From Egicoccus sp. AB-alg2 (GTDB taxonomy: Bacteria; Actinomycetota; Nitriliruptoria; Nitriliruptorales; Nitriliruptoraceae), in contig NZ_JBGUAX010000008.1 of assembly GCF_041821065.1 (NCBI RefSeq), forward strand, positions 124,001-188,000: DNA of 64,000 nucleotides, read 5' to 3'. Shown piece by piece: positions 1 to 64,000 of this stretch; position 1 is the first letter of the stretch; each line of letters begins with the position of its first letter. The position numbers and the translations under genes were made by a program. The notes beneath the pieces were generated by a model. It searched no databases and was not told the DNA's origin. It saw nothing but the letters and a program-made list of their open reading frames with translations.

Positions 1-435
1 GAGCAGGCCCAGCACCTCCGGCGCATGACGCTCGTCGACGGCGAGGCTGATGCTGGTCACCGGCCCCCGGGGCCCGACGCCCGGCACACCGGTCGCCGGC
101 CACCCGGCCCGGTGCAGCAGGTCGAGTACGGCCGTGCCGTCGCCGGCCGCGACGGCACGAACCTCCGCGACGCCGGCCGTGAGCCGCTCGTCGGCGTGTA
201 GGCCGAGCAGGGTGCCGACCGCCACGCCCGTGGCGTAGGCGACCAGGCGCACCGGGTCGCCGACGCCCGCGACCAGCGACGTGAACACCGACACGTACAA
301 CAGGGCCTCCACGCCGGCGAACACGGCACTCAGCAGGCGACGGCCGCGGTTGGCCAACGCCATGCGGAAGGTCCACAGGCCCAGCGACAGGGTGGCGGCA
401 CCACCCGTCACCAGGGCGGTCGACAGGGTGCGCAC
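1..435 (-). CDS. DUF5698/UPF0316 membrane protein, 3' part outside the window
   Basis: The reading frame starts with GTG at 435, preceded by a GGAGGT ribosome site seven bases upstream, and runs off the left edge. The visible 145 residues have a hydrophobic N-terminal half with the pattern typical of UPF0316/DUF5698 proteins: a TFR..LA.RGRR stretch, a helix with E-LLYVS, then a glycine-rich helix ending in a D-E-R-L segment. A soluble DUF2179-like region follows. The family is membrane-bound and of unknown function. Nothing in the context points to a role. The antisense frames here are arginine-rich shadows. Confidence 0.7.
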   Translation of the reverse strand, partial: MRTLSTALVTGGAATLSLGLWTFRMALANRGRRLLSAVFAGVEALLYVSVFTSLVAGVGDPVRLVAYATGVAVGTLLGLHADERLTAGVAEVRAVAAGDGTAVLDLLHRAGWPATGVPGVGPRGPVTSISLAVDERHAPEVLGLL

Positions 436-688
436 GGGTCTCACCTCCGTGCCGTGGTGGGCCGGGAGGTTCCTCCCGGACGACGAACACCGCGACGTCC
501 CGAGACTGCGGGCGGTGAGCGGCCCCGGCATCGGCAGGCCCCACCCACCTCGGCGTGCTCGACCTGGGTGACGGCTGCACCCGACATGGGTGACCCCGCC
601 CACCGACTTCGGTGGTGCCCACCGGGGACGGTCCGGCCGGCGCCGGGGAAGGTCCACGTCGGCAACCCTCCGACGACCAGGACCTCCC
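436..688. other. Intergenic region with a two-part motif
   Basis: No convincing gene is seen between the GTG of the DUF5698 gene and the small gene at 689. The frames that are open are arginine- and proline-rich, as expected by chance at this base composition. The only structured element is the two-part motif at 585-623. The stretch 884-1054, between the small gene and the globin, also shows nothing I can name. Confidence 0.4.
585..623 (+). promoter_or_regulatory. Two-part motif CATGGGT-N19-GGTGGTGCCCACC (copy 1)
   Basis: CATGGGT at 585-591 is followed exactly 19 bases later by the palindrome GGTGGTGCCCACC (arms GGTGG and CCACC) at 611-623, and 65 bases later by the ATG at 689. The same arrangement, with the same 19-base gap, recurs at 5118-5156, where the next ATG with a ribosome site is 67 bases away. 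The repeated geometry suggests a promoter/operator pair. The binding protein is unknown; the LuxR-type regulator at 2457-5057 is a candidate by proximity only. Confidence 0.45.
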
Positions 689-883
689 ATGCTCAGCCCC
701 GAAACCATGTACGTCCACCTCGAGGTGCAGCGCCGGCAGCAGGAACTCTTCGACAGCCGCCGCAGCGCCACCGCCCGCCGCGGACGCCCGAGCCGCGCCA
801 GCCGGCGACGTGCGGCACGACACGAGCGGCCGCCACGGCCGGTGACCGGCTGGGTGTGGTCGCGGCCCCGCCGAGCCGTCTGA
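689..883 (+). CDS. Small arginine-rich hypothetical protein (64 aa)
   Basis: An ATG at 689 opens a 64-residue frame that begins MLSPETMYVHLEVQRRQQEL and becomes very Arg-rich. The N-terminal part resembles an amphipathic helix of the kind seen in many small actinobacterial proteins of unknown function. A purine-rich AGGA lies about eight bases upstream. The two-part motif at 585-623 lies just upstream. No domain is recognised, and the gene could be an open frame without function. Confidence 0.4.
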   Translation: MLSPETMYVHLEVQRRQQELFDSRRSATARRGRPSRASRRRAARHERPPRPVTGWVWSRPRRAV

Positions 884-1054
884 GACCGCCGCCTCCCGGC
901 GCCCCGCCGTCCGGTCCGCCTCGCGCGACCGATGCGCGGGGCGCCGGCGATGTCGCGCGACCAATCGTCTCAATGGCCGCACGGTTCCCGGCCAGCCCCG
1001 GCGTCCGGCCACCGGCCGTAGGCTGAAGTAGCGCTGAGCGGCGGGAGTCCGCAC

Positions 1055-1417
1055 ATGGGGAGCATCTTCGACCGGTACGGCGGGTTCGCGGTGATCCGCA
1101 AGGTCGTGTCCGAGTTCTACGACCGCGTCCTGGACTCCCCGCAGCTGTCGTCGCACTTCGCCGGCGTCGACATGCGGTCGCTGATCAACCACCAGACGCA
1201 GTTCATCGCGTACCTCACGGGCGGGCCCGGGGCCGTCTACACCGACGACGCCCTGCGTCGCGTCCATGCCCCGCTCGGCATCACCGAACCCGAGGTCGAG
1301 GAGATGCGCCGCCTGCTGCGCGAGACCCTCGAGGACCTCGACTTCGATCCTGCCGACATCAAGACGATCGACGGGGAGATGGAGGTCCGCACCAAGCTGA
1401 TCGTGGGCGCGTCATGA
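1055..1417 (+). CDS. Group I truncated hemoglobin (TrHbN-like)
   Basis: A 120-residue globin of the 2/2 truncated type. The proximal heme ligand is His71 in RRVHAPLGI. The distal pocket has Tyr22 at the B10 position (FYDRVL) and Gln47 at the E11 position, the pair that stabilises bound O2 in the Mycobacterium TrHbN. A GGP motif follows the E helix, as in the family. Its last codons overlap the cyclase start by ATGA, so the two are translationally coupled. Family roles are NO detoxification or ligand sensing. The coupling to a cyclase favours sensing here, which is inference. Confidence 0.9.
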   Translation: MGSIFDRYGGFAVIRKVVSEFYDRVLDSPQLSSHFAGVDMRSLINHQTQFIAYLTGGPGAVYTDDALRRVHAPLGITEPEVEEMRRLLRETLEDLDFDPADIKTIDGEMEVRTKLIVGAS

Positions 1418-2460
1418 GCGCCGACCCCGCGACGCTGCTCGCCACGCTGCAGCGACTCGAATGGGGCGTGGCCGTCGTCTCGCCCGACGACTGGCTCGTC
1501 GAGTTCGAGAACGCGACGTTCTTCCGTTGGTTCCCGCCGACGCAGGACGACACGGAATCGCTGGCCGGCCGCCTGCCCGGACTGCGTGAGGAGCGGGCCC
1601 GGGCGCGGCTGGAGGACGGCCAGCCGTTCAAATTCGAGACCGAGGTCAAGGACGGGGTCCGCAGCGTGAGCCTGCAGGTCGTCCTGCGTCCGTTCGAGAT
1701 CGAGGACCAGCCCGCCGTGCTGGTGGAGGCCCACGACACCTCGAAGCAGAAGGAGGCCGAGTACATGCTCGACTCCTACAGCCAGCTCGCCGAACGCAAC
1801 GCCCGCGAACTGCAACGCGAGAAGGAACGGGTGGAGAAGCTGCTGCTCAACATCATGCCGCGCTCCGTGTTCGACGAGATGACGGAGTTCGGCACCGTCA
1901 CCCCGCAGCGGTTCGACGACGCGTCCATCATGATGCTCGACTTCGTGCAGTTCACGTCGATGGCGGTGTCGCGCGACCCGTCCGCCCTGGTGGCGGAGCT
2001 GAACGACATCTTCACCGCCTTCGACCGGATCGTGGAGCTGTTCGGCGGCGAGCGGCTGAAGACCATCGGCGACGCCTACCTGGCCGTCGCCGGGATCCCG
2101 GACCCGTCGCCGGACCACGCCCGCAACCTCGCTCGTGTCGCTCTGCGGATCCGTCGCTACCTGGAGCGGCGCAACGCCTCCCACCCGGAACAGTGGCTGT
2201 GCCGGATCGGCCTGGACACGGGGCCCGTCATCGGCTCGATCGTTGGCGTGCAGAAGTACGTCTACGACATCTTCGGGCCGGGCGTGAACCTGGCGGCGCG
2301 GCTGGAGAGCCTCGCCGAGCCGATGCAGATCCTCGTCAGCGAGCCGGCCTACCAGCTCATCCGCAACGACTTCGTCCTCACCGACCTCGGGATCGTCGAG
2401 GTGAAGGGCTTCGGGCCCCAACAGCTGTATTCGCTGGACCGTGAGGAACCCCGGCGTTGA
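1414..2460 (+). CDS. Class III adenylate cyclase with N-terminal PAS-like domain
   Basis: A 348-residue protein. Residues 10-110 look like a PAS-type sensor domain. Residues 115-150 form a coiled coil ending in LLLNIMP, as in the linker that precedes the catalytic domain of soluble guanylate cyclases. The cyclase homology domain covers about 165-345. Metal ligands are Asp176 and Asp220, base-specifying residues are Lys216 and Asp285 (the adenylate pair), and transition-state residues are Asn292 and Arg296. All catalytic positions are present, so cAMP synthesis is expected. Only one catalytic domain is present, so it should act as a homodimer. Its start overlaps the stop of the globin gene. 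Confidence 0.88.
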   Translation: MSADPATLLATLQRLEWGVAVVSPDDWLVEFENATFFRWFPPTQDDTESLAGRLPGLREERARARLEDGQPFKFETEVKDGVRSVSLQVVLRPFEIEDQPAVLVEAHDTSKQKEAEYMLDSYSQLAERNARELQREKERVEKLLLNIMPRSVFDEMTEFGTVTPQRFDDASIMMLDFVQFTSMAVSRDPSALVAELNDIFTAFDRIVELFGGERLKTIGDAYLAVAGIPDPSPDHARNLARVALRIRRYLERRNASHPEQWLCRIGLDTGPVIGSIVGVQKYVYDIFGPGVNLAARLESLAEPMQILVSEPAYQLIRNDFVLTDLGIVEVKGFGPQQLYSLDREEPRR

Positions 2461-5057
2461 CCATGCGACTGCTCGAACGTGACGCGGAACTGCAACTGCT
2501 CGACCGCGCCGTGTCCGCGGCCGCGGCCGGGGCCGGCAGCGTGGTGCTGGTGGCGGGGGAGCCGGGGATCGGGAAGTCCGCGCTGGTGGACGCCTGGCTG
2601 GCCCGGCTGCCCGACACGGTGCGGATCCTTCGCGGCGCCTGCGACGACCTCGTCACGCCCCGCCTGCTGGGACCGTTCCGGGACATGGTGCGCGGCACCC
2701 AGGCACCGCTGGCGGGCGCCCTGGAGTCGGCGGGCTCGCGCGACGGGGTACTGGGAGCGATCCAGGCCGAGCTCAGCAGCCCGCTGCGGACGACCGTCGC
2801 GGTCATCGAGGACCTGCACTGGGCCGACGAAGCCACCCTGGACGCCGTCCGGTTCCTGGCCCGACGCATCGCCGACGAGCCCACCGTGCTGGTCACCACC
2901 TACCGCGACGACCTGCCGGCCGACCATCCGCTGCTCGCCGCAACGGGTGCGCTGACCGGCCCCGCGGTGCACCGCCTGGCGCTGGCGGGATTGTCGGTGG
3001 CCGGGGTGGCGACCTTGGGGGCGGAGGCCGGGCTGTCGGCGGCGCAAGTCCACGACATCACCGGCGGCAACCCGTTCTTCGTGACCGAGGTGCTCTCGTC
3101 GCCCGGCCGGGAGGTGCCGACGACCGTCCGCGAAGCCGTCGGCGCCCGCCTCCGCGAACTGCCCGACACCGCCCGGCGCGCCCTGGAGCAGCTGGCCGTC
3201 GCCCCGGGCGGGCTGTCGCTGGCGCTCGTCGAGCGCGTCGTCGCCGGCGGCATGGCCGCACTGGAGGAACCGGAGCGCCGCCGTTTCACGGCGTTCGTCG
3301 ACGGCACGGCACGCTTCCGCCACGAGCTCATCCGCCGCGCCGTGGTGGCCTCCTGCACCGCGGCACAGCTGGCCGTCGCCCACGCCCGGGTGCTGGCCGC
3401 GCTCGACCCCGACCGCACCGACCCCGCCCGCCTCGTCCACCACGCCGTCGGTGCCGGCGATGCGGAGGCCGTGGCCCGACACGCCCCGGCGGCGGCCCGT
3501 GCCGCCGCGCAGGCGGGTGCGCACCGCGATTCCGTCGGCCTCTACGAGCACGTGCTGCGCTTTCCCGAGCTGTTGCCGGCCGCCGAGCGCGCCGCCGTAC
3601 GCACCGACCACGCCCGCGAGTTGCTACTCGTCAACCGGTTGGAAGAGGGGTTGGCCGAGGCGGAACGGGCCGTCGCCGAATCGGAGCGCCTCGGCGACCC
3701 GGAGGGGCTCGGAATCGCACTGACGGTGCTGGCCGACGCCCGCTACTGGGGCCTGCGCGGCGCCACGGCGGCCGCGGCCGCGGAACAGGCCGTGGCCGTC
3801 CTGCGGTCACTGCCGCCGGATCGACCGCTCGCGCGGGCCACCTCGACGTTGGCGTTCGTCCAGGTGATGGACAACCGGTTCGCGGACGCGGAACGCAGTG
3901 CGGATGAGGCCGTGGTGCTGGCCGACGCCGTCGGCGCGCCGGACCTGCGTTCGCACGCGCTGGCGCAGCGCGGCCTGGCGCGCGTGATGCTGGACGACGA
4001 ACGCGGCCTGGAGGACCTGCGCGGGGCACTGCGGTCGGCGCTCGAGCTGCCGCACCACGAACACGTCGTCGTCGCCAGCGTCGGTCTCGCCTCCGCGATG
4101 CACCGGGCGGGTCGGACCGCCGACGCCGAGGAGGTGCTCGCCACCGGGCTGGCCCACGCCCAGCGCCACGACCTGACCACGGCCGCGACGACGCTGCGCA
4201 TGATGCGCAGCGGCCTGGACCTGGCCCGCGGCGACTGGCGGGAGGCGGAGCAGGGGTTGCGGGCCGCGCTGGGCGAGGGTCAGGGCACCGGTTGGGGCGA
4301 GACGGTCGCCGCCGCCCTGCTCGGCCGGCTCCGGGCCCGCCAGCAGGCCGGCGGTGCCGAGGAACTGCTCGATCGGGCCTGGCAGCTGGCGACCGCCAGC
4401 GGCGAGATCCAGCGCATCGGTCCCGCGGGCGCCGCCTGGCTGGAGTGGGGCTGGCTGACCGGCCAGCTCGACCGGGTCCGTGACCGCGTCGAGTACGCGA
4501 CCGCCACCGCCCGTCGCGTGGGCCATCGCTGGTACCTCGGCGAGCTCCTGCGCTACCGGATGCTCGCGGAGGGACCGGCCGAGGTCACCGACGCACTGCC
4601 CGAACCGTGGGCCAGCGGCTGCCGTGGCGCCTGGCGGGAGGCGGCCGCGACGTGGCAGGAACGCGGCGCCCCCTACGAACGAGCCCTGGAGCTGTACGCC
4701 TCGGCCGAGGTGGCGGCGGTCCTCGAGGCGCTGACGGAGTTCGACCGCCTGGGCGCGCTGGCCACGGCCACGCTGGCGCGCCGCCGCCTCAAGGAACTGG
4801 GCGTACGTCACATCCCGCGCGGGCCGCGGGCCGAGACCCGGGACCATCCACTCGGGCTCACCCCGCGCCAGGTCGAGGTGCTGGGGCTGCTCGTCACCGG
4901 GGCGACCAACCCGGAGATCGCCGAGCGGCTGGTCCTGTCGGTGCGCACCGTGGACCACCACGTCTCCGCGGTGCTGACCAAGCTCGGGGTCGGCTCACGC
5001 CGCGAGGTCGCCGCGCGGGCCGAGGAGCTCGGCCTGCTGCCCGCCACCGTTCGCTGA
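2457..5057 (+). CDS. LAL-type LuxR family transcriptional regulator with AAA ATPase domain
   Basis: An 866-residue signal-transducing ATPase/regulator. Walker A is GEPGIGKS at 34-41, and Walker B-like VIEDLHW is near 116-122. A long alpha-helical TPR-like middle follows, and a LuxR helix-turn-helix occupies roughly the last 65 residues (LTPRQVEVLGLL ... VRTVDHHVSAVLTKLGV). The TTG at 2457 overlaps the cyclase stop and lies nine bases after GAGGA, a better spacing than the ATG at 2463. The protein is expected to bind ATP and an effector and to act on DNA as a dimer or oligomer. The effector is unknown. The globin, cyclase and regulator form one overlapping unit. Confidence 0.88.
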   Translation: MTMRLLERDAELQLLDRAVSAAAAGAGSVVLVAGEPGIGKSALVDAWLARLPDTVRILRGACDDLVTPRLLGPFRDMVRGTQAPLAGALESAGSRDGVLGAIQAELSSPLRTTVAVIEDLHWADEATLDAVRFLARRIADEPTVLVTTYRDDLPADHPLLAATGALTGPAVHRLALAGLSVAGVATLGAEAGLSAAQVHDITGGNPFFVTEVLSSPGREVPTTVREAVGARLRELPDTARRALEQLAVAPGGLSLALVERVVAGGMAALEEPERRRFTAFVDGTARFRHELIRRAVVASCTAAQLAVAHARVLAALDPDRTDPARLVHHAVGAGDAEAVARHAPAAARAAAQAGAHRDSVGLYEHVLRFPELLPAAERAAVRTDHARELLLVNRLEEGLAEAERAVAESERLGDPEGLGIALTVLADARYWGLRGATAAAAAEQAVAVLRSLPPDRPLARATSTLAFVQVMDNRFADAERSADEAVVLADAVGAPDLRSHALAQRGLARVMLDDERGLEDLRGALRSALELPHHEHVVVASVGLASAMHRAGRTADAEEVLATGLAHAQRHDLTTAATTLRMMRSGLDLARGDWREAEQGLRAALGEGQGTGWGETVAAALLGRLRARQQAGGAEELLDRAWQLATASGEIQRIGPAGAAWLEWGWLTGQLDRVRDRVEYATATARRVGHRWYLGELLRYRMLAEGPAEVTDALPEPWASGCRGAWREAAATWQERGAPYERALELYASAEVAAVLEALTEFDRLGALATATLARRRLKELGVRHIPRGPRAETRDHPLGLTPRQVEVLGLLVTGATNPEIAERLVLSVRTVDHHVSAVLTKLGVGSRREVAARAEELGLLPATVR

Positions 5058-5117
5058 CGTCCCGGGCCGGGCCGCCGGCCGGACGGCAGCCGACCCGAGC
5101 CGTGCGGGTCACTGGCC

Positions 5118-5156
5118 CATGGGTAGTTCGCCGGGCTCAGCTGGGTGGTGCCCACC
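5118..5156 (+). promoter_or_regulatory. Two-part motif CATGGGT-N19-GGTGGTGCCCACC (copy 2)
   Basis: Identical in both half-motifs and in spacing to the copy at 585-623: CATGGGT at 5118-5124, then GGTGGTGCCCACC at 5144-5156. It lies in the gap after the LuxR-type regulator and 67 bases before an ATG at 5224 that has a GGAG ribosome site. Between 5224 and the oxidoreductase start at 5359 there is an in-frame Arg-rich leader of 45 codons. That leader could be a short leader peptide or an N-terminal extension. Confidence 0.45.
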
Positions 5157-5358
5157 GATGGCCCGACGACCCGCTCGGTCGATGCTCGTCCCGTCGCGCC
5201 GCCCACGGGTCGAAGGAGACACGATGACCACCCCCCGCACCAGCACCGTCCAGCATCGACATGACGACGCCATGAGACGGCGTAGCCGGGGCGGCGGGCT
5301 GCGGCTCCCCGCCCCGCACGAGGACCGGCGCAGCCGACCGACCACGAGGAGAGCGACC

Positions 5359-6525
5359 ATGGCCACCGCGACCGCTGACGTGATCGTCGTCGGCGCCCGC
5401 GTCGCGGGCGCCGCCACGGCACGGCTGCTGGCCCGTCAGGGACTGGACGTGCTCGTGGTCGACCGGGACCGGCCGGGCACGGACACCCTGTCCACCCACG
5501 CCCTCATGCGCGGCGCCGTCGTGCAGTTGCAGCGCTGGGGGCTGATCGATCGGCTCGTCGCGGCGGGGACCCCGCCGGTCGAGCACGTGACCTTCCACTA
5601 CGGCGACCGCATCGATCCGGTCGACCTGCGTGGAAGGGCCGGGCCGCTGTACGCGCCGCGACGGACCGTGCTCGACCCGCTGCTGGTCGACGCGGCCCGC
5701 GAGGCGGGTGCCCGGTTCCGGTTCGGGGTGAAGGTGGACGGCCTGGTGCACGGGCCCGACGGCCGCGTCGCCGGCGTGCGCACCCGAACGACAGACGGGA
5801 CGACCGAGACGCTGCTGGCTCGCCACGTCGTCGGCGCGGATGGCCGCCGTTCGCGTGTCGCCGCCGCGGTCGACGCACCGGTGCAGCACCAGGCCCGCGG
5901 TTCGGGCGCCTGCGTCTACCGACTCGTCGAGCACCTGCCGACCCAGGGCTACGAGTGGTTCTACCGGCCGGGCCGGGCGGCGGGGCTGATCCCCACCAAC
6001 GGCCGCCGGACGGTGGTGTGGTCCGGTGCCCCGACCGCACGGTTCCTCGCCGAGCGCCGCGCCGGTCTGCCGAACTGGTGGGCGACGGTGCTGGCCGAGG
6101 CCGCCCCGGAGGTGGCCGAGGTCGTGCAGTGGCTGCCGCGCGGACGGACCTGGGGGTTCGCCGGCGTCCCCACGCGGGTGTTGCGTCCGTGGGGGCCGGG
6201 CTGGGTACTCGTCGGCGACGCGGGCGCCTTCCGCGACCCGATCTCCTCCCACGGCATCACGGACGCGCTGCGCGACGCCGAGTTGGCCGCGCGGGCGATC
6301 GTCGCCTCGCACGCCGCGCCCGCCACCGAGCTCGTCAACCTGCGACGCTTCCACGCACTGCGCGACCGCAGCCTGCTGCCGGTGGTCGCCGCCACCGACG
6401 CCGTCGCCCGTTACGACTGGGACCTGCCCGAACTCGAACGCCGTCTGCGGCAGCTGAGCGATGCCATGCGCCAGGAGACCGCCTTCCTGCGCCAACTCGA
6501 CGCGGCTGCCGACCTCGCCGCCTGA
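5359..6525 (+). CDS. FAD-dependent oxidoreductase (PHBH/geranylgeranyl reductase type)
   Basis: A 388-residue flavoprotein. The N-terminal dinucleotide fold VIVVGARVAGAATARLLA has the G-x-G-x-x-G-like loop in the variant form GARVAGAA. The second FAD motif GDAGAFRDPISSHG lies near residue 285, as in group A monooxygenases and geranylgeranyl reductases. I chose the ATG at 5359 because it follows a GAGGAG site and immediately begins the fold. The same frame is open back to an ATG at 5224 with its own ribosome site. The substrate is unknown. The MaoC-type gene starts ten bases downstream, so the two probably form an operon acting on lipid or polyketide-like molecules. Confidence 0.82.
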   Translation: MATATADVIVVGARVAGAATARLLARQGLDVLVVDRDRPGTDTLSTHALMRGAVVQLQRWGLIDRLVAAGTPPVEHVTFHYGDRIDPVDLRGRAGPLYAPRRTVLDPLLVDAAREAGARFRFGVKVDGLVHGPDGRVAGVRTRTTDGTTETLLARHVVGADGRRSRVAAAVDAPVQHQARGSGACVYRLVEHLPTQGYEWFYRPGRAAGLIPTNGRRTVVWSGAPTARFLAERRAGLPNWWATVLAEAAPEVAEVVQWLPRGRTWGFAGVPTRVLRPWGPGWVLVGDAGAFRDPISSHGITDALRDAELAARAIVASHAAPATELVNLRRFHALRDRSLLPVVAATDAVARYDWDLPELERRLRQLSDAMRQETAFLRQLDAAADLAA

Positions 6526-6535
6526 GGAGACGCAC

Positions 6536-7006
6536 GTGGACCGCTCCGAACCGACCATGGTCTGGCCGCACGGGGCGCCTGCCGTCGGGGCGACGGCACG
6601 CCGCCGACGCACGATCGAGCCGCAGGACATCCAGCGCTTCACCGCCATCAGCGGCGACCGCAACCCGCTGCACTACGACGACGAGGTTGCCGAGGCCACG
6701 CCCCTCGGCGGCATCGTCGTGCAGGGCGGCGTCATCACGGCCATCCTCAACGCCGTCGTCGCCGAGGACCTGCCCGGCCCGGGCACGGTGTTCCTCCACA
6801 CCGACTGGTCGTTCCGTGCGCCGGTGCGGCCGGGCGACGTGATCACCGGCGAGGTGGAGGTGCTCGAGGTGCGGACCGACAAGCCGATCACCCGGCTCGC
6901 GACGCGCGTCGTCCGCGACGACGCGACCGTCAGCGTGGAGGGCACGGCATTGTGCTGGACCTTCCCACTGTCGCCAAGGGAACAGCGCCCCGGGCGAGAG
7001 GGGTAG
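6536..7006 (+). CDS. MaoC-like hotdog hydratase
   Basis: A 156-residue single hotdog protein. The hydratase motif is ISGDRNPLHYDD near residues 40-52, with the Asp and His of the R-specific enoyl-CoA hydratase (MaoC) active site, followed by the glycine-rich VVQGGVITAIL. The GTG at 6536 follows a GAGGAG site by six bases. An ATG at 6557 is a less likely start. The family hydrates trans-2-enoyl-CoA or related thioesters. The position right behind the FAD oxidoreductase suggests a shared pathway. The substrate is not shown by the sequence. Confidence 0.8.
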   Translation: MDRSEPTMVWPHGAPAVGATARRRRTIEPQDIQRFTAISGDRNPLHYDDEVAEATPLGGIVVQGGVITAILNAVVAEDLPGPGTVFLHTDWSFRAPVRPGDVITGEVEVLEVRTDKPITRLATRVVRDDATVSVEGTALCWTFPLSPREQRPGREG

Positions 7007-7107
7007 GACGCCTCTGGCCCTGGCTCACCCTCGGCGCGACGATCGTCGTGGGCCTTCAGGTCCGCGGTCCGGACGTGGCCGCGGCCGGCTCCGAGGTGGT
7101 GAGCCAC

Positions 7108-7764
7108 ATGCGCGTCGTCCTGCGTCCCCGGAGGCTGTGGGCGGTACTCCTGCTCACCGTCCTCCTCGTCGTCACGTTCGTCACACCGGCGGGCGCGGCC
7201 ACGACCCTGCGCGAAGGGTCGCGTGGTCCGGCCGTCGTCCAACTGCAGACCCGACTCCAGGAACTCCGCTACGACGTCGGCCCCGTCGACGGGGTGTTCG
7301 GCGCCAGCACCAAGCACGCGGTCGTCGCCTTCCAGAAGGTCAACGGCCTCAGCCGCGACGGCGTGGTCGGCACCCGGACACAGGCGGCGTTGAAGGACCC
7401 GGTCCGGCCCAAGCTCCGGCGTGATCGGGCAGGCACCTACGTCGAGGTGGACCTGACCCGCCAGGTGCTCTACCTCGCAAAGGACGGCCGCATCGTCCGG
7501 ATCGTGGACGCGTCGTCCGGCAAGGCCTCGACCCCCACGCCGACCGGCCAGTACCGGATCGAGCGGCGGATCGACGGCTACCGGACCGGGCGCCTGGGCA
7601 CCATGTGGCGGCCGGCGTACTTCTACAAGGGGTACGCCATCCACGGCTACCCGTCGGTGCCGTCGTACCCGGCCAGCCACGGTTGCGTGCGGGTCCCCAA
7701 CGCCTCGATGAACCGGATGTGGAGCCGCCTGCCGGTCGGCACGCCGGTCCACATCTACCGATGA
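7108..7764 (+). CDS. L,D-transpeptidase with peptidoglycan-binding domain
   Basis: A 218-residue exported enzyme. Residues 1-31 are a signal peptide with positively charged start, hydrophobic core and AGA cleavage site. Residues 33-96 are a PG_binding_1 domain (LREGSRGPAVVQLQ ... VDGVFG). Residues 111-218 are the YkuD catalytic domain with the active site SHGCVR (His191, Cys193). It should form 3-3 cross-links in, or attach proteins to, peptidoglycan. An upstream in-frame extension to 6952 overlaps the MaoC gene and lacks a good ribosome site. The ATG at 7108 has GAGGTGG eight bases ahead and gives a proper signal peptide. Confidence 0.9.
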   Translation: MRVVLRPRRLWAVLLLTVLLVVTFVTPAGAATTLREGSRGPAVVQLQTRLQELRYDVGPVDGVFGASTKHAVVAFQKVNGLSRDGVVGTRTQAALKDPVRPKLRRDRAGTYVEVDLTRQVLYLAKDGRIVRIVDASSGKASTPTPTGQYRIERRIDGYRTGRLGTMWRPAYFYKGYAIHGYPSVPSYPASHGCVRVPNASMNRMWSRLPVGTPVHIYR

Positions 7765-7779
7765 CCCCGCCGCGTGGTG

Positions 7780-7812
7780 ACGGCCCCGGTGCCAGGTCAC
7801 CGGGGCCGTTTC
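7780..7812. terminator. Bidirectional hairpin terminator
   Basis: An 11-bp perfect stem (CGGCCCCGGTG at 7781-7791 pairing with 7798-7808) with a six-base loop lies between the convergent L,D-transpeptidase and K+ importer genes. It is followed by TTT on the plus strand. Confidence 0.75.
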
Positions 7813-7825
7813 GCCGGCCGCGCCA

Positions 7826-9787
7826 TCACTCGCGACCGGCGGGTGGCACCGAGGACACCGTCAGCGCGACGTCCTCCGCCGCCGCCGGTGCCGGCGTCCG
7901 ACGGCGGCGCCACGGCAGCCGACCGTGGACCTCCTCGGGCAGCGGCACGGGGACGGAGGCGATGACCGTGTTCGGGCGCTGACGCAACCGCGTGCGCAGC
8001 CACCAGGCCGTCTGGGTGTGCAGCAACCGCTGCCAGGCGTGCTCGACCACGAACTCGGGCAGCACGACCGTCACGATCGCGTCCCGATCCGCTCCCTGCA
8101 CGCGGTCGAGGTAGCGCAGCAGCGGGTTGACGAGCTGCCGGTAGGGGTCCTGGATGACGTCCAGCGTCAGGTCGAGACCCGCGTGCTTCCACTGTCGACG
8201 CAGCTTGGCCGCCTCCTCGTCGGACAGCACGACCGTGACGACGCGCACCTCGTCGGCATGCAGGTTGCGGGCGTACGCGATCGCGTCGACGGCACCGCGG
8301 TGGACCCGGGAGACCGGGACGACGACGATGTTGCGACGGGGTCGCGCCCGGTAGCCGACCGGCACGGCCAGGCCGCGCTTCACGTCGAGGTAGTGCCGGT
8401 GCACCGTGCGGAACAGCCCGATGATCACCGGGATGACGACCACGGGGATCCAGGCACCGGTCGTGAACTTGGACACCACCACCACGACCAGAACCGTCGC
8501 GGTGGCCGTGGCGCCGACGGCGTTGATCGCCTGGGCCCGGCGCCAGCCCGGCTCCCGCAGACGGGCGTGGTGGCGGACCATGCCGACCTGGGACACCGTG
8601 AATCCCGTGAACACGCCGACCGCGTACAGCGGGATGAGGGCGGTGGTGCTGCCGCCGAACGCGATCAGCAGGACCGCGGCCGCGCCACCCAGCAGCAGGA
8701 TGCCGTTGGAGAACACCAGCCGGTCGCCGCGGTGGCTGAGTTGGCGCGGGAGGAAGCCGTCGCGGGAGATCAGCGACGACAGGCGCGGGAAGTCGGCGAA
8801 GGCGGTGTTCGCCGCGAGGAACAGGATGGCCATCGTCGTGATCTGCAGGGCCCCGTAGCCGAACGAGCCCCGCCCGAACACGGCGCCACCGAGCTGCGAG
8901 AGCACGGTCTCGTCCTCGCTCGGCAGTGGTCGCAGCCGGTCCGCGAGCACGGAGATGCCAAGGAAGGCGCTGCCGAGGATCAGGCCCATCGCACCCAGCG
9001 TGCGGGCCGCGTTGCGCGACTCGGGACGGCGGAAGGCGGGGATGCCGTTGGTGATGGCCTCGGTGCCCGTCAGGGCGACGGCGCCGGACGAGAAGGCCCG
9101 AGCCACGATCAGCGCCCCCGCGAGCCCGGTCAGCCCCAGCGTGCTGCCACCGGTGAGGGCGGCCAACTGTTCCGGGTCGACCGGAGCGGCCGTCAGCGCG
9201 CCGGTCTGCGTCCGCCACAGGCCGACCAGCAGCAACGCACCCAGGGCGACCAGGTAGAGGTAGGTCGGGATGGCGAACAAGGTCCCCGATTCCTTGGCGC
9301 CGCGCAGGTTCGCGACGGCGATCAACGCGACGACTCCCACGCCGATCTCGACCCGGTACTCGAGCAGTTCCGGAAGTGCGGACACCACGGCCGCGACGCC
9401 TGCCGAGACGGACACCGCGACGGTGAGCGTGTAGTCGACCAGCAGCGAGGCGCCGGCGAGCAACGACCAGCGTTCACCGAGGTTCTGGCGCGCGACGACG
9501 TAGGCGCCGCCACCGTCGGGGTACGCGTAGATGGTCTGCCGGTAGCTGAGCACCACGACCAGCAGCACGAGCGCCACGACCAGCGAGATCGGAACCAGCA
9601 GGTGCAGCGCGGCGAGTCCGGCGACCGGGACCAGGATGAAGAGGATCTCCTCGGTCGCGTAGGCGGTGGAGGAGATCGCGTCGGAGGCGAACACGGCCAG
9701 GCCGATGCGTTTCGGCAGCCGGGTGCGGTACTCCTCCGCGGTCGCCAGCGGGCGCCCGACGAGCAGGCGCTTGACGAGCGATGTCAT
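7826..9787 (-). CDS. KimA-like APC-superfamily potassium importer
   Basis: A 653-residue membrane protein. About twelve transmembrane helices fill residues 20-430, and a soluble universal-stress-like domain fills roughly 460-620. The close family hallmarks are SSTAYATEEILFIL, SYRQTIYAYPDGGGAYVV, SLLVDYTLTVAVSVSAG and ALTGTEAI..IPAF, which match the Bacillus KimA (YdaO) K+/H+ symporter from memory. The ATG at 9785-9787 precedes MTSLVKRLLVG, the usual KimA start. KimA is controlled by c-di-AMP in Firmicutes. I see no recognisable ydaO riboswitch upstream here. Confidence 0.82.
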   Translation of the reverse strand: MTSLVKRLLVGRPLATAEEYRTRLPKRIGLAVFASDAISSTAYATEEILFILVPVAGLAALHLLVPISLVVALVLLVVVLSYRQTIYAYPDGGGAYVVARQNLGERWSLLAGASLLVDYTLTVAVSVSAGVAAVVSALPELLEYRVEIGVGVVALIAVANLRGAKESGTLFAIPTYLYLVALGALLLVGLWRTQTGALTAAPVDPEQLAALTGGSTLGLTGLAGALIVARAFSSGAVALTGTEAITNGIPAFRRPESRNAARTLGAMGLILGSAFLGISVLADRLRPLPSEDETVLSQLGGAVFGRGSFGYGALQITTMAILFLAANTAFADFPRLSSLISRDGFLPRQLSHRGDRLVFSNGILLLGGAAAVLLIAFGGSTTALIPLYAVGVFTGFTVSQVGMVRHHARLREPGWRRAQAINAVGATATATVLVVVVVSKFTTGAWIPVVVIPVIIGLFRTVHRHYLDVKRGLAVPVGYRARPRRNIVVVPVSRVHRGAVDAIAYARNLHADEVRVVTVVLSDEEAAKLRRQWKHAGLDLTLDVIQDPYRQLVNPLLRYLDRVQGADRDAIVTVVLPEFVVEHAWQRLLHTQTAWWLRTRLRQRPNTVIASVPVPLPEEVHGRLPWRRRRTPAPAAAEDVALTVSSVPPAGRE

Positions 9788-10007
9788 CGCCGTACCTCGT
9801 CGCCGGTGGTGATGGTGCCTCGAGCGCGGGCGCCGGCGACCGTTCTCGCCCACGACGGTACGACCGCCGCTGCGGTGTCGCGCGCGATTTGTCCGAGGCT
9901 TGGCACAACGTGAACCCGGGCGCCCGGTCGATGCGGGGCGACGCATCAGCGTGGGGAAGGGGACATGGGCCCTTCGTCGACGCCCGGGTGACTGGCCATC
10001 ATGGAGG

Positions 10008-10751
10008 GTGCCCGACGGCCCCTCCGGCCGGGCCGGCGTGGAGGTCGCCGCCGTGGTCGACGCGTCGCTGCTGGTGGCCGTCCTGGGGGACTTCGCCGGG
10101 ACCGTGGCGGTGCGGCACGACCCGGACCGGCTGGCCGCGGAGGTCCTCGGCCCGCTGTGCCGGCTGCTGACGGCGGACGCGGCAGCCATCTCCCTCGTCG
10201 TCGGGGACGGCTTGCGGTTCGTGGCCGCGACCGGACCCGAGACGGCACGGTTCGAGCGCCGCCAGCTGGCCACCGAACACAGCCCGGCGAGCGAGGCACT
10301 CCGGCAGGTGCGCGGTGTGACGTGCGGGGACCTCGGCGTCGACCCCCGCTGGCCGGAGCTGGTACCCGTCGCGCTGGAGGCCGGTGCCCGCGCCCTCGTC
10401 GCCGTCCCGTTGTCTGCCGCGGGCTCGTCCGTCGGCGTCGTGACCGTCTTGGCCCGAGCGCCGCGCGTCTGGGAGACGGCCGACCTGGTCGCGGTGACGG
10501 CGTTCGCCGAGTTGGTGGCCGCGTGTCTCCTGGTCGCAGGACGCTCGTCCGCGCGGGCGCGCCTCGCGGCGCAGTTGCAGCACGCCCTGGAACGGCGGGT
10601 CGTCGTCGAGCAGGCCAAGGGGATGCTGGCCGAGCGCCACGGGACCACACCGGAGGTCGCCTACGAACGACTTCGCCGACATGCCCGCGAGCACCAGACG
10701 AAGGTGGCGACGGTGGCGCGGGCGGTCCTCGACGGCCGCTCGGAGCCATGA
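10008..10751 (+). CDS. GAF and ANTAR domain protein (RNA-binding antiterminator type)
   Basis: About 247 residues. The first 160 form a GAF-type sensor domain. The last 60 are an ANTAR domain (three helices, with the QAKGMLAERHG and A..RLR.HA signatures), which binds paired RNA hairpins and prevents transcription termination. The start is uncertain: the frame is open from 9900, GTG at 10008 lies directly behind GGAGG without normal spacing, and GTG at 10038 lacks a ribosome site. No histidine kinase is adjacent. Target RNAs cannot be read from this window. Confidence 0.78.
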   Translation: MPDGPSGRAGVEVAAVVDASLLVAVLGDFAGTVAVRHDPDRLAAEVLGPLCRLLTADAAAISLVVGDGLRFVAATGPETARFERRQLATEHSPASEALRQVRGVTCGDLGVDPRWPELVPVALEAGARALVAVPLSAAGSSVGVVTVLARAPRVWETADLVAVTAFAELVAACLLVAGRSSARARLAAQLQHALERRVVVEQAKGMLAERHGTTPEVAYERLRRHAREHQTKVATVARAVLDGRSEP

Positions 10752-10874
10752 CACCGACGTCAGAATTGGGTCGAAGGTCCCTGTTCCGCGCGACGGCGCG
10801 TCGGTACCAATGGAGCCGCTGCCCGTGACCCCGGTGGCGCATCGACCATCACAACGCGTTCACGGGGGACCATC

Positions 10875-11240
10875 TTGCTGCACCACGTCCAGGCGCCACA
10901 CCTCACCTCACGGGTCGCCGAACGAGCCTTCGTTCGGTGGCTCGTTCAGCCGGACAAGCCGGACGAGCTCCGCCTCGGCGGGCCGGACGCGCCCGCGACG
11001 CCACTGACGTGGACCCTCGGGGAGTTGTGCACCTCGAGGCACACGCTGCCGCCGATCGCCGCGGCCGTCCTCGGCTGCGAGGAGGGCTTGAGTGTCGGGC
11101 AGGCGGCCACGGAACTGCTGCTGGCCGTGAACGACCCGGCGGGACCACGCTGCCGGTCGTACCGCGCCGCGACCTACTACCTGCGCGAGCGCGCCCTGCT
11201 CGGCGAGGTGTTCGCGGACCTGGAGGCGGTCTCGTCGTGA
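10875..11240 (+). CDS. Hypothetical protein (121 aa)
   Basis: A TTG at 10875 follows a GGGGGA site by four to five bases. The protein is helical with two central segments, TLGELCTSRHTLPPIAAAVL and GLSVGQAATELLLAVND. I do not recognise a family. It overlaps the next gene by GTGA, so the two are translated together. It lies behind the GAF-ANTAR gene on the same strand after a gap of about 120 bases and could belong to that unit. Confidence 0.5.
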   Translation: MLHHVQAPHLTSRVAERAFVRWLVQPDKPDELRLGGPDAPATPLTWTLGELCTSRHTLPPIAAAVLGCEEGLSVGQAATELLLAVNDPAGPRCRSYRAATYYLRERALLGEVFADLEAVSS

Positions 11241-11572
11241 CGGCAACCGTGTACGCCACCGCACCGCGGCGGGGCGTGATGACCTACGCGACGACCCCGA
11301 CGGGAACGGTGACGCAGATCGTCGAGCCGGCCGAGCCGCTGGTCGACCATCGCGCCGTCGCGGCCCTGGCGCTGGGTCTGGCCTACTCGCACCTCGACCG
11401 GGGCGACTCCGTCGCGGAGCTCGCCACGAGCGCCGACGCGGCGTTGCTGCGCCGTGCGCACCACCACCTGGCCGGGCTCGACCACCACACGCCGGCGGTC
11501 CTCGCCAGCGCGCGCAAGCTCGTCGAGGCGGCCGTGCACGTGCGGACCCGACCCGAGCGCGCCATCGCGTGA
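11237..11572 (+). CDS. Hypothetical protein (111 aa), coupled to the preceding gene
   Basis: The GTG at 11237 overlaps the stop of the preceding gene by four bases. The product is Ala- and His-rich with a helical second half (LALGLAYSHLDRGDSVAELA, AHHHLAGLDHHTPAVLASAR). The His-rich helix could bind a metal, but no family was recognised. An ATG at 11279 is an alternative start. Confidence 0.5.
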   Translation: MTATVYATAPRRGVMTYATTPTGTVTQIVEPAEPLVDHRAVAALALGLAYSHLDRGDSVAELATSADAALLRRAHHHLAGLDHHTPAVLASARKLVEAAVHVRTRPERAIA

Positions 11573-11590
11573 CGCGGCCGGCGGCGTGGG

Positions 11591-12046
11591 TCAGTGCTCG
11601 TGGGTCGGCACGACCGCCAGCGGGCAGGGTGCGTGGTGGATGCACTGCTGGCTGACCGAGCCCAGGAGCAGCCCGGCGAAGCCGCCACGGCCTCGGGTGC
11701 CGACCACGAGCAGGTCGGCACCCTTCGCCCGCTCGAGCAGCACCTGGGCCGGCCGTCGACCCTGCACGGCTTCGGCGGTCACCTCGATGCCGAGGTCGGT
11801 GCCGAGTTCGGCGACCATGCCCTCGACGAGGTCGGTCGCGTACGCCGCCATCCGCTCGTGGCGTGCCTCGACCTCCTCGACCGAAGGCAGGCCGGCGGGG
11901 TAGCGGTACACCTCGTAGGCGGGGGTGTCGTCGTAGGCGTGCACCACCTCCAGCGCGGCGCCATGGACGCGGGCCTCGTCCACCGCCCACCGCAGGGCGG
12001 TCCGGGACTGGTCGGACCCGTCGACGCCGACGACGATGCGGTCCAT
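11591..12046 (-). CDS. Universal stress protein (UspA family, ATP-binding type)
   Basis: A 151-residue single-domain protein of normal USP length. The ATP-binding signature G-2x-G-9x-G-S/T is present as GTRGRGG followed by LLLGSVS near the C-terminus, and the N-terminal beta strand with D (IVVGVDGSDQS) is typical. Family members are cytoplasmic dimers induced by starvation, hypoxia or toxic agents. The upstream leader carries three phased GGCGCC repeats. Confidence 0.88.
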   Translation of the reverse strand: MDRIVVGVDGSDQSRTALRWAVDEARVHGAALEVVHAYDDTPAYEVYRYPAGLPSVEEVEARHERMAAYATDLVEGMVAELGTDLGIEVTAEAVQGRRPAQVLLERAKGADLLVVGTRGRGGFAGLLLGSVSQQCIHHAPCPLAVVPTHEH

Positions 12047-12072
12047 CCTGGTCTCCTCGTCCCGGGTGCCTC

Positions 12073-12100
12073 GGCGCCTGCGCGGCGCCTGGGCGGCGCC
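12073..12100. repeat. Three GGCGCC repeats at 11-bp period
   Basis: GGCGCC occurs at 12073-12078, 12084-12089 and 12095-12100, each separated by five similar bases (TGCGC, TGGGC). The 11-bp period puts the copies on one face of the helix, directly upstream of the universal stress gene on the minus strand. This could be a regulatory array or a chance feature of the base composition. Confidence 0.4.
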
Positions 12101-12161
12101 TTCGCCCCCAGCGTCCGCCGTGGTGGGCCGCCCGGCCAGGGTCCTTCGCCCCGACCGCGAC

Positions 12162-12680
12162 TCACCCGTCCCTGGGGGCGGCTCGTCGCCGCGCCGCGGC
12201 GAGCAGCACGCGGACGGCGGCGGCGATCACGACGGTGTTGAAGACCATCTGCACCGTGACCACCAGGCGTGCCGTCTGTCCTGCGGCGTGCACGTCGCCG
12301 AAACCGACGGTGACCAGGGTCGAGATGGTGAAGTAGGCGGCGTCCAGGCGGGTCGCCAACCCGCTGAACTGGCCCGGTACCTCGGCCAGTCGGGCATAGG
12401 CCAACGCGAAGAACGCCACCGCCCACAACACGATGGCCACCAGGCTCTCGATGCGGGCGCCCTGGACGACGGTGGGATCGGTCGCCCGTGCGGCGCGCTG
12501 CTCGCGGAGTGCGGCGGCGGCCACGGCCATGCCCAGCAGCAGCACACCGCCGGTGACGAGCACCGCGTCCAGCGGCCCCAACGGTCCCGACGGCAACGGG
12601 GCGACCGCCAGGACCGCGAACCCGAGCCCGCCGACGACCAGGCCCCGCACCAGCGCCCTCGCAACGCTCAGGGACTCCAC
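12162..12680 (-). CDS. Two-TM potassium channel (Ion_trans_2)
   Basis: A 172-residue membrane protein. Two N-terminal hydrophobic helices (about 12-26 and 39-58) precede a pore module: helix 78-95, selectivity filter TVGFGD at 124-129, and helix 135-160. The filter is of the K+-selective type. There is no RCK/TrkA regulatory domain. It stands between the universal stress gene and the methyltransferase on the same strand, with a gap of about 115 bases to the stress gene. Confidence 0.85.
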   Translation of the reverse strand: MESLSVARALVRGLVVGGLGFAVLAVAPLPSGPLGPLDAVLVTGGVLLLGMAVAAAALREQRAARATDPTVVQGARIESLVAIVLWAVAFFALAYARLAEVPGQFSGLATRLDAAYFTISTLVTVGFGDVHAAGQTARLVVTVQMVFNTVVIAAAVRVLLAAARRRAAPRDG

Positions 12681-12737
12681 CGGGGCCTCCTCGTCCGGCC
12701 AGCCGTAGCGTGCCGGACGGAGGACGTCGGCGTGGCC

Positions 12738-13625
12738 TCAGCGCTCGGCGACCACGAGATTGGTGTGCATCGGCACGACGACGTGGTCGCCCACCCGGTA
12801 CTCCTCGACCAGCGCCCTGGTCTCCTCCTCGATGGCGGCGAGGTAGTCCGCGAACAGGTCCGGGTCCTCGTCGAACTTCGGCACGACGGCGGCATAGGCG
12901 TGCTCCAGCCGCTCCACGAAGCGCTCCGGCGTGACGAAGCGGGCCGTGACGGTGTGCGTGGCGACGTCGTGGACGCGCAGGCCGGCCTCGCGGAGCAGTC
13001 CGGTGAGCGCCGCCGCGTCGCCGAAGGTGAAGGGTGCCACGAGGTCCTCGGTCTCGACCGGCAGCCCGTGCGCAGCCAGGTGGGGGGCCTCGGCACGGGC
13101 GAGCGCGGCGAAGAAGGAGTGCCGTTCGAGTCCCTGCCAGACCGCCAGCGCGACCCGACCGCCGTCGACCAGGACGCGGCGCATCTCGCGCACGGCTGCG
13201 AGGCGGTCGGGGAAGAACTGCAGTCCCTGTTGGCAGTACACGCGGTCGACACTGCGGTCGGGGAGGTCGAGGGTGGTGGCGTCGCCCTGCCGGTAAGCGA
13301 CCGTTGCCGCCGTCGCCGTGGTGCGCTCACGGGCGACCGCGAGCATGGCCGGGTTGAGGTCGATCCCGGTCACCTCGCCGCCCGGCCCCACCGCCGCGGC
13401 CAGCCGGCGGGTGACGATGCCCGTCCCGCAGGCGACGTCCAGCACCCGGTCACCCGGCGACGGCGGGGCGAAGGCCAGCAGGGCCCGACCGAGCGGGCCG
13501 AAGATGGCGGGCCCGTAGTAGTCGTCGTAGGTGTGGGCCGGTGTGGTGTCCGCTGGGGTGGTGTCCGCTGGTGTCGTGTGCGCCGGTGCCGTGTGGGCCG
13601 GCGTCGCACTGGTGATCCCGGTCAT
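12738..13625 (-). CDS. Class I SAM-dependent methyltransferase
   Basis: A 295-residue Methyltransf_11/UbiE-like protein. SAM motif I is VLDVACGTG at about 61-69, the acidic residue after strand 2 is in GIDLNPAML, and motif II is in DRVYCQQGLQFF. Residues 7-32 are a low-complexity run built from Thr-Pro-Ala-His/Asp units, encoded by 15-bp tandem repeats. This run may be a tail of no catalytic role. The substrate is unknown. A LuxR-type regulator lies immediately upstream on the same strand. Confidence 0.8.
   Translation of the reverse strand: MTGITSATPAHTAPAHTTPADTTPADTTPAHTYDDYYGPAIFGPLGRALLAFAPPSPGDRVLDVACGTGIVTRRLAAAVGPGGEVTGIDLNPAMLAVARERTTATAATVAYRQGDATTLDLPDRSVDRVYCQQGLQFFPDRLAAVREMRRVLVDGGRVALAVWQGLERHSFFAALARAEAPHLAAHGLPVETEDLVAPFTFGDAAALTGLLREAGLRVHDVATHTVTARFVTPERFVERLEHAYAAVVPKFDEDPDLFADYLAAIEEETRALVEEYRVGDHVVVPMHTNLVVAER
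13531..13605 (-). repeat. Five 15-bp tandem repeats inside the methyltransferase gene
   Basis: Five adjoining 15-bp units (13531, 13546, 13561, 13576 and 13591), each starting GTGT on the plus strand, encode the Thr/Pro/Ala/His/Asp run at the methyltransferase N-terminus. The units differ by only a few bases, so the number is likely to vary between strains. Confidence 0.75.
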
Positions 13626-13724
13626 GTCGTGTCTCCCGCGTCGCCGGGCGCACCCCGGTGGCGCGCCCGGCGTCGACGCTACGGACGCGCCGGGGCGAGC
13701 ACCTGCGCGGTGGCACGCACCCGA

Positions 13725-15386
13725 CTACGCAGATCCCGCGGGGCCACGGTCGGGACGCGTGGCACCCTCCCGGTGTGCGTAGCTGACGGCGGCGGCACGG
13801 GCGCTGCGGCCGTGGAGGCCCAGCTTCTGGTAGATCGTCGCCAGATGCCGTTCGATGGTGCGCACGCTCAGCACGAGCTCCGCGGCGATCTGCTGGTTCG
13901 ACCGGCCGGCGGCGACCAGACCGAGCACCTCGGCCTCCCGTCCCGTCAGCGCCGCCGGACCTCGCGGAGCACGGTCGGTGCCGAGGTCCACCGACCGGAC
14001 CCCCAGCGTGGCCAGACCGGCCGTCGCCGCCTCGCGCTCGCGGCCCGCCGCGTCGGCGTCCCCCATCGCCCGGTAGGCACGGGCGAGCAGCTGCCTCACA
14101 CGCGCCGCCTCGAAGGGAGCGCCCAGGTCCTGCCAGGCCTGCAACGCCGCGTGCAGGGCCGGCAGGGCCCCGGCCGGGTCCTCCTCCGCGAGCCGCAGCA
14201 GGCCACGGCCGTGGTGGGACCGGGCGACGAAGCCGGTCGTCGCGTACGTGTGCGCCGCGGCGTCCAGCTCCTCCCATGCCGCCCGCGCCGTGTCGAGGTC
14301 GCCGGCCGCGACCGCCACCTCGAGCGCGGCCGGCAGCAGGCGCGCCCGCGCGAGGCGATCCTCGCCGGCGGCGGTCAGGGCCGCTCGGAGCGAGGCGGCC
14401 GCCGCCTCGGTACGGCCCTGCGCACAGCGCAGCAACGCGAGGCCCGGTTGGGGGTCGCAGCCGAGCCGGTGTGCGGCGTGGTACTGCTCCTCGGCGCCCG
14501 CGAGGTCACCTCGCTGGCGGCGCAGCTCGCCGCGCTGGTAGTGGGCCTCGGCGACGATGCCGACGTCGAACGCGGCCAACTCGTCGCAGACGTGGGCGGC
14601 CTCGCGTTCGGCCTCCTCCCACGCGCCGTGGACCTGCAGCACCTGGGCGCGGTGCACCCGGCAGATGCCCATGAAGGGGCCCGCCCCCGGCATCTGTTCG
14701 CACCACCGCGCCGTCGCCCGGGTCCACTCGCCGGCCCGACGCAGGTCGGCCAGCTCGTGGCAGGCCTCCATCAGGTGGCAGTAGATGTTGCCGGCCCAGC
14801 CCGGCTCCAGCTCGTCGGACACGGCGGCGACCATCGCCTCGTCGAGCAGCACCATGCCGGCGGCCACGTCACCGCGTTTGACGAGCACGCGCCCCTCACC
14901 CATGACGCCCATGGCCAGCAGCGTCTGGTCCTCCCAGCGACGTCCCAGGGCCTGGACCTCCCTGGCCGCCCGGAGCGCGTCTTCCAGCCGGCCCGTCTGG
15001 AGGTTGGCCTCGAAGTCGAGGTAGACGAGGAAGCCGTACTCGGGTGCGTCCGGTGTCTCGCGCAGCAACCGCTCGGCACGCTGGATCCAGCCCGAGGACG
15101 GCGCGTCCTCGCCGCGGATCATCAGGGTGTAGCCGGTGTCGATCGCCACCAGCGCGGCCGCGCCCGCGCGGCCGTCGGCGAGGTACAGGCGATAGGCCTG
15201 CTGCTGGGCCGGCAGCGCCTCCTCGAGGTCGCCCAGCCACCAGGCACACGACGCGAGGGAGTACAGGTCGTCGGCGTCCAGCGCCGCATCCCGCTGTGCC
15301 TCGCGGTACGCGGCGCGCGAGGTGACCCAGTCGCGGCGGCGGTAGGCCGCGCGCGCCCGCTCCAGGGTCGTGCTCGCGTCCGCCAT
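13725..15386 (-). CDS. LuxR family regulator with TPR region
   Basis: A 553-residue protein. Residues 1-470 are a chain of helical pairs of TPR type, and the last 65 residues are a LuxR helix-turn-helix (LTGREAEVLGLVAAGRSNQQ ... VRTIERHLATIYQKLGLHGR). It lacks the N-terminal ATPase of the LAL regulator at 2457. I chose the ATG at 15384-15386, preceded by GGTGGAG. A longer frame reaches 15452. The adjacent methyltransferase is the natural first candidate for control. Confidence 0.83.
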   Translation of the reverse strand: MADASTTLERARAAYRRRDWVTSRAAYREAQRDAALDADDLYSLASCAWWLGDLEEALPAQQQAYRLYLADGRAGAAALVAIDTGYTLMIRGEDAPSSGWIQRAERLLRETPDAPEYGFLVYLDFEANLQTGRLEDALRAAREVQALGRRWEDQTLLAMGVMGEGRVLVKRGDVAAGMVLLDEAMVAAVSDELEPGWAGNIYCHLMEACHELADLRRAGEWTRATARWCEQMPGAGPFMGICRVHRAQVLQVHGAWEEAEREAAHVCDELAAFDVGIVAEAHYQRGELRRQRGDLAGAEEQYHAAHRLGCDPQPGLALLRCAQGRTEAAAASLRAALTAAGEDRLARARLLPAALEVAVAAGDLDTARAAWEELDAAAHTYATTGFVARSHHGRGLLRLAEEDPAGALPALHAALQAWQDLGAPFEAARVRQLLARAYRAMGDADAAGREREAATAGLATLGVRSVDLGTDRAPRGPAALTGREAEVLGLVAAGRSNQQIAAELVLSVRTIERHLATIYQKLGLHGRSARAAAVSYAHREGATRPDRGPAGSA

Positions 15387-15539
15387 CTCTCCACCCGCGA
15401 CGCACCGGGAGGCGTCGCTGCCCGTTCGAGGCAGTATGGCACGGTCGTCCAACGGTCACTGACCGGGTGATGCGGTCGTCGGTGTCGCCCGCACGCCGCA
15501 GCGGTAAGGATGGGGACTCGCCGATGTCGGAGGGCTGTC

Positions 15540-15836
15540 GTGACCCGGGAACCGTCTCCAAAGCAGCAGCCGGCGACGCCGGCGTCGCGGGAGCCCGCGA
15601 ACGCCGACGCCGTGGAACAGCACCAGCGCCCTGACGGGACGATCGAGGAGGACGCCACCGTGACCGGGACGCCGCGCGAACCGTTGACCCCCGACATGCT
15701 CGAGCAGTACCAGCGGCTCGACGGCACCGTCGAGGTTCCGACCGCGTTCGACGACGTCGACGACGGCCCGCTGACGCCCGACATGCTCGAACAGCGCCAG
15801 GTCGTCGAGGACGACGAGGACGAGTGGCGCGAGTGA
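15540..15836 (+). CDS. Small acidic repeat protein (98 aa)
   Basis: The GTG at 15540 follows GGAGGG by five bases. The product is very acidic and contains three related units: VEQHQRPDGTIEED, LTPDMLEQYQRLDGTVE and LTPDMLEQRQVVEDD. No family is recognised. Its composition suggests a disordered, soluble protein, perhaps one that binds a partner through the repeated LEQ-x-Q segment. Confidence 0.55.
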   Translation: MTREPSPKQQPATPASREPANADAVEQHQRPDGTIEEDATVTGTPREPLTPDMLEQYQRLDGTVEVPTAFDDVDDGPLTPDMLEQRQVVEDDEDEWRE

Positions 15837-15922
15837 CCCGGACCCCCGCCTCGGGGTGAGGCGACGTCGGCCGCGCGTGCGGATGCTGTCCTGTGGGAAC
15901 GGCGCCGACGTGAGGTGGCCCG

Positions 15923-16309
15923 ATGGTCCGTCTACTCGTGTCCGCGGCAGTGCGCGTCGCGGCGAACGCGCTCGGCCTGCTCGTGGCGGCCTGGCTACTC
16001 GAGGGTGTGACGGTTTCCGGGGCGGCCTTCGCCGTCGCCGTCGTCGTGTTCACGCTCGCGCAGGTGATCGTCGCGCCGATGTTGCAGAACCTGGCCGAGA
16101 GGAACGTCGCTGCACTGACGGGAGGGACCGCCCTGATCGCCACCCTCCTGGCACTGATCGTGACCAGCCTCGTCTCCGACGGCCTGCGCGTCGATGGCCT
16201 GTCGAACTGGCTGCTGGCGACCCTCGTCGTGTGGTTGGTGTCGGTCGCCGCCGGCCTGGTGCTGCCGCTGGTGTTCGTGAAGAACCGCATCGAGGAACGC
16301 CGCAGCTGA
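15923..16309 (+). CDS. Phage_holin_4_2-type small membrane protein
   Basis: A 128-residue protein with four hydrophobic segments (about 8-27, 33-52, 64-83 and 92-116) and the turn between helices 1 and 2, LLEGVTVSG, that is usual in the Phage_holin_4_2 (YvlD-like) family. Despite the name, these are chromosomal membrane proteins of unknown function. Nothing else nearby is phage-like. Confidence 0.6.
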   Translation: MVRLLVSAAVRVAANALGLLVAAWLLEGVTVSGAAFAVAVVVFTLAQVIVAPMLQNLAERNVAALTGGTALIATLLALIVTSLVSDGLRVDGLSNWLLATLVVWLVSVAAGLVLPLVFVKNRIEERRS

Positions 16310-16336
16310 GCCGCGTCCATGCCGCTGGCATCGGGC

Positions 16337-17959
16337 TCAGGCGGCCGGCGTCCTGCTGACGGTGCCGACGGGCGGTTCGCGACGGGTCCGCGGCCGCTCG
16401 TGTGGCAGGTTCCGCGTCGCCGGCAGCGCACAGATCGCCAGCACCGCCGCCGCGAGGAGGCCGCCCTTCAACGCGAACAACTGGGCGTCCTCGTAGTCGG
16501 CGACGAGCGCGTCCGCCGTGGCGGTGTCCACGCCGGCCTCGACCGCCCCCTGGCGAACCTGCTCCGCGGTGACGAACGAGACGGTGCCGTCGACCGCGAC
16601 CTCGGCCTGCTCGACGACGGAGCTCGGGACGGCCGGGTCCTGCTCGATGCGGACCAGGAAGTTCGAGACGAGGCCCGAGAGCACGATCGCGCCGACCAAC
16701 GCCACGCCCAGCGCCGATCCGAGCTGCTGCGCGGTGTACTGCAGCCCGCCCGCCTCGCTGCGGCCCGCCGCGCCGACCGAGGACTGGATCACGTTGCCCA
16801 GCTGCGACGCCATCAGTCCGAGACCGAGGCCGAGGAGCCCCATGGCGATGGCGAAGGCCAGCTCGTCCAGGGTGGGTCGCACGGTGGTGAGCAGCCACAC
16901 CGTCGCGGCGATCACGGCCACCAGACCTGCCCGCACGAGCGAGCGAGGGGCGAAGCGCATGCTCAAGGAGGAGCCGGCGATCGACGCCAGGAACATCAGC
17001 AACGACACGGGCAGCATCCGCAGCCCCGTCTGCAGGGCATCCAGCCCCAGGACGAGTTGCAGGTACAGCGGCACGGTGAAGAACACGCCCATCAGGATCA
17101 GGTTCATGGCCAGGAACGTCTGCAGTCCGGCCCGCAGCGGAAGCACCTTCAGCAGCCCCAGCCGCACCAGTGGGTCCGTCCCGAGCAGCTCGCGACGCCG
17201 CTGCCAACGGACGAAGAACCACAGGAGCGCGGCCCCGGCGCCGATCACGAACGGGGTCAGGGCGAAACCGAACGGCTCGATGGGTGACGTCTTCGGCACG
17301 ACCCATCCCCACGTGCTGGCTCGCAACACGCCGAGCACGACGGCACCCAGCCCCAGCGCCGACAACGCCGAGCCGACGAGGTCCAGTCGTGGCCGCCCGG
17401 TGGTCGACGGCACATCGGCGAGGCGGCGGACGAGCAGCAGGATCGCGACGACGATCACCACCTCTCCGACGAACACGACGCGCCAGCTCAGTGCCGTCGT
17501 TGCCCACCCACCGAGGATGGGTCCGACCGCGATGCCGGCGCCGGCCACGCCGCCGATGACGGCGTAGGCCACGGCACGGTCGCGCTCGACGTAGCTGCCG
17601 GCGACCAGGGCGGCGAGTGCGGGCAACACCAGCGCGGCGCCGAGCCCTTCCATCACCGACCAGCCGACGGCGAGCACCGCGACGTTCGGCGCCAGGGCCG
17701 TCAGCGTCGACCCCGCGGCGTAGACGACCAGCCCCACGACGAAGGCCCGTCGCCGACCGATCAGGTCGCCGATCTTGCCCCCGGTCAGCATGAACATGGC
17801 CATGACCAGCGAGTACAACGTGATCACGCCCTGGATGGCGGTCACCGTCGTGTCGAGGTCGCTGACGAGCTGGCTGATCGACACGTTCATCACGGCCTGG
17901 TCCAGCACCATCACGAACTGGGCACTCGCGAGGATCGCCAGGGGCGTCCACCGGCTCAT
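16337..17959 (-). CDS. MFS drug-resistance transporter, DHA2 (EmrB/QacA) family
   Basis: A 540-residue membrane protein with about fourteen transmembrane helices. DHA2 signatures are LDQAVMNVSISQLV in helix 1 and GGKIGDLIGRRR between helices 2 and 3. The GVAGAGIAVGPILGG motif C of antiporters is in helix 5. The ATG at 17957-17959 has ACGGAG six bases upstream. A longer frame to 17992 is possible. The substrate is unknown. No TetR-type regulator is adjacent. Confidence 0.86.
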   Translation of the reverse strand: MSRWTPLAILASAQFVMVLDQAVMNVSISQLVSDLDTTVTAIQGVITLYSLVMAMFMLTGGKIGDLIGRRRAFVVGLVVYAAGSTLTALAPNVAVLAVGWSVMEGLGAALVLPALAALVAGSYVERDRAVAYAVIGGVAGAGIAVGPILGGWATTALSWRVVFVGEVVIVVAILLLVRRLADVPSTTGRPRLDLVGSALSALGLGAVVLGVLRASTWGWVVPKTSPIEPFGFALTPFVIGAGAALLWFFVRWQRRRELLGTDPLVRLGLLKVLPLRAGLQTFLAMNLILMGVFFTVPLYLQLVLGLDALQTGLRMLPVSLLMFLASIAGSSLSMRFAPRSLVRAGLVAVIAATVWLLTTVRPTLDELAFAIAMGLLGLGLGLMASQLGNVIQSSVGAAGRSEAGGLQYTAQQLGSALGVALVGAIVLSGLVSNFLVRIEQDPAVPSSVVEQAEVAVDGTVSFVTAEQVRQGAVEAGVDTATADALVADYEDAQLFALKGGLLAAAVLAICALPATRNLPHERPRTRREPPVGTVSRTPAA

Positions 17960-18218
17960 CGCGACTCCGTGGGCGGAGACGACCGGCTCCATGCCGGCCG
18001 TGGGACGAATGCCATGGATCCTGACGGCCCGAGCCGTGGCGCGCCCCACCCGGGGTGACATCGCCGTCGGGTCGGGTGAGTTCGTGTCGTGGCGCCGGCG
18101 CGTCGATGTGTGGACGACGAAGAACCGGAAGGCCGCGTGCCGACGGCGAGATGGTCCGTTTCCACAGGTGCGGGCAACCCATCCGGGCCGTGTCGCCGGC
18201 ATCGCCGATACTGGGCCG

Positions 18219-19859
18219 ATGCTTCGCACCGCTTCCGCCCCGTCGCGGTCGGCCGCTCCGGCCGGCCGCTACCGGGCTGCCGGTGGGGCCGTGCGCCGGG
18301 GGCGGCCGCACACGGTCGGTCGGGTGCTGGCGGCCGATCACGGTGCCGGCTACCGCCCAGACGGGTCTTCGAGCACGGATTCGGCTGGCGGTGCCGTCGA
18401 TGCCGTCGATGCCGCGTCGGCGACGACTTGCGCGGCTGCGCGCGAGCGGGCGGCTGCGGCCGACCGCCTGGATGCGTTGCCGCTGTTGGCGGAGGTGCCG
18501 GGGCTGGCCGGGATGCTCGACGAGCTGCGGCTGGTCGACCGGCTGCTCGCGTCCGTGTTGGACACGATCATCCAGCTGCAAAGCTCCTCGGCGGTGGAGA
18601 CCGTGACGGGGGTGCCGTTGGAGCAGTGGCTGCTGTCCGAGGCCCGCCGCACGACGGCGGACCGGCGCATGCTGCTGACCGCCGCTGACGTGCTGCGGCG
18701 GCTGCCCGGCCTGCAGTCCGCATTCGACCAGCACAAGCTGTCGTGGGCACAGCTGCGCATCATCGTGCTGGAAGTGGCCCGGCTGCCCCGCCGGCTGGAT
18801 GTTCAGCTGGACGCCGCCGTCGACGAGCTGGTCGACCGGCTGGAGGGCACGGATCCGGATGCGGTGTCCGGGCTGGTGCGCTGGCTGGTCACCGACCTCA
18901 CCGCCACCGACCCCGAACCCGCTGACGCAGACGACGAGCCGGCGGAGATGCTGGTGCTCCAACCGCGGCTGGACGGCACCGGCGGGAAGTTCTTCGGACA
19001 GGCCAACGCCACCAACTTCGCGCTGCTCGAGGCCGCAACCGACCCCGGCCGGGCCGGTCCGGCCACCAAACCCGGCATCGGCCACGACCCCGACCCCGAC
19101 AAGGTCCGCCAGGCCTCTGAGGACCGGGGCCGGCGGCGGTTCGAGAAGCTGATCGGACTGCTCGAGGCCGGCGCGACCGGCGACGGTGACGGCGGGCGGG
19201 TGCCGGTGAAGGTGTTGCTGCGTGTGTCGTACGACACCCTGCTGGATGCCGGCCGGCTGCCGGCCGAGGTGCTGACGCGCCTGTCCGGCGGCCGGCTACA
19301 GCTCACGTCCGTGGCGGCGCGGCGGCTGCTCGACGAACGCGGCACCGACCTGCGGACCGTGATCGTCGACGACGCCGGCCAGGTCCTGGGGGTCGGACGG
19401 TCACACCGGTTCCCGCCCGGCTGGCTGTCCGACGCCGTGCTGACGGTGCACGACACCTGCAGCGAACCCGGCTGCAACACCGCTGCGCTGGCCTGCGATC
19501 TCGACCACGCAAAGCCCTGGCGCCGCGTCCGGCCCGGTGACGTGCCCGGACGCACCGACATCGACCAGCTGGCGCCGGTGTGCCGGCCCACCAACCACAC
19601 CAAAGATGCTGCCGGCTGGAGCGTCACCCAGACCGCCGATGGCATCCGCGTCTGGCACCACCCGCGCAGCGGACTGCGGATCCGGACCCTGCCCGGCACC
19701 ACCCGCATCCCCGTTCCACCCGCACCCGTCGACCGCAGCGTGAGCGGCGGCACCGACCCGCCGGCGCCGGCCGGCAGTGCCGACCGGCCCGCCGCACCTC
19801 GCGACGGACCCGAGGCCGCGGCCGACGCCGACGACCCTGACGGCACCATCCCGTTCTGA
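18219..19859 (+). CDS. DUF222 / HNH endonuclease domain protein
   Basis: A 546-residue protein with an N-terminal helical DUF222 region (about 60-350) and a C-terminal HNH nuclease motif: CSEPGCN, then DLDHAKPW, and later CRPTNHTK with the last His and Asn region. This is the 13E12-repeat-like family that is multicopy in many actinobacteria. Function is unresolved; a mobile-element origin has been suggested. The start is uncertain, because the frame is open upstream and no clear ribosome site precedes the ATG at 18219. Confidence 0.8.
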   Translation: MLRTASAPSRSAAPAGRYRAAGGAVRRGRPHTVGRVLAADHGAGYRPDGSSSTDSAGGAVDAVDAASATTCAAARERAAAADRLDALPLLAEVPGLAGMLDELRLVDRLLASVLDTIIQLQSSSAVETVTGVPLEQWLLSEARRTTADRRMLLTAADVLRRLPGLQSAFDQHKLSWAQLRIIVLEVARLPRRLDVQLDAAVDELVDRLEGTDPDAVSGLVRWLVTDLTATDPEPADADDEPAEMLVLQPRLDGTGGKFFGQANATNFALLEAATDPGRAGPATKPGIGHDPDPDKVRQASEDRGRRRFEKLIGLLEAGATGDGDGGRVPVKVLLRVSYDTLLDAGRLPAEVLTRLSGGRLQLTSVAARRLLDERGTDLRTVIVDDAGQVLGVGRSHRFPPGWLSDAVLTVHDTCSEPGCNTAALACDLDHAKPWRRVRPGDVPGRTDIDQLAPVCRPTNHTKDAAGWSVTQTADGIRVWHHPRSGLRIRTLPGTTRIPVPPAPVDRSVSGGTDPPAPAGSADRPAAPRDGPEAAADADDPDGTIPF

Positions 19860-19940
19860 TCGCCGCCAACGCGGCCGAGACCGCGCACGTCGACCACGTC
19901 ACCCGCCCACCACGCCGACCCCCCTTCCGCGGGACGTCGC

Positions 19941-20558
19941 GTGGTGGGCTCGACGTGCGCGCCCCGTGGGGTCGGCTCGGGGACGCATGACCGCGCCGGC
20001 CGGGTCCGCGGGTGCGCCGGGCATCGTTGGGCCTTTGCGCTCGACTCCAGGACCTGCGGGCCGGCCGGCTCCATCGGCGGGAGCGTGGAGCGGCTGGTGC
20101 GTGGCCTCGCGCGGGGGCCGTTGCGCAAGCGGGTCCGGCCCGGGGCGGTCGCCGGGCTGGTGGAGCGTGGAGCGGTGGGCGTCCGCGACCTCGCCACCGA
20201 CCGCCGGGCGCTGCTGGCCGCCACTGGCTGGGCGGCGGCGAACTGGCTCCTGGACGTCGCGGTGGTGGTCGTCCTGGCGAGCACCATCGGGGCGGGCACG
20301 CCCCTGACGGGGGTGCTGCTGGCCTACATCGTCGCGCAGCTGGCGGCCTCCGTGCCGCTGACGCCAGGCGGGGTCGGCATCGTGGAGACGGCGATGGTGG
20401 GCGCCCTGGTCGGCGCCGGCGCCCCCGCGGCAGCCGCGACCGTGACCGTCCTGGGCTGGCGGCTGGTCAGTCACTGGCTGCCGATCGTCGTCGGACTCGC
20501 ACTGCTGCCTGGCCTGCGGAATCACGCCGGTCAACCGACCGACCCACGGACGACCTGA
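19941..20558 (+). CDS. 5'-truncated LPG_synthase_TM/UPF0104 flippase-like protein
   Basis: Residues from about 45 onward match the middle and end of UPF0104 / lysylphosphatidylglycerol-synthase TM proteins, including the hallmark VPLTPGGVGIVETAM and WRLVSHWLPIVVG. The family normally has about 300 residues and eight helices. Here the first half is missing and is replaced by a Gly/Arg/Cys-rich stretch without helices. It is likely a remnant left after loss of its 5' half, next to the HNH gene. The formal start at 19941 is arbitrary. Confidence 0.5.
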   Translation: MVGSTCAPRGVGSGTHDRAGRVRGCAGHRWAFALDSRTCGPAGSIGGSVERLVRGLARGPLRKRVRPGAVAGLVERGAVGVRDLATDRRALLAATGWAAANWLLDVAVVVVLASTIGAGTPLTGVLLAYIVAQLAASVPLTPGGVGIVETAMVGALVGAGAPAAAATVTVLGWRLVSHWLPIVVGLALLPGLRNHAGQPTDPRTT

Positions 20559-20579
20559 GGCCGCCCCCAGCATCCGCCG

Positions 20580-21209
20580 TCACGACACGGCATAGCGGTC
20601 GAGGTCCGCGACCGTCCCCCGCACGACGAGTTCGCCCTCACGGAACCCCTCGAGGAGCGACAGCGGCAGCAGCACGGTCCTGCGCTCCCACAGGTGGCCG
20701 TGCCGCAGCACCACGTGGCTGACCTCGTCCGTCGCCTGGTCGAGGAACAATCCCGCGACGTGGCCGATGCGTTGGCCGTCTGCGGACCGCACCGGTGTGC
20801 CCGAGTGCAGCTCGTGCTCGCCGGGTGGCAGCTGACTGCGGATGACCGTGCCCGTACCCATCGGTGTCTCCAGACGGTCCCACAGCAGCAGGTGCTCGGC
20901 GCCGTACGGGTAGGGCAGTTGATAATCCCCGTCCTGCTCGAGCGGCAGGAAATCGAGGTCATACGTGCGATCGAAGCCGTGGGGCCACGGCGCGTCGGTC
21001 CGCAGGCGCAGGGACCCGTCGGTGGGTTCGAGGTCGTCGATGGGCACGAGGCGCGATTCGGTGAAGCCGCCGCCCGGCGACACGCTGACATGGGTCATGT
21101 GCGACAGCGTCGGCGTCAGCACGACGGCCTCGACCACGCCGACGACGTTCCCCTTTTCGTCGAAGACGCGCTGGTCGATGCGGACGAGGAGTTCACGGTC
21201 GTCGGCCAC
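20580..21209 (-). CDS. PRC-barrel-like protein (209 aa)
   Basis: The GTG at 21209 has AGGAGG seven bases upstream. The protein has two PRC-barrel-like halves: residues 8-55 (VFDEKGNVVGVVEAVVL ... LVPIDDL) and 145-205 (VRSADGQRIGHVAGLFLD ... VLLPLSLLEGF). A tyrosine-rich linker containing LPYPYGAEHLLLWDRL lies between them. PRC-barrels act as adaptors in many complexes. No partner is evident here. Confidence 0.62.
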   Translation of the reverse strand: MADDRELLVRIDQRVFDEKGNVVGVVEAVVLTPTLSHMTHVSVSPGGGFTESRLVPIDDLEPTDGSLRLRTDAPWPHGFDRTYDLDFLPLEQDGDYQLPYPYGAEHLLLWDRLETPMGTGTVIRSQLPPGEHELHSGTPVRSADGQRIGHVAGLFLDQATDEVSHVVLRHGHLWERRTVLLPLSLLEGFREGELVVRGTVADLDRYAVS

Positions 21210-21385
21210 GTGGCTGCCTCCTGGCCCACCGTCGACGGGGAGATCCGTACGCGCCCTGCGCCTGGGAGCCAGCCGGTTCCTTGTCGCCGAGCCGCCCGGG
21301 GCGCACCAGAGGACAACGTCCCGGACGCCGGGCGTGTCGGCGGGCCGGGGAAAACCCGCTCCGTCGCCGCCTCCACGACGCTCGG

Positions 21386-21619
21386 TCAGGAGCTTCCGGC
21401 TGGCCGACGCCCCCACACGTAGTAGGCGATCTGGCCCAGCGGCCGGACGAACGACGCGAGCACCCAGGCGCGCTTCGAGCCGCGGATGTCCTCGGCGGGC
21501 CGTCGGCGCAGATCCCACAGCATGGCGACCTGCCACGCGGTGGTGACCACCCCGGCCACGACGATCAGGCGCTGCTGGGTGGGCGTGAGGTCGGACCAGT
21601 TCCGGCGTGGTGTGTCCAT
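21386..21619 (-). CDS. Small membrane protein with PLDc_N-like segment (77 aa)
   Basis: Two hydrophobic helices flank LWDLRRRPAEDIRGSKRAWV. The second ends in GQIAYYVWGRR, the pattern of PLDc_N (phospholipase D N-terminal-like) short proteins. Function is unknown. The frame is open farther upstream to 21793, but the ATG at 21617-21619 begins the conserved part. Confidence 0.6.
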   Translation of the reverse strand: MDTPRRNWSDLTPTQQRLIVVAGVVTTAWQVAMLWDLRRRPAEDIRGSKRAWVLASFVRPLGQIAYYVWGRRPAGSS

Positions 21620-21763
21620 GCCGTCAGTCTGCCAGGCGACGACACGCGCCGGCGGCAGGTGGCGACAGGATTCTCGACGGGCCCCTCCGTCGCCGCGCGC
21701 GCCTGGCCGCCACGGAGCCAGGGACCGGCCACCAGTGTTCCGGCTGTCTCCCGCCCGACTGAA

Positions 21764-21798
21764 CGACGATGGCGCGCCGCGTGGGCGCGCCATCGTCG
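21764..21798. terminator. Perfect 15-bp hairpin after lon
   Basis: CGACGATGGCGCGCC at 21764-21778 pairs perfectly with 21784-21798 around a five-base loop. It lies ten bases after the lon stop on the minus strand and is followed there by TTCAG. It is most likely the lon terminator. Confidence 0.75.
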
Positions 21799-21808
21799 CG
21801 GCGGTGGG

Positions 21809-24154
21809 TCAGGCGGCGGCTGCCGCCGGTGCCGTCAGGGCCACGGCGAGCACGTCGCGGACGTCCTCCACCAGGTGGACGTCCATCAAGTCTCGTACGG
21901 CTGCGGGCAGGTCGTCGACGTCGTCGCCGTTGCGGGCCGGCAGGACGACGGTGCGCACCCCGGCGCGGTGCGCCGCGAGCACCTTCTGCTTGACGCCGCC
22001 GATGGGCAGTACCCGGCCCTGCAGGGTCACCTCACCGGTCATGCCGATGTCGTCGCGGACCGGCCGGCCCGTCAGCGCGCTGACGAGCGCCGTCACCATC
22101 GTGATCCCGGCCGATGGGCCGTCCTTCGGCACCGCCCCGGCCGGGACGTGCAGGTGCACCCGCCGTCCGGCGAGGGCGTCGGGCGCGATGCCGAGCTCGG
22201 CGGCGTGGGCGCGGACGTACGACGTCGCGATCGTCGCCGACTCCTTCATCACGTCGCCGAGCTGCCCGGTGAGGGTCAGGCCCTCATCGCCCTCGTGCAG
22301 CGATGCCTCGACGAACAGCACGTCACCGCCTGCACCCGTGACGGCCAGGCCGATCGCCACGCCCGGTACGGCGGTGCGGCCGGCGGCCTCGTCGAGGTGC
22401 ACGGTGGGTCGCCCGAGCACGTCGCGAACCATCGGCTCGTCGACGGCGACCGGCGCCACGCCGGGGTCGCTGCCGATCCGGGACGCGGCCCGCCGCATCA
22501 GCCGGCCGAGCGCGCGCTCCAGCCCGCGGACGCCCGCCTCGCGGGTCCAGCCGCCGATGACGGCGTTCAGGACCGTGTCGGGTACCTCGACCTCGTCGGG
22601 GCGCAGGCCGGCCCGTTCGACCTGGCGCGGCAGCAGGTGTTCGCGGGCGATCGACACCTTCTCGTCGTCGGTGTAGCCATCCAGTCGCACGACCTCCATG
22701 CGGTCGAGCAGCGCGGCCGGGATGGTCTCCAGCACGTTGGCGGTGGCGAGGAACACCACGTCGGACAGGTCCAGGTCGAGTTCGAGATAGTGGTCGCGGA
22801 ACGTGTGGTTCTGGGCCGGGTCCAGCACCTCGAGCAGCGCGGACGAGGGGTCGCCCCGCCAGTCGGCACCCACCTTGTCGAGCTCGTCCAGCAGCAGGAC
22901 CGGGTTGATCGCCTTCGCCTCCGTCAGGGCCCGCACGATCCGACCGGGCCGGGCGCCGACATAGGTGCGCCGGTGGCCGCGGACCTCGGCTTCGTCGCGG
23001 ACGCCGCCCAGCGCGACGCGCACGAACGGGCGGCCCATCGACCGGGCGACCGACTCGCCGAGCGAGGTCTTGCCCACGCCCGGCGGGCCGACCAGCAGCA
23101 GGATCTGGCCGGCGCCCCGCCGGGCGGGCACGGCGCCGTCTGCGACGGTGTCCAGCCCGCGCTCGTGCCGCAGCTTGCGGACGGCGAGGTGCTCGACCAA
23201 CCGCTCCTTCACGTCGTCCAGGCCGGTGTGGTCGGCGTCGAGCACCGAGCGGGCCTCGGCCAGGTCGAGACGGTCGCTGGGGCGCACGTTCCAGGGCACC
23301 TCGAACACGGTGTCCAGCCAGGTCTGGATCCAGCTGTGCTCCGGGGACTGCTCGCCGACACGTTCCAGCCGGTCCAGTTCGCGCTCGATCGCCTGCTTCA
23401 CCGCCGCGGGGGCGTCCAGGTCGGCCAGTCGTTGGCGGTAGTCGCCGTCCTCGGCGGAGCCGGTCTCGCCGAGCTCCTCGCGGATGGCCTGCAACTGCTG
23501 ACGCAGGAGGTACTCACGCTGCTGCTTGTCGACCCGCTCGCCGACCTGCCGCCGCACGTCACGCTCGACCTTGACCTGCGCCAGCGTCTCGCGGGCCCAG
23601 CCCAGCACCAGCTCGAGGCGTGCGGTGAGGTCGAGCGTCTCCAGCACCTCGACCTTCTGTGCCAGCGTCAGGTCGGGGGAGTAGACGGCGGTGTCGGCCA
23701 GTTCGGCGAGGTCGTCGATCATCGCGAGCCGCTCGGCCACGGTCGACGCCTGCCGCAGCCGCAGGATCTCGTCGAGCACGGCGCGGTAGGACACGGCCAG
23801 CTCGCGGGTGCGCGCAGTCGGTTCGTCCTCGGCCAGCACCTCGACGTCGACCCACAGTGCCTGGTCGCTGCCCATCGAGCCGCCGCCCGGGCGTGCGCGG
23901 CGCAGGCCGCGCAGGACCACGGCACGGTTGCCCTCGAGGTCGTAGGACTCGACGATCTGCGCGATGGTGCCGACCGACGAGTAGCGCCCGTCGACCCTGG
24001 GGACGAGCAGCAGCCGCGCGTCCCCGCCTTCCGCGGCGGCGACCGCCGTGGCGGCCTCGCCCGACTCCACGATCACGTTGACCACCATCGTGGGCACCAC
24101 GACGCCCTGGTCGAGGGCGAGCATGGGCAGGCGGTCGGTTCCGACGACGGACAT
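21809..24154 (-). CDS. lon: ATP-dependent Lon protease
   Basis: A 781-residue protein of the usual LonA length. The N-terminal LON domain covers about 7-195 and coiled-coil/helical region 195-310. The AAA+ module has Walker A GPPGVGKT and Walker [10 protein letters not shown]. The C-terminal serine-lysine protease domain has Ser681 in PKDGPSAG and Lys724 in GGVKQK, which match the E. coli Ser679/Lys722 spacing. The ATG follows GGAGGAG. Lon degrades damaged and regulatory proteins. The gene is divergent from the aldo/keto reductase, with nested inverted repeats between them. Confidence 0.96.
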
Positions 24155-24204
24155 GGTGTCTCCTCCATGGTGTCCCCGGCCGGGAGCGGCGGAGGACCAT
24201 CCAG

Positions 24205-24268
24205 GCAACAACGCCGCAGGAGTCGCGGCGGCTTCCACCGCTGCGCCGCGGTGGCGCAGGGTTGTTGC
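24205..24268. promoter_or_regulatory. Nested inverted repeats in the lon / aldo-keto reductase divergent region
   Basis: Outer arms GCAACAAC (24205-24212) and GTTGTTGC (24261-24268) enclose inner arms CCACCG (24235-24240) and CGGTGG (24249-24254). Both genes start within about 120 bases. The arrangement could bind a stress regulator of lon. The known HspR and ClgR sites are not recognisable here. Confidence 0.4.
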
Positions 24269-24329
24269 GCGCGGTCCCCGGAGCGGCCCGTTGCTAGCGT
24301 CGGACGCGCCACGAGGAGCAGCCGCCCAC

Positions 24330-25304
<975 letters not shown>

Positions 25305-25467
25305 CAGAGCCCTCCTCCTGCGGCGCCGGCCGACGTGGTGGCGTCCTCGGCGTGCGCGCCACCAACCGGCCACCTGCCCGTTCGGGCCGACCGGATACGG
25401 AACCTGTGGTTAGCCTGAAGCTCGGACTCAAGGAGCGGGTCCTCACGTCTTCCGAGGAGCCTGCTCG

Positions 25468-25719
25468 ATGACCACCCCGCTGCACGCCGCTCCGAGTCCG
25501 TTCCGCCCCCAGGCGTGTCTCGTCTGTGGCATGGAGACCCTGGCGGCAGGTTGCTGCTCGTCCGCCTGTGCCGCACGGGCACATCAGGAGTTGGGCCGCA
25601 ACGCGGCACTCCTGCGCTCGCGGCGGCTCACGCCCGACGACCGTCGCGCGCTCGCCGAGCGCAACGGGCGGCTGTCCTCGGCATTGCTGCGTTGGCAGCC
25701 GAGCACGGCGTCGGGCTGA
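25468..25719 (+). CDS. Small Cys-rich hypothetical protein (83 aa)
   Basis: The ATG at 25468 follows GAGGAG. The N-terminal half has CLVCG and, eight residues later, CCSSAC, a spacing that suggests a zinc-binding knuckle. The C-terminal half is helical and basic. No family is recognised. The larger antiporter gene follows on the same strand after about 90 bases. Confidence 0.5.
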   Translation: MTTPLHAAPSPFRPQACLVCGMETLAAGCCSSACAARAHQELGRNAALLRSRRLTPDDRRALAERNGRLSSALLRWQPSTASG

Positions 25720-25810
25720 ACGGCGTACCCCGTCCGAAGCGGCGCCCTGGTCGAGCGACGAGCTGACCGGCGCCGTCGTCCCTCGCTCACCCCTGCCTGA
25801 CGAGGTCCAC

Positions 25811-27982
25811 GTGCTGCATCTGCCCACGCTGCCCCTGGAGGACGCCGCCTGGCTGTTCCTGGCGGTGATGACGGCCATCCTCGTCGCGCCGATCCTCGCC
25901 CGCTGGTTGCGCATCCCTCAACTGGTGACGCTCGTGCTGGTCGGCATGTTGGCCGGCCCCGGCGTGCTCGGGTTGCTCGAACGCGAGGGGCCGCTCGCCG
26001 TCATCGGTGAGGCGGGCCTGCTCTACCTCATGTTCGTCGCGGGGCTGGAACTCGACCTGCACGAGTTCGTCAAGCGCCGGACCCAGGCGTTGGTCTTCGG
26101 GCTCTCCGGATTCCTGATCCCGATGCTCGTCGGCACCGTCGCCATCGCGGCGATGGGATTCCCCCTGCTCGCGGCCGTGCTGCTCGCCTCGTGCTGGGCA
26201 TCGCACACGTTGTTGACGTACCCGACCTTCCGGGCCCACGGCACCGCGACGAACGCTGCCGTCTCCACGAGCGTTGGGGCGACCATCCTCACGGACACCG
26301 CCGCCCTGGTCGTCCTGGTCGTGGTGCTGCGTGCCCATGCCGGGCAGCTCGGGCCGGCGCTGTGGCTGACGCTGGCCGGCGGCTTCCTGATCCTCGCCGC
26401 TCTGACCGTCTGGGTCCTTCCGCGCGTCGGGCGGGCGTTCTTCGCCACCTACGGGGTCGGCCGCAATCCGCGCTTCGTGTTCGCCATGCTGGCCTTGTTC
26501 GGGACGGCCGCGTTCGGCGAGGTCGCCGGTATCGAACCCATCGTCGGCGCCTTCCTCGCCGGGATCGGACTGAACCGCCTCATCCCCGCCGGTTCACCGC
26601 TCATGCGACGGATCGAGTTCGTCGGTGACGCGTTCCTGATCCCCGCGTTCCTCCTGACGGTGGGGTTGCTGATCGACCCCGCCATGCTGGTCGACCCGCG
26701 CGTACTGGGCATGGCGTCGGGGTTCATCGCCGTGGCGCTGGGCAGCAAGTTCCTCGCCGCCTACGGCACGGGACGGCTGCTCGGCTTCGACCGTCAGGAG
26801 TGGGGCGCCATGGCGGCGCTCACCTCGGCCCAGGCGGCGGCGACCCTGGCCGCCGCGATGGTCGGCCTGCAGGCGGAGATCATCGACGCGGAGACGCTCA
26901 ATGCGGTCGTGGTGGTCATCCTCGTGACCTGCCTCGTCTCCGCCTGGTTGGCCGACCGGGTCGCACCGCGGTTGTCGCAGGCCACGACGAGACGTCGCAT
27001 CGGCGAGCGGGTGATCGTGCCGATCGCCGACCCGGGAAACGCCGACCGGCTGGTCGCGCTCGCGTCGCTGGTGGCTGCGAAGGACGGAGGACTGGTCGTC
27101 CCGGTCACCGTCGCGCCGCCGGAGGCGGGCCCCGAACAGTTCGACGCGGCGGCCGACATCGCCCGCGACGCCGACCGGCTCGTGCAGAGCACGGGCGGCG
27201 AGAGCGCGGCGGTCGTGCGCCTCGACGCCTCACCGTCCACCGGCATCCTGAACGCGATGGTGGAGCAGCGCGGCACCATGCTCGTGCTCGGCTGGGAGGC
27301 GCGCCCGCGGCGTGGGCGCACGGTGTTCGGCACCACGATCGACTCGATCGTCACGGCCGCGCCCGCTCCCATCCTGGTCGGCCGGCTCGACCGTGACCCC
27401 TGGCAGCGTCTGGTCGTGCTCGTCGCGGAGAGCAACCTGCACGGCGAGGGCCGGCCGGCACTGCGTCTGGCCATCGAGGTGGTGCGGCGCATCCGGGACG
27501 CGGATCCGGGCGGGCGGCGTCCGGCGGTCGAGGTGATCAGCACCGTCGCCGACGACGCCCTGCAACGGCTGGTCCGTGACTGCTTCGGCGTGGAGGTCAC
27601 GGTCGATCCGCGGCGGCGGACCGCCGTCGCCGCCGACGTCGCGCGGCCCGGGCACCTGATCGTCGTGCCGTTCCGCCCGGAACGTCACGGCCTGCGCGGC
27701 GCGCCGCGCCAACTCGCCGAGGTGGTCGGCGACACGCCGTTCCTGGCCGTGCTCGACCACGCGCACCGGCGCAACGGGGACGAACGGGCGCGAGCGGGCG
27801 TCGCCGAGCCGGGTCACCGAGCCGTGGACGAGCGGCTCGAGGACGCCATTGAGACGGTCACGTCGCTGGAGGCCGGCACGCCGGCCGTCGGTGCCATGGG
27901 CCCCGGTCAGCTCGACACCAGCGAGATCCCACTGCCCGACCGTGGCGCAGGCACGGACGGTCACCGGCCGCCGGCGACGTGA
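25811..27982 (+). CDS. CPA2-family cation/proton antiporter with C-terminal USP-like domain
   Basis: A 723-residue protein. Residues 10-395 hold about twelve transmembrane helices of the Na_H_Exchanger family, with the unwound-helix motifs LMFVAGLELDL and PIVGAFLAGIGL. Residues 410-680 form a soluble region with two universal-stress-like units, as in other actinobacterial antiporters. The GTG at 25811 follows GAGG by six bases. It probably exchanges K+ or Na+ for protons. The ion is not determined by sequence. Confidence 0.85.
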   Translation: MLHLPTLPLEDAAWLFLAVMTAILVAPILARWLRIPQLVTLVLVGMLAGPGVLGLLEREGPLAVIGEAGLLYLMFVAGLELDLHEFVKRRTQALVFGLSGFLIPMLVGTVAIAAMGFPLLAAVLLASCWASHTLLTYPTFRAHGTATNAAVSTSVGATILTDTAALVVLVVVLRAHAGQLGPALWLTLAGGFLILAALTVWVLPRVGRAFFATYGVGRNPRFVFAMLALFGTAAFGEVAGIEPIVGAFLAGIGLNRLIPAGSPLMRRIEFVGDAFLIPAFLLTVGLLIDPAMLVDPRVLGMASGFIAVALGSKFLAAYGTGRLLGFDRQEWGAMAALTSAQAAATLAAAMVGLQAEIIDAETLNAVVVVILVTCLVSAWLADRVAPRLSQATTRRRIGERVIVPIADPGNADRLVALASLVAAKDGGLVVPVTVAPPEAGPEQFDAAADIARDADRLVQSTGGESAAVVRLDASPSTGILNAMVEQRGTMLVLGWEARPRRGRTVFGTTIDSIVTAAPAPILVGRLDRDPWQRLVVLVAESNLHGEGRPALRLAIEVVRRIRDADPGGRRPAVEVISTVADDALQRLVRDCFGVEVTVDPRRRTAVAADVARPGHLIVVPFRPERHGLRGAPRQLAEVVGDTPFLAVLDHAHRRNGDERARAGVAEPGHRAVDERLEDAIETVTSLEAGTPAVGAMGPGQLDTSEIPLPDRGAGTDGHRPPAT

Positions 27983-28009
27983 TCGCCGCTCGCGACCCGA
28001 GCCTGGTCG

Positions 28010-29188
<1,179 letters not shown>

Positions 29189-29237
29189 CACGACTCCTGT
29201 CGCTGGCCGGCGCGCCGAACGGCGCGTCCCTTCGCGG

Positions 29238-30158
29238 TCACGGTTGTGGCTGTGCCGGTCGCTGGGCGACGAGGCGGCTGGTGCGAAGTCCCTCCGGCGA
29301 GCCGTCGGAGCGCACCACCTCGCCGGCCTCCAGTACCTGCTTGAGGCGTCTGACGTCGTCGCGCGCCTGTTGCTCGGGGTGCTCGCCGAACAGCTTCGCC
29401 ACGCCGGCACCGGCGGCGCCGGCGGGCGGGGAGAACTCGAACTCGACGGTGACCTCGGTGCCGCGGTCGCCGGGGGCCGGCGCGAAGCGCACGATGCCGG
29501 CGTTGGGCACCTGCGCGCCGGGCAGGGACTTCCAGGCGAGCACCTTGCCGGGCACGTCCTGGACGATCTCGGCGTCCCACTCGACGCGCTGGCCACCGGG
29601 TGCCTCGGCGACCCAGTGGGAGCGCTGCCCGTCCAGGACCTCGATCCGGACGACGTGACTCATGAACGTCGGCAGGTTGGCGAGGTCGCGCCAGTAGCCG
29701 TACACGCTGTCGGGATCGCGCAGGATGGTGGCGCTCACCGTCGTTCTGATCTCCCGCGCGCCGGACGCGTCCCCCAGGGCCCGAAGGGCGGCGACGACGT
29801 CCAGCATGCCCACACCGGCCACGCTGCCGATGGCGCTCAGGAGCCGGCGGCGGTCGTTGCCGGGGCGGCGAAGAGCGGTCACCAGCAGGCCGAGGTGCAG
29901 GGCGTCACCGGCCACGCGCGACCACAGCAGCGGTGCCGGGGTGGTGCGGACGTTGCGCAGTCCCAGCGCCACGCCGAGCTCCTGCAGCCCGACACTGCGC
30001 ATGACCCAGTTGTTGCGTGCGCTCGGCGCGATGCCGATGGCCCGGTTGACCAGACCCGGCACGGCGAGCTGCACCGTCCCCAGGCCGGCGCTGAACCAGC
30101 GCAGGCCGGTCGACAACGGCTCCGACGGTGTGCTCCTGGCCACCTCGGCCTCCTCCAT
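29238..30158 (-). CDS. SRPBCC (polyketide cyclase/dehydrase-like) protein with hydrophobic N-terminal region
   Basis: A 306-residue protein. Residues 20-130 hold several hydrophobic segments with the pattern NNWVMRSVGLQELGVALG. Residues 135-275 form a START/SRPBCC lipid-binding fold (TVSATILRDPDSVYGYWRDL, HWVAEAPGGQRVEWDAEI). The ATG at 30156-30158 gives this length. It likely forms an operon with the downstream dehydrogenase. Confidence 0.72.
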   Translation of the reverse strand: MEEAEVARSTPSEPLSTGLRWFSAGLGTVQLAVPGLVNRAIGIAPSARNNWVMRSVGLQELGVALGLRNVRTTPAPLLWSRVAGDALHLGLLVTALRRPGNDRRRLLSAIGSVAGVGMLDVVAALRALGDASGAREIRTTVSATILRDPDSVYGYWRDLANLPTFMSHVVRIEVLDGQRSHWVAEAPGGQRVEWDAEIVQDVPGKVLAWKSLPGAQVPNAGIVRFAPAPGDRGTEVTVEFEFSPPAGAAGAGVAKLFGEHPEQQARDDVRRLKQVLEAGEVVRSDGSPEGLRTSRLVAQRPAQPQP

Positions 30159-30214
30159 CCTCGGCTCCGCCCGACGATAGGGACCACGGCCGTACACGGA
30201 ACTGGGGGAGGATC

Positions 30215-30488
30215 GTGGCCGACGGACCCGACCGTCGGCGCCTCGAGCGGTGGGAACGGGGACCCCCGTGGCTCGACAGCGCAGCACGCTCCGACGTGTG
30301 GCTCGAGGTGTGCACCAACGACCTCGAGGCAGCAGCGCGGCACCTCACAGCCGCCGGCCTGGCGCCACGCGACGAGATCGAACCACTCGAGAGCATCAGC
30401 TGGACCGCACACTGGATACGCGAGCCGGGGCGTGGTGTACCTGCCGCCTCGCGTCGTCGACGACGTGGTGGCCACCTCGACACCATGA
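30215..30488 (+). pseudogene. Frameshifted VOC (glyoxalase-like) remnant
   Basis: Frame 1 from the GTG at 30215 gives the second half of a small VOC protein: RSDVWLEVCTNDLEAAARHL, then ISWTAHWIREP. Near 30425-30435 the expected ending, GVVYLPPRVV, continues in another frame that stops at 30488. A one- or two-base change explains this. The first half of a VOC domain is also absent. Confidence 0.6.
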
Positions 30489-30838
30489 CCGCCGACGCCG
30501 GCTTCGAGCGGACACTGGCGTCGTCGTTGCCAATGTCGACGTGTACGACGGCCGCCGCGGATCACGTGTCGATGTCGCCGGGACGGGTGCCCCGGCTCGT
30601 GCCGGGGCCCCGGCCCTCTCCGGAGCTGGCGTGTCCACCGCGTGTCCACCGAGCCCGGACGCCGACAGCGCAGGTGGTACTCGGCTCGACGTCACGCGCC
30701 GAGCTGACCGCGAAGGGCGGTGTGGTGTCGCACGCCTCAGAGGATCTGCCGTGCTCCACTTCGCGAGGGTTGGGCCTGTGCGTGGGCTTCCGGAGGCCGC
30801 TTGTCGGCAGCGCAGCCTGCCAAGTAGTCAGTGAAGAG
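30489..30838. other. Gene-free stretch
   Basis: No convincing coding sequence on either strand. It contains a near-tandem CGTGTCCACC-type repeat around 30635-30655 but no tRNA, integrase or attachment site that I can support. Confidence 0.35.
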
Positions 30839-30871
30839 AGCGGGCCGGCTCCAAAGGAGCCGGCCCGCTTC
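30839..30871. terminator. Strong 14-bp hairpin terminator
   Basis: AGCGGGCCGGCTCC pairs perfectly with GGAGCCGGCCCGCT around an AAA loop, about 50 bases beyond the tctC stop on the minus strand. It marks the left end of the catabolic island. Confidence 0.8.
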
Positions 30872-30923
30872 GGTGATCCGTGAGTGCGATGGGGCTCGAC
30901 CGCCCCGCGCCGCAGTCAGGTCG

Positions 30924-32048
30924 TCACTCCTCCTCGCCTTCGGCGAGGACCTCGGCGACGACGGGCGGCGCGTCCAGCGCGTCGGCGATGATCTGCTCGA
31001 CCTGGGTGTGGTCCAGCCACTGGATGGGCAGGTTCTGCCGCTCGGCCTCCTCGAGCAGTTCCGGGTTGTTGACGAGGTTCTCGAACGCCGCACGCAGTTC
31101 GTTGATGACCTCGTCGGGCATGCCAGGGGGGCCGGCCAGCAGGCGGCCGCCCTCGGTGATGGCGACCATCGCCGCGGCGATCTGTGCGGCCTCGCCCTCG
31201 AGGTCGAGCTCACCGTACGTCGGCACGTCCGGAAGCTCCTCGACCCGCTCATTGCCTATCAGGATCAGCGGTCGGTGGTCACCGGCGTTGACGTTCGTCA
31301 TCGCGGTCCCGAGCGTGTTGGCGACGGCGTCGAGTTCACCGGCCGTCACCGACAGCGTCGACTCCTCGCTGCCGTCGAAGCCGTAGACGACATCGCCGTT
31401 CGAGAGCCCGAGCGCTTCGATCGACAGCGCCGAGACGATGCCGGCACCGCTGGTGGGGCCGGTCGCCGCGAAGGTGACGGGATCGTCGGAACCGACGAGG
31501 TCCTCCGCGGTCTCGTACGGGGTGTGCGTCCCGACGGTGATGAGCCGGGGCTCACCCGCGAGGCGCCCGATCCAGGTCATGTCGGCGAGGTCGAACTCGA
31601 CACCCTCGGCGCCGCCGATGACCGCGCCGAGCACCCCGGCGCCGTTGATGAGCGTGATCTTCGTGCCGTCCGGTGGGCTGTTGTAGACCTGGTTCAGCGA
31701 CAGCAGGCCACCGGCGCCGGTCACGTTCTCCACGACGACGTCGGCGTTGAGTTCCTCGGCGAGGTAGGGCGCGATCATCCGGGCGTAGGAGTCGTACCCA
31801 CCCCCCGGACTGACACCCAGTTCGATGGTGATGAGCTCGCCCTCGAGGACACCCGTGACACCCTCCCCGCCGTCTTCGTCGCCGGTGTCGGCGGTCGTGT
31901 CGCCACCGGCCGCGCCGTCACCTGCGGCTTCTTCTGTCGTCGGCGCTGCGGTGTCCCCGCCGTCCACGTCGCCGCCACCGCAGGCTGCGAGCGCCAAGGC
32001 GAGTGCGAGGCCGATGATCGGCGCTCGGCTGAACTTGCGGATTGCCAT
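30924..32048 (-). CDS. tctC: Tripartite tricarboxylate transporter substrate-binding lipoprotein (TctC/Bug family)
   Basis: A 374-residue exported protein. Signal peptide with lipobox LAAC and Cys at about residue 23, an acidic Thr/Gly linker to about 65, then the Bug fold: LGVSPGGGYDSYARMIAPYL, VENVTGAGGLLSLNQVYN and the C-terminal helices. It captures an organic acid and delivers it to TctAB. The gene is divergent from the ThDP-enzyme gene, with two FadR-type sites in the shared 280-base region. TctB and TctA lie beyond that gene, which is an unusual split. Confidence 0.87.
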   Translation of the reverse strand: MAIRKFSRAPIIGLALALALAACGGGDVDGGDTAAPTTEEAAGDGAAGGDTTADTGDEDGGEGVTGVLEGELITIELGVSPGGGYDSYARMIAPYLAEELNADVVVENVTGAGGLLSLNQVYNSPPDGTKITLINGAGVLGAVIGGAEGVEFDLADMTWIGRLAGEPRLITVGTHTPYETAEDLVGSDDPVTFAATGPTSGAGIVSALSIEALGLSNGDVVYGFDGSEESTLSVTAGELDAVANTLGTAMTNVNAGDHRPLILIGNERVEELPDVPTYGELDLEGEAAQIAAAMVAITEGGRLLAGPPGMPDEVINELRAAFENLVNNPELLEEAERQNLPIQWLDHTQVEQIIADALDAPPVVAEVLAEGEEE

Positions 32049-32126
32049 CTCTGCTCCTCTCCCGATGTGTGCTCTCCATCACACCCGCCAGAGCAAGAAG
32101 AACGCTTCGTGACCGATGCGTGGGCT

Positions 32127-32141
32127 AACGGTACGACCATT
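32127..32141. promoter_or_regulatory. FadR-type operator upstream of tctC
   Basis: AACGGTACGACCATT has the core GGT-ACG-ACC in an inverted repeat, 79 bases upstream of the tctC start. Confidence 0.6.
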
Positions 32142-32251
32142 AGTCATCGGCTGTCAAGGGTGGATACGACATCGGTCGTTGGGCGCTGCAGCGGTTCGGA
32201 TGCCGGAGCGGGCGGAGCTGCGCCAGTTGACGGTGGTCCAAAATCGGCCAT

Positions 32252-32265
32252 ATGGTCTGACCGTT
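32252..32265. promoter_or_regulatory. FadR-type operator upstream of the ThDP-enzyme gene
   Basis: ATGGTCTGACCGTT has the core GGT-CTG-ACC and matches the reverse complement of the tctC site at most positions. Confidence 0.6.
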
Positions 32266-32329
32266 ACCTTTGCGTGCTCGAGCAACGCACGCGCCACCCA
32301 CGCCGCGGGCAGAGGGGACGGAGTCCACC

Positions 32330-34147
32330 ATGGGAGACGTCATGAACGAGATGGGGGCCGGCCTGGGCCCGAGCGCGGTCGAGCAGCCGGTCGGACTGCC
32401 GGAGGGAGGCGTCCCAGCAGCCTGGGGATCCGATCACCTCGTCGACGAGTTGCGCCGCCTCGGGTGCCGCTGGCTTCCGATGAATCCCGGATCGAGCTTC
32501 CGCGGCCTGCACGACTCGATCGTCAACTATGCCGGGAACAACGCGCCGCAACTGCTGCTGTGCCATCACGAAGGCATCGCCGTCGCGATGGCGCATGGGT
32601 ACGCGAAGGCGACTCGTCGCGTCGGCTTCGCCGTCATCCACGACCTCGTCGGGCTGATGCAGGGGACGATGGGCGTCTACAACGCCCTGGTCGATGAGGT
32701 CCCACTCGTCCTGATCGGCGGAGGTGGTCCCGCCGACACCCGTGAACGCCGCCCGATCGATTGGATCCACGCCGCCACGGCCCAGGCCGATCTCGTGCGT
32801 CGCTTCGTGAAGTGGGACGCGGAACCGATCGATCTGCCGGGCACGCAGCACGCGCTCGTGCAGGGCACGCGGATCGCCCAGACCGAACCCAAGGGACCCG
32901 TCTACGTCACGGTCGACGCCGCAGTGCAGGAGCAGCCCACCACCGACGTGGCCCCCAGTGGTGAAGCCAGCGAAGCTCCTGACGGGCTGCGACTGGATCC
33001 CGCCGCCGCGAGCGACATCGCCGCGGCCATGCTGGGCGCCGAACGACCCGCGATCGTCGTCGGCACCATGGGCTACGACCCCGCGGCCACCACGGCCGTG
33101 GTCGCCATCGCCGAAGCGGTGGGAGCGGCCTGCTTCGAGAACGAGCACGCCAGCATCATCCCCAGCCGGTTCGCCCAGAATTTGACCGGAGCCCACGACG
33201 TCCTGGCCGAGGCAGACCTCGTGCTGGCGCTCGGGGTCAAGGATCTCCGTTCGCTGCTCGGGCCGGTCAAGGGCCGGCGGATCGGCCGCACCGAGCGTGA
33301 GGCACTCCAGGACGTCGAACTCATCGACGTCGGCCTGCGAGACCTGTCACTTCGCGGCTGGACCGACATGGGTGCGACGACGCCGAACTGTCGGCAACGC
33401 CACCTCGCATCTCCCGTGCGCGCGGCCGAGGCGATCGCTGCCGCGTTGTCCGATGCAGCATCCGATCCGGCCGCCGCGGCCCGAATCGAGGCGCGCCGTG
33501 ACGCACTTCGCGAGCGCCACGAGCAACTGATGACCGACGACCGTGATGTCGTGCGGCGGCGATGGGACGAGACCCCCATCGCGCCAGCCCGTCTGGTGGC
33601 CGAGCTCTGGGAGACGGTCAAGGACGAACCGTGGCAGCTGTTGCTCCGCAACACACGTTCGTTCCCCAAGAGCGTCTGGGAGTTCCGCGACGGCAGCGAC
33701 TACCTCGGCCACAGCGGCGGCGCCGGCGTCGGCTACGGGCCAGGCGCCGTGGTCGGCGCCGCGTTGGGAGCCACCGAGAACGGCCGGCTGCCGGTCGCCA
33801 TCGTCGGTGACGGCGATCTGCTCAGCGCGCCGGGCGCCATCTGGACCGCCGTGCACTACCGGATCCCGCTCCTGCTGGTCGTCAACGACAACAGCTCCTT
33901 CTACAACGACGAAGGCCATCAGCAGGCCGTGGCCCTCGACCGCGACCGCCCGATCGACAACGCCTGGATCGGCATGCGGATGGAGGACCCGCAGATGGAC
34001 TTCGCCGACATCGCACGCGGCTACGGCGCCTGGGCGCGAGGGCCCTTCATCGAACCAGGCGAGCTCGCGGCTGCCTTCAAGGAGGCGCTCACCGTGGTGC
34101 GGGCCGGGGGCGTTGCTGTCGTGCATGCCCGGACCGCTCCGAAGTAG
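32330..34147 (+). CDS. Thiamine diphosphate-dependent enzyme (acetolactate synthase/benzoylformate decarboxylase type)
   Basis: A 605-residue protein with the three-domain layout of the POX/ALS family. The catalytic Glu is in HHEGIAVAMAHGYAK, a central Rossmann-like domain covers about 200-370, and the C-terminal ThDP motif is GDGDLLSAPG ... NDNS. ATG at 32330 or 32342 is possible. It probably decarboxylates or condenses a 2-oxo acid. It is not a normal IlvB, because no regulatory subunit is adjacent and it lies within a transporter operon. The actual substrate is unknown. Confidence 0.8.
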   Translation: MGDVMNEMGAGLGPSAVEQPVGLPEGGVPAAWGSDHLVDELRRLGCRWLPMNPGSSFRGLHDSIVNYAGNNAPQLLLCHHEGIAVAMAHGYAKATRRVGFAVIHDLVGLMQGTMGVYNALVDEVPLVLIGGGGPADTRERRPIDWIHAATAQADLVRRFVKWDAEPIDLPGTQHALVQGTRIAQTEPKGPVYVTVDAAVQEQPTTDVAPSGEASEAPDGLRLDPAAASDIAAAMLGAERPAIVVGTMGYDPAATTAVVAIAEAVGAACFENEHASIIPSRFAQNLTGAHDVLAEADLVLALGVKDLRSLLGPVKGRRIGRTEREALQDVELIDVGLRDLSLRGWTDMGATTPNCRQRHLASPVRAAEAIAAALSDAASDPAAAARIEARRDALRERHEQLMTDDRDVVRRRWDETPIAPARLVAELWETVKDEPWQLLLRNTRSFPKSVWEFRDGSDYLGHSGGAGVGYGPGAVVGAALGATENGRLPVAIVGDGDLLSAPGAIWTAVHYRIPLLLVVNDNSSFYNDEGHQQAVALDRDRPIDNAWIGMRMEDPQMDFADIARGYGAWARGPFIEPGELAAAFKEALTVVRAGGVAVVHARTAPK

Positions 34148-34191
34148 CCCGCGGAAGCTGAAGATTCCCTTGACCCCTTGACCTATTGGAC

Positions 34192-34209
34192 CTAAGGTCG
34201 GACCCTTAG
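34192..34209. promoter_or_regulatory. FadR-type operator upstream of tctB
   Basis: CTAAGGTCGGACCCTTAG has outer arms CTAAG and CTTAG around GGT-CGG-ACC, 25 bases ahead of the tctB start. Confidence 0.6.
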
Positions 34210-34234
34210 CACCTCGGGAGAGAAGGCGTTCGCA

Positions 34235-34867
34235 GTGGGAAACGTGTCGGCACCGAACGGCGCGACGGCGAGAACGCGGCGGACGGGCCCGTTGGTGCCC
34301 CGTCACGTCGCGGCGCTGGGGTTCATCACGCTCGTGGGGCTCATCATGGGCCTGGCGGTGTGGAGTGCCCTCGACTTCTCGCGGGACGCGCGCACGGCGC
34401 CGCTCGTGGTCGGCATCCCGACGCTCGCGGCAATTGCGGCGCAGGTCGTCCGGGACGTCCTGCGCGTGCGGCGAGGTGACACGTCGGTCGGCCAGACCAG
34501 CGACCAGGAGGCCGACCGTTACAGCCAGGAAGAACCGGAGAAGGTACCGACGACAGGCGTCGAAGAGCAGGCCGACGGCACGCTCATCGCGGCCGGTGCC
34601 GAACTGGCCACGAAGGACCGCAACACCAACCTGCCCATCGCGGGGTTGTGGGTTATCACCCTGGCCGCCCTGACCTACTTCCTGGGGATGCTGATCTCGA
34701 TACCGCTGTTCATCGCGCTGTTCATGCGGGTCTTCGGTCGCGAACGGTGGCACACGGTTGTGCTGTACGCCGGCGGCATGACGGGCGCCGTGTACTTCCT
34801 GTTCGTGTATCTGCTCGGCGTCCGCCTGTACCAGGGCATGTTCGGCGGACTGTTGCCATGGCCGTGA
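34235..34867 (+). CDS. tctB: Tripartite tricarboxylate transporter small membrane subunit (TctB)
   Basis: A 210-residue protein with four hydrophobic segments (about 28-46, 52-70, 133-160 and 170-198) and a long charged loop between helices 2 and 3. The GTG at 34235 follows GGGAGAGAAGG. The TctA gene follows after about 50 bases. The length and pattern fit TctB, whose sequence is poorly conserved. Identity rests mainly on its place before tctA. Confidence 0.8.
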   Translation: MGNVSAPNGATARTRRTGPLVPRHVAALGFITLVGLIMGLAVWSALDFSRDARTAPLVVGIPTLAAIAAQVVRDVLRVRRGDTSVGQTSDQEADRYSQEEPEKVPTTGVEEQADGTLIAAGAELATKDRNTNLPIAGLWVITLAALTYFLGMLISIPLFIALFMRVFGRERWHTVVLYAGGMTGAVYFLFVYLLGVRLYQGMFGGLLPWP

Positions 34868-34918
34868 TCGCGTCCATCCAGACCACAACCGCCGGCGTCG
34901 GCAGGGGAGTGACCGGTC

Positions 34919-36445
34919 GTGCTTGAAGGCCTTGCGCTGATCTCCGGGGACATCGTCCTCTACCTGTTCCTGGGGGTCGCCATCTCCACGTTCGTGGTGA
35001 TCATCCCCGGGTTGGGTGGCTCGTTCGCGCTGGCGATCCTGCTGCCCTTCATCTTCCGACTGGATGCCACGGCCGGCATCGCCTTCATGATGGCGATCAC
35101 GGCGGTCAACGGGACCGGGAACACGATCACCTCCATCCTCTTCGGGATCCCGGGTTCCGCCTCGGGTGTGGCCAGTACGTTCGACGGCTTTCCCATGACA
35201 CAGCGTGGGGAAGGCATCCGTGCGGTGTCGGCCGGACTGACCGCCTCGCTGATCGGCGGCCTGCTCGGCGCCTTCGCCCTTGCGCTGAGCCTGCCCGTCA
35301 TCCGCCCGATCGTGCTGGCGTTCCGACCCCCCGAGTTCTTCGCTCTCATCCTGCTCGCGCTCGTCTTCATGTCCTACGTGTCCGGCGCCGACAAGTTCAA
35401 GGCGTTGATCTCCGGCGGTCTCGGCGTCATGCTCTCGTTCGTGGGCATGGAGGGCAGCACGGCCACGCAGCGATGGACCTTCGGCAATCTCGCATTCTGG
35501 GAGGGCTTCAGCCTCATCCCGGTCCTGCTCGGGCTGTATGCCGTGACCGAGATGGTCGGCCTGATGCGAAGGGGCGGGGCCATCGCCAAGCGCCCGCCAC
35601 AGGAGGGTCCCTTCCGGCAGTTGCTGCAGGGCGCGAAGGACACCCTGAGTCACAAGATGGCCGTGCTGCAGAGTTCGGTGTCGGGGATGTGGGTCGGGCT
35701 AGCTCCGGGCATGGGCGATGCCGCAGCGCAGTTCATCGGCTACGGGCAGGTCGCACGGACCTCGAAGCGCGGCCACCTGTTCGGTACCGGTGAGGTGGAA
35801 GGCGTCATCGCCGCCGACGCGGCGACGAACTCGAAAGAGGGCGGCGCGCTGATCCCGACCCTGGCGTTCGGGATCCCCGGCAGCTCCGGCATGGCCATCA
35901 TCCTGGCGGGGTTCCTCGCCTTCGGCATCCAGCCGGGTCCCACGATGATCACGGACAACATCGACATCGTCTGGATGATCATCTGGATCCTGGTCTTCGC
36001 CAACATCATCGCCGCCGTGCTGTGTGCGTTCATCACCCCCGGGATGGCCAAGGTGACCGGTCTGCGGGCGTCACTGATCGTCGGACCGATCCTCGTCGCC
36101 AGCATGCTCGGCGCGTTCTCGGTCAGGAACAACTTCATCGACGTCTACGTCTTGCTCGGATTCGGGCTGCTCGGCACCTTGCTCAAGGAGTTCGGTTACT
36201 CGCGGCCGCTGCTCCTGATCGGCTTCGTGCTGGGCCCCCTGCTCGAGCACAACTACCTGCTGTCCATGCGGATCTGGGGGACCGGCTTCCTGACGCGGCC
36301 GATCGTGATGATCCTCGGCGCCGTCATGCTCCTGGTAGTCCTGTCGCCGCTGATCGGCAACCTCGTCCGGGGCCTGCGCAGGCCGAAGTCCGGGGACGAC
36401 TCGGGCGACCGGGCAGAGGCGACGGTTGCGGCGGACGGGGAGTGA
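34919..36445 (+). CDS. tctA: Tripartite tricarboxylate transporter large membrane subunit (TctA)
   Basis: A 508-residue protein of normal TctA length with about twelve transmembrane helices. Family signatures include VVIIPGLGGSFALAILLPF, TSILFGIPGSASGVASTFDG and the second-half repeat LAFGIPGSSGMAIIL. With TctB and TctC it should import an organic acid with cations. The preferred acid cannot be told from sequence; the surrounding genes point to an aromatic carboxylate. Confidence 0.93.
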   Translation: MLEGLALISGDIVLYLFLGVAISTFVVIIPGLGGSFALAILLPFIFRLDATAGIAFMMAITAVNGTGNTITSILFGIPGSASGVASTFDGFPMTQRGEGIRAVSAGLTASLIGGLLGAFALALSLPVIRPIVLAFRPPEFFALILLALVFMSYVSGADKFKALISGGLGVMLSFVGMEGSTATQRWTFGNLAFWEGFSLIPVLLGLYAVTEMVGLMRRGGAIAKRPPQEGPFRQLLQGAKDTLSHKMAVLQSSVSGMWVGLAPGMGDAAAQFIGYGQVARTSKRGHLFGTGEVEGVIAADAATNSKEGGALIPTLAFGIPGSSGMAIILAGFLAFGIQPGPTMITDNIDIVWMIIWILVFANIIAAVLCAFITPGMAKVTGLRASLIVGPILVASMLGAFSVRNNFIDVYVLLGFGLLGTLLKEFGYSRPLLLIGFVLGPLLEHNYLLSMRIWGTGFLTRPIVMILGAVMLLVVLSPLIGNLVRGLRRPKSGDDSGDRAEATVAADGE

Positions 36446-36517
36446 TCCGACAACGGTCGGTTGCCCGGCATGCGGCTGGCCAGCGCCGTCCGGCCGGCCG
36501 CAGTCACGGCGGAGCGG

Positions 36518-37291
36518 TCACCGGCTCGTGGGCTGGCCGTTGTCGGCCGCGCCACCATCGATGAGCGCAGCGTCGTCGCGCACACGGTCGGCCGTACGCG
36601 CCAGATGGGTCGCCATGATGCTGCGCGCCAGCACGGGATCGCGGTCGCGAACCGCCGCGACCAGGTCACGGTGTTCGCGGATCCCGGCGTCACCGGGATG
36701 TGGATCGATGAGCTTGGCGCGCACCAGTGAGTGCAGGATCGGCCGCTGGAACGCTTCCGTGATCAACTCCACGGCCCGATTGTGCGACGCGCGTGCCAGC
36801 CGCACGTGGAACTCCGCGGAGAGCGACACGTCGAAGTCGCCGTCCTCGAGGCCCTGCTCGGCGCGGTCGCAGATCGCCTCGAGTTCCTCGAGATCCTCGT
36901 CGGTGGCGCGATCGCAGACCAGGTCCAGCGCGCCGAGCTCGAACACCACGCGTGCCTCGGTTACCTCGGCAGCGGTCAGGGCCGACGTCAGCAACAGGTT
37001 GTCCAGCCCGCGCTGGAGATGTTCGGCACGCGGGGTGGTCACGAAGGCACCGCCCCCCGCCCCGACCCGGATCGTGACCAGGCCGTCGGCTTCCAGCGCG
37101 CGCAGGGCGTCGCGGACCGTGACCCGACTGACGCCGAGTTGCGTCGCGAGCTCACGCTCCGGTGGCAGGCGGTCGCCCGGGGACAGCTGCCCGTTCTCGA
37201 CCGCCGCCCGGATCTGACGGACGACCTCCGCGGATGCCCGTGGGCTCGCGATCGCGGAGAACAGCTCGGCGCTCACGCGACCGTCGCTCAT
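36518..37291 (-). CDS. FadR-subfamily GntR transcriptional regulator 1
   Basis: A 257-residue protein. A winged helix covers about 14-80 (RLPPERELATQLGVSRVTVR, then GLVTIRVGAGGGAFV), and an all-helical FCD effector domain covers 95-235 with the metal-ligand pattern D..H (FHVRLARASHN) and two later His residues. It is paralogous to the regulator at 58120-58851. The gene is divergent from the Rieske oxygenase, and FadR-type sites lie in front of both genes. Likely a repressor released by a pathway acid. Confidence 0.88.
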   Translation of the reverse strand: MSDGRVSAELFSAIASPRASAEVVRQIRAAVENGQLSPGDRLPPERELATQLGVSRVTVRDALRALEADGLVTIRVGAGGGAFVTTPRAEHLQRGLDNLLLTSALTAAEVTEARVVFELGALDLVCDRATDEDLEELEAICDRAEQGLEDGDFDVSLSAEFHVRLARASHNRAVELITEAFQRPILHSLVRAKLIDPHPGDAGIREHRDLVAAVRDRDPVLARSIMATHLARTADRVRDDAALIDGGAADNGQPTSR

Positions 37292-37314
37292 GTGTACACC
37301 CCTTCGAAGGAAGA

Positions 37315-37328
37315 ATGGTCTTATCGTA
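37315..37328. promoter_or_regulatory. Degenerate FadR-type site upstream of regulator 1
   Basis: ATGGTCTTATCGTA keeps the left half-site GGT and has ATC in place of ACC. It lies 24 bases upstream of the regulator start, a position suited to autoregulation. Confidence 0.4.
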
Positions 37329-37425
37329 ATCGTTACGGCTTCGCTGCCCCTCCACCAGATCGAGAAGGTCGTCGGTGCCCGTTCGCCCGGCCCCTCCACG
37401 CGCCGACCGGCAGTGGTATGATGTC

Positions 37426-37441
37426 TATAGGTAGGACCTTA
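37426..37441. promoter_or_regulatory. FadR-type operator upstream of the Rieske oxygenase
   Basis: TATAGGTAGGACCTTA has AGGT-AGG-ACCT as a clean inverted repeat, 18 bases ahead of the oxygenase start. Confidence 0.6.
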
Positions 37442-37458
37442 GTTGGAGGGCGCAGCGG

Positions 37459-38751
37459 ATGCTGAAGCAAGAGATCAACGAGCTTCTCACGCAGACCGAC
37501 CGCGGCACGCCGATGGGGGAGCTGTTCCGTCAGTACTGGATCCCCGCGCTGCTCGCGGAGGAGCTCCCCGAAGACGACGCCCCGCCCGTGCGTGTCAAGC
37601 TGCTCGGTGAGCGTCTCGTCGCGTTCCGAGACAGCGAGGGTCGCTACGGGCTCATCGACGAGTTCTGTGCCCACCGCGGGGTGTCGTTGTGGTTCGGGCG
37701 CAACGAGGACGGTGGTCTGCGCTGCCCCTACCACGGGTGGAAATACGACGTCACCGGTCAGTGCACGGAGATCCCGTCCGAACCGGACGAGAAGGAGAGC
37801 CTGCTGTGCGCCAAGATCAAGCTGACGGGCTATCCGCTGGTCAAGGTCGGTGACGTCCTCTGGACGTACATGGGCGACCCCGCCTCGCAGCCGCCGTTGC
37901 CCGAGTGGGAGTTCGCGACGGTCCCGCCGGAGCAGACCTACACGTCCAAGCGCTGGCAGGAGTCCAACTGGCTCCAGGCGCTCGAAGGTGGCATCGATTC
38001 GAGCCACGTCTCCTGGCTGCACTCCGGCGGGCTGCAGTCCGACCCGCTCTTCAAGGGCGCCGCGGGCAACAAGTACAACCTCGCCGACCGCAAGCCGTTC
38101 TTCGAGGTCGTCGAGTCGGAGGGCGGGTTGTTCATCGGCGTACGCCGCAATGCCGAGGAGGGCCACTACTACTGGCGCATCACGCCGTGGATCATGCCGT
38201 CGTTCACGATGGTCCCGCCCCGCGGCGACCACCCCGTGCACGGGCACTTCTGGATCCCGATCGACGACGAGAACTGCTGGGTGTTCACCTTCGACTACCA
38301 CCCGGTTCGCGCCCTGACGGATGACGAGGTGCAGGCGATGAAGGACGGTCACGGCGTGCACAACGAGTACGTCCCGGGCACCTACCGTCCCCTGCAGAAC
38401 AAGGACAACGACTACCTGATGGACCGTGAGGCGCAGCGACGCGGCGAGACCTACTCCGGGGTCAAGGGAATCGCGATGCAGGACGCCTCGCTGCAGGAGA
38501 GCATGGGTCCGATCGTTGACCGCACGAAGGAGAAGCTGGTCTCCACCGACACCGGGATCATCATGGCGCGTCAGCGGCTGCGGAAGGCGGCCGAGGAGTT
38601 GCGTGACCAGGGTACGACCCCACCAGGTGTCGATCCCGAGCACCACAAGGTCCGCTCGGCAGCTGTGGTGCTGCCCAAGGACCAGCCGTTCCTCGAGGCC
38701 TCGCGTGATGCCCTGCGTGTGCGGCCCGGCGTCGCGCAGTCCTCGGTGTGA
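37459..38751 (+). CDS. Rieske non-heme iron oxygenase, phthalate 4,5-dioxygenase-like large subunit
   Basis: A 430-residue oxygenase. The Rieske cluster ligands are Cys70 and His72 (CAHRG) and Cys89 and His92 (CPYHGW). The mononuclear iron site is in the ESNWLQALEGG and IDSSHVSWLH segment, with His183 and His188 as ligands and Asp180 as the bridging acid. The length and this motif fit the phthalate 4,5-dioxygenase/OhpA-like branch that acts on aromatic carboxylates. No reductase is adjacent. A Rieske ferredoxin is encoded at 56409-56777. The start overlaps no other gene, and its stop overlaps the next start. Confidence 0.87.
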   Translation: MLKQEINELLTQTDRGTPMGELFRQYWIPALLAEELPEDDAPPVRVKLLGERLVAFRDSEGRYGLIDEFCAHRGVSLWFGRNEDGGLRCPYHGWKYDVTGQCTEIPSEPDEKESLLCAKIKLTGYPLVKVGDVLWTYMGDPASQPPLPEWEFATVPPEQTYTSKRWQESNWLQALEGGIDSSHVSWLHSGGLQSDPLFKGAAGNKYNLADRKPFFEVVESEGGLFIGVRRNAEEGHYYWRITPWIMPSFTMVPPRGDHPVHGHFWIPIDDENCWVFTFDYHPVRALTDDEVQAMKDGHGVHNEYVPGTYRPLQNKDNDYLMDREAQRRGETYSGVKGIAMQDASLQESMGPIVDRTKEKLVSTDTGIIMARQRLRKAAEELRDQGTTPPGVDPEHHKVRSAAVVLPKDQPFLEASRDALRVRPGVAQSSV

Positions 38752-39266
38752 CCATGACCCAGCGACAGCCGATCCTGCTCAACACCAGCGCGGTCGCGTC
38801 CTCCGCTCGGGAGGCCGCGTTCCGCATCGACTTCAATGACTTCGAGCCGCGGGCCTCGCGCGTGATCGCGCTGGACGGGGCCGCTGCCGAGGTCGTGAGA
38901 CGGCTCGCCGCCGGCACCTGGGCTGGTGGACGTTTCCTGTTGTTCGACGAGCTCGTCGACGACGGCGGCGAACGAGACGCCACCCTCCGCACGATCGACG
39001 GCCAGCCGCGCCGTCTGATCGAGGAGCTCGAGGACAGCGACGTCGTCGTGATGATCGCCACGGCCGAGGCCCGGCCCGAGGCCGCCGCCGTCGTGGGAGA
39101 TGCGGCCGCGGCGCGGCCCGTCATGTCCGCGGCGCTCGTACTCGCCGAGAACGGCGACGCCGAGGTCGAGGATGCGGTGGCCGTCCTGCGCCCCAACGCG
39201 ATGGTCATGCTGCTGTTGCACGACGAGCAGGACGTCGGCGAGGTGCTCAGCGCGCTGCGCGTGTGA
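38748..39266 (+). CDS. Hypothetical protein of the Rieske operon (172 aa)
   Basis: The GTG at 38748 overlaps the oxygenase stop (GTGTGA); an ATG at 38754 is also possible. The protein looks like a compact alpha/beta fold: strand FLLFDELV, strand SDVVVMIATA, a helix with AAAVVGDAAAARPV, then AMVMLLLHDEQ. I do not recognise its family. The tight coupling to the oxygenase and the PanB-like gene suggests a dedicated role in this pathway. Confidence 0.6.
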   Translation: MTMTQRQPILLNTSAVASSAREAAFRIDFNDFEPRASRVIALDGAAAEVVRRLAAGTWAGGRFLLFDELVDDGGERDATLRTIDGQPRRLIEELEDSDVVVMIATAEARPEAAAVVGDAAAARPVMSAALVLAENGDAEVEDAVAVLRPNAMVMLLLHDEQDVGEVLSALRV

Positions 39267-39298
39267 GTTCCTGGGCACCCGGACGGACAGGAGACCCC

Positions 39299-40120
39299 GT
39301 GGCAGCCACTCGAAGCCTGCCCGAACTGCAGGCCATGAAGAAGCGCGGCGAGAAGATCGCCGGCGTCGTGGCCTGGGACTACCAGATGGCACGCATCGCC
39401 GATCGTGCCGGCGCGGACATCATCTCGGTCGGGGACTCCGTCGGCGTGAACCTCTGGGGCCACGCCAATCCCCTGGAGGTGACCCAACAGCAGATAATCA
39501 TCGTCGCGTCCGCGGTGCGTCGGGGCACGACCTCCGCGTTGTTGAGCGTGGACTTCCCGTTCGGGCCGCTGCAGGCCGGCGTCGACAGCGCCGTTCGCTG
39601 CGCCATAGAGCTGGTCAAGGCCGCGGGGGCGGACCTGGTCAAGCTCGACGGCGCTGCGGCCTACCCTGACGCAGTCGAGGCGGTCACGCGAGCGGGCATC
39701 CCGGTCTGGGCGCAGTTCGGCGTGACGCCCCAGACCGCGCTCACCTACGGGATCCCCTATTCGGCGATGTCGGATCCGGACGCGCAGCTGCCACCGGAGA
39801 TGACCGAACAGATGATCAGCGAGGCCAGGCTGCTCGAGGACGCCGGCGCGTCGTTGCTCAACTTCACCAACTCCGGCCCGGTCGTCGGCCCGGAGGTCGT
39901 GGCTGCCGTCGACATCCCCGTACTCGGCGGCTTCGGAGGCGGCCCCTGGCTGGACGGTCGCATCCGGATGAGCACCTCGGCGATCGGCTACGCGGAATCG
40001 ATGATCGACGACCCCCGCGACACCTATGCGAACGTCGGTGCGATCGCCTACGAGGCCCTGCAGGCCTACGTCGGTGACGTCCGGGCCGGCAAGCAGGTCA
40101 AGAGCGGTCGTCCCGGTTGA
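39299..40120 (+). CDS. PanB-like (ketopantoate hydroxymethyltransferase family) protein with altered active site
   Basis: A 273-residue (beta/alpha)8 protein. The family motifs SVGDSVG (Asp46), VDFPFG (Asp85) and the substrate lysine Lys115 are present, so metal and carboxylate binding are likely. The segment that carries the catalytic Glu181 of E. coli PanB (VLECVP) reads LLNFTNSGP here, with no acid, and Glu114 is replaced by Asp117. It is therefore unlikely to make ketopantoate. A lyase or aldolase role in the aromatic pathway is my inference. The GTG follows AGGAGA. Confidence 0.75.
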   Translation: MAATRSLPELQAMKKRGEKIAGVVAWDYQMARIADRAGADIISVGDSVGVNLWGHANPLEVTQQQIIIVASAVRRGTTSALLSVDFPFGPLQAGVDSAVRCAIELVKAAGADLVKLDGAAAYPDAVEAVTRAGIPVWAQFGVTPQTALTYGIPYSAMSDPDAQLPPEMTEQMISEARLLEDAGASLLNFTNSGPVVGPEVVAAVDIPVLGGFGGGPWLDGRIRMSTSAIGYAESMIDDPRDTYANVGAIAYEALQAYVGDVRAGKQVKSGRPG

Positions 40121-40192
40121 CCCGGGCCCCGAGCACTGCCCGTGTCCACACGTGTGAGCGTGGACGCGGGGTCGAGCGAACAGGAGTGTGTC

Positions 40193-41068
40193 GTGCCCCA
40201 CGTGGAGATCGACGGCATCCGCACCGCCTACGAGGTCATCGGATCCGGCCCGCCGCTGCTGATGTTCTCGCCGGGTGGCTTCAACGCCGTGCGCAACAAC
40301 TGGTCCGAGCTGGGCGTGTACAAGCGTCTGTCGCTGCTGCCGGCCCTCTCCGAGCGCTTCCGGTGCATCGTCTTCGATCGGCGCGAGGCCGGCGAGTCCG
40401 GTGGCCGGGTCCAGCGGCTGGACTGGCGCGACCTCGTGGCGCAGGGCATCGGCCTGCTCGATCGGCTGGGCATCTCCAGGGCACACCTGATGGGCGGTTG
40501 CGTCGGCTGCTCGATCGTGGCGCGCGCGTCCGTCGACCACCCCAGCCGCGTGGCGGGCATGGTGTTGTACTCCCCGGCGGGCGGCCCGCGGTACCGCATG
40601 GGTCAGCACCGTCGTTTCGTCCAGCATCTGGCCTTCGCCGCCTTCGAAGGGCTCGACGGCGTGGTGGACCACGCTCGTGCGACGACGGAGAGCTTCTCGC
40701 AGGACCCTCGAGTCGGGCCGTGGGCCAGTGTGCTCCGCAGCGACGAGGAGTTCGCGGCCGCCTACCGGGGCCTCGACCCCGCCTGGTACGAGGCCGTGGT
40801 GACCGGCACGGCGCGGGTGATGTTCGATCGGGACACCGTTCCCGGTGTCGAACCCGAGGACCTCTTGTCGCTGGAAGACGTCCCCACGCTCATCGTCCCG
40901 GGTGACGATGCCTCGCACGCACCGTCCGCAGCGCAGTACCTGCGCGAATGCCTGCCGGCGGCGCGCTACTGGGACGCGCCCGTCGCGGAGCAGACGTCGA
41001 CCTCGGCGCCGCAGCAGATCCTGGCCGCGCTCGACGAGGCGCAGGCACGTCGGCCCGCCGACGCCTGA
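40193..41068 (+). CDS. Alpha/beta hydrolase with Cys nucleophile
   Basis: A 291-residue alpha/beta hydrolase. The oxyanion region is SPGGFNAVRNNW, and the nucleophile elbow is GGCVG with Cys103 where Ser is usual. Dienelactone hydrolases also use Cys. A His and Asp are available in the segment GDDASHAPSAAQYL. The GTG at 40193 has AGGAG six bases upstream. A longer frame to 40142 has no ribosome site. Likely a C-C or ester hydrolase for a ring-cleavage or lactone intermediate. Confidence 0.78.
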   Translation: MPHVEIDGIRTAYEVIGSGPPLLMFSPGGFNAVRNNWSELGVYKRLSLLPALSERFRCIVFDRREAGESGGRVQRLDWRDLVAQGIGLLDRLGISRAHLMGGCVGCSIVARASVDHPSRVAGMVLYSPAGGPRYRMGQHRRFVQHLAFAAFEGLDGVVDHARATTESFSQDPRVGPWASVLRSDEEFAAAYRGLDPAWYEAVVTGTARVMFDRDTVPGVEPEDLLSLEDVPTLIVPGDDASHAPSAAQYLRECLPAARYWDAPVAEQTSTSAPQQILAALDEAQARRPADA

Positions 41069-41092
41069 TCGTCGACCCGCCGAAGCGACGCC

Positions 41093-41542
41093 TCAGATGG
41101 ACTCGCCGCGTTCCATGGCGGCGATCTGTGCCAGACGCCGGGCGTGCTTGCCGCCGGTGAAGTCGGTCGTCAACCAGCGGTCGACGATGCGCATCGCGAG
41201 GTCGGGGGCCGTGATCTTGGCGCCGAGCACCAGGACGTTGCCGTCGTTGTTCGCGCGGGCGATCTCGGCCAGGAACACGCGTTCGCACAGCGTGGCACGC
41301 ACCCCGTCGATCTTGTTGAGAGCGATCGTCTCGCCCGAGCCCGTGCCACCGATCATGATCCCCCGGTCGGCGATGCCGTCACCGACGTGGTGCCCGATGT
41401 CGGCGCACAGCCGGGGATAGTCGACCTCGACGACCTCGTCGACGCCGCGGTCGTTGACGTCGTGCCCCAACGCGGTCAGGTGCTCGACGAGTCGGTGCTT
41501 GAGTGCGACGCCGTTGTGGTCGGCCGCGATTGCGATGCGCAT
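41093..41542 (-). CDS. rpiB: RpiB/LacAB-family sugar-phosphate isomerase, Mycobacterium type
   Basis: A 149-residue isomerase. IAIAADHNG and GGTGSGETIALNKI are the family signatures. The catalytic Cys65 of E. coli RpiB is Gly65 here, and Glu71 is present where M. tuberculosis RpiB has its catalytic Glu75, so it uses the Glu mechanism. The family converts ribose 5-phosphate to ribulose 5-phosphate. The location inside an aromatic-acid island suggests it may serve another keto/aldo isomerisation. It is 22 bases downstream of the decarboxylase-like gene. Confidence 0.85.
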   Translation of the reverse strand: MRIAIAADHNGVALKHRLVEHLTALGHDVNDRGVDEVVEVDYPRLCADIGHHVGDGIADRGIMIGGTGSGETIALNKIDGVRATLCERVFLAEIARANNDGNVLVLGAKITAPDLAMRIVDRWLTTDFTGGKHARRLAQIAAMERGESI

Positions 41543-41564
41543 CACGTTGCCCTTCGGCAGATGG

Positions 41565-42500
41565 TCACTCCTCGACCGAAGCGAAGACGTCCTCGAGACG
41601 GGGATACGTGCGCAGAATCTGTTGGTCGACGGCGTGCTCGAACAGCGTCTCGAGCATCTCGGTGTTCGGTCCGAGCCCGTAGGGAAGTGGGTCGCCGTCG
41701 ATGCGTTCGCGCACGGTCGCGTACAAGCGGTCGTTGGCGTCCATCTCGCTGTCGGCCAGGTCGTCGAGGCCGGCGACGTAGGCCTCCTTGGCAGCGAGGA
41801 ACGTCTGGAACAGGTCGCGGGCGAGGCCGGGATGGGCGGCGAGCACGTCGTCGCGGACGACGACGAGATGGTTGATGGGGTAGAAGCCGCGCTCGTCCAG
41901 GGCACGTAGCGCGGCGGCCTGGGGGTCGGGGATCAGTGGACGCAGCGCCTCGTCACCGGCCTTGATGTTGATGGCGGCCGGCAACTCGCCCGCGACGACC
42001 ATCTTCGCCAGGTCCGACCCCGGTGGCAGGTGGACGACGTTGCTCGGTGGCTGGTACGCCTCGACGTGTTCGTCGCCGGACAACGCCCAGGTGACCCGGT
42101 CGAGTTCGACCCCGTACTCCAGCCGCAGGATCGCCCGCGCCCACACGCCCGTCGTGACCGTGTAGCCGCGATTCACGCCGACGGCGTGCCCTTCGAGCCC
42201 CCGCGGGTCGGCGATGTCGGTGTCGTTGCGCACATGGATCGCGCCGTGATGGAACCCGCGCACGAGGAAGATCGGCAGCGCGGTGAACGGCACCCCGTGT
42301 TCGCGGGCGCACAGGTACGTGGTGAGCGCCATCTCGCAGATGTCGAATTCGAGGGAGCGCACCATTCGGCGGAAGGCGTCCACCAGCACAGGCACCTCGA
42401 CGACCTGCAGATCACAGGCCTGCGGGGACAGGGCGCCGGACGTGATGGCGCGATTGTTGCCCTGGGGGCGGGTGACGATCGAGAGTTCCGGTCGGCTCAT
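41565..42500 (-). CDS. 4,5-dihydroxyphthalate decarboxylase-like protein 1
   Basis: A 311-residue protein of periplasmic-binding-protein fold without a signal peptide. It shares with the protein at 62433-63425 the early pattern FDICEMALTTYLC, then LPIFLVRGFHHGAIHVR and the DIADPRGLEGHAVGV segment. These are the hallmarks of the Pht5 decarboxylase group. It is more divergent than the second copy, so its substrate may differ. Start ATG at 42498-42500. It is divergent from the membrane-protein gene at 42569. Confidence 0.72.
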   Translation of the reverse strand: MSRPELSIVTRPQGNNRAITSGALSPQACDLQVVEVPVLVDAFRRMVRSLEFDICEMALTTYLCAREHGVPFTALPIFLVRGFHHGAIHVRNDTDIADPRGLEGHAVGVNRGYTVTTGVWARAILRLEYGVELDRVTWALSGDEHVEAYQPPSNVVHLPPGSDLAKMVVAGELPAAINIKAGDEALRPLIPDPQAAALRALDERGFYPINHLVVVRDDVLAAHPGLARDLFQTFLAAKEAYVAGLDDLADSEMDANDRLYATVRERIDGDPLPYGLGPNTEMLETLFEHAVDQQILRTYPRLEDVFASVEE

Positions 42501-42531
42501 CAAGTCGGCTCACGAGTCCGGTTAATTGACG

Positions 42532-42547
42532 GACCATAGTACCATAG
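42532..42547. promoter_or_regulatory. Degenerate FadR-type site in a divergent promoter
   Basis: GACCATAGTACCATAG lies between the divergent genes starting at 42500 and 42569. It contains two ACCAT half-sites in the same direction instead of one inverted repeat, so it may bind weakly or differently. Confidence 0.35.
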
Positions 42548-42568
42548 GGCAGGCTCTCGGCGGCGGTC

Positions 42569-43723
42569 GTGACGTGGGAGGGCGAGATCACCGGGCTCGT
42601 GGAGGTGGTGCTGCGACCTGCCGCGGAGGCCTTCCTCGGGGTCACGGTCTTCGTCGCCACGATGATGGGGGTGTTCGCCGTCCTGCACTGGCGGCTGGGG
42701 CCGGCGTTGCCGCGTCTGCTCGCACGGCATCGCCGATACGGTCCGCTCCTGGGAGCACTCCTCGGCGTCGTGCCCGGGTGCGGTGGTGCGATCTTCGTGA
42801 TCCCGCTGTACGCGCGCCGACAGGTCTCATTCGGGACCGTGGTGGCGGCGCTCGTGGCGACGATGGGCGATTCGTCCTTCGTGCTGTTCGCGGCCGATCC
42901 CGGGCTCGCCCTTCGGCTGCACGGGCTGCTGTTCGTGACCGGCCTGGTCGTCGGGATCGTCGTCGATGCCTGCCGCTACGCCCCCGCGGCGCGGCCGGCC
43001 CCGGTCGCCGTCGTCGCCGCAGCGGCCGGCAGTCGGTCGTTGACGAGCCACGCCGACGAGTTCGAGTCGCCGGCGGCCGTCCTGTCCGGCCGCGACATGG
43101 GCGGCGAGCCTGCCTTCGGAAACGACGCCAGATGGAAAGCGGCCGTCTTCTGGCTGCTGGTCCTGCTCGGTCTGTCGGTGAGTGTGCCGGACCTGGTCGG
43201 CGGCGCGGATCCATTGGCGCCGACCGGCCCCCGTGGCGCCGCCGCAGCGGTCGGGCTGACCGGGACGGCCATGGCACTGTGGCTGGCGCGCGAGCGCCGC
43301 TGCGGGGGAGCGCCGGAGGCGTCCTCGTCGGGCGGCCTGCATGAGGTACTGGCCGCGACCGCCGTCGAGTCGGCGCGCGTGGGTATGTGGATCGCGTTCG
43401 TGCTCGTCGGTGTCGAGGTCGTGGGGTTGCTCGGAGCGCCGATCGTGCTGATTGCGACCCTGAGCGGCATGCTCGGTGTGGCTGCCGGTGCGCTTCTCGG
43501 CCTCGTGCCCGGGTGTGCCCCGCAGATCGTGCTCACGGGTATGTACGCCGGTGGTCTGCTGCCGTTTCCCACGCTCGTCGCCAACGCACTCAGCCAGGAC
43601 GGCGACGCACTGCTCCCCTTGCTGCTGTTGGACCCGCGGGCGGCGATCGTCGCCAACCTGGTCACGACCGTCCCGGGCCTGATCGTCGGCGGGGCGGTGC
43701 TCGTGTTGGCGATCGCACCGTGA
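42569..43723 (+). CDS. Putative 10-TM metal/anion exporter (ArsP_2/DUF2899 family)
   Basis: A 384-residue membrane protein with about ten hydrophobic helices in two halves. Each half has a conserved Pro-Gly-Cys: GVVPGCGGAIFVIPLYAR and GLVPGCAPQIVLTGMYAG. This pattern matches the ArsP_2 (putative heavy-metal exporter, also called putative manganese transporter) family. A substrate link to the aromatic island is unclear. It may export an organic anion or a metal. GTG start at 42569. Confidence 0.7.
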   Translation: MTWEGEITGLVEVVLRPAAEAFLGVTVFVATMMGVFAVLHWRLGPALPRLLARHRRYGPLLGALLGVVPGCGGAIFVIPLYARRQVSFGTVVAALVATMGDSSFVLFAADPGLALRLHGLLFVTGLVVGIVVDACRYAPAARPAPVAVVAAAAGSRSLTSHADEFESPAAVLSGRDMGGEPAFGNDARWKAAVFWLLVLLGLSVSVPDLVGGADPLAPTGPRGAAAAVGLTGTAMALWLARERRCGGAPEASSSGGLHEVLAATAVESARVGMWIAFVLVGVEVVGLLGAPIVLIATLSGMLGVAAGALLGLVPGCAPQIVLTGMYAGGLLPFPTLVANALSQDGDALLPLLLLDPRAAIVANLVTTVPGLIVGGAVLVLAIAP

Positions 43724-43742
43724 CGGCGGCGGCGCGTTGCCA

Positions 43743-43755
43743 TTGGTTAGTCCAA
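43743..43755. promoter_or_regulatory. FadR-type site upstream of the MFS-aldo/keto reductase gene
   Basis: TTGGTTAGTCCAA is a perfect inverted repeat (TTGG ... CCAA). The core GGT-TAG-TCC is the same as in the aldehyde dehydrogenase site. Confidence 0.55.
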
Positions 43756-43847
43756 CAGTAGACTCGCCGGTCGGGCGCGCGGTCGCGCCTTCGTCCCCGC
43801 CGCTGGCCTGGTCGGGATGCGCCGGGGGGTACGACGGTCGGAGGTGG

Positions 43848-46139
43848 ATGGTGGGTGGGCGGGCGGATCGACCGGTGGCGGCGCTCGCCCCCCTGCGTGT
43901 CCCGGTGTACCGCCGCATGTGGTGCAGTATGACCGTCTCGCACCTCGGCACGTACCTCCAACTGACAGCTGCGCCCTGGCTGATGTTGCAGATGACCGGG
44001 TCGCCACTGTTGGTGAGCCTCGTGACCACCGCGCTGTTCCTGCCGCGACTGTTCCTCATCGTTCCGAGCGGGGCGCTCGCCGACATCGTGGACCGGCGCA
44101 CCATCCTCATCGTCTGCCACAGCGGCAACGCCCTGATCACGGGCGTGCTGGCGTGGGTCACCGCCATGGACCGGCTCACGCCCACCTCGTTGCTGCTGTT
44201 GATGCTCGCCCTGGGAGTCAGTACGGCCGTTTCCACACCGGCGTACCAGACCTATCTGCCCGACCTCGTCGCGGCGCCCCTGCGAGCCCAGGCCATCACG
44301 ATGAACTCCGCTGCCCACCAGGCGGCGCTCGTCGTCGGGCCGTCGCTGGGCGGCGCCCTGATCGCCGGCGGCATCGCGGAAGCCGCGTTCGCGGCCAACT
44401 CGCTGTCCTTCATGATCCTCGTGGTGGTCCTCGCCACGCTGCGTCCACGGGCGGTGCAGGAGGTCGTACCAGAGGGACGAAGCCGGCCCCGGTCGGTGAC
44501 CGAGGGCTTCCGGTTCGTGCGGGGGCATCGGGGCCTGCAGCGGTTGGTGCTGGTCGCCGCCGTCTTCACGTTGACCTCGGCGACGCTGCAGGCCCTGCTC
44601 CCCAACGTGGTCGCCGACGACCTGGGGCGCGAGGCGCAGGTCTTCGGGCTGCTCTACGCCATCTTCGGCGCCGGTGCGTTGCTGGCCACGGTGACCCGCG
44701 AGCGGGCTGCGATGCGGTTCGGTCGCTTCCTCCTACCGTCCTCGATCGGCACCTTCGCACTCGCGGCGATCCTGTTCGGCAGTGCGGTCAACGTCGTCGT
44801 CGCCGGCGTCAGTCTCGCGTTCGCCGGCGTCACCTGGGTGTGGACGCTGACGACCTTCAAGGCCACGGTGCAGTTGCTCGCGCCCCGCTGGGTTCGGGGG
44901 CGGGTCGTGGCGGTCTATCTCATGGCGGTGGCCATGAAGCCCGTGGGCGCGTTCGTGGGCGGCGCGGTCGCCGAGATGGCCGGCGCCGGGAACGCCGTCA
45001 CGCTCTCGGCCGTCGTGACCCTCGTGCTCGCCTTCGCCACGGCCCGGGCCAGGCTGCCCGTGCTGGGACGTGAAGGCGTCAGCGACCAGGACGTGCCGGC
45101 CCCGGGCGGCTCGGTCCCGGGTACCACGGCAGCCAGGCAATCGACATCGGGAGAAGGAGCAAGGATGGAGGGGAGCACGGACGTCAAGGTCGGGCCCACG
45201 ACGGTGCCGGCGTTCGGATTGGGCTGCATGGGCATGTCCGCGCCCGGTCGCAGCGACGAAGCGTCGACCCGCACGCTGCGGCGCGCCCACGAGGCCGGTG
45301 TACGCATGTTCGACACGGCCGACAAGTACGGAAAGGGACACAACGAGGTGCTGGTCGGCCGGGCGATGGCGGACCTGCGCGACGAGATCTTCCTCGCCAC
45401 GAAGTTCGGGTTCGTCGGTTCGCCGGGAGACGAGCGTCCGGTCGACGGCCGGCCGTCCTACGTGCGGCAGGCTTGTGACCGCAGCCTCGAGCGACTCGGC
45501 GTCGACCACGTCGACCTGCTGTATCTGCACCGCGTCGACCCGCAGGTGCCGATCGAGGAGACCGTCGGCGCCATGGGCGACCTCGTCGCTGCCGGGAAGG
45601 TGCGGGCGATCGGGCTCTCGGAGGTCAGTGTCTCGACACTCGAGCGCGCCCACGGTGTGCACCCGATCGCGGCGATCCAGAGCGAGTACAGCCTCTGGAC
45701 ACGGGACGTCGAACGTGACGTGCTCCCGTACTGCCGCGAGCACGGCATCGCCTTCGTGGCCTACAGCCCACTCGGCATCGGCTTCCTGACCGGCCGGTAT
45801 CGGGACGCCGACGCGCTGCCGGCGGGCAACCGCCTCCGGCGAGGGCCGCGCATGGCGGAGGACAACCTCGCACGCAACCTCGGTGTGCTGGAGCAGTTCG
45901 AGGCGATCGCGGGCGAACTCGGCGTCACGCCCGCCCAGCTGGCGCTGGCCTGGGTCCTCGACCAGCCCGGGACCGTCGCCATCCCCGGCGCGTCGACCGA
46001 GAACCACCTCGAGGAGAACCTGCGCGCCATCGACGTCGACGTCGACGACGCAGTCCGCGAACGGCTCGCCACGTTGTTCGATCCCGTACGCATCGCCGGG
46101 GCGCGCAAGTCCGAGGCCGGACTCGCACTGGTGCGATGA
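43848..46139 (+). CDS. MFS transporter fused in frame to aldo/keto reductase
   Basis: One open frame encodes both an MFS_3 (EntS-like) transporter and an aldo/keto reductase, about 763 residues in all. The transporter half has about eleven helices (for example LFLPRLFLIVPSGALADIVDRR and NALITGVLAWVT). After a 35-residue linker the reductase begins with VPAFGLGCMGMSA. Its tetrad is in MFDTADKYGKG, ATKFGF and LYLHRVD. No stop codon separates them. An ATG at 45165 with a strong ribosome site could also make the reductase alone. ATG at 43848 follows GGAGG; the frame opens earlier, before the operator, which cannot be the start. Confidence 0.72.
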   Translation: MVGGRADRPVAALAPLRVPVYRRMWCSMTVSHLGTYLQLTAAPWLMLQMTGSPLLVSLVTTALFLPRLFLIVPSGALADIVDRRTILIVCHSGNALITGVLAWVTAMDRLTPTSLLLLMLALGVSTAVSTPAYQTYLPDLVAAPLRAQAITMNSAAHQAALVVGPSLGGALIAGGIAEAAFAANSLSFMILVVVLATLRPRAVQEVVPEGRSRPRSVTEGFRFVRGHRGLQRLVLVAAVFTLTSATLQALLPNVVADDLGREAQVFGLLYAIFGAGALLATVTRERAAMRFGRFLLPSSIGTFALAAILFGSAVNVVVAGVSLAFAGVTWVWTLTTFKATVQLLAPRWVRGRVVAVYLMAVAMKPVGAFVGGAVAEMAGAGNAVTLSAVVTLVLAFATARARLPVLGREGVSDQDVPAPGGSVPGTTAARQSTSGEGARMEGSTDVKVGPTTVPAFGLGCMGMSAPGRSDEASTRTLRRAHEAGVRMFDTADKYGKGHNEVLVGRAMADLRDEIFLATKFGFVGSPGDERPVDGRPSYVRQACDRSLERLGVDHVDLLYLHRVDPQVPIEETVGAMGDLVAAGKVRAIGLSEVSVSTLERAHGVHPIAAIQSEYSLWTRDVERDVLPYCREHGIAFVAYSPLGIGFLTGRYRDADALPAGNRLRRGPRMAEDNLARNLGVLEQFEAIAGELGVTPAQLALAWVLDQPGTVAIPGASTENHLEENLRAIDVDVDDAVRERLATLFDPVRIAGARKSEAGLALVR
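45153..45167 (+). other. Internal ribosome site and ATG for the reductase half
   Basis: GAAGGAGCAAGG precedes the ATG at 45165 by a normal spacing. It could give an independent aldo/keto reductase of 324 residues (45165-46139) in addition to, or instead of, the fusion. Confidence 0.5.
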
Positions 46140-46813
46140 CGCGCTGGCGGCGCGTGGACGTCGGCGGGCACGGGCTGCTGCACGCCACGCTGCGTAGCCG
46201 TCCGGGCTCGCGTGGTCCGCGGGCCGCGGAAGCCCTCATCGGTGTCCTGGAGGCGGCCCTGGCGGAGGGAGGTCTGGCGCCGTCTGCCGTCGTACGGACG
46301 CGCCTACGCGCGCGCACGACGGCAGAGCGCGACGCGGCCAGTGCCGTGCGGGCTCGACGGCTCACGGGACCGAAGCGGGCGGCCAGCTCCAGCTACGTCG
46401 CCCCTGCCTCCCTGCCGCGCGACACGGCGGTCGCGCTGGACGTGGTCGCCGTCGCCGGCAGTGTGTGCAAGCACATCGAGGAGTACGAGCCTGTCCGGAC
46501 GCCGGCCCGCTACGTCGCGGTCGACGGCGTGCTGGCGTTTTCCGGCATCACCAGCGTCGCGTCGACGCTGCGGGCACAGGTCGACGAGATCCTCGCGCAG
46601 GCGACCGAGACGCTGCGGCACGCGACGGTGGACACCCGCCACCTGCTGGACGTCCGGTGGTACCTGGGCGAGCAGGATCCCGTGGCCGAGCTGCTCCATG
46701 CGCTGTCGCCGTGGCTGACGGGACCGGGGCAGCCGCAGGTCCATCGTGTGACGGGCTTCTCGGCCGCGGCGAAGCGCGTCGAGCTCGAACTGACAGCTTT
46801 CCGAATCGGATGA
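46136..46813 (+). CDS. RidA/YjgF-like tandem-domain protein
   Basis: A 225-residue protein whose start overlaps the reductase stop by ATGA. Two RidA-like halves are visible: about 1-110 (with VVRTRLRARTTAERDAAS) and about 120-225 (RYVAVDGVLAFSGITSV ... VRWYLGEQDPVAELLHAL). RidA proteins deaminate reactive enamines/imines, and relatives occur as subunits of catabolic enzymes. The catalytic Arg of RidA is not clearly identifiable, so a non-enzymatic or divergent role is possible. Confidence 0.55.
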   Translation: MTRWRRVDVGGHGLLHATLRSRPGSRGPRAAEALIGVLEAALAEGGLAPSAVVRTRLRARTTAERDAASAVRARRLTGPKRAASSSYVAPASLPRDTAVALDVVAVAGSVCKHIEEYEPVRTPARYVAVDGVLAFSGITSVASTLRAQVDEILAQATETLRHATVDTRHLLDVRWYLGEQDPVAELLHALSPWLTGPGQPQVHRVTGFSAAAKRVELELTAFRIG

Positions 46814-46824
46814 TTTTCGTTAAA

Positions 46825-46837
46825 ATGGTTAGTCCAT
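46825..46837. promoter_or_regulatory. FadR-type site upstream of the aldehyde dehydrogenase
   Basis: ATGGTTAGTCCAT is a perfect inverted repeat and shares the core GGTTAGTCC with the site at 43743. It follows an A+T-rich run (TTTTCGTTAAA) that may be a promoter element. Confidence 0.6.
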
Positions 46838-46862
46838 AGAGGTGCCGGTAACAGGAGCGGAC

Positions 46863-48320
46863 ATGGTCGACACGCTGGTCGAAACGGACGTGCAACGGAT
46901 GCTCATCGGCGGTGCGTGGGTCGACGCCGCCTCCGGCGAGGTGATCGATTCGGAGAACCCCGCGACCCACGAGATCGTGGGTCGTTTCCCCGCCGCCGAC
47001 GCGGACGACGTGGATCGGGCGGTGGACGCGGCAGCCGCGGCGCAACCCGAGTGGGCGGCGATGCCCTGGACAGAGCGGGGCCGCCTCCTGCGGACGTTGG
47101 CCGACCGGATCCGAGACCGGGCCCGCGAGTTCGCGCTCCTCGACGTCGCCGAGGCCGGGCTCCCGCTGAAGGGCATGCTCAACGACGCGCTCGGGGCCGC
47201 CAAGGAGCTCGAGTACTTCGCCGGTCTCGGGGGTGAACTCAAGGGCAGCACCATCCCGAGCGATCCCGAGGCGGTCTCCTACACCTTGCGACAGCCCTAC
47301 GGCGTCGTCGGCCGTATCGTGCCGTTCAACCACCCGTTCAAGTTCGCCGTCGGCAAGACCGCCGCGCCGCTGCTCGCGGGCAACGCGGTCCTGCTCAAGC
47401 CGCCGGAGACCGCGTCCTTGTCGGCGCTGGCGTTCGGTCGCCTGGCCGAGGACCTGTTGCCGCCGGGTGTCCTCAACATCGTGACCGGTCACGGTGCGAT
47501 CGCCGGTGCAGCCATCGCCGGGCACCCCCGGATCCCGAGGGTCGCCTTCACCGGCAGCGTCCCGGCCGGGCGCGCCGTCATGGCCGCCGGCGCCGAGCAC
47601 ATCAAGCACGTCAGCCTCGAGCTCGGGGGCAAGAACCCGCTGGTGATCTGTCCCGACGCCGACCTGCCCCGTGCGGCGCAGGCGGCCGTCAAGGGCATGA
47701 ACCTGCCGCGCACCATGGGCCAGTCGTGCCAGTCCAACTCCCGCATCTTCGTGCACGACTCGGTCGCGGATCGCTTCCTGGAACTGTTGGTCCAGGAGAT
47801 CGCCGCGCTCCGCATCGGCGATCCCACCGACGAGGAGACCGACATCGGACCGGTCGCCTACCGTGGCCACTACGAGCGCATCCTCGAACACATCGCCGCG
47901 GCGAAGGAGGACGGCGCCAGGCTGCTCACGGGTGGCGGTCGCCCCGACGATCAGGCCGAGGGGTACTTCGTGGCCCCGACCGTGTTCGACCACGTGACCA
48001 TGGACATGCGGATTGCCCGCAACGAGGTGTTCGGGCCGGTCATCGCCGTACTGCGTTGGAGCGACGAGGACGAGCTGCTCGAGCAGGCGAATGCGGTGGA
48101 CTTCGGCCTGACGGCGAAGATCTGGACGAAGGACCTCAACGTCGCTCAGCGCTTCGCGACCCGGGTCGAGGCCGGCATCGTGTGGATCAACGACCACGGC
48201 GCCAAGCCGCCCGGTATCCCCTTCGGCGGCTTCAAGTACAGCGGCATCGGCAAGGAAGGCTCGCTCGAGGAGTTGATCAGCTACACGCGCGAGAAGAGCA
48301 TCGTGCAACGGATGATGTGA
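46863..48320 (+). CDS. NAD(P)+-dependent aldehyde dehydrogenase
   Basis: A 485-residue ALDH of normal length. The catalytic residues are Asn156 (PFNHPFK), Lys179, Glu253 (LELGGKNP) and Cys289 (GQSCQ). The ATG has AGGAGCGGAC ahead of it. It should oxidise an aldehyde intermediate of the island's pathway, possibly one made by the adjacent reductase or the oxygenase. The exact substrate is unknown. A hairpin follows its stop. Confidence 0.9.
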   Translation: MVDTLVETDVQRMLIGGAWVDAASGEVIDSENPATHEIVGRFPAADADDVDRAVDAAAAAQPEWAAMPWTERGRLLRTLADRIRDRAREFALLDVAEAGLPLKGMLNDALGAAKELEYFAGLGGELKGSTIPSDPEAVSYTLRQPYGVVGRIVPFNHPFKFAVGKTAAPLLAGNAVLLKPPETASLSALAFGRLAEDLLPPGVLNIVTGHGAIAGAAIAGHPRIPRVAFTGSVPAGRAVMAAGAEHIKHVSLELGGKNPLVICPDADLPRAAQAAVKGMNLPRTMGQSCQSNSRIFVHDSVADRFLELLVQEIAALRIGDPTDEETDIGPVAYRGHYERILEHIAAAKEDGARLLTGGGRPDDQAEGYFVAPTVFDHVTMDMRIARNEVFGPVIAVLRWSDEDELLEQANAVDFGLTAKIWTKDLNVAQRFATRVEAGIVWINDHGAKPPGIPFGGFKYSGIGKEGSLEELISYTREKSIVQRMM

Positions 48321-48335
48321 GCACTCCTGCGAGTC

Positions 48336-48374
48336 GAGACGGCGGGCGGCCCATCCGGGCTCGCCCGCCGTCTC
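48336..48374. terminator. Hairpin terminator between convergent genes
   Basis: GAGACGGCGGGC pairs with GCCCGCCGTCTC (12 bp) around a 15-base loop, between the aldehyde dehydrogenase and the first EutA-like gene. It ends in GTCTT on the plus strand. Confidence 0.7.
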
Positions 48375-48390
48375 GTCTTCGGGCGTCTCG

Positions 48391-49974
48391 TCACCCGTCT
48401 CGACCGGCGTCGTGGTCCCCGTCCACGTTCGCGCCGTCGCTGAACAGCAGTGACTTGATGGTGACGGGCACGGTGTTCGAAGGGAACCGCAGCGTGCCGA
48501 GGTCGACGAAGTCGAAGTCCCACAACCGAACGCCGTCGATGCAGAGCACGTCGCTCTTCACCTCGAGCTCCTCACGGAGCAGGCGGCCCACCGAGCGGGC
48601 GACGTCCGCGTCCAGGACGAGCACGAGGGGCCGGTCCGCCTCGATGGCGGGGCGCATGGCATCGGCGACGCCCCGGGCAAAGGCATGGAGACGCGGATAA
48701 CTCGGCAGTCCGCTCCAGCCCAGCGCCAGTGCCACGTCGTCATGGGCGGGATCGAGGTCGAATGCTTCGAGGCGCTGTGCGACCGCGACCGCTACTGCTT
48801 GCGGATCGATGTCGTCGCCGAGGCTCAGGTCGGGTCGGACGACCTGCAGGTTCCGCCGGGGCAGCAGCCGGTCGGGATCGCTGATGTAGCCCGTACTCCC
48901 GCTCAACTGGATCGAATACTCGGAGGCACCGAGCGCCGTCGCCCGGATGCACTCACCCGGCGGCAGGACCGGGAAGGGGAACGATCCGTCCTCGATCCGC
49001 TCGCGCAGGCGTCCACCGAGCGCAGGACCGAGGTCGCCGAAGTCGCGGGACTCGCGGCCGTAGACGTACTCCCCGACGCCGCCCGAGAACATGACGCCGT
49101 CGATCGCCGTCCTGGCGGGCAATGGGCCTGCCAGGACGCGCAGACCGTGACCTTCGCGGTCGACGAGGAGGTCGACGAGCGCATCGGCCATCGCGGCCCC
49201 GACGCGGGAGCGCTGGTCCTCGGTCGCGGTGTCCCCCGGTTCCCAACTCAGCCCGGCGCGGCAGGCGTGCGCCCGGCCGGACGGCTCGAGGCGACGGATG
49301 ATCGCGTCGTCGTCGACGGCGACGAGCCGACCGCCGACGTCCACGGCGGCGGTCTCGAGCACCTGGCCGCGCTCGACCAACCCCAGCTTGGTGGTCCCGC
49401 CGCCGATGTCGATGTTGAGGATGCGGGAGGACTGCTCGTACGAGCGCTGGGCCGCGCCGGATCCGTACGCCGCCAGCATCGCCTCCATCTTGTGGCCAGC
49501 CGTTGCGCAGACCAGTTCGCCGCCCTGCTCGGACAGGACCTGCGTGATCCGCGCGGCGTTGCGCCGTCGCAGTGCCTCGCCCGTCAGGATGACGACGCCC
49601 GTGTCGATGCGTGCCGGGTCCGCCTTCGCGGCGGCATATGCGGCGTCGATCATGCGTCCCAGCGCTTCGGCATCGATCTGGTCGTCCGGGCGGTAGGGCG
49701 TCAACTCGACCGGTGACCGGTACCAGGTGTCGCGGCGCACGACGATGAATCGGCTGCTCAGCTCCTCGCCGATGCGGCGCAGCAGCAGGTTGGAGAAGAT
49801 GACCTGCGTCCCCGACGAGCCGACGTCGATGCCCACGCTGGTGAGCTCGACGTTGTCTTGCTGCCAGATCGGGTTGTCCTCGATCGGCAGGACGACCTCA
49901 TGATCGTGGACGTGGTCGTGGTCCGGCGTGACGTTCGTGTAGACGAAGGAAGGGCCGTCGGCTGCGCTGCTCAT
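48391..49974 (-). CDS. EutA-like ATPase 1 (reactivase family), paired with a bicupin
   Basis: A 527-residue actin-like ATPase. The phosphate-1 motif is SVGIDVGSSGTQVIF with Asp50, and the phosphate-2 motif is LNIDIGGGTTKLGL near 187-199. Further EutA signatures are the TGVVILTGEA and MFSGGVGEYV segments. EutA reactivates the B12-dependent ethanolamine ammonia-lyase. No EutB or EutC is in this window. Instead a bicupin gene (50059-51186) is 84 bases upstream on the same strand. An extra N-terminal 40 residues include DHDHVHDHE, a possible metal site absent from E. coli EutA. Confidence 0.78.
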   Translation of the reverse strand: MSSAADGPSFVYTNVTPDHDHVHDHEVVLPIEDNPIWQQDNVELTSVGIDVGSSGTQVIFSNLLLRRIGEELSSRFIVVRRDTWYRSPVELTPYRPDDQIDAEALGRMIDAAYAAAKADPARIDTGVVILTGEALRRRNAARITQVLSEQGGELVCATAGHKMEAMLAAYGSGAAQRSYEQSSRILNIDIGGGTTKLGLVERGQVLETAAVDVGGRLVAVDDDAIIRRLEPSGRAHACRAGLSWEPGDTATEDQRSRVGAAMADALVDLLVDREGHGLRVLAGPLPARTAIDGVMFSGGVGEYVYGRESRDFGDLGPALGGRLRERIEDGSFPFPVLPPGECIRATALGASEYSIQLSGSTGYISDPDRLLPRRNLQVVRPDLSLGDDIDPQAVAVAVAQRLEAFDLDPAHDDVALALGWSGLPSYPRLHAFARGVADAMRPAIEADRPLVLVLDADVARSVGRLLREELEVKSDVLCIDGVRLWDFDFVDLGTLRFPSNTVPVTIKSLLFSDGANVDGDHDAGRDG

Positions 49975-50014
49975 GCGTCGTCCTCACTCACGGCGCGTCG
50001 AGGTCCCGACGCGC

Positions 50015-50042
50015 GTGGCCCGGCCCCTGCGGGCCGGGCCAC
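50015..50042. terminator. GC-rich hairpin between cupin 1 and EutA-like 1
   Basis: GTGGCCCGGCCC pairs with GGGCCGGGCCAC (12 bp, four-base loop). No T-run follows on the minus strand, so it may attenuate rather than end transcription between the two genes. Confidence 0.5.
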
Positions 50043-50058
50043 CGTTCGGGCGGAGCCG

Positions 50059-51186
50059 TCAGGCGTCCGCGTCGGCCTTGGGCGGCAGATCCGCGAGCTC
50101 CGCCTCGTAGAACTGCTCCATCTGCGGTTCGAGACCGTGCTCGGCGAGGGCCTTGGCGAAGGTCTCGCGGACGAGCGCCGACTCGTCGGCGTAGTCGATC
50201 TGGTCGCCACCGATGCGCTGGCTGATCCACGCCTTCGGAACGCCCTGCGCGTTTCGCACCGACACGACCTCGTGCTTGAAGGCGAGGTAGCGGGCGGGTT
50301 CGGTCCCGGCGTTGAAGTGCTGGTGGAACCACATGTTCGGAGGCACGATGAGGCTGCCTGGCCCCCAGTCGTAGCGCTTCGGCTCTTCCCCCTCGGGCCA
50401 CATCAGGCTGTAACCCTGACCGGACAGGATGATCACGTGCGCGCCCGGCCCGTGCCGGTGGGCCTTCTTGTAGGTCGCGGTAGGGAACTGCGAGATGTGG
50501 CTGTTCATCGAACCCTTGGCCATCGAGAACCGGATGTGGCCACCGCCGGCGCCGCGTTCCTTGGCCTCGATCAGGGGCAGGGTCACCGTGTCGGCCACGA
50601 AGTTGGTGTCGAGGAGCAACCCCTTCTGCTCGCCCTTGGGCGCGAAGTAGTCGGGGTCGCCGTCGAAGCGGTTCAGGAAGTCGTGTGCGGTTCCGAACAC
50701 GAAGTCCACGTCGTCGTAGAGGTTCAGCACCGGTGGGAGGTTGGTCGAGGACACGAAACGGGCTGTCTTCTGGCCCGAGGCGTTGAAGTGCTGGTGATGG
50801 GTGTTCAGCGGGATCGCGAACATCGAGCCGGCCTGCCACTCGAAGGTGACCTCGGCGCCAGCGTCGTTCCAGACCTTGGTCGAACCCTGCCCGTCGAGGA
50901 TCAGGATCATTTCCTCGAACAACTGCCGCTGGGGGGCGAGGCTGGCCCCGGCCGGGATCTCGCACACGTAGCAGTCGTTGGAGGTCCGCGACGCCTCGTG
51001 GTTGATGTAGACGCCGCGCCCGCCGCGGCGTTCCCACGGCTTGAGTTCGACGGTGCGCAGGTCGGGGACGTAGTGGGCAGCGATGATGTCCAACCCCTCT
51101 GCGGCCACCCACCTGGTGTAAGGCGTCTCCTTCTCGGTGGCGAACTTCCTCGCCATCTTGTCGTCGACCAGTGCGTCCTTGGCCAT
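50059..51186 (-). CDS. Bicupin protein 1 (gentisate dioxygenase-like fold)
   Basis: A 375-residue protein with two cupin domains. N-terminal domain: LFEEMILILDGQGSTKVW and AIPLNTHHQHFN. C-terminal domain: KKAHRHGPGAHVIILSGQG and PPNMWFHQHFN, which has three His in a metal-site arrangement. The fold and length match gentisate 1,2-dioxygenase-like and related bicupins, but I do not know the reaction. ATG follows GAGGAGC. It is divergent from the FMN-oxidase/cupin 2 operon and paired with EutA-like 1. Confidence 0.75.
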   Translation of the reverse strand: MAKDALVDDKMARKFATEKETPYTRWVAAEGLDIIAAHYVPDLRTVELKPWERRGGRGVYINHEASRTSNDCYVCEIPAGASLAPQRQLFEEMILILDGQGSTKVWNDAGAEVTFEWQAGSMFAIPLNTHHQHFNASGQKTARFVSSTNLPPVLNLYDDVDFVFGTAHDFLNRFDGDPDYFAPKGEQKGLLLDTNFVADTVTLPLIEAKERGAGGGHIRFSMAKGSMNSHISQFPTATYKKAHRHGPGAHVIILSGQGYSLMWPEGEEPKRYDWGPGSLIVPPNMWFHQHFNAGTEPARYLAFKHEVVSVRNAQGVPKAWISQRIGGDQIDYADESALVRETFAKALAEHGLEPQMEQFYEAELADLPPKADADA

Positions 51187-51294
51187 CGGGTGCTCCTCGG
51201 GGGTCACTGCTCGAGGTTCGTCTCGAACGATCGTCGATGGAGGCGCGCCGCCGGGTGCGGCGCGGATTCGGTCCCAGGATACCAGGGAAAGGCT

Positions 51295-51310
51295 AATAGG
51301 TCTAACCATT
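51295..51310. promoter_or_regulatory. FadR-type operator near cupin 1
   Basis: AATAGGTCTAACCATT contains GGT-CTA-ACC in a nearly perfect inverted repeat in the divergent region. Confidence 0.6.
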
Positions 51311-51362
51311 CACGTTCCATGGTCACGCATTGACGCTTCGCGCGCTGCTGCGGCATACTGGC

Positions 51363-51380
51363 CTAAGTTCATACCTTTAG
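51363..51380. promoter_or_regulatory. FadR-type operator near the FMN-oxidase gene
   Basis: CTAAGTTCATACCTTTAG has the same outer arms as the tctB site (CTAAG ... TTTAG) around GTT-CAT-ACC, 54 bases ahead of the oxidase start. Confidence 0.5.
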
Positions 51381-51433
51381 CCCAAGCGTGACGGTTCGCT
51401 CATGCCAGGGTGGGGTCGAGCGTGGGAGCGCGC

Positions 51434-52507
51434 ATGGACCTGCCAGCCGGGGCACCGACTGCCGACGAGTTGTGGGATGCCGGCCTGGGGCGGCTGTCCG
51501 CCGAGGTACGCGACCACCTCCTCGGTGGCGCGAGCGACGGCTGCGGCCCCGCGCGCAACCGGGCCGCTCTCGAGCAGGTCCTGTTCGTCCCCAAGGTCGT
51601 CGGTGGGGCCCGACCGCCGGACCTCGGCACGACGTTCCTGGGGCGTCGGATCTCCGCACCCTTCGGCACGGCGCCGATCGGGTCGGTGGATCTCGCGACG
51701 CCGCAGGCTGCCCGGGCCATCGTCGAGGTCCTCGCACGACGGGGGCTGGCGGGCTTCGTGGGACTGCTCGCGCTGGAGGACCTGCGCACGATGGCGCCGC
51801 TGCCCGAGTCGGCGGTCATGCTGCAGCTGTATCTGCGTGGCGACGACGGCTGGTTGCATGAGACCGTCAAGCTGTCCGAGGACAAGGGTTTTCACGGGTT
51901 CTGCGTCACGGTCGACAGCCGGGAGAAGGCCTACCGTCCCCGCGACCGGCGCAACCGCTACGTCAAGCGCGACAACCTCGGCAAGCCACCGAACCTGCCG
52001 GACGACCCCCTCGCCTACGACCACCAGCGTGCAGTCGACTGGCAGCGCTTGGAGCGGCTGCGCGCGATGACCGACCGTCCGCTCGTGTTGAAGGGGCTGC
52101 TGCACACCGCCGAGGCCCGTCGGGCCGTGGAGGTCGGCTTCGACGGCGTCTATGTGTCGAACCACGGCGGTCGCAACGTCGGGCACACGATCGCTACGGC
52201 CGAGGCACTCGCAGAGATCGCCCAGGTCGTCCCCGAGGAGTGCGCCGTGGTGGTCGACGGCGGGTTCCGCGACGCCGAGGACGTGCTCAAGGCCCGCTGC
52301 CTGGGGGCGGATCTCGTCACCTTCGGGCGGTCGCACTTCCTGGCGCTCGCCGCGGGCGGGGCGGCCGGACTCGAAGCGCTCTTCGAAGCGCTCGACGAGC
52401 AGATGCGCCTGACCATGCGACTGTTGGGCGTGGAGTCGCTCGCGGAACTGACACCCGATCTCGTGCGCATCGGCCCGCCGTGGCAGACCGTCCACGCCCA
52501 CCACTGA
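51434..52507 (+). CDS. FMN-dependent 2-hydroxy-acid oxidase/dehydrogenase (LldD/glycolate oxidase family)
   Basis: A 357-residue (beta/alpha)8 FMN enzyme. FMN-binding: APFGTAPIG near the start of the barrel. Catalytic His in YVSNHGGRNVGH, with a Lys in LVLKGLLHTAEA and Asp in VVDGGFRDAEDV. The family oxidises L-2-hydroxy acids to 2-oxo acids. The usual DHGGRQLD tail reads NVGH here, so substrate choice may differ. The ATG at 51434 follows GGGAG; the frame is open to 51410. It leads the cupin 2 / EutA-like 2 operon. Confidence 0.85.
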   Translation: MDLPAGAPTADELWDAGLGRLSAEVRDHLLGGASDGCGPARNRAALEQVLFVPKVVGGARPPDLGTTFLGRRISAPFGTAPIGSVDLATPQAARAIVEVLARRGLAGFVGLLALEDLRTMAPLPESAVMLQLYLRGDDGWLHETVKLSEDKGFHGFCVTVDSREKAYRPRDRRNRYVKRDNLGKPPNLPDDPLAYDHQRAVDWQRLERLRAMTDRPLVLKGLLHTAEARRAVEVGFDGVYVSNHGGRNVGHTIATAEALAEIAQVVPEECAVVVDGGFRDAEDVLKARCLGADLVTFGRSHFLALAAGGAAGLEALFEALDEQMRLTMRLLGVESLAELTPDLVRIGPPWQTVHAHH

Positions 52508-52562
52508 GCACCGAGCAGTCGCGGACCGGACACGTTCGGCCGTCCGCGGCGAGGAGGAACAC

Positions 52563-53777
52563 GTGACGAACTACGCCACGGCAGCCAAGGGCACGTTCGT
52601 GCCCCCGACCGGCGAGGAGTTCGCCGGGCCGCGCAAGTTCAAGAGCCCCAAGCAACCCTACGACATCTTCATGGAGTCGGAGGGCATCCCGATCCACCGG
52701 GACATCGGCTACCGCGACGTCCGCGAGTTGGAGTTGGCCGACTGGGCCCGCACCGGTGGACGTGGGGCATACATCCAGCTGCTGGGCACCGAAGAGCTGT
52801 GGGGTATGTACGTGCTCGAGGTCCCCGGCGGCGCCGCCCTGGAGATCGAGCAGCACATCTACGAGAAGATCGTCTACGTCGTCGAGGGCGCCGGTACGAC
52901 CGAGGTCTGGCGCAGCACCGATGACCTCGGCAAGGAACCGCAGCGTTTCGAGTGGCACGACGGGTCGCTGTTCGCCATCCCGCTCAACGCGCGCCATCGC
53001 TTCGTCAACGGCAGCGACAAGCGCGCGCTCATGGTGGTCGGCACGACGGCGCCGCCGGTCTTCAACCTCTTCGACAACACGGCGTTCGTCTTCGACAACC
53101 CCTATCCGTTCGAGGAGCGCTACAACGCCGAATCGGGGTTCTTCGACTACCACGACGACCTGGTGCCCGACCCGGTCCGCGGTCGGGCGATGCAGGTGAC
53201 CAGCCTCATCCCCGACCTGGTCAACCTGGAGCTGCCGTTGGACAACCAGCGGGGGCCGGGCATGCGGCGCATCCAGCCCTGGATGGCCAACGCCCGCTTC
53301 TACATGAAGATCCTCGAGTACCAGATTGGGCGCTACTCGCCGGCTCACTACCACCCGCCCAGCGCCGTCCTGCTGTGTGTCAAGGGTGGCGGCTACACCT
53401 ACACCTGGCCCCGCGAGATCGGACTTCGCCCCTGGGCGGACGGCAAGGCCGACCAGGTGAAGCGCGTCGACTACGTCCCCGGTGGGCTCGTGGCGGCGGC
53501 ACCCGGTGGCGGTGACTGGGTGCACCAGCACTTCGCCGTCAGCCGTGAGCCGCTGCGGGTGCTGGCGATGAACGGGCCACCGAGCGCGCGCATCGGCGGA
53601 CTGTTCGCTCCGCCGGGCAAGGAACTGACCAGCTCGAACCTCGGCATGTCCGAGGGCGGTCGGAGTATCGAGTACTGGGCCGAGGACCCGCACATCCGTG
53701 CGGAGTTCGAGTCCGAGCTCGCCAAGGTGGGGCTGGAGTCCACGATGCCGCCCGAGCTGTACACGCGGCCCCAGTGA
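52563..53777 (+). CDS. Bicupin protein 2 (gentisate dioxygenase-like fold)
   Basis: A 404-residue bicupin. N-terminal domain: EQHIYEKIVYVVEGAGTTEV and AIPLNARHRFVNG. C-terminal domain: SPAHYHPPSAVLLCVKGGGY and DWVHQHFAV, with three His in a likely metal site. It is related to cupin 1 in layout but longer, with an extra C-terminal region. It overlaps the next start by GTGA, so it is translationally coupled to EutA-like 2. Ring cleavage or another metal-dependent oxidation is inferred, not shown. Confidence 0.75.
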   Translation: MTNYATAAKGTFVPPTGEEFAGPRKFKSPKQPYDIFMESEGIPIHRDIGYRDVRELELADWARTGGRGAYIQLLGTEELWGMYVLEVPGGAALEIEQHIYEKIVYVVEGAGTTEVWRSTDDLGKEPQRFEWHDGSLFAIPLNARHRFVNGSDKRALMVVGTTAPPVFNLFDNTAFVFDNPYPFEERYNAESGFFDYHDDLVPDPVRGRAMQVTSLIPDLVNLELPLDNQRGPGMRRIQPWMANARFYMKILEYQIGRYSPAHYHPPSAVLLCVKGGGYTYTWPREIGLRPWADGKADQVKRVDYVPGGLVAAAPGGGDWVHQHFAVSREPLRVLAMNGPPSARIGGLFAPPGKELTSSNLGMSEGGRSIEYWAEDPHIRAEFESELAKVGLESTMPPELYTRPQ

Positions 53778-55264
53778 CCGCCCCCGACGCGTGGCACGAA
53801 CCGCCGCCCGGCAGCCACCTGCCGGGTCTCGACGGCGATCAGCTGGTACTGGTCAGCTCCGGGATCGACATCGGCTCGTCGACGATGCACCTCGCCGTGT
53901 CACGCCTCGTCGTCGAGCGCGACGGGGGCGGGTTCGAGATCGTTGGACGAGAGCTCGCCTACGAATCCCCGGTCGTGCTGACGCCCTACGTCGACGGCGC
54001 GCAGATAGACACCGAACAGGTCGAGCGAGTCTTCCGTTCCTTCTATGCCGAGGCCGGACTCGAGCCGGTGCACGTCGACACCGGTGTCGTGATCCTCACC
54101 GGCGTGGCCCTCGAACGGACCAATGCGCGCGCGCTCGGGGAGGTGGTCGCTTCGTGGGGCGGGCACTTCCTGTCGGTAGCTGCCGGGGACCGGCTCGAGG
54201 GGGTCCTGGCGGCGCACGGATCGGGCGCGGTCGAGCGGTCGCGGTCGGTCGGCACCGTGGCCAACGTCGACATCGGCGGGGGCACCGTCAAGATCTCCTG
54301 GTGTCGAGACGGCCGCGTGCTGGACGTCCAGGCCTTCGACATCGGTACCCGCCTGATCGCCTGGCAGCCCGAGTCCCGGGCGGTGCAGCGCCTGGAACCG
54401 ACCGGGGCACAGCTGGTCGCCGCGTTGGACCTGCCGCCCGTTGCGCTCGGCGAGGGATTCCTGCCGGGGCACGAGCACGCCCTGACGAAAGGGGTCGCCC
54501 AGCACCTCGTCGCATTCCTGGCCGGCGAGCAGACCCCCCTGATGATGGCCACCGCGCGTGGCTCCGCCCAGCCACCCCGCGTGGCGCCGGACGAGGTCGT
54601 CTTCTCGGGAGGGTTTGCCGAATACCTGCTGGCGCGTGCCGACGGAGACTTCAGCGACCTGGGGAAGGCCATGGCCGCGGCGCTCGGGGACGTCGTCGGT
54701 CAGCGCCAGGACGTGACGGTCGCGCCCGTGGGCATCCGCGCGACCGCCATCGGAGCGGGCCAGTTCACGGTGCAGGTCAGTGGCATCACGATCCACCGCA
54801 CCGCCGGGTTCCCCCTGCCGCTGCGCAACCTGCCGGTCGTCCGACTCTCGCCGGTCGGTGCGGCCGACCTGGCCGAGGAACTGCGCGCGCGGCTGCGTCT
54901 GCTCGAACTGCACGACCAGTCGGTGGCGATCGCGTTGCCCTGGTCGGGCCCAGCGAGCTACGAGCGGCTGCGCTCGTGCGCAGCCGCACTGGCCGACGGC
55001 GTCGGTCCGTTGCTCGAACGCGGGCTGCCGGTGGCGGTGGTGTGCGACGGCGACGTGGCACGGCTCCTGGGACAGCACCTCACCGCGACCAGCGGGGACG
55101 CGGCGTCGTTCCTGGTCGTCGACGGCATCGAGGTCGAGGAACTGGACTTCCTCGACCTGGGGGAACCCGTCGGGGCGTACGGCGCCATCCCGGTGACCGT
55201 GAAATCACTGGCGTTTCGCGACGAGGTCGGACAACGCCCCCGAGCGTGGCACCACACCGGCTGA
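53774..55264 (+). CDS. EutA-like ATPase 2, coupled to bicupin 2
   Basis: A 496-residue EutA-family protein. The phosphate-1 motif is SSGIDIGSSTMHLAV (Asp32), the phosphate-2 motif is ANVDIGGGTVKISW, and VVFSGGFAEYLL and VGIRATAIGAGQFTVQVSG are later family segments. Its GTG start overlaps the bicupin stop. It is a paralog of the protein at 48391-49974 but lacks the His-rich leader. With no ammonia-lyase gene nearby, its client is likely the neighbouring cupin enzyme or another pathway enzyme. Confidence 0.78.
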   Translation: MTAPDAWHEPPPGSHLPGLDGDQLVLVSSGIDIGSSTMHLAVSRLVVERDGGGFEIVGRELAYESPVVLTPYVDGAQIDTEQVERVFRSFYAEAGLEPVHVDTGVVILTGVALERTNARALGEVVASWGGHFLSVAAGDRLEGVLAAHGSGAVERSRSVGTVANVDIGGGTVKISWCRDGRVLDVQAFDIGTRLIAWQPESRAVQRLEPTGAQLVAALDLPPVALGEGFLPGHEHALTKGVAQHLVAFLAGEQTPLMMATARGSAQPPRVAPDEVVFSGGFAEYLLARADGDFSDLGKAMAAALGDVVGQRQDVTVAPVGIRATAIGAGQFTVQVSGITIHRTAGFPLPLRNLPVVRLSPVGAADLAEELRARLRLLELHDQSVAIALPWSGPASYERLRSCAAALADGVGPLLERGLPVAVVCDGDVARLLGQHLTATSGDAASFLVVDGIEVEELDFLDLGEPVGAYGAIPVTVKSLAFRDEVGQRPRAWHHTG

Positions 55265-55323
55265 ACAACCCACCATCACACCAACACACGACGTTGCCGC
55301 GGGCAACGGTGGAAGGAGAACCG

Positions 55324-56394
55324 ATGCTCGTCGTCGATCCGGATGCGCACTACATCGAGGACCATCGGGAGCTGGCCAATTACGTCCCCGAACCCATGCG
55401 GACGCGGTTGCAGAAGGCGAAGCTGGGCCATCTGCTGTCGAACAGCACGGGAGACCGGTTCATGAGCGGACGCATCCAGCGTCCGCTGATCAAGTCGTTG
55501 GAGAAGGCTCCGGCCAACGAGTCCTACGGGCTGCAACGCCCGGAGGACGTCCCGGCGATCATGAAGTTCCTGGGCGTCGACATCTCGGTGCAACTGCCGG
55601 GCAAGATGCTGCAGCTGTCCACGGCGCAGCAGCGTGACGTGGCGGTGGCGCTGTGCGAGGGGTTCGCCCAGTACATGATCGATCAGGTGGTAGACCCCTC
55701 CGAGGGCATCTATTCGATGATCATCGCGCCGCACCAGGACCCCGAACGCGCGGCCGAGCTGATCTACCGCTTCGCCGAGAGCCCGGGGATGTGTGCGGTC
55801 TGCTTCATCACCCAGGGCATCTCGCCCCCGCTCGGTGACCGGCACTACGACCCGATCTACCGGGCTGCTCAGGACGTCGAACTGCCGATCGTGTACCACG
55901 CCAACGGCGCCTCGATCGATCACTTCCCGATCCGCGGGTTCCAAAAGTTCCTCGAGACCCACACGCTCGGCTTCATCTTCTACAACCTGGCGACGCTGGT
56001 GAGCATGCTGGTGCAGGGCGTGCCCGAGCGGTTCCCGCGTCTGAAGTTCTCGTTCCAGGAAGCGGGGATCTTCTACATCCCCATGCTGATGCACCGACTG
56101 GACGCCGGCTACAAGAAGCGCCGCTCGGAAGCGCCGTTGCTGAAGCGTCTGCCGAGCGAGTACATGATGGACTTCTACTACGGCACGCAGCCGATGGAGG
56201 AGCCGAACGACATCAAGCAACTCGAGATGATGTTCGAGATGATCGACGCGCCGAACACGCTTATCTATTCCTCGGACTATCCCCACTGGGACTTCGACAT
56301 GCCGTCGCGCATCACGGACCTGCCCTTCCTGAGTGACGAGGGCAAGGCCAAGATCCTGGGTGGGAACGCGGTCGACCTCTACCGGTTCGTCTGA
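55324..56394 (+). CDS. Metal-dependent amidohydrolase (amidohydrolase_2 family)
   Basis: A 356-residue TIM-barrel amidohydrolase of the decarboxylase/hydratase (ACMSD) branch. Metal-site residues: Asp and His in VVDPDAHYIED, His in LPIVYHANG, Asp in IYSSDYPHWD. The ATG follows GGAGGAGAA-like sequence (GAAGGAGAACCG). It is downstream of EutA-like 2 and followed by the Rieske ferredoxin, so it belongs to the same operon. Likely a hydrolase or decarboxylase of a pathway acid. Confidence 0.82.
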   Translation: MLVVDPDAHYIEDHRELANYVPEPMRTRLQKAKLGHLLSNSTGDRFMSGRIQRPLIKSLEKAPANESYGLQRPEDVPAIMKFLGVDISVQLPGKMLQLSTAQQRDVAVALCEGFAQYMIDQVVDPSEGIYSMIIAPHQDPERAAELIYRFAESPGMCAVCFITQGISPPLGDRHYDPIYRAAQDVELPIVYHANGASIDHFPIRGFQKFLETHTLGFIFYNLATLVSMLVQGVPERFPRLKFSFQEAGIFYIPMLMHRLDAGYKKRRSEAPLLKRLPSEYMMDFYYGTQPMEEPNDIKQLEMMFEMIDAPNTLIYSSDYPHWDFDMPSRITDLPFLSDEGKAKILGGNAVDLYRFV

Positions 56395-56408
56395 GAGCGG
56401 GAGCAGCC

Positions 56409-56777
56409 ATGGAAACCCAGACACGAGTGTCCGCCGCCGAGGTTCGTGAGGAAGGGCGGCTGCGCGTGACGGTCAGCGGCCAACCCGTCGTGGTGTTCGA
56501 CTTCCAGGGCGGGTTCGTCGCCTACGTCGACGTGTGTCCGCACCAAGGAGGCCCGGTGTGCTCCGACGGTTCCCTGCATCCGTTCCTGACCGCGGAGCTC
56601 GACGAGGCCGGACGTGCCGTCGACACCTGGGCACCGGGCGGGGAACGCGTGCTGGCTTGCCCCTGGCACGGCTGGGAGTTCTGGCTGGAGGACGGCGTGC
56701 TCATCGCCGATCCGACGAAACGGCTCCGCCGGGTCTCGGTCACGATGGACGGCGACGACCTCGTGCTCGCACTCTGA
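56409..56777 (+). CDS. Rieske-type ferredoxin
   Basis: A 122-residue [2Fe-2S] Rieske protein. Ligands are Cys43 and His45 (CPHQGG) and Cys84 and His87 (CPWHGW). About 39 residues separate the two pairs, more than the 16-20 of most ferredoxins, so the protein has an insertion. It could carry electrons to the oxygenase at 37459, or it could reduce inactivated iron in the cupin enzymes. No ferredoxin reductase is seen in the window. Confidence 0.85.
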   Translation: METQTRVSAAEVREEGRLRVTVSGQPVVVFDFQGGFVAYVDVCPHQGGPVCSDGSLHPFLTAELDEAGRAVDTWAPGGERVLACPWHGWEFWLEDGVLIADPTKRLRRVSVTMDGDDLVLAL

Positions 56778-56794
56778 GGCGACCCACCGCCTCA
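56775..56794. terminator. Short hairpin after the Rieske ferredoxin
   Basis: TGAGGCG pairs with CGCCTCA around ACCCAC. The stem includes the ferredoxin stop codon. It is short and lacks a T-run, so confidence is limited. Confidence 0.4.
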
Positions 56795-56829
56795 CGCGCC
56801 GCCCTCGCCCCCACGCCCTGCCACCGGCG

Positions 56830-58048
56830 TCATCCGGCCGGGGCGTCGCGGGGGCGACGGCGTTTGAGCCAGCCGTAGTACGTGAAGAAAACCAGCGGGA
56901 TGCCGAGTCCGGCGAGCAGGAACGTCGGCTCGTACCCGAGCGCATCCACCGAGACGCCACCCACGACAGGCCCGATGATCTTGCCGATGTCCAGGCCGGA
57001 CATGTACGTGCCGGACGCCAGGCCGCGTTGACGGTCGCCGGCGCCGGCCGAGTCCATCACCAGGGCGGCGGACGACACCCGCAACAACGCCCGGCTGGTG
57101 CCGATCCCGAGCCGCGACCAGCAGAACCACGTAGAGACGCGAAACCGTCAGGGCTGCCGTGGCGGCGCCGCCGAGTATCACCATCCACGGCAGCACCGAG
57201 CGGTAGTGGATGCGCTTGAACAGGGCCGGCGTGGTGAACCGGATGGCGGAACTGAGTGCGGAACTGGCGCCGGTGAGTGAGCCGATCTGCGTCAGGCTCA
57301 GGCCGATCGCCAGCCCGAAGAGGGGGAAGAAGGTCGTCAACACGCCGCTGAGCAGGTTGATGTGCAGCGCGCAGAAGAACGCCAGCCAGACGTAGGGGCC
57401 GACGGCGGGCAGCAGGCGACCTGGGGAAAGTCGCGAGCGTGTCGGCGCGGACCCGGGCGACGGCGACGGCGCACGCCCGTCGCCGCCTCGACCAGTGCCC
57501 CAGAGTGCGCTCGCGAGTCCGATCGCGGCCAGCAACGGGAACGCCGCAACGGCCGTCAGTGCGCCCGAGAGGCCGAGTACGTCACCGGCCGCGCCGCCGA
57601 CGAAGCCCGCCAGGCCGTAGCCCGCCCCGATGCAGCCGGTGTACCAGCCCATCAGGGAGCCGGCGTCACCGTTCGGGCGCAGCTCCATGACGGCCGCGAG
57701 GCCACCCGTGGAGGCGACGGCGAACCCCATGCCGTTGACGGCCACCGTCACGGCCAGCCACCGCGGTGTGCTGCTGTTGGCGAGGACGACGAAGGAGCCG
57801 GCCTGCAGCAAGCAGCCCATCGGCACGAGCCAGCGCAGACGGTGCGCTCGGTACAGCGCGCTGATCACGAAGCGGGACGCCAGCGCGGCCACGCTGTAGG
57901 CGGCCACGATGGGCCCGATGACGGGCGCGGCCACGCCTTGTTCGGCGAGGTGCGGAGCCAGCAGCAGGAGGACGGCGCCGTCGCCGAGCGTGAAGACGGA
58001 CGAGGAGACGAACAGCAGCATCACGGCTCGTCGGCTGGCCGTCTGCAT
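56830..58048 (-). pseudogene. MFS transporter broken by a frameshift
   Basis: From 58048 (or TTG 58063) the frame encodes about ten MFS helices up to SRLYVVLLVAARDR, then becomes a Pro/Arg-rich stretch. Continuation is clear in another frame: GTSRALLRVSSAALVMDSAG, then GLASGTYMSGLDIGK and the last two helices to the stop at 56830. A one-base change near 57104-57118 accounts for this. Either the gene is inactive or the base is a sequencing error. It lies next to the second FadR regulator. Confidence 0.75.
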
Positions 58049-58080
58049 GCCGCCCAGCGTCAATCACGTTTCCTCACCAT

Positions 58081-58092
58081 CGGTCAGTCCAT
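58081..58092. promoter_or_regulatory. FadR-type site upstream of the MFS gene
   Basis: CGGTCAGTCCAT has GGT-CAG-TCC, a variant of the GGT-TAG-TCC sites, directly upstream of the MFS start. Confidence 0.5.
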
Positions 58093-58119
58093 CCTACCTT
58101 GGCGAGGTGGGGCGGGATC

Positions 58120-58851
58120 TCACACCTTGCGGAGCAGCCTCGCGGTGCTGGCCGGCATGTCGCGCCCCCGGAGCAGATGCGTGATCAGGACGTCGCGGGC
58201 ACCCTCGGCGTTTCGGTCAGCGAGGTACTCCACCAAGGCCTCGTGCTCTTCGACGGTGCGCTTGTGGGCGTCGCGGCGGACCTCCGTCGCGCGAACCGCG
58301 GCCATCGACAGCGGCCCGGAGAACGTCTCGGCAAGCATGACCACCGCGGGGTTGTGTGCGGCGCGGGCGAGTTCGGCGTGGAACTGGACCGACAGCTTGG
58401 TGTCGTACTCGTCCTGCTCGAGCTTCTCGCGGGACTGTCGGCACAGGTCGCGGAGTCGGGCGATGTCCTCGTCGGTGACGCGTTCCAGCACGAGGTCGAG
58501 GATGCCGAGCTCGACGACCAGACGTGTCTCGGCGATCTGTTCGGGCTCGAATGTGCCCATGAACAGCATGTTCGAGAGGCTCTCGCCCACGACCGAGGGC
58601 GACGGCGTGGTCACGAACGCACCGCCGGCCGAGCCCACCCGGATGTCGACGAGGCCCATGGCTTCGAGGACCCGCAGCGCGTCACGGACGGTGACCCGAC
58701 TGACCCCGAACGTCTCGGCGAGCTCCCGCTCCGCCGGGAGGCGATCGCCCGGTTGCAGACGACCGCCACGGATCAGGGCGATCACCTGCGAGACGATCTC
58801 GCTGGACATCCGGGTGCCGGTCACGGGCGAGAGATAGGACGACACGGACAT
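58120..58851 (-). CDS. FadR-subfamily GntR transcriptional regulator 2
   Basis: A 243-residue paralog of the regulator at 36518-37291. The winged helix is about 15-80, with RLPAERELAETFGVSRVTVR and a GGAFVTTP end. The FCD domain is 95-225 with FHAELARAAHN and later EEHEALVEYL, which carry the metal-ligand His residues. Identical recognition-helix residues (GVSRVTVRDALR) suggest the two regulators bind the same operators. The gene is divergent from the universal stress gene, with a perfect site in between. Confidence 0.88.
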   Translation of the reverse strand: MSVSSYLSPVTGTRMSSEIVSQVIALIRGGRLQPGDRLPAERELAETFGVSRVTVRDALRVLEAMGLVDIRVGSAGGAFVTTPSPSVVGESLSNMLFMGTFEPEQIAETRLVVELGILDLVLERVTDEDIARLRDLCRQSREKLEQDEYDTKLSVQFHAELARAAHNPAVVMLAETFSGPLSMAAVRATEVRRDAHKRTVEEHEALVEYLADRNAEGARDVLITHLLRGRDMPASTARLLRKV

Positions 58852-58971
58852 CGGGGACTCCTGGATGGCGGCGGCCGACGCCCGTCCCGCCAGATGCGTG
58901 AGCTTCGCAGGAGGCTAGCTCGCGAATCGTCGGACCGTGGAAACTTCGCCCCTTTGCCGCCCAGTGGGTCT

Positions 58972-58984
58972 ATGGTAAAACCAT
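58972..58984. promoter_or_regulatory. FadR-type operator between regulator 2 and the USP gene
   Basis: ATGGTAAAACCAT is a perfect inverted repeat with core GGT-AAA-ACC, 42 bases ahead of the universal stress gene. The regulator 2 start is on the other side. Confidence 0.65.
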
Positions 58985-59026
58985 TGCCATCGGCGCGACC
59001 GTCGCGCCCGAACGGACGGACCCATC

Positions 59027-59425
59027 ATGAGCGTCGTCGTTGGCTTCGCCGAACGTCCCGAGGCGGAGCGCGCGTTACAGGTCGCGGCCGACGAGGCGCG
59101 TCTGCACGACCTGCCGCTGCACGTCGTGCACATCGCGAAGGTGGGCGTCGGCCAGGACGACAACGAATCGATTCTCTCCCATCGCGAGCGCCTGAGTGCC
59201 ATCGAGGCCAAGTACCAGGCCGAAGGACTCGACTGCACCGCGCGTGAGGTGTTCGCGCAGGGGCGGGTCAGCGAGGCCCTGATCGAGGAGGCCCGCGACC
59301 GGGCAGCGTCGCTGCTCGTCATCGGCATCCGCAGTCGCTCGGCCGTCGGCAAGTTGCTCGTCGGCAGCGTCGCGCAAGAGGTCATCATGGGCGCCGCCTG
59401 CCCCGTGCTGTCCGTGAAGCCCTGA
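59027..59425 (+). CDS. Universal stress protein (UspA family)
   Basis: A 132-residue USP. The ATP-loop pattern GIRSRSAVGKLLVGSVAQEV fits G-2x-G-9x-G-S, but the second Gly is Ser here. It is a short member with weak ligand loop. A USP beside a tripartite tricarboxylate system is common in catabolic islands. Its role there is unknown. Confidence 0.75.
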   Translation: MSVVVGFAERPEAERALQVAADEARLHDLPLHVVHIAKVGVGQDDNESILSHRERLSAIEAKYQAEGLDCTAREVFAQGRVSEALIEEARDRAASLLVIGIRSRSAVGKLLVGSVAQEVIMGAACPVLSVKP

Positions 59426-59445
59426 CCGTTCAGACGCGAAAATAG

Positions 59446-59464
59446 CTAATTGTCCTACCTTTAG
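59446..59464. promoter_or_regulatory. FadR-type operator upstream of the alcohol dehydrogenase operon
   Basis: CTAATTGTCCTACCTTTAG has outer arms CTAA and TTTAG like the site at 51363 and a core TGT-CCT-ACC. It lies about 30 bases ahead of the dehydrogenase start. Confidence 0.5.
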
Positions 59465-59495
59465 CTAGCATGACGCTTGTCGAGGAGATGCGCTG

Positions 59496-60617
59496 ATGGC
59501 GGACGAGGTACTCGCGGCGGTGCGCGTGGCGCCGTCCACGACCGAGCTGCGGACCTTTCCCTGGCCTCGTGTGCCCGACGACGGTGCGTTGCTGAAGGTG
59601 GAGGTCGCCGGGATCTGCGGCACCGATGTCAAGATGTACGCCAAACCGCCCTTCGACGACCCCGTCATCATGGGGCACGAGAACATCGGCGTCCTGGTGG
59701 AGGCGGGGCCGAAGTTCCTCGAGCGCCACGGTGTCGCACTCGGCGACCGGCTCTTCGTCGAGCACTACGTCGCCTGCTACCGCTGCCACTGGTGTCACCG
59801 CGGCGACTACCGGCACTGCGAGCTGACGGACTGGCGCACGAACCCGCACGCGCGGCGATACGGCTACACCTCGGCCGACAACGAGCACCACCTGTGGGGC
59901 GGCTTCTCGCAGTACATGTACCTGCCCTGGAACGCCGTGATCCACGCCGTGCCCGACGGCGTGTCCGCCGAGCTCGCGGGACTGGTCACGCCGCTGTCCA
60001 ACGGCATCGAGTGGGCGTTGTTCGAGGGCGGCGTCGGCTACGACAGCACGGTGCTGATCCAGGGCCCCGGCCAGCAGGGGCTGTCCCAGGTCGTCGCCTG
60101 CAAGCAGGCGGGTGCCTCGAACATCGTCGTCAGTGGCACCTCGCGAGACGGGGCGCGATTGCAGCTGGCGCTGGAACTCGGCGCCGACCACGTCGTCGAC
60201 GTGCAGCAGCAGGACCCCTACGCCGCCGTCATGGACGCGACCGCAGGCGTCGGCGTCGACGTGGTCCTCGACTGCACCGCCGGGGCGGGCACCGCGCCTC
60301 TCCTGCTCGGCATCGACGTCCTGAAGCGCCGCGGCGGCACCGTGGTCGCGCAGGGCGAGTTGGCCGCCTTCCCGGACTTCCCGCTCAAGAAGCTCACCGA
60401 GAAGGCTGCCGCCCTCAAGAGCGCCCGCGGACACCGGTACGAGGCGTGCGAACTCGCGCTCAGGCAGCTCGCCTCGCACCGGTTTCCGCTCGAGCGGCTG
60501 GCGACGCACACGTTCGACCTCGAACAGACCGACCGTGCCATCCGCACGGTCGGTGGCGAGACCGACGAGGACGTCATCCACGTGTCGCTGCTGCCGTGGG
60601 GGAGCGGTGCGAACTGA
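59496..60617 (+). CDS. Zinc-dependent alcohol dehydrogenase (MDR family)
   Basis: A 373-residue MDR protein. Catalytic-zinc residues are Cys in GICGTDVKMY and His/Glu in MGHENIGV. A structural-zinc-like cluster is in CYRCHWCHRGDYRHC. The nucleotide loop is GPGQQGLSQVVACKQAG. It should oxidise an alcohol or diol with NAD(P). It leads the LigK/LigJ/decarboxylase cluster. Confidence 0.85.
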   Translation: MADEVLAAVRVAPSTTELRTFPWPRVPDDGALLKVEVAGICGTDVKMYAKPPFDDPVIMGHENIGVLVEAGPKFLERHGVALGDRLFVEHYVACYRCHWCHRGDYRHCELTDWRTNPHARRYGYTSADNEHHLWGGFSQYMYLPWNAVIHAVPDGVSAELAGLVTPLSNGIEWALFEGGVGYDSTVLIQGPGQQGLSQVVACKQAGASNIVVSGTSRDGARLQLALELGADHVVDVQQQDPYAAVMDATAGVGVDVVLDCTAGAGTAPLLLGIDVLKRRGGTVVAQGELAAFPDFPLKKLTEKAAALKSARGHRYEACELALRQLASHRFPLERLATHTFDLEQTDRAIRTVGGETDEDVIHVSLLPWGSGAN

Positions 60618-60677
60618 GTCGAGGCCACCCCCCGGTGACGGCGGGGCCGGGCTCGACGCGAGGGCAAGGAGCGGCAC

Positions 60678-61352
60678 ATGGGCATCGTGAAACGGAAGGT
60701 CGACCGCGCACACATCGAGCTCGTCGACGGCCTGGCCGCCTGTGGCGTCGCCACCGTGCACGAGGCGCAGGGCCGCACCGGCCTGCTGGCGTCCCGGATC
60801 GGACCCGTCTACGCGGGCGCCCGCGTCGCCGGTACGGCGGTGACGGTGTCGGCGCCACCGGCCGACAACTGGATGCTGCACGTCGCGGTCGAGCAGTGCC
60901 AGCCCGGAGACCTGCTCGTGGTCAGTCCGACGGCCCCCTCCGATGCGGGCTACTTCGGAGAACTGCTCGCCACGGCGCTGCAGGCACGCGACGTCCGCGG
61001 CCTCGTCATCGACGCGGGCTGCCGTGACGTCTCCGAGTTGCAGGTCATGGGCTTTCCCGTCTGGTCGAAATGCGTGTCCGCGTTCGGCACGGTCAAGGAG
61101 ACGCTGGGCGACGTGAATCTGCCGATCGTCTGCGCCGGGCAGTACATCGAGCCCGGCGACGTCGTCGTGGCGGACGACGACGGCGTGGTGGTCGTGCCGC
61201 GGGCACGTGCGGCCGACGTCCTGGCGGCCTCCCGCGCGCGTGAGGAGAAGGAGGCGCGCTCGCGGGCCCGCTACGCGGCCGGAGAGCTGAGTCTCGACGT
61301 CGGCGCGATGCGCGAACGGCTCGAGCGCAAGGGCCTCCGTTACGTCGACTGA
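60678..61352 (+). CDS. RraA-family aldolase, LigK/HMG aldolase type
   Basis: A 224-residue protein of the RraA-like fold. The class II aldolase site is GELLATAL and DAGCRD, carrying the catalytic Arg and metal-binding Asp. The family includes 4-carboxy-4-hydroxy-2-oxoadipate aldolase (LigK) and oxaloacetate decarboxylase. It starts 21 bases before the LigJ-type gene. That pairing supports the LigK assignment and final cleavage to pyruvate and oxaloacetate. Confidence 0.75.
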
Positions 61353-61372
61353 CCCGCCAACGGGAGCTTCCC

Positions 61373-62386
61373 ATGATCATCGACTGCCACGGCCACTACA
61401 CGACGGCCCCGCCGCAGCTGCAGCGCTTCCGAGACGACCAACTGGCACGGCTCCGCGACCCGACGCGACCACCCGCGACGCTGGGCGCCATCTCCGACGG
61501 GGAGATCCGCGAGAGCATCGAGCAGCACCAGTTGCGCGTCCTGCGTGAACGCGGCGGCGACGTCATGGTGTTCTCCCCGAAGGCGTCCGGCATGGAGCAC
61601 CACGTGCCGGACAGCGACACGGCGGCGGCCTGGGCGCGTGCCTCGAACGACCTCGTGCACCGGGTGACCGAGCTGTTCCCGGAGACGTTCGCGGGTGTCT
61701 GCCAGCTGCCGCAGACGCCGGACGGCGCCCTCGGCCCGGTGATCGCGGAACTACGCCGTTGTGTCGAGGATCTCGGATTCGTGGGTTGCAACCTCAACCC
61801 GGATCCGTCGGGTGGCCACTGGACCTCCTCCCCGCTGACCGACGAGTCCTGGTTCCCGTTGTACGAGACCATGATCGAGTTGGACGTACCGGCGATGATC
61901 CACGTCTCGTCCTCGTGCAACCCGAACTTCCACACCCTCGGCGCGCACTACCTCAACGCCGACACCTCGGTGTTCATGCAGTTCGTGCAGGGGGATCTGT
62001 TCGCGCGGTTCCCCGAGTTACGCTTCGTCATCCCGCACGGCGGCGGCGCCGTGCCGTACCACTGGGGTCGCTACCAGGGGCTCGCGACCCGACTGGGCCG
62101 TCCCCCGATCGAACAGCACGTGATGAACAACGTGTTCTTCGACACCGCCGTCTACCACCAGCCCGGCATCGAGTTGCTCACCCGTGTCGTCGGCATCGAC
62201 AACCTGTTGTTCGCGTCCGAGATGCTGGGCGCCGTCCGCGGCGACAATCCCGACACCGGCTCGGGATGGGACGACACGCTTCGTTACCTCGAAGCTGTGG
62301 ACCTGACGCCGGACGAGCGCAAGCGCATCTACGAGGCCAACGCGCTGCGGGTCTACCCGCGACTCGCCGCGCGACTCACCGGATGA
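61373..62386 (+). CDS. ligJ: 4-oxalomesaconate hydratase-like protein (LigJ family)
   Basis: A 337-residue amidohydrolase-fold protein. Metal-site motif IIDCHGHYTT at the start, His in MIHVSSS, His in VIPHGGGAVPYHWGR, and Glu in LFASEMLG (where most members have Asp). Segments CVEDLGFVGCNLNPDP and PHGGGA match LigJ from memory. It hydrates 4-oxalomesaconate in the protocatechuate 4,5-cleavage pathway. The neighbouring aldolase agrees. Confidence 0.75.
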   Translation: MIIDCHGHYTTAPPQLQRFRDDQLARLRDPTRPPATLGAISDGEIRESIEQHQLRVLRERGGDVMVFSPKASGMEHHVPDSDTAAAWARASNDLVHRVTELFPETFAGVCQLPQTPDGALGPVIAELRRCVEDLGFVGCNLNPDPSGGHWTSSPLTDESWFPLYETMIELDVPAMIHVSSSCNPNFHTLGAHYLNADTSVFMQFVQGDLFARFPELRFVIPHGGGAVPYHWGRYQGLATRLGRPPIEQHVMNNVFFDTAVYHQPGIELLTRVVGIDNLLFASEMLGAVRGDNPDTGSGWDDTLRYLEAVDLTPDERKRIYEANALRVYPRLAARLTG

Positions 62387-62432
62387 GTGCACGGCGGTCG
62401 GCGTCTCGACCGATCGCCAGGGAGGAAGGTCC

Positions 62433-63425
62433 ATGCCACCACTACCGCTGACGTTCGCCTGCGGCGATTACGACCGCACCCGGGCACTCGAGGAAGGCAC
62501 CGTCCGGGCCAGCGGGATCTCGCTCAACTATCTGCGGCTGCCGGTCGAGGAGACCTTCTTCCGCATGATGCGCCATCAGGAGTTCGATGTCGCGGAGATG
62601 TCGTTCTCGTCCTACGTCGTCTCGCTGCAGCGGGACGACCCACCCTTCGTCGCGTTGCCGGTGTACACCTCACGGATGTTCCGGCACGGCGGGATCTTCG
62701 TGCGCTCCGATGCCGGGATCGAGCAACCCGAGGACCTCGTCGGCAAGACGGTGGGGTCGCCGGAGTTCCAGCTCAGCGCTTGCGTCTGGATCCGCGGCAT
62801 CCTCGCCGAGCACCACGGCCTGCCGGTCGACTCCGTGCGCTACCGGACCGGTGGGCAGGAGAAGCCCGGCCGCATCGAGAAGGCAGCGCTGGATCTCCCG
62901 CCCGAGATCGAGGTGGAACCGATCGCGCCCGGCCAGACGTTGTCGCGGATGCTGGTCGAGGGCGAGATCGATGCCATCTATTCACCGCGGATCCCGTCCC
63001 CGTTCACGGAGGGTGACCCCCGCGTCCGCAGGTTGTTCCCGGACGTGATCGCGGCCGAGACCAAGTACTTCGGCAAGACCGGCATCTTCCCGATCATGCA
63101 CGTCGTCGCCATCCGTCGGGAGGTCTACGAGACCAACCGGTGGATCGCGCAGTCGCTGATGAAGGCGTTCTCCGAGGCGAAGGAACGGGCATACCGCCGG
63201 TTCGACGACTCGTCCGCGCTGCCGTTCACCTTGCCGTGGATGACCCTGCAGTTCGAGGAGGCGCGACGGCGACTCGGTGACGACTTCTGGTCGTACGGGC
63301 TCCAGGACAACTGGGACGACCTCGACGCCTTCCTGCGCTACCACCATGAGCAGGGGTTGTCCAAGCGCCGCGTGACGCCCGAGGAACTGTTCGCGCCCGA
63401 GGCGTTGGAGTCGTTCGTGATCTAG
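62433..63425 (+). CDS. 4,5-dihydroxyphthalate decarboxylase (Pht5 type)
   Basis: A 330-residue protein. The opening TFACGDYDRTRALEEGTV and RLPVEETFFRMMRH, then FDVAEMSFSSYVVS, are the hallmark of the Pht5/PhtD decarboxylase group (periplasmic-binding-protein fold without signal peptide). It would convert 4,5-dihydroxyphthalate to protocatechuate, linking a phthalate-type oxygenase to the LigJ/LigK enzymes. No metal is needed in the family. Related proteins act on other aromatic diacids, so the substrate is inferred. Confidence 0.8.
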   Translation: MPPLPLTFACGDYDRTRALEEGTVRASGISLNYLRLPVEETFFRMMRHQEFDVAEMSFSSYVVSLQRDDPPFVALPVYTSRMFRHGGIFVRSDAGIEQPEDLVGKTVGSPEFQLSACVWIRGILAEHHGLPVDSVRYRTGGQEKPGRIEKAALDLPPEIEVEPIAPGQTLSRMLVEGEIDAIYSPRIPSPFTEGDPRVRRLFPDVIAAETKYFGKTGIFPIMHVVAIRREVYETNRWIAQSLMKAFSEAKERAYRRFDDSSALPFTLPWMTLQFEEARRRLGDDFWSYGLQDNWDDLDAFLRYHHEQGLSKRRVTPEELFAPEALESFVI

Positions 63426-63467
63426 GCCGGACGTTTGTCGCGGCCGGTCACCGCAGGTGGAGGCACC

Positions 63468-63965
63468 GTGATCGATCCGAGGTCCACGCCGACGCGGACC
63501 TTCCTGGTATGGCCCGTGCTCGTGCTCGTCGGCTCCCGTCTGGCGCGACGGCCGCTCGACTGGCGGTTCGCGCCTGTCGCCGCCGGCGGGTACATGCTGT
63601 ACCGAACGGCCGGCACCTACCGCACCCGTCACGGTGGCGGCGGCCCGGGGATGGCCCAACCGGCGGAGCGTCTCGTCACCACCGGCCCGTACGCGATGAG
63701 CCGTAACCCGATGTACCTGGGGCATCTGCTCACGTTCGCGGCCTTCGTCGGGGCGACCCGCTCCCGCTGGTCGGCAGCGGTGTTCGGGTGGCACCTGCGA
63801 TGGTTCGACGACCGCGCCGCCACCGACGAGCGCCAGCTGCGGGAGCGCTTCGGCGAGGACTACGAGCACTACCGCGCTGCCGTGCCGCGTTGGCTGCCCT
63901 GGCGCGGGGGTCAGCTCAGGCGACTGCTCCGGCCGCCCTCCGGCACCGCCGGCGCCGACGCATGA
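63468..63965 (+). CDS. Isoprenylcysteine carboxyl methyltransferase-family membrane protein
   Basis: A 165-residue membrane protein of the ICMT/PEMT-like family. Signature LVTTGPYAMSRNPMYLGHLL is near residues 70-90, followed by a C-terminal ERFGEDYEHYRAAVPRWLPW as in the family. The GTG at 63468 follows GGAGG by five bases. Substrate unknown (small lipids or isoprenoids). It is likely outside the catabolic island. Confidence 0.75.
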   Translation: MIDPRSTPTRTFLVWPVLVLVGSRLARRPLDWRFAPVAAGGYMLYRTAGTYRTRHGGGGPGMAQPAERLVTTGPYAMSRNPMYLGHLLTFAAFVGATRSRWSAAVFGWHLRWFDDRAATDERQLRERFGEDYEHYRAAVPRWLPWRGGQLRRLLRPPSGTAGADA

Positions 63966-64000
63966 GCGGAGTCGACGTGCAGCAGCTCCACGAGGATCCC
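63962..64000 (+). CDS. Start of a further gene, cut by the window edge
   Basis: An ATG at 63962 overlaps the preceding stop by ATGA. The open frame (MSGVDVQQLHEDP) runs to the last base. Coupling suggests a real gene. Thirteen codons are too few to identify it. Confidence 0.35.
   Translation, partial: MSGVDVQQLHEDP

Follow-up and report, generated by a model that had tools for sequence, protein, structure and literature searches.

The window, by which we mean the whole stretch of 64,000 nucleotides analysed from Egicoccus sp. AB-alg2, carries two modules, each composed of a two-domain cupin (bicupin) and an EutA-like ATPase. The features of the modules are as follows:

48391..49974, minus strand: EutA-like ATPase 1 (EutA1 type), 527 aa, PF06277 E=1.9e-110
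49897..49923, minus strand: His/Asp-rich N-terminal segment DHDHVHDHE of EutA1, residues 18-26
50059..51186, minus strand: bicupin 1 (cup1 type), partner of EutA1, Cupin_2 matched twice
51410..52507, plus strand: FMN-dependent alpha-hydroxy-acid dehydrogenase between both modules, PF01070 E=2.7e-82
52563..53777, plus strand: bicupin 2 (cup2 type), partner of EutA2, Cupin_2, structure model with pLDDT 90
53346..53354, plus strand: metal-ligand motif 1 of bicupin 2, C-terminal cupin, H262-x-H264, invariant in 70/70 bicupins
53523..53534, plus strand: metal-ligand motif 2 of bicupin 2, H321-Q-H323-F, invariant in 70/70 bicupins
53774..55264, plus strand: EutA-like ATPase 2 (EutA2 type), 496 aa, PF06277 E=5.4e-89

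All four module genes reported in the preliminary description were recovered at the same coordinates, together with the overlap of 4 bases between the stop of bicupin 2 and the start of EutA2 (53774-53777); in the other module, a gap of 84 bp separates the end of bicupin 1 from the start of EutA1. The arrangement described there also stood, except that the intervening FMN dehydrogenase had been overlooked. The longest open reading frame of bicupin 1 extends to 51309, and its start was placed at 51186 because orthologues begin with MAKDA or MVKDA at this point. In Actinomycetota and Alphaproteobacteria, orthologues 71-88% identical to it are neighbours of EutA1-type ATPases. To call the modules "duplicated" proved misleading. 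Identity between the two is 33% for the bicupins and 37% for the EutAs, and both pair types recur across phyla, so that a recent local duplication was rejected as their origin; they are two ancient, distinct pair types travelling together. The FMN dehydrogenase (homologue in 1 of 54 linked, 0 of 45 replicate and 2 of 55 control loci) and an amidohydrolase at 55315 were both discarded as members of the system, since neither was enriched among the loci compared. A role in defence was likewise dropped, PADLOC having given no match.

Both ATPases matched the EutA profile PF06277 (475 positions, cut-off 27) almost from end to end, EutA1 with 370 bits over positions 2-474 and EutA2 with 300 bits over positions 3-474, and both missed the NCBI EutA equivalog cut-offs (598 to 952), scoring 301.9 and 251.4 bits, respectively. 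The Pfam search returned EutA and related actin-like families, and the P-loop cobW domain (PF02492) was not found by it in the EutA-like proteins. Conservation of the actin-like phosphate motifs in both ATPases, noticed earlier, was confirmed in the alignment of EutAs, where the phosphate-1, phosphate-2 and adenosine motifs are kept; G48/D50/G52 and D189-G191-G193-T194 are invariant and S297-G298-G299 nearly so. EutA1 has the ASKHA fold, with an exopolyphosphatase as top VIA-align match (Z 16.5, 4.3 A, 264 residues), and the EutA fold matches PPX, FtsA and MreB. These two EutA genes are the only ones in their genome. In the phylogenetic tree, cupin-linked and EutBC-linked EutAs formed separate clades (SH-aLRT 100); EutA1 falls in the bicupin-linked clade, and EutA2 groups with cup2-linked EutAs on a long branch. 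The His/Asp-rich tail of EutA1 was seen again in other genomes. At least three histidines per 12 residues were counted in 10 of 11 members of the EutA1 clade, compared with 1 of 33 in the EutA2 clade and 1 of 9 EutB-linked proteins; since the EutA2 type is without it, the tail cannot be essential family-wide.

Bicupin 2 was assigned one Cupin_2 domain by Pfam, and its confident AlphaFold2 model has a double-cupin fold, for which salicylate 1,2-dioxygenase (2phd) was the top VIA-align match (Z 20.6, 4.7 A, 267 residues). The N-terminal cupin site of the bicupins is degenerate, with E/Q-x-H/Q at the ligand positions. Where single-cupin proteins come before EutA in other loci, both of them likewise have an HQHFN stretch at their end. 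The bicupins matched Cupin_2 and no EutQ-like model. Among solved structures, profile searches revealed no more than weak similarity, to gentisate dioxygenase, auxin-binding protein, MreB and PPX/GppA.

The pairing of EutA and bicupin is real and widespread. Among 385 alphaproteobacterial genomes, a bicupin was present in 12 and EutA in 11, with an overlap of 11 (Fisher 2e-20), and the twelfth bicupin genome (G658) carries a truncated EutA 55 bp from the bicupin at a contig edge. The 29 EutA genes of this sample adjoin a bicupin in 23 cases, a UbiD decarboxylase in 4 and EutB in none; in a second set of 50 EutAs the corresponding numbers were 28, 1 and 0, with 14 adjoining tandem single cupins, and some EutAs have no recognised partner. 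Adjacency spans Actinomycetota, Alphaproteobacteria and Betaproteobacteria. In all 28 genomes that were selected because a bicupin locus had no EutA beside it, EutA was present elsewhere (E <= 1e-20, against a background of 11/385), a count that stands for fewer than 28 independent events because these are related MAGs selected for having a bicupin. On this genome-wide co-occurrence, which includes genomes whose bicupins have no EutA nearby, chance adjacency or selfish clustering was rejected. Paired EutAs and bicupins have diverged together, the distances among the EutAs correlating with those among their bicupins at 0.70 over all pairs and at 0.65-0.91 inside the single pair types (permutation p<=0.0005). 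Bicupins outnumber EutAs in individual genomes (15:2, 16:4, 14:4, 12:4 and 6:1), and a large subfamily of bicupins lacks EutA as a neighbour. The pairing is thus neither unique to this locus nor mostly linked to eutBC in relatives, and there is strong support for the earlier proposal that a cupin metalloenzyme has taken the place of a B12 ammonia-lyase as the client of the ATPase: the partners are adjacent, co-occur almost perfectly and have mirrored trees, and EutB is missing from 18 of 21 genomes checked.

Further genes of the window place the modules in a catabolic setting:

37459..38751, plus strand: Rieske ring-hydroxylating oxygenase (LigXa type) of the conserved catabolic set, PF00355 and PF19301
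39263-40120, plus strand: ketopantoate-hydroxymethyltransferase-like gene, 61-62% identical to cluster genes of L073 and L190
40142-41068, plus strand: alpha/beta hydrolase, 51-56% identical to cluster genes of L073 and L190
42569..43723, plus strand: ArsP_2-type putative 10TM heavy-metal exporter, PF11449 E=1.8e-66, NF037962 arsenic efflux
59496-60617, plus strand: Zn-type alcohol dehydrogenase
60678-61352, plus strand: LigK
61373-62386, plus strand: LigJ
62433-63425, plus strand: 4,5-dihydroxyphthalate-decarboxylase homologue

The assignments in the set from 59496 to 63425 rest on TIGR02798 (337.8 bits, over the cut-off), PDB 2gwg (E=5e-140) and PDB 9jp7 (E=2.5e-88), and all genes of this set recur in bicupin-EutA clusters. 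The Rieske oxygenase is 70-79% identical to those in the bicupin-EutA clusters L190, L033, L213 and L073. Near bicupin-EutA loci, a Rieske oxygenase was found in 15 of 51 cases and a dihydroxyphthalate-decarboxylase-like gene in 16 of 51, against 0 of 39 control loci for each, and the same context was met in the replicate loci. Both pair types recur in Alphaproteobacteria in similar Rieske oxygenase/dihydroxyphthalate-decarboxylase clusters. The ArsP_2 permease was rejected as a recurrent metal gene, its homologue being in no other locus compared.

Taken together, these data lead us to favour, with some reserve, the view that the EutA-like protein is an ATP-dependent reactivase or metal-maturation factor that serves a three-histidine cupin without B12, and that the bicupin is a mononuclear metalloenzyme of an aromatic-acid pathway. 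Besides the bicupins, with their C-terminal HxH ... HQHFN ligands, this pathway would employ a Rieske oxygenase, an enzyme resembling 4,5-dihydroxyphthalate decarboxylase, and LigJ and LigK of protocatechuate 4,5-cleavage. By analogy with EutA, the ATP-bound EutA-like protein would engage an inactive cupin (apo, metal-oxidised or inhibitor-bound), and on ATP hydrolysis the cupin would open, give up its dead metal or ligand and then be recharged. The His/Asp-rich tail of EutA1 may hold the incoming metal, and several bicupins may be served by one ATPase. Reactivation and metal loading, as well as the identity of the metal and of the substrate, are what we infer from the patterns described above. 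The earlier suggestion that the ATPase serves to load, unload or repair the cupin's metal, or to clear a bound inhibitor, would fit both the tail and the excess of bicupins. More tentatively, the pairs may stand for a new class of enzyme maintenance, in which EutA-family ATPases would put in or exchange the metal at the cupin active site using ATP and independently of B12, with EutA1 bringing its own metal-binding tail.

The family name EutA, and the presence of EutB somewhere in 3 of 21 genomes with a cupin-linked EutA, could be taken to mean that these proteins continue to act in trans on a B12 enzyme, be it EutBC or another, and that their adjacency to cupins is incidental. This is largely refuted and we regard it as extremely improbable: the absence of EutB noted in the preliminary description was borne out in the 98.5% complete genome of the window, EutB was also missing from the 18 others of those 21 genomes, and it was not found within 5 kb of any of the 29 alphaproteobacterial EutAs or of any cupin-linked EutA in either sample, while the cupin-linked proteins form their own clade. 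A search for diol dehydratase (PF02286) was without match, as was its control search. Neither cobalamin nor NiCo riboswitches were detected at Rfam gathering scores in 17 sources (the window and 16 loci), where the only Rfam matches were two tRNAs. The latter result also bears on the idea that the ATPase is a nickel or cobalt insertase, with a HypB/UreE-like metal buffer joined to an actin-like ATPase and with Ni or Co as the metal of the cupin enzymes. The His/Asp-rich tails of the EutA1 type would suit it, and in the first sample NicO/NixA-type Ni/Co permeases lie near EutA in six loci (L033, with NikR, L121 and L190; directly 3' of EutA in L170, L179 and L181) and CobW GTPases in L190 and L178; taken together, NicO/NixA, NikR and CobW occur near eight loci of that sample; none of NicO, NixA and CobW was counted in control loci. 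However, this nickel link did not replicate, as neither NicO nor CobW was present in any of 44 additional loci. A single UbiD-linked clade accounts for three of the six NicO cases, the genome of the window has no NicO-family gene, and His-rich tails also bind Zn, Fe and Cu, which leaves a Ni or Co insertase improbable.

Somewhat less improbable, yet still unlikely, is that the EutA-like protein is a catalytic partner, namely an ASKHA kinase or ATPase activating the substrate in a fixed complex with the cupin, as in acetone and acetophenone carboxylases. Tight coupling, overlapping frames and co-divergence suit a two-subunit enzyme equally well, and the EutA-like fold is close to phosphotransferase-type ASKHA proteins. 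Nevertheless, the excess of bicupins over EutAs (up to 15:2) argues against a fixed enzyme subunit, the large subfamily without adjacent EutA points the same way, and the varied partners of EutA, including tandem single cupins and the UbiD decarboxylase, fit a helper better than a reaction-specific subunit. We give little credence to a switch for regulation or storage in which the cupin would bind a ligand or metal without being an enzyme. Many cupins are indeed non-enzymes and the N-terminal site is degenerate; but the C-terminal HxH and HQH ligands are invariant, the nearest fold is that of ring-cleaving dioxygenases, the position in catabolic clusters is constant and genomes hold many bicupin paralogues.

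As the preliminary description had supposed, no system of this type was found in the open-access literature, where no paper linked the ethanolamine EutA with cupins and the matches concerned ectoine EutA or EutQ. Our results suggest an undescribed ATP-powered repair or metal-loading system, co-inherited with a two-domain cupin in many unrelated bacteria, and the label "ethanolamine ammonia-lyase reactivating factor" is in many of them probably a misannotation of a different system. Cupins are usually assumed to acquire their metal without help. If the ATP-dependent reactivase or maturation factor is real, some members of this superfamily, one of the largest of metalloenzymes, would need active maintenance by an obligatory ATPase, as B12 enzymes do, and a large cupin group would rely on an ATP-driven metal insertase, or reactivase, of its own. 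It would then also become possible to test how a new client is recognised by actin-like reactivases. Because the pairs lie in phthalate/protocatechuate-type degradation clusters, they could also matter for the heterologous expression of such pathways and for finding the chemistry of hundreds of uncharacterised bicupins.

Among known systems, EutA, the reactivase of adenosylcobalamin-dependent ethanolamine ammonia-lyase, shares full-length homology and the same ATPase motifs with the proteins of the window, which would be expected to act like it as ATP-driven helpers of one enzyme family; they differ in their clade, in a cupin partner instead of EutBC, in their mostly EutB-free genomes and in the tail of EutA1. 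EutQ, the cupin of ethanolamine microcompartments, is likewise encoded near a eutA gene, but it has a single Cupin_3 domain and resides in eut operons with EutBC. The HypB/UreE/UreG and CobW metallochaperones also combine a His-rich metal buffer with a nucleotide hydrolase, and CobW genes occur near two loci as given above, whereas these are P-loop GTPases and not ASKHA (actin-like) ATPases. Gentisate 1,2-dioxygenase and salicylate 1,2-dioxygenase resemble the bicupins in their double-cupin fold (VIA-align Z 20.5) and aromatic-acid catabolic context, with 10-13% identity. Bicupin dioxygenases of this type bind Fe(II) through three His of the N-terminal cupin and are not known to require an ATPase, whereas the intact site of the window bicupins is C-terminal. 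XylT-type ferredoxins reactivate oxidised catechol 2,3-dioxygenase and are thus also helpers restoring an inactivated ring-cleavage metalloenzyme, although XylT is a redox ferredoxin and not an actin-like ATPase.

Two pairs of a two-domain cupin (bicupin) gene and a gene for an EutA-like ATPase were identified in the window, and their coordinates in the preliminary description, including the four-base overlap of bicupin 2 with EutA2, were confirmed:

48391-49974, minus strand, EutA1
50059-51186, minus strand, bicupin 1
51410-52507, FMN-dependent dehydrogenase, between the two modules
52563-53777, plus strand, bicupin 2
53774-55264, plus strand, EutA2

Both ATPases have cupins as partners, match the Pfam EutA family across their entire length (E = 1.9e-110 for EutA1 and 5.4e-89 for EutA2) and score far below the NCBI EutA cut-offs. 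EutA1 has an actin-like fold, and the nucleotide motifs were intact, as had been claimed for the actin-like phosphate motifs. The genome (98.5% complete) encodes two EutAs and only two bicupins of this family, all within the window, and no EutB, in agreement with the reported absence of an ammonia-lyase. The FMN-dependent dehydrogenase lies outside the gene set conserved among the compared loci.

Bicupin 1 and EutA1 are adjacent in two other genomes of the genus (identity 88% for the cupin and 63% for EutA), and classical EutA-EutB-EutC clusters are present in other members of the family. On Sinorhizobium and Phyllobacterium plasmids, a bicupin with 50% identity to bicupin 2 is encoded immediately 5' of EutA. 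A bicupin scan of 84,980 genomes yielded 80 loci, in which EutA followed or lay near the bicupin in the clade of bicupin 1 (cup1) and in one subfamily related to bicupin 2 (cup2); a second cup2 subfamily had no local EutA. A total of 385 alphaproteobacterial genomes were searched with the EutA and bicupin profiles. EutA was detected in 11 of them (29 genes), the neighbours being bicupins (23), UbiD decarboxylases (4) or neither (2), and none of the 29 had EutB within 5 kb, in line with the proposed pairing without eutBC. The bicupin profile was positive in 12 genomes, 11 of them shared with the EutA-positive set (Fisher 2e-20); in the sole exception a truncated EutA adjoins the bicupin at a contig end. 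All 28 genomes having bicupins but no local EutA encode EutA elsewhere, versus 11/385 in the class (7e-35, a value which overstates independence because the 28 are related MAGs). EutA occurred in 10 of 396 Actinomycetota genomes; five of the genes are bicupin-linked (two being those of the window) and the other five inspected adjoin EutB.

Among 50 EutAs from 44 further loci, the partner was a bicupin in 28, a tandem single-cupin pair in 14, UbiD in one and none recognised in seven. The tandem pairs end in the same HQHFN motif as bicupins and represent the same two-domain design from two genes. A His-rich EutA1-type ATPase gene preceded by two single-cupin genes in a row, both of which carry HxH and HQHFN, was seen at L221:6429-9422, at L230:6490-9410 and at 12 loci like them, as a split form of the bicupin module. 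At four loci (L181:6340-10174, L170, L179 and L167) the ATPase gene lies immediately 3' of that for a UbiD-family decarboxylase, and a NicO-type Ni/Co permease directly follows EutA in three; whether UbiD decarboxylases are a second client class of EutA-like proteins may be asked.

In the EutA tree, the EutB-linked proteins were separated from all those linked to cupins or UbiD, the two sets forming two clades (support 100%). EutA1 grouped with cup1-linked and EutA2 with cup2-linked EutAs, the exact position of the window's EutA2 being unsure because of its long branch, and both groups span Actinomycetota and Proteobacteria. Both modules occur in a single cluster in L073, G813 (L190/L193) and L213, the last with cup1/EutA1 and cup2/EutA2 on opposite strands as in the window. 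The window modules are two ancient pair types. Distances of paired proteins were correlated (0.70 overall; 0.65, 0.84 and 0.91 inside pair types; permutation p<=0.0005). L210 and L211 each carry two divergently oriented EutA-like genes of differing type, separated by about 450 bp; in L210, cup1 genes lie at a distance of 3 kb.

No papers tying the EutA of ethanolamine metabolism to cupins were found in the open-access literature, consistent with the earlier remark that no such system had been described, and NCBI names the cupin-linked EutAs of Phyllobacterium ethanolamine ammonia-lyase reactivating factor. The cupin-linked proteins are probable reactivating ATPases distinct from ethanolamine EutA: by analogy they probably work in a similar way, but they pair with cupins and form a separate clade. 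EutA swaps damaged cofactor on EutBC (PMC9426561). A fixed catalytic subunit of the cupin enzyme is less likely, because bicupins outnumber EutAs (15:2, 16:4, 14:4, 12:4 and 6:1) and EutA has several kinds of partner. An enzyme-maintaining helper would fit the data better and, with the EutBC precedent, a reactivase or metal-maturation factor of the cupin is favoured. Of the suggested recruitment of the ATPase to a cupin, the pairing without EutB stands, and loading, unloading or repair is the favoured inference. Five alphaproteobacterial MAGs of 2.4-4.1 Mb (G545, G817, G818, G829 and G837) show a striking paralogue expansion, with 13-16 bicupins of this family each.

EutA1-type proteins carry a His/Asp-rich N-terminal stretch, DHDHVHDHE in the window and HEHGPDADHDHD or KHEHDGYSDHEH in others, which may act as a metal buffer. 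It was present in 10/11 EutA1-type, 1/33 EutA2-type and 1/9 EutB-linked proteins of the first set, was replicated for the EutA1 type in new genomes, and has a shorter version in two further EutA clades. Nickel was suggested as the metal by NicO/NixA, NikR and CobW genes near first-sample loci, but this link failed to replicate in further loci and the window organism's genome has no NicO. In L194, where the bicupin (14796-16025) immediately 5' of the annotated EutA is called a hypothetical protein, a YjbE-family putative metal transport protein is encoded two genes downstream.

The model of bicupin 2 (pLDDT 90) was nearest in fold to salicylate 1,2-dioxygenase (VIA-align Z 20.6) and gentisate 1,2-dioxygenase (Z 20.5), at 10-13% identity; these enzymes have their active site in the N-terminal cupin. 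H262-x-H264 and H321-Q-H323 of the C-terminal cupin are conserved in 70/70 bicupins, and this domain lacks the usual glutamate, whereas the N-terminal site is E/Q-x-H/Q; the predicted active site is therefore likely to be C-terminal, in the opposite domain from these dioxygenases.

The window genes around the modules make up an island for aromatic-acid degradation. They include a Rieske oxygenase of the LigXa type (37459), 70-79% identical to those of proteobacterial bicupin-EutA clusters, as well as genes for LigK, LigJ, two homologues of dihydroxyphthalate decarboxylase, an alcohol dehydrogenase and a tripartite transporter. Rieske oxygenases and decarboxylase homologues were found near 15/51 and 16/51 EutA-linked bicupin loci, respectively, versus 0/39 bicupin loci without EutA in each case. 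The G813 modules have PobA, LigK and a protocatechuate-type extradiol dioxygenase as neighbours; with the other catabolic context, this gene content suggests that the pathway probably passes via protocatechuate. An ArsP_2-type putative 10TM heavy-metal exporter (42569-43723) in the window's catabolic cluster adjoins a dihydroxyphthalate-decarboxylase homologue. The stretch 30924-36445 encodes a thiamine-diphosphate enzyme and contains tripartite tricarboxylate transporter genes, and genes of these kinds are also located close to the second of the bicupin-EutA pairs in Phyllobacterium zundukense (L194).
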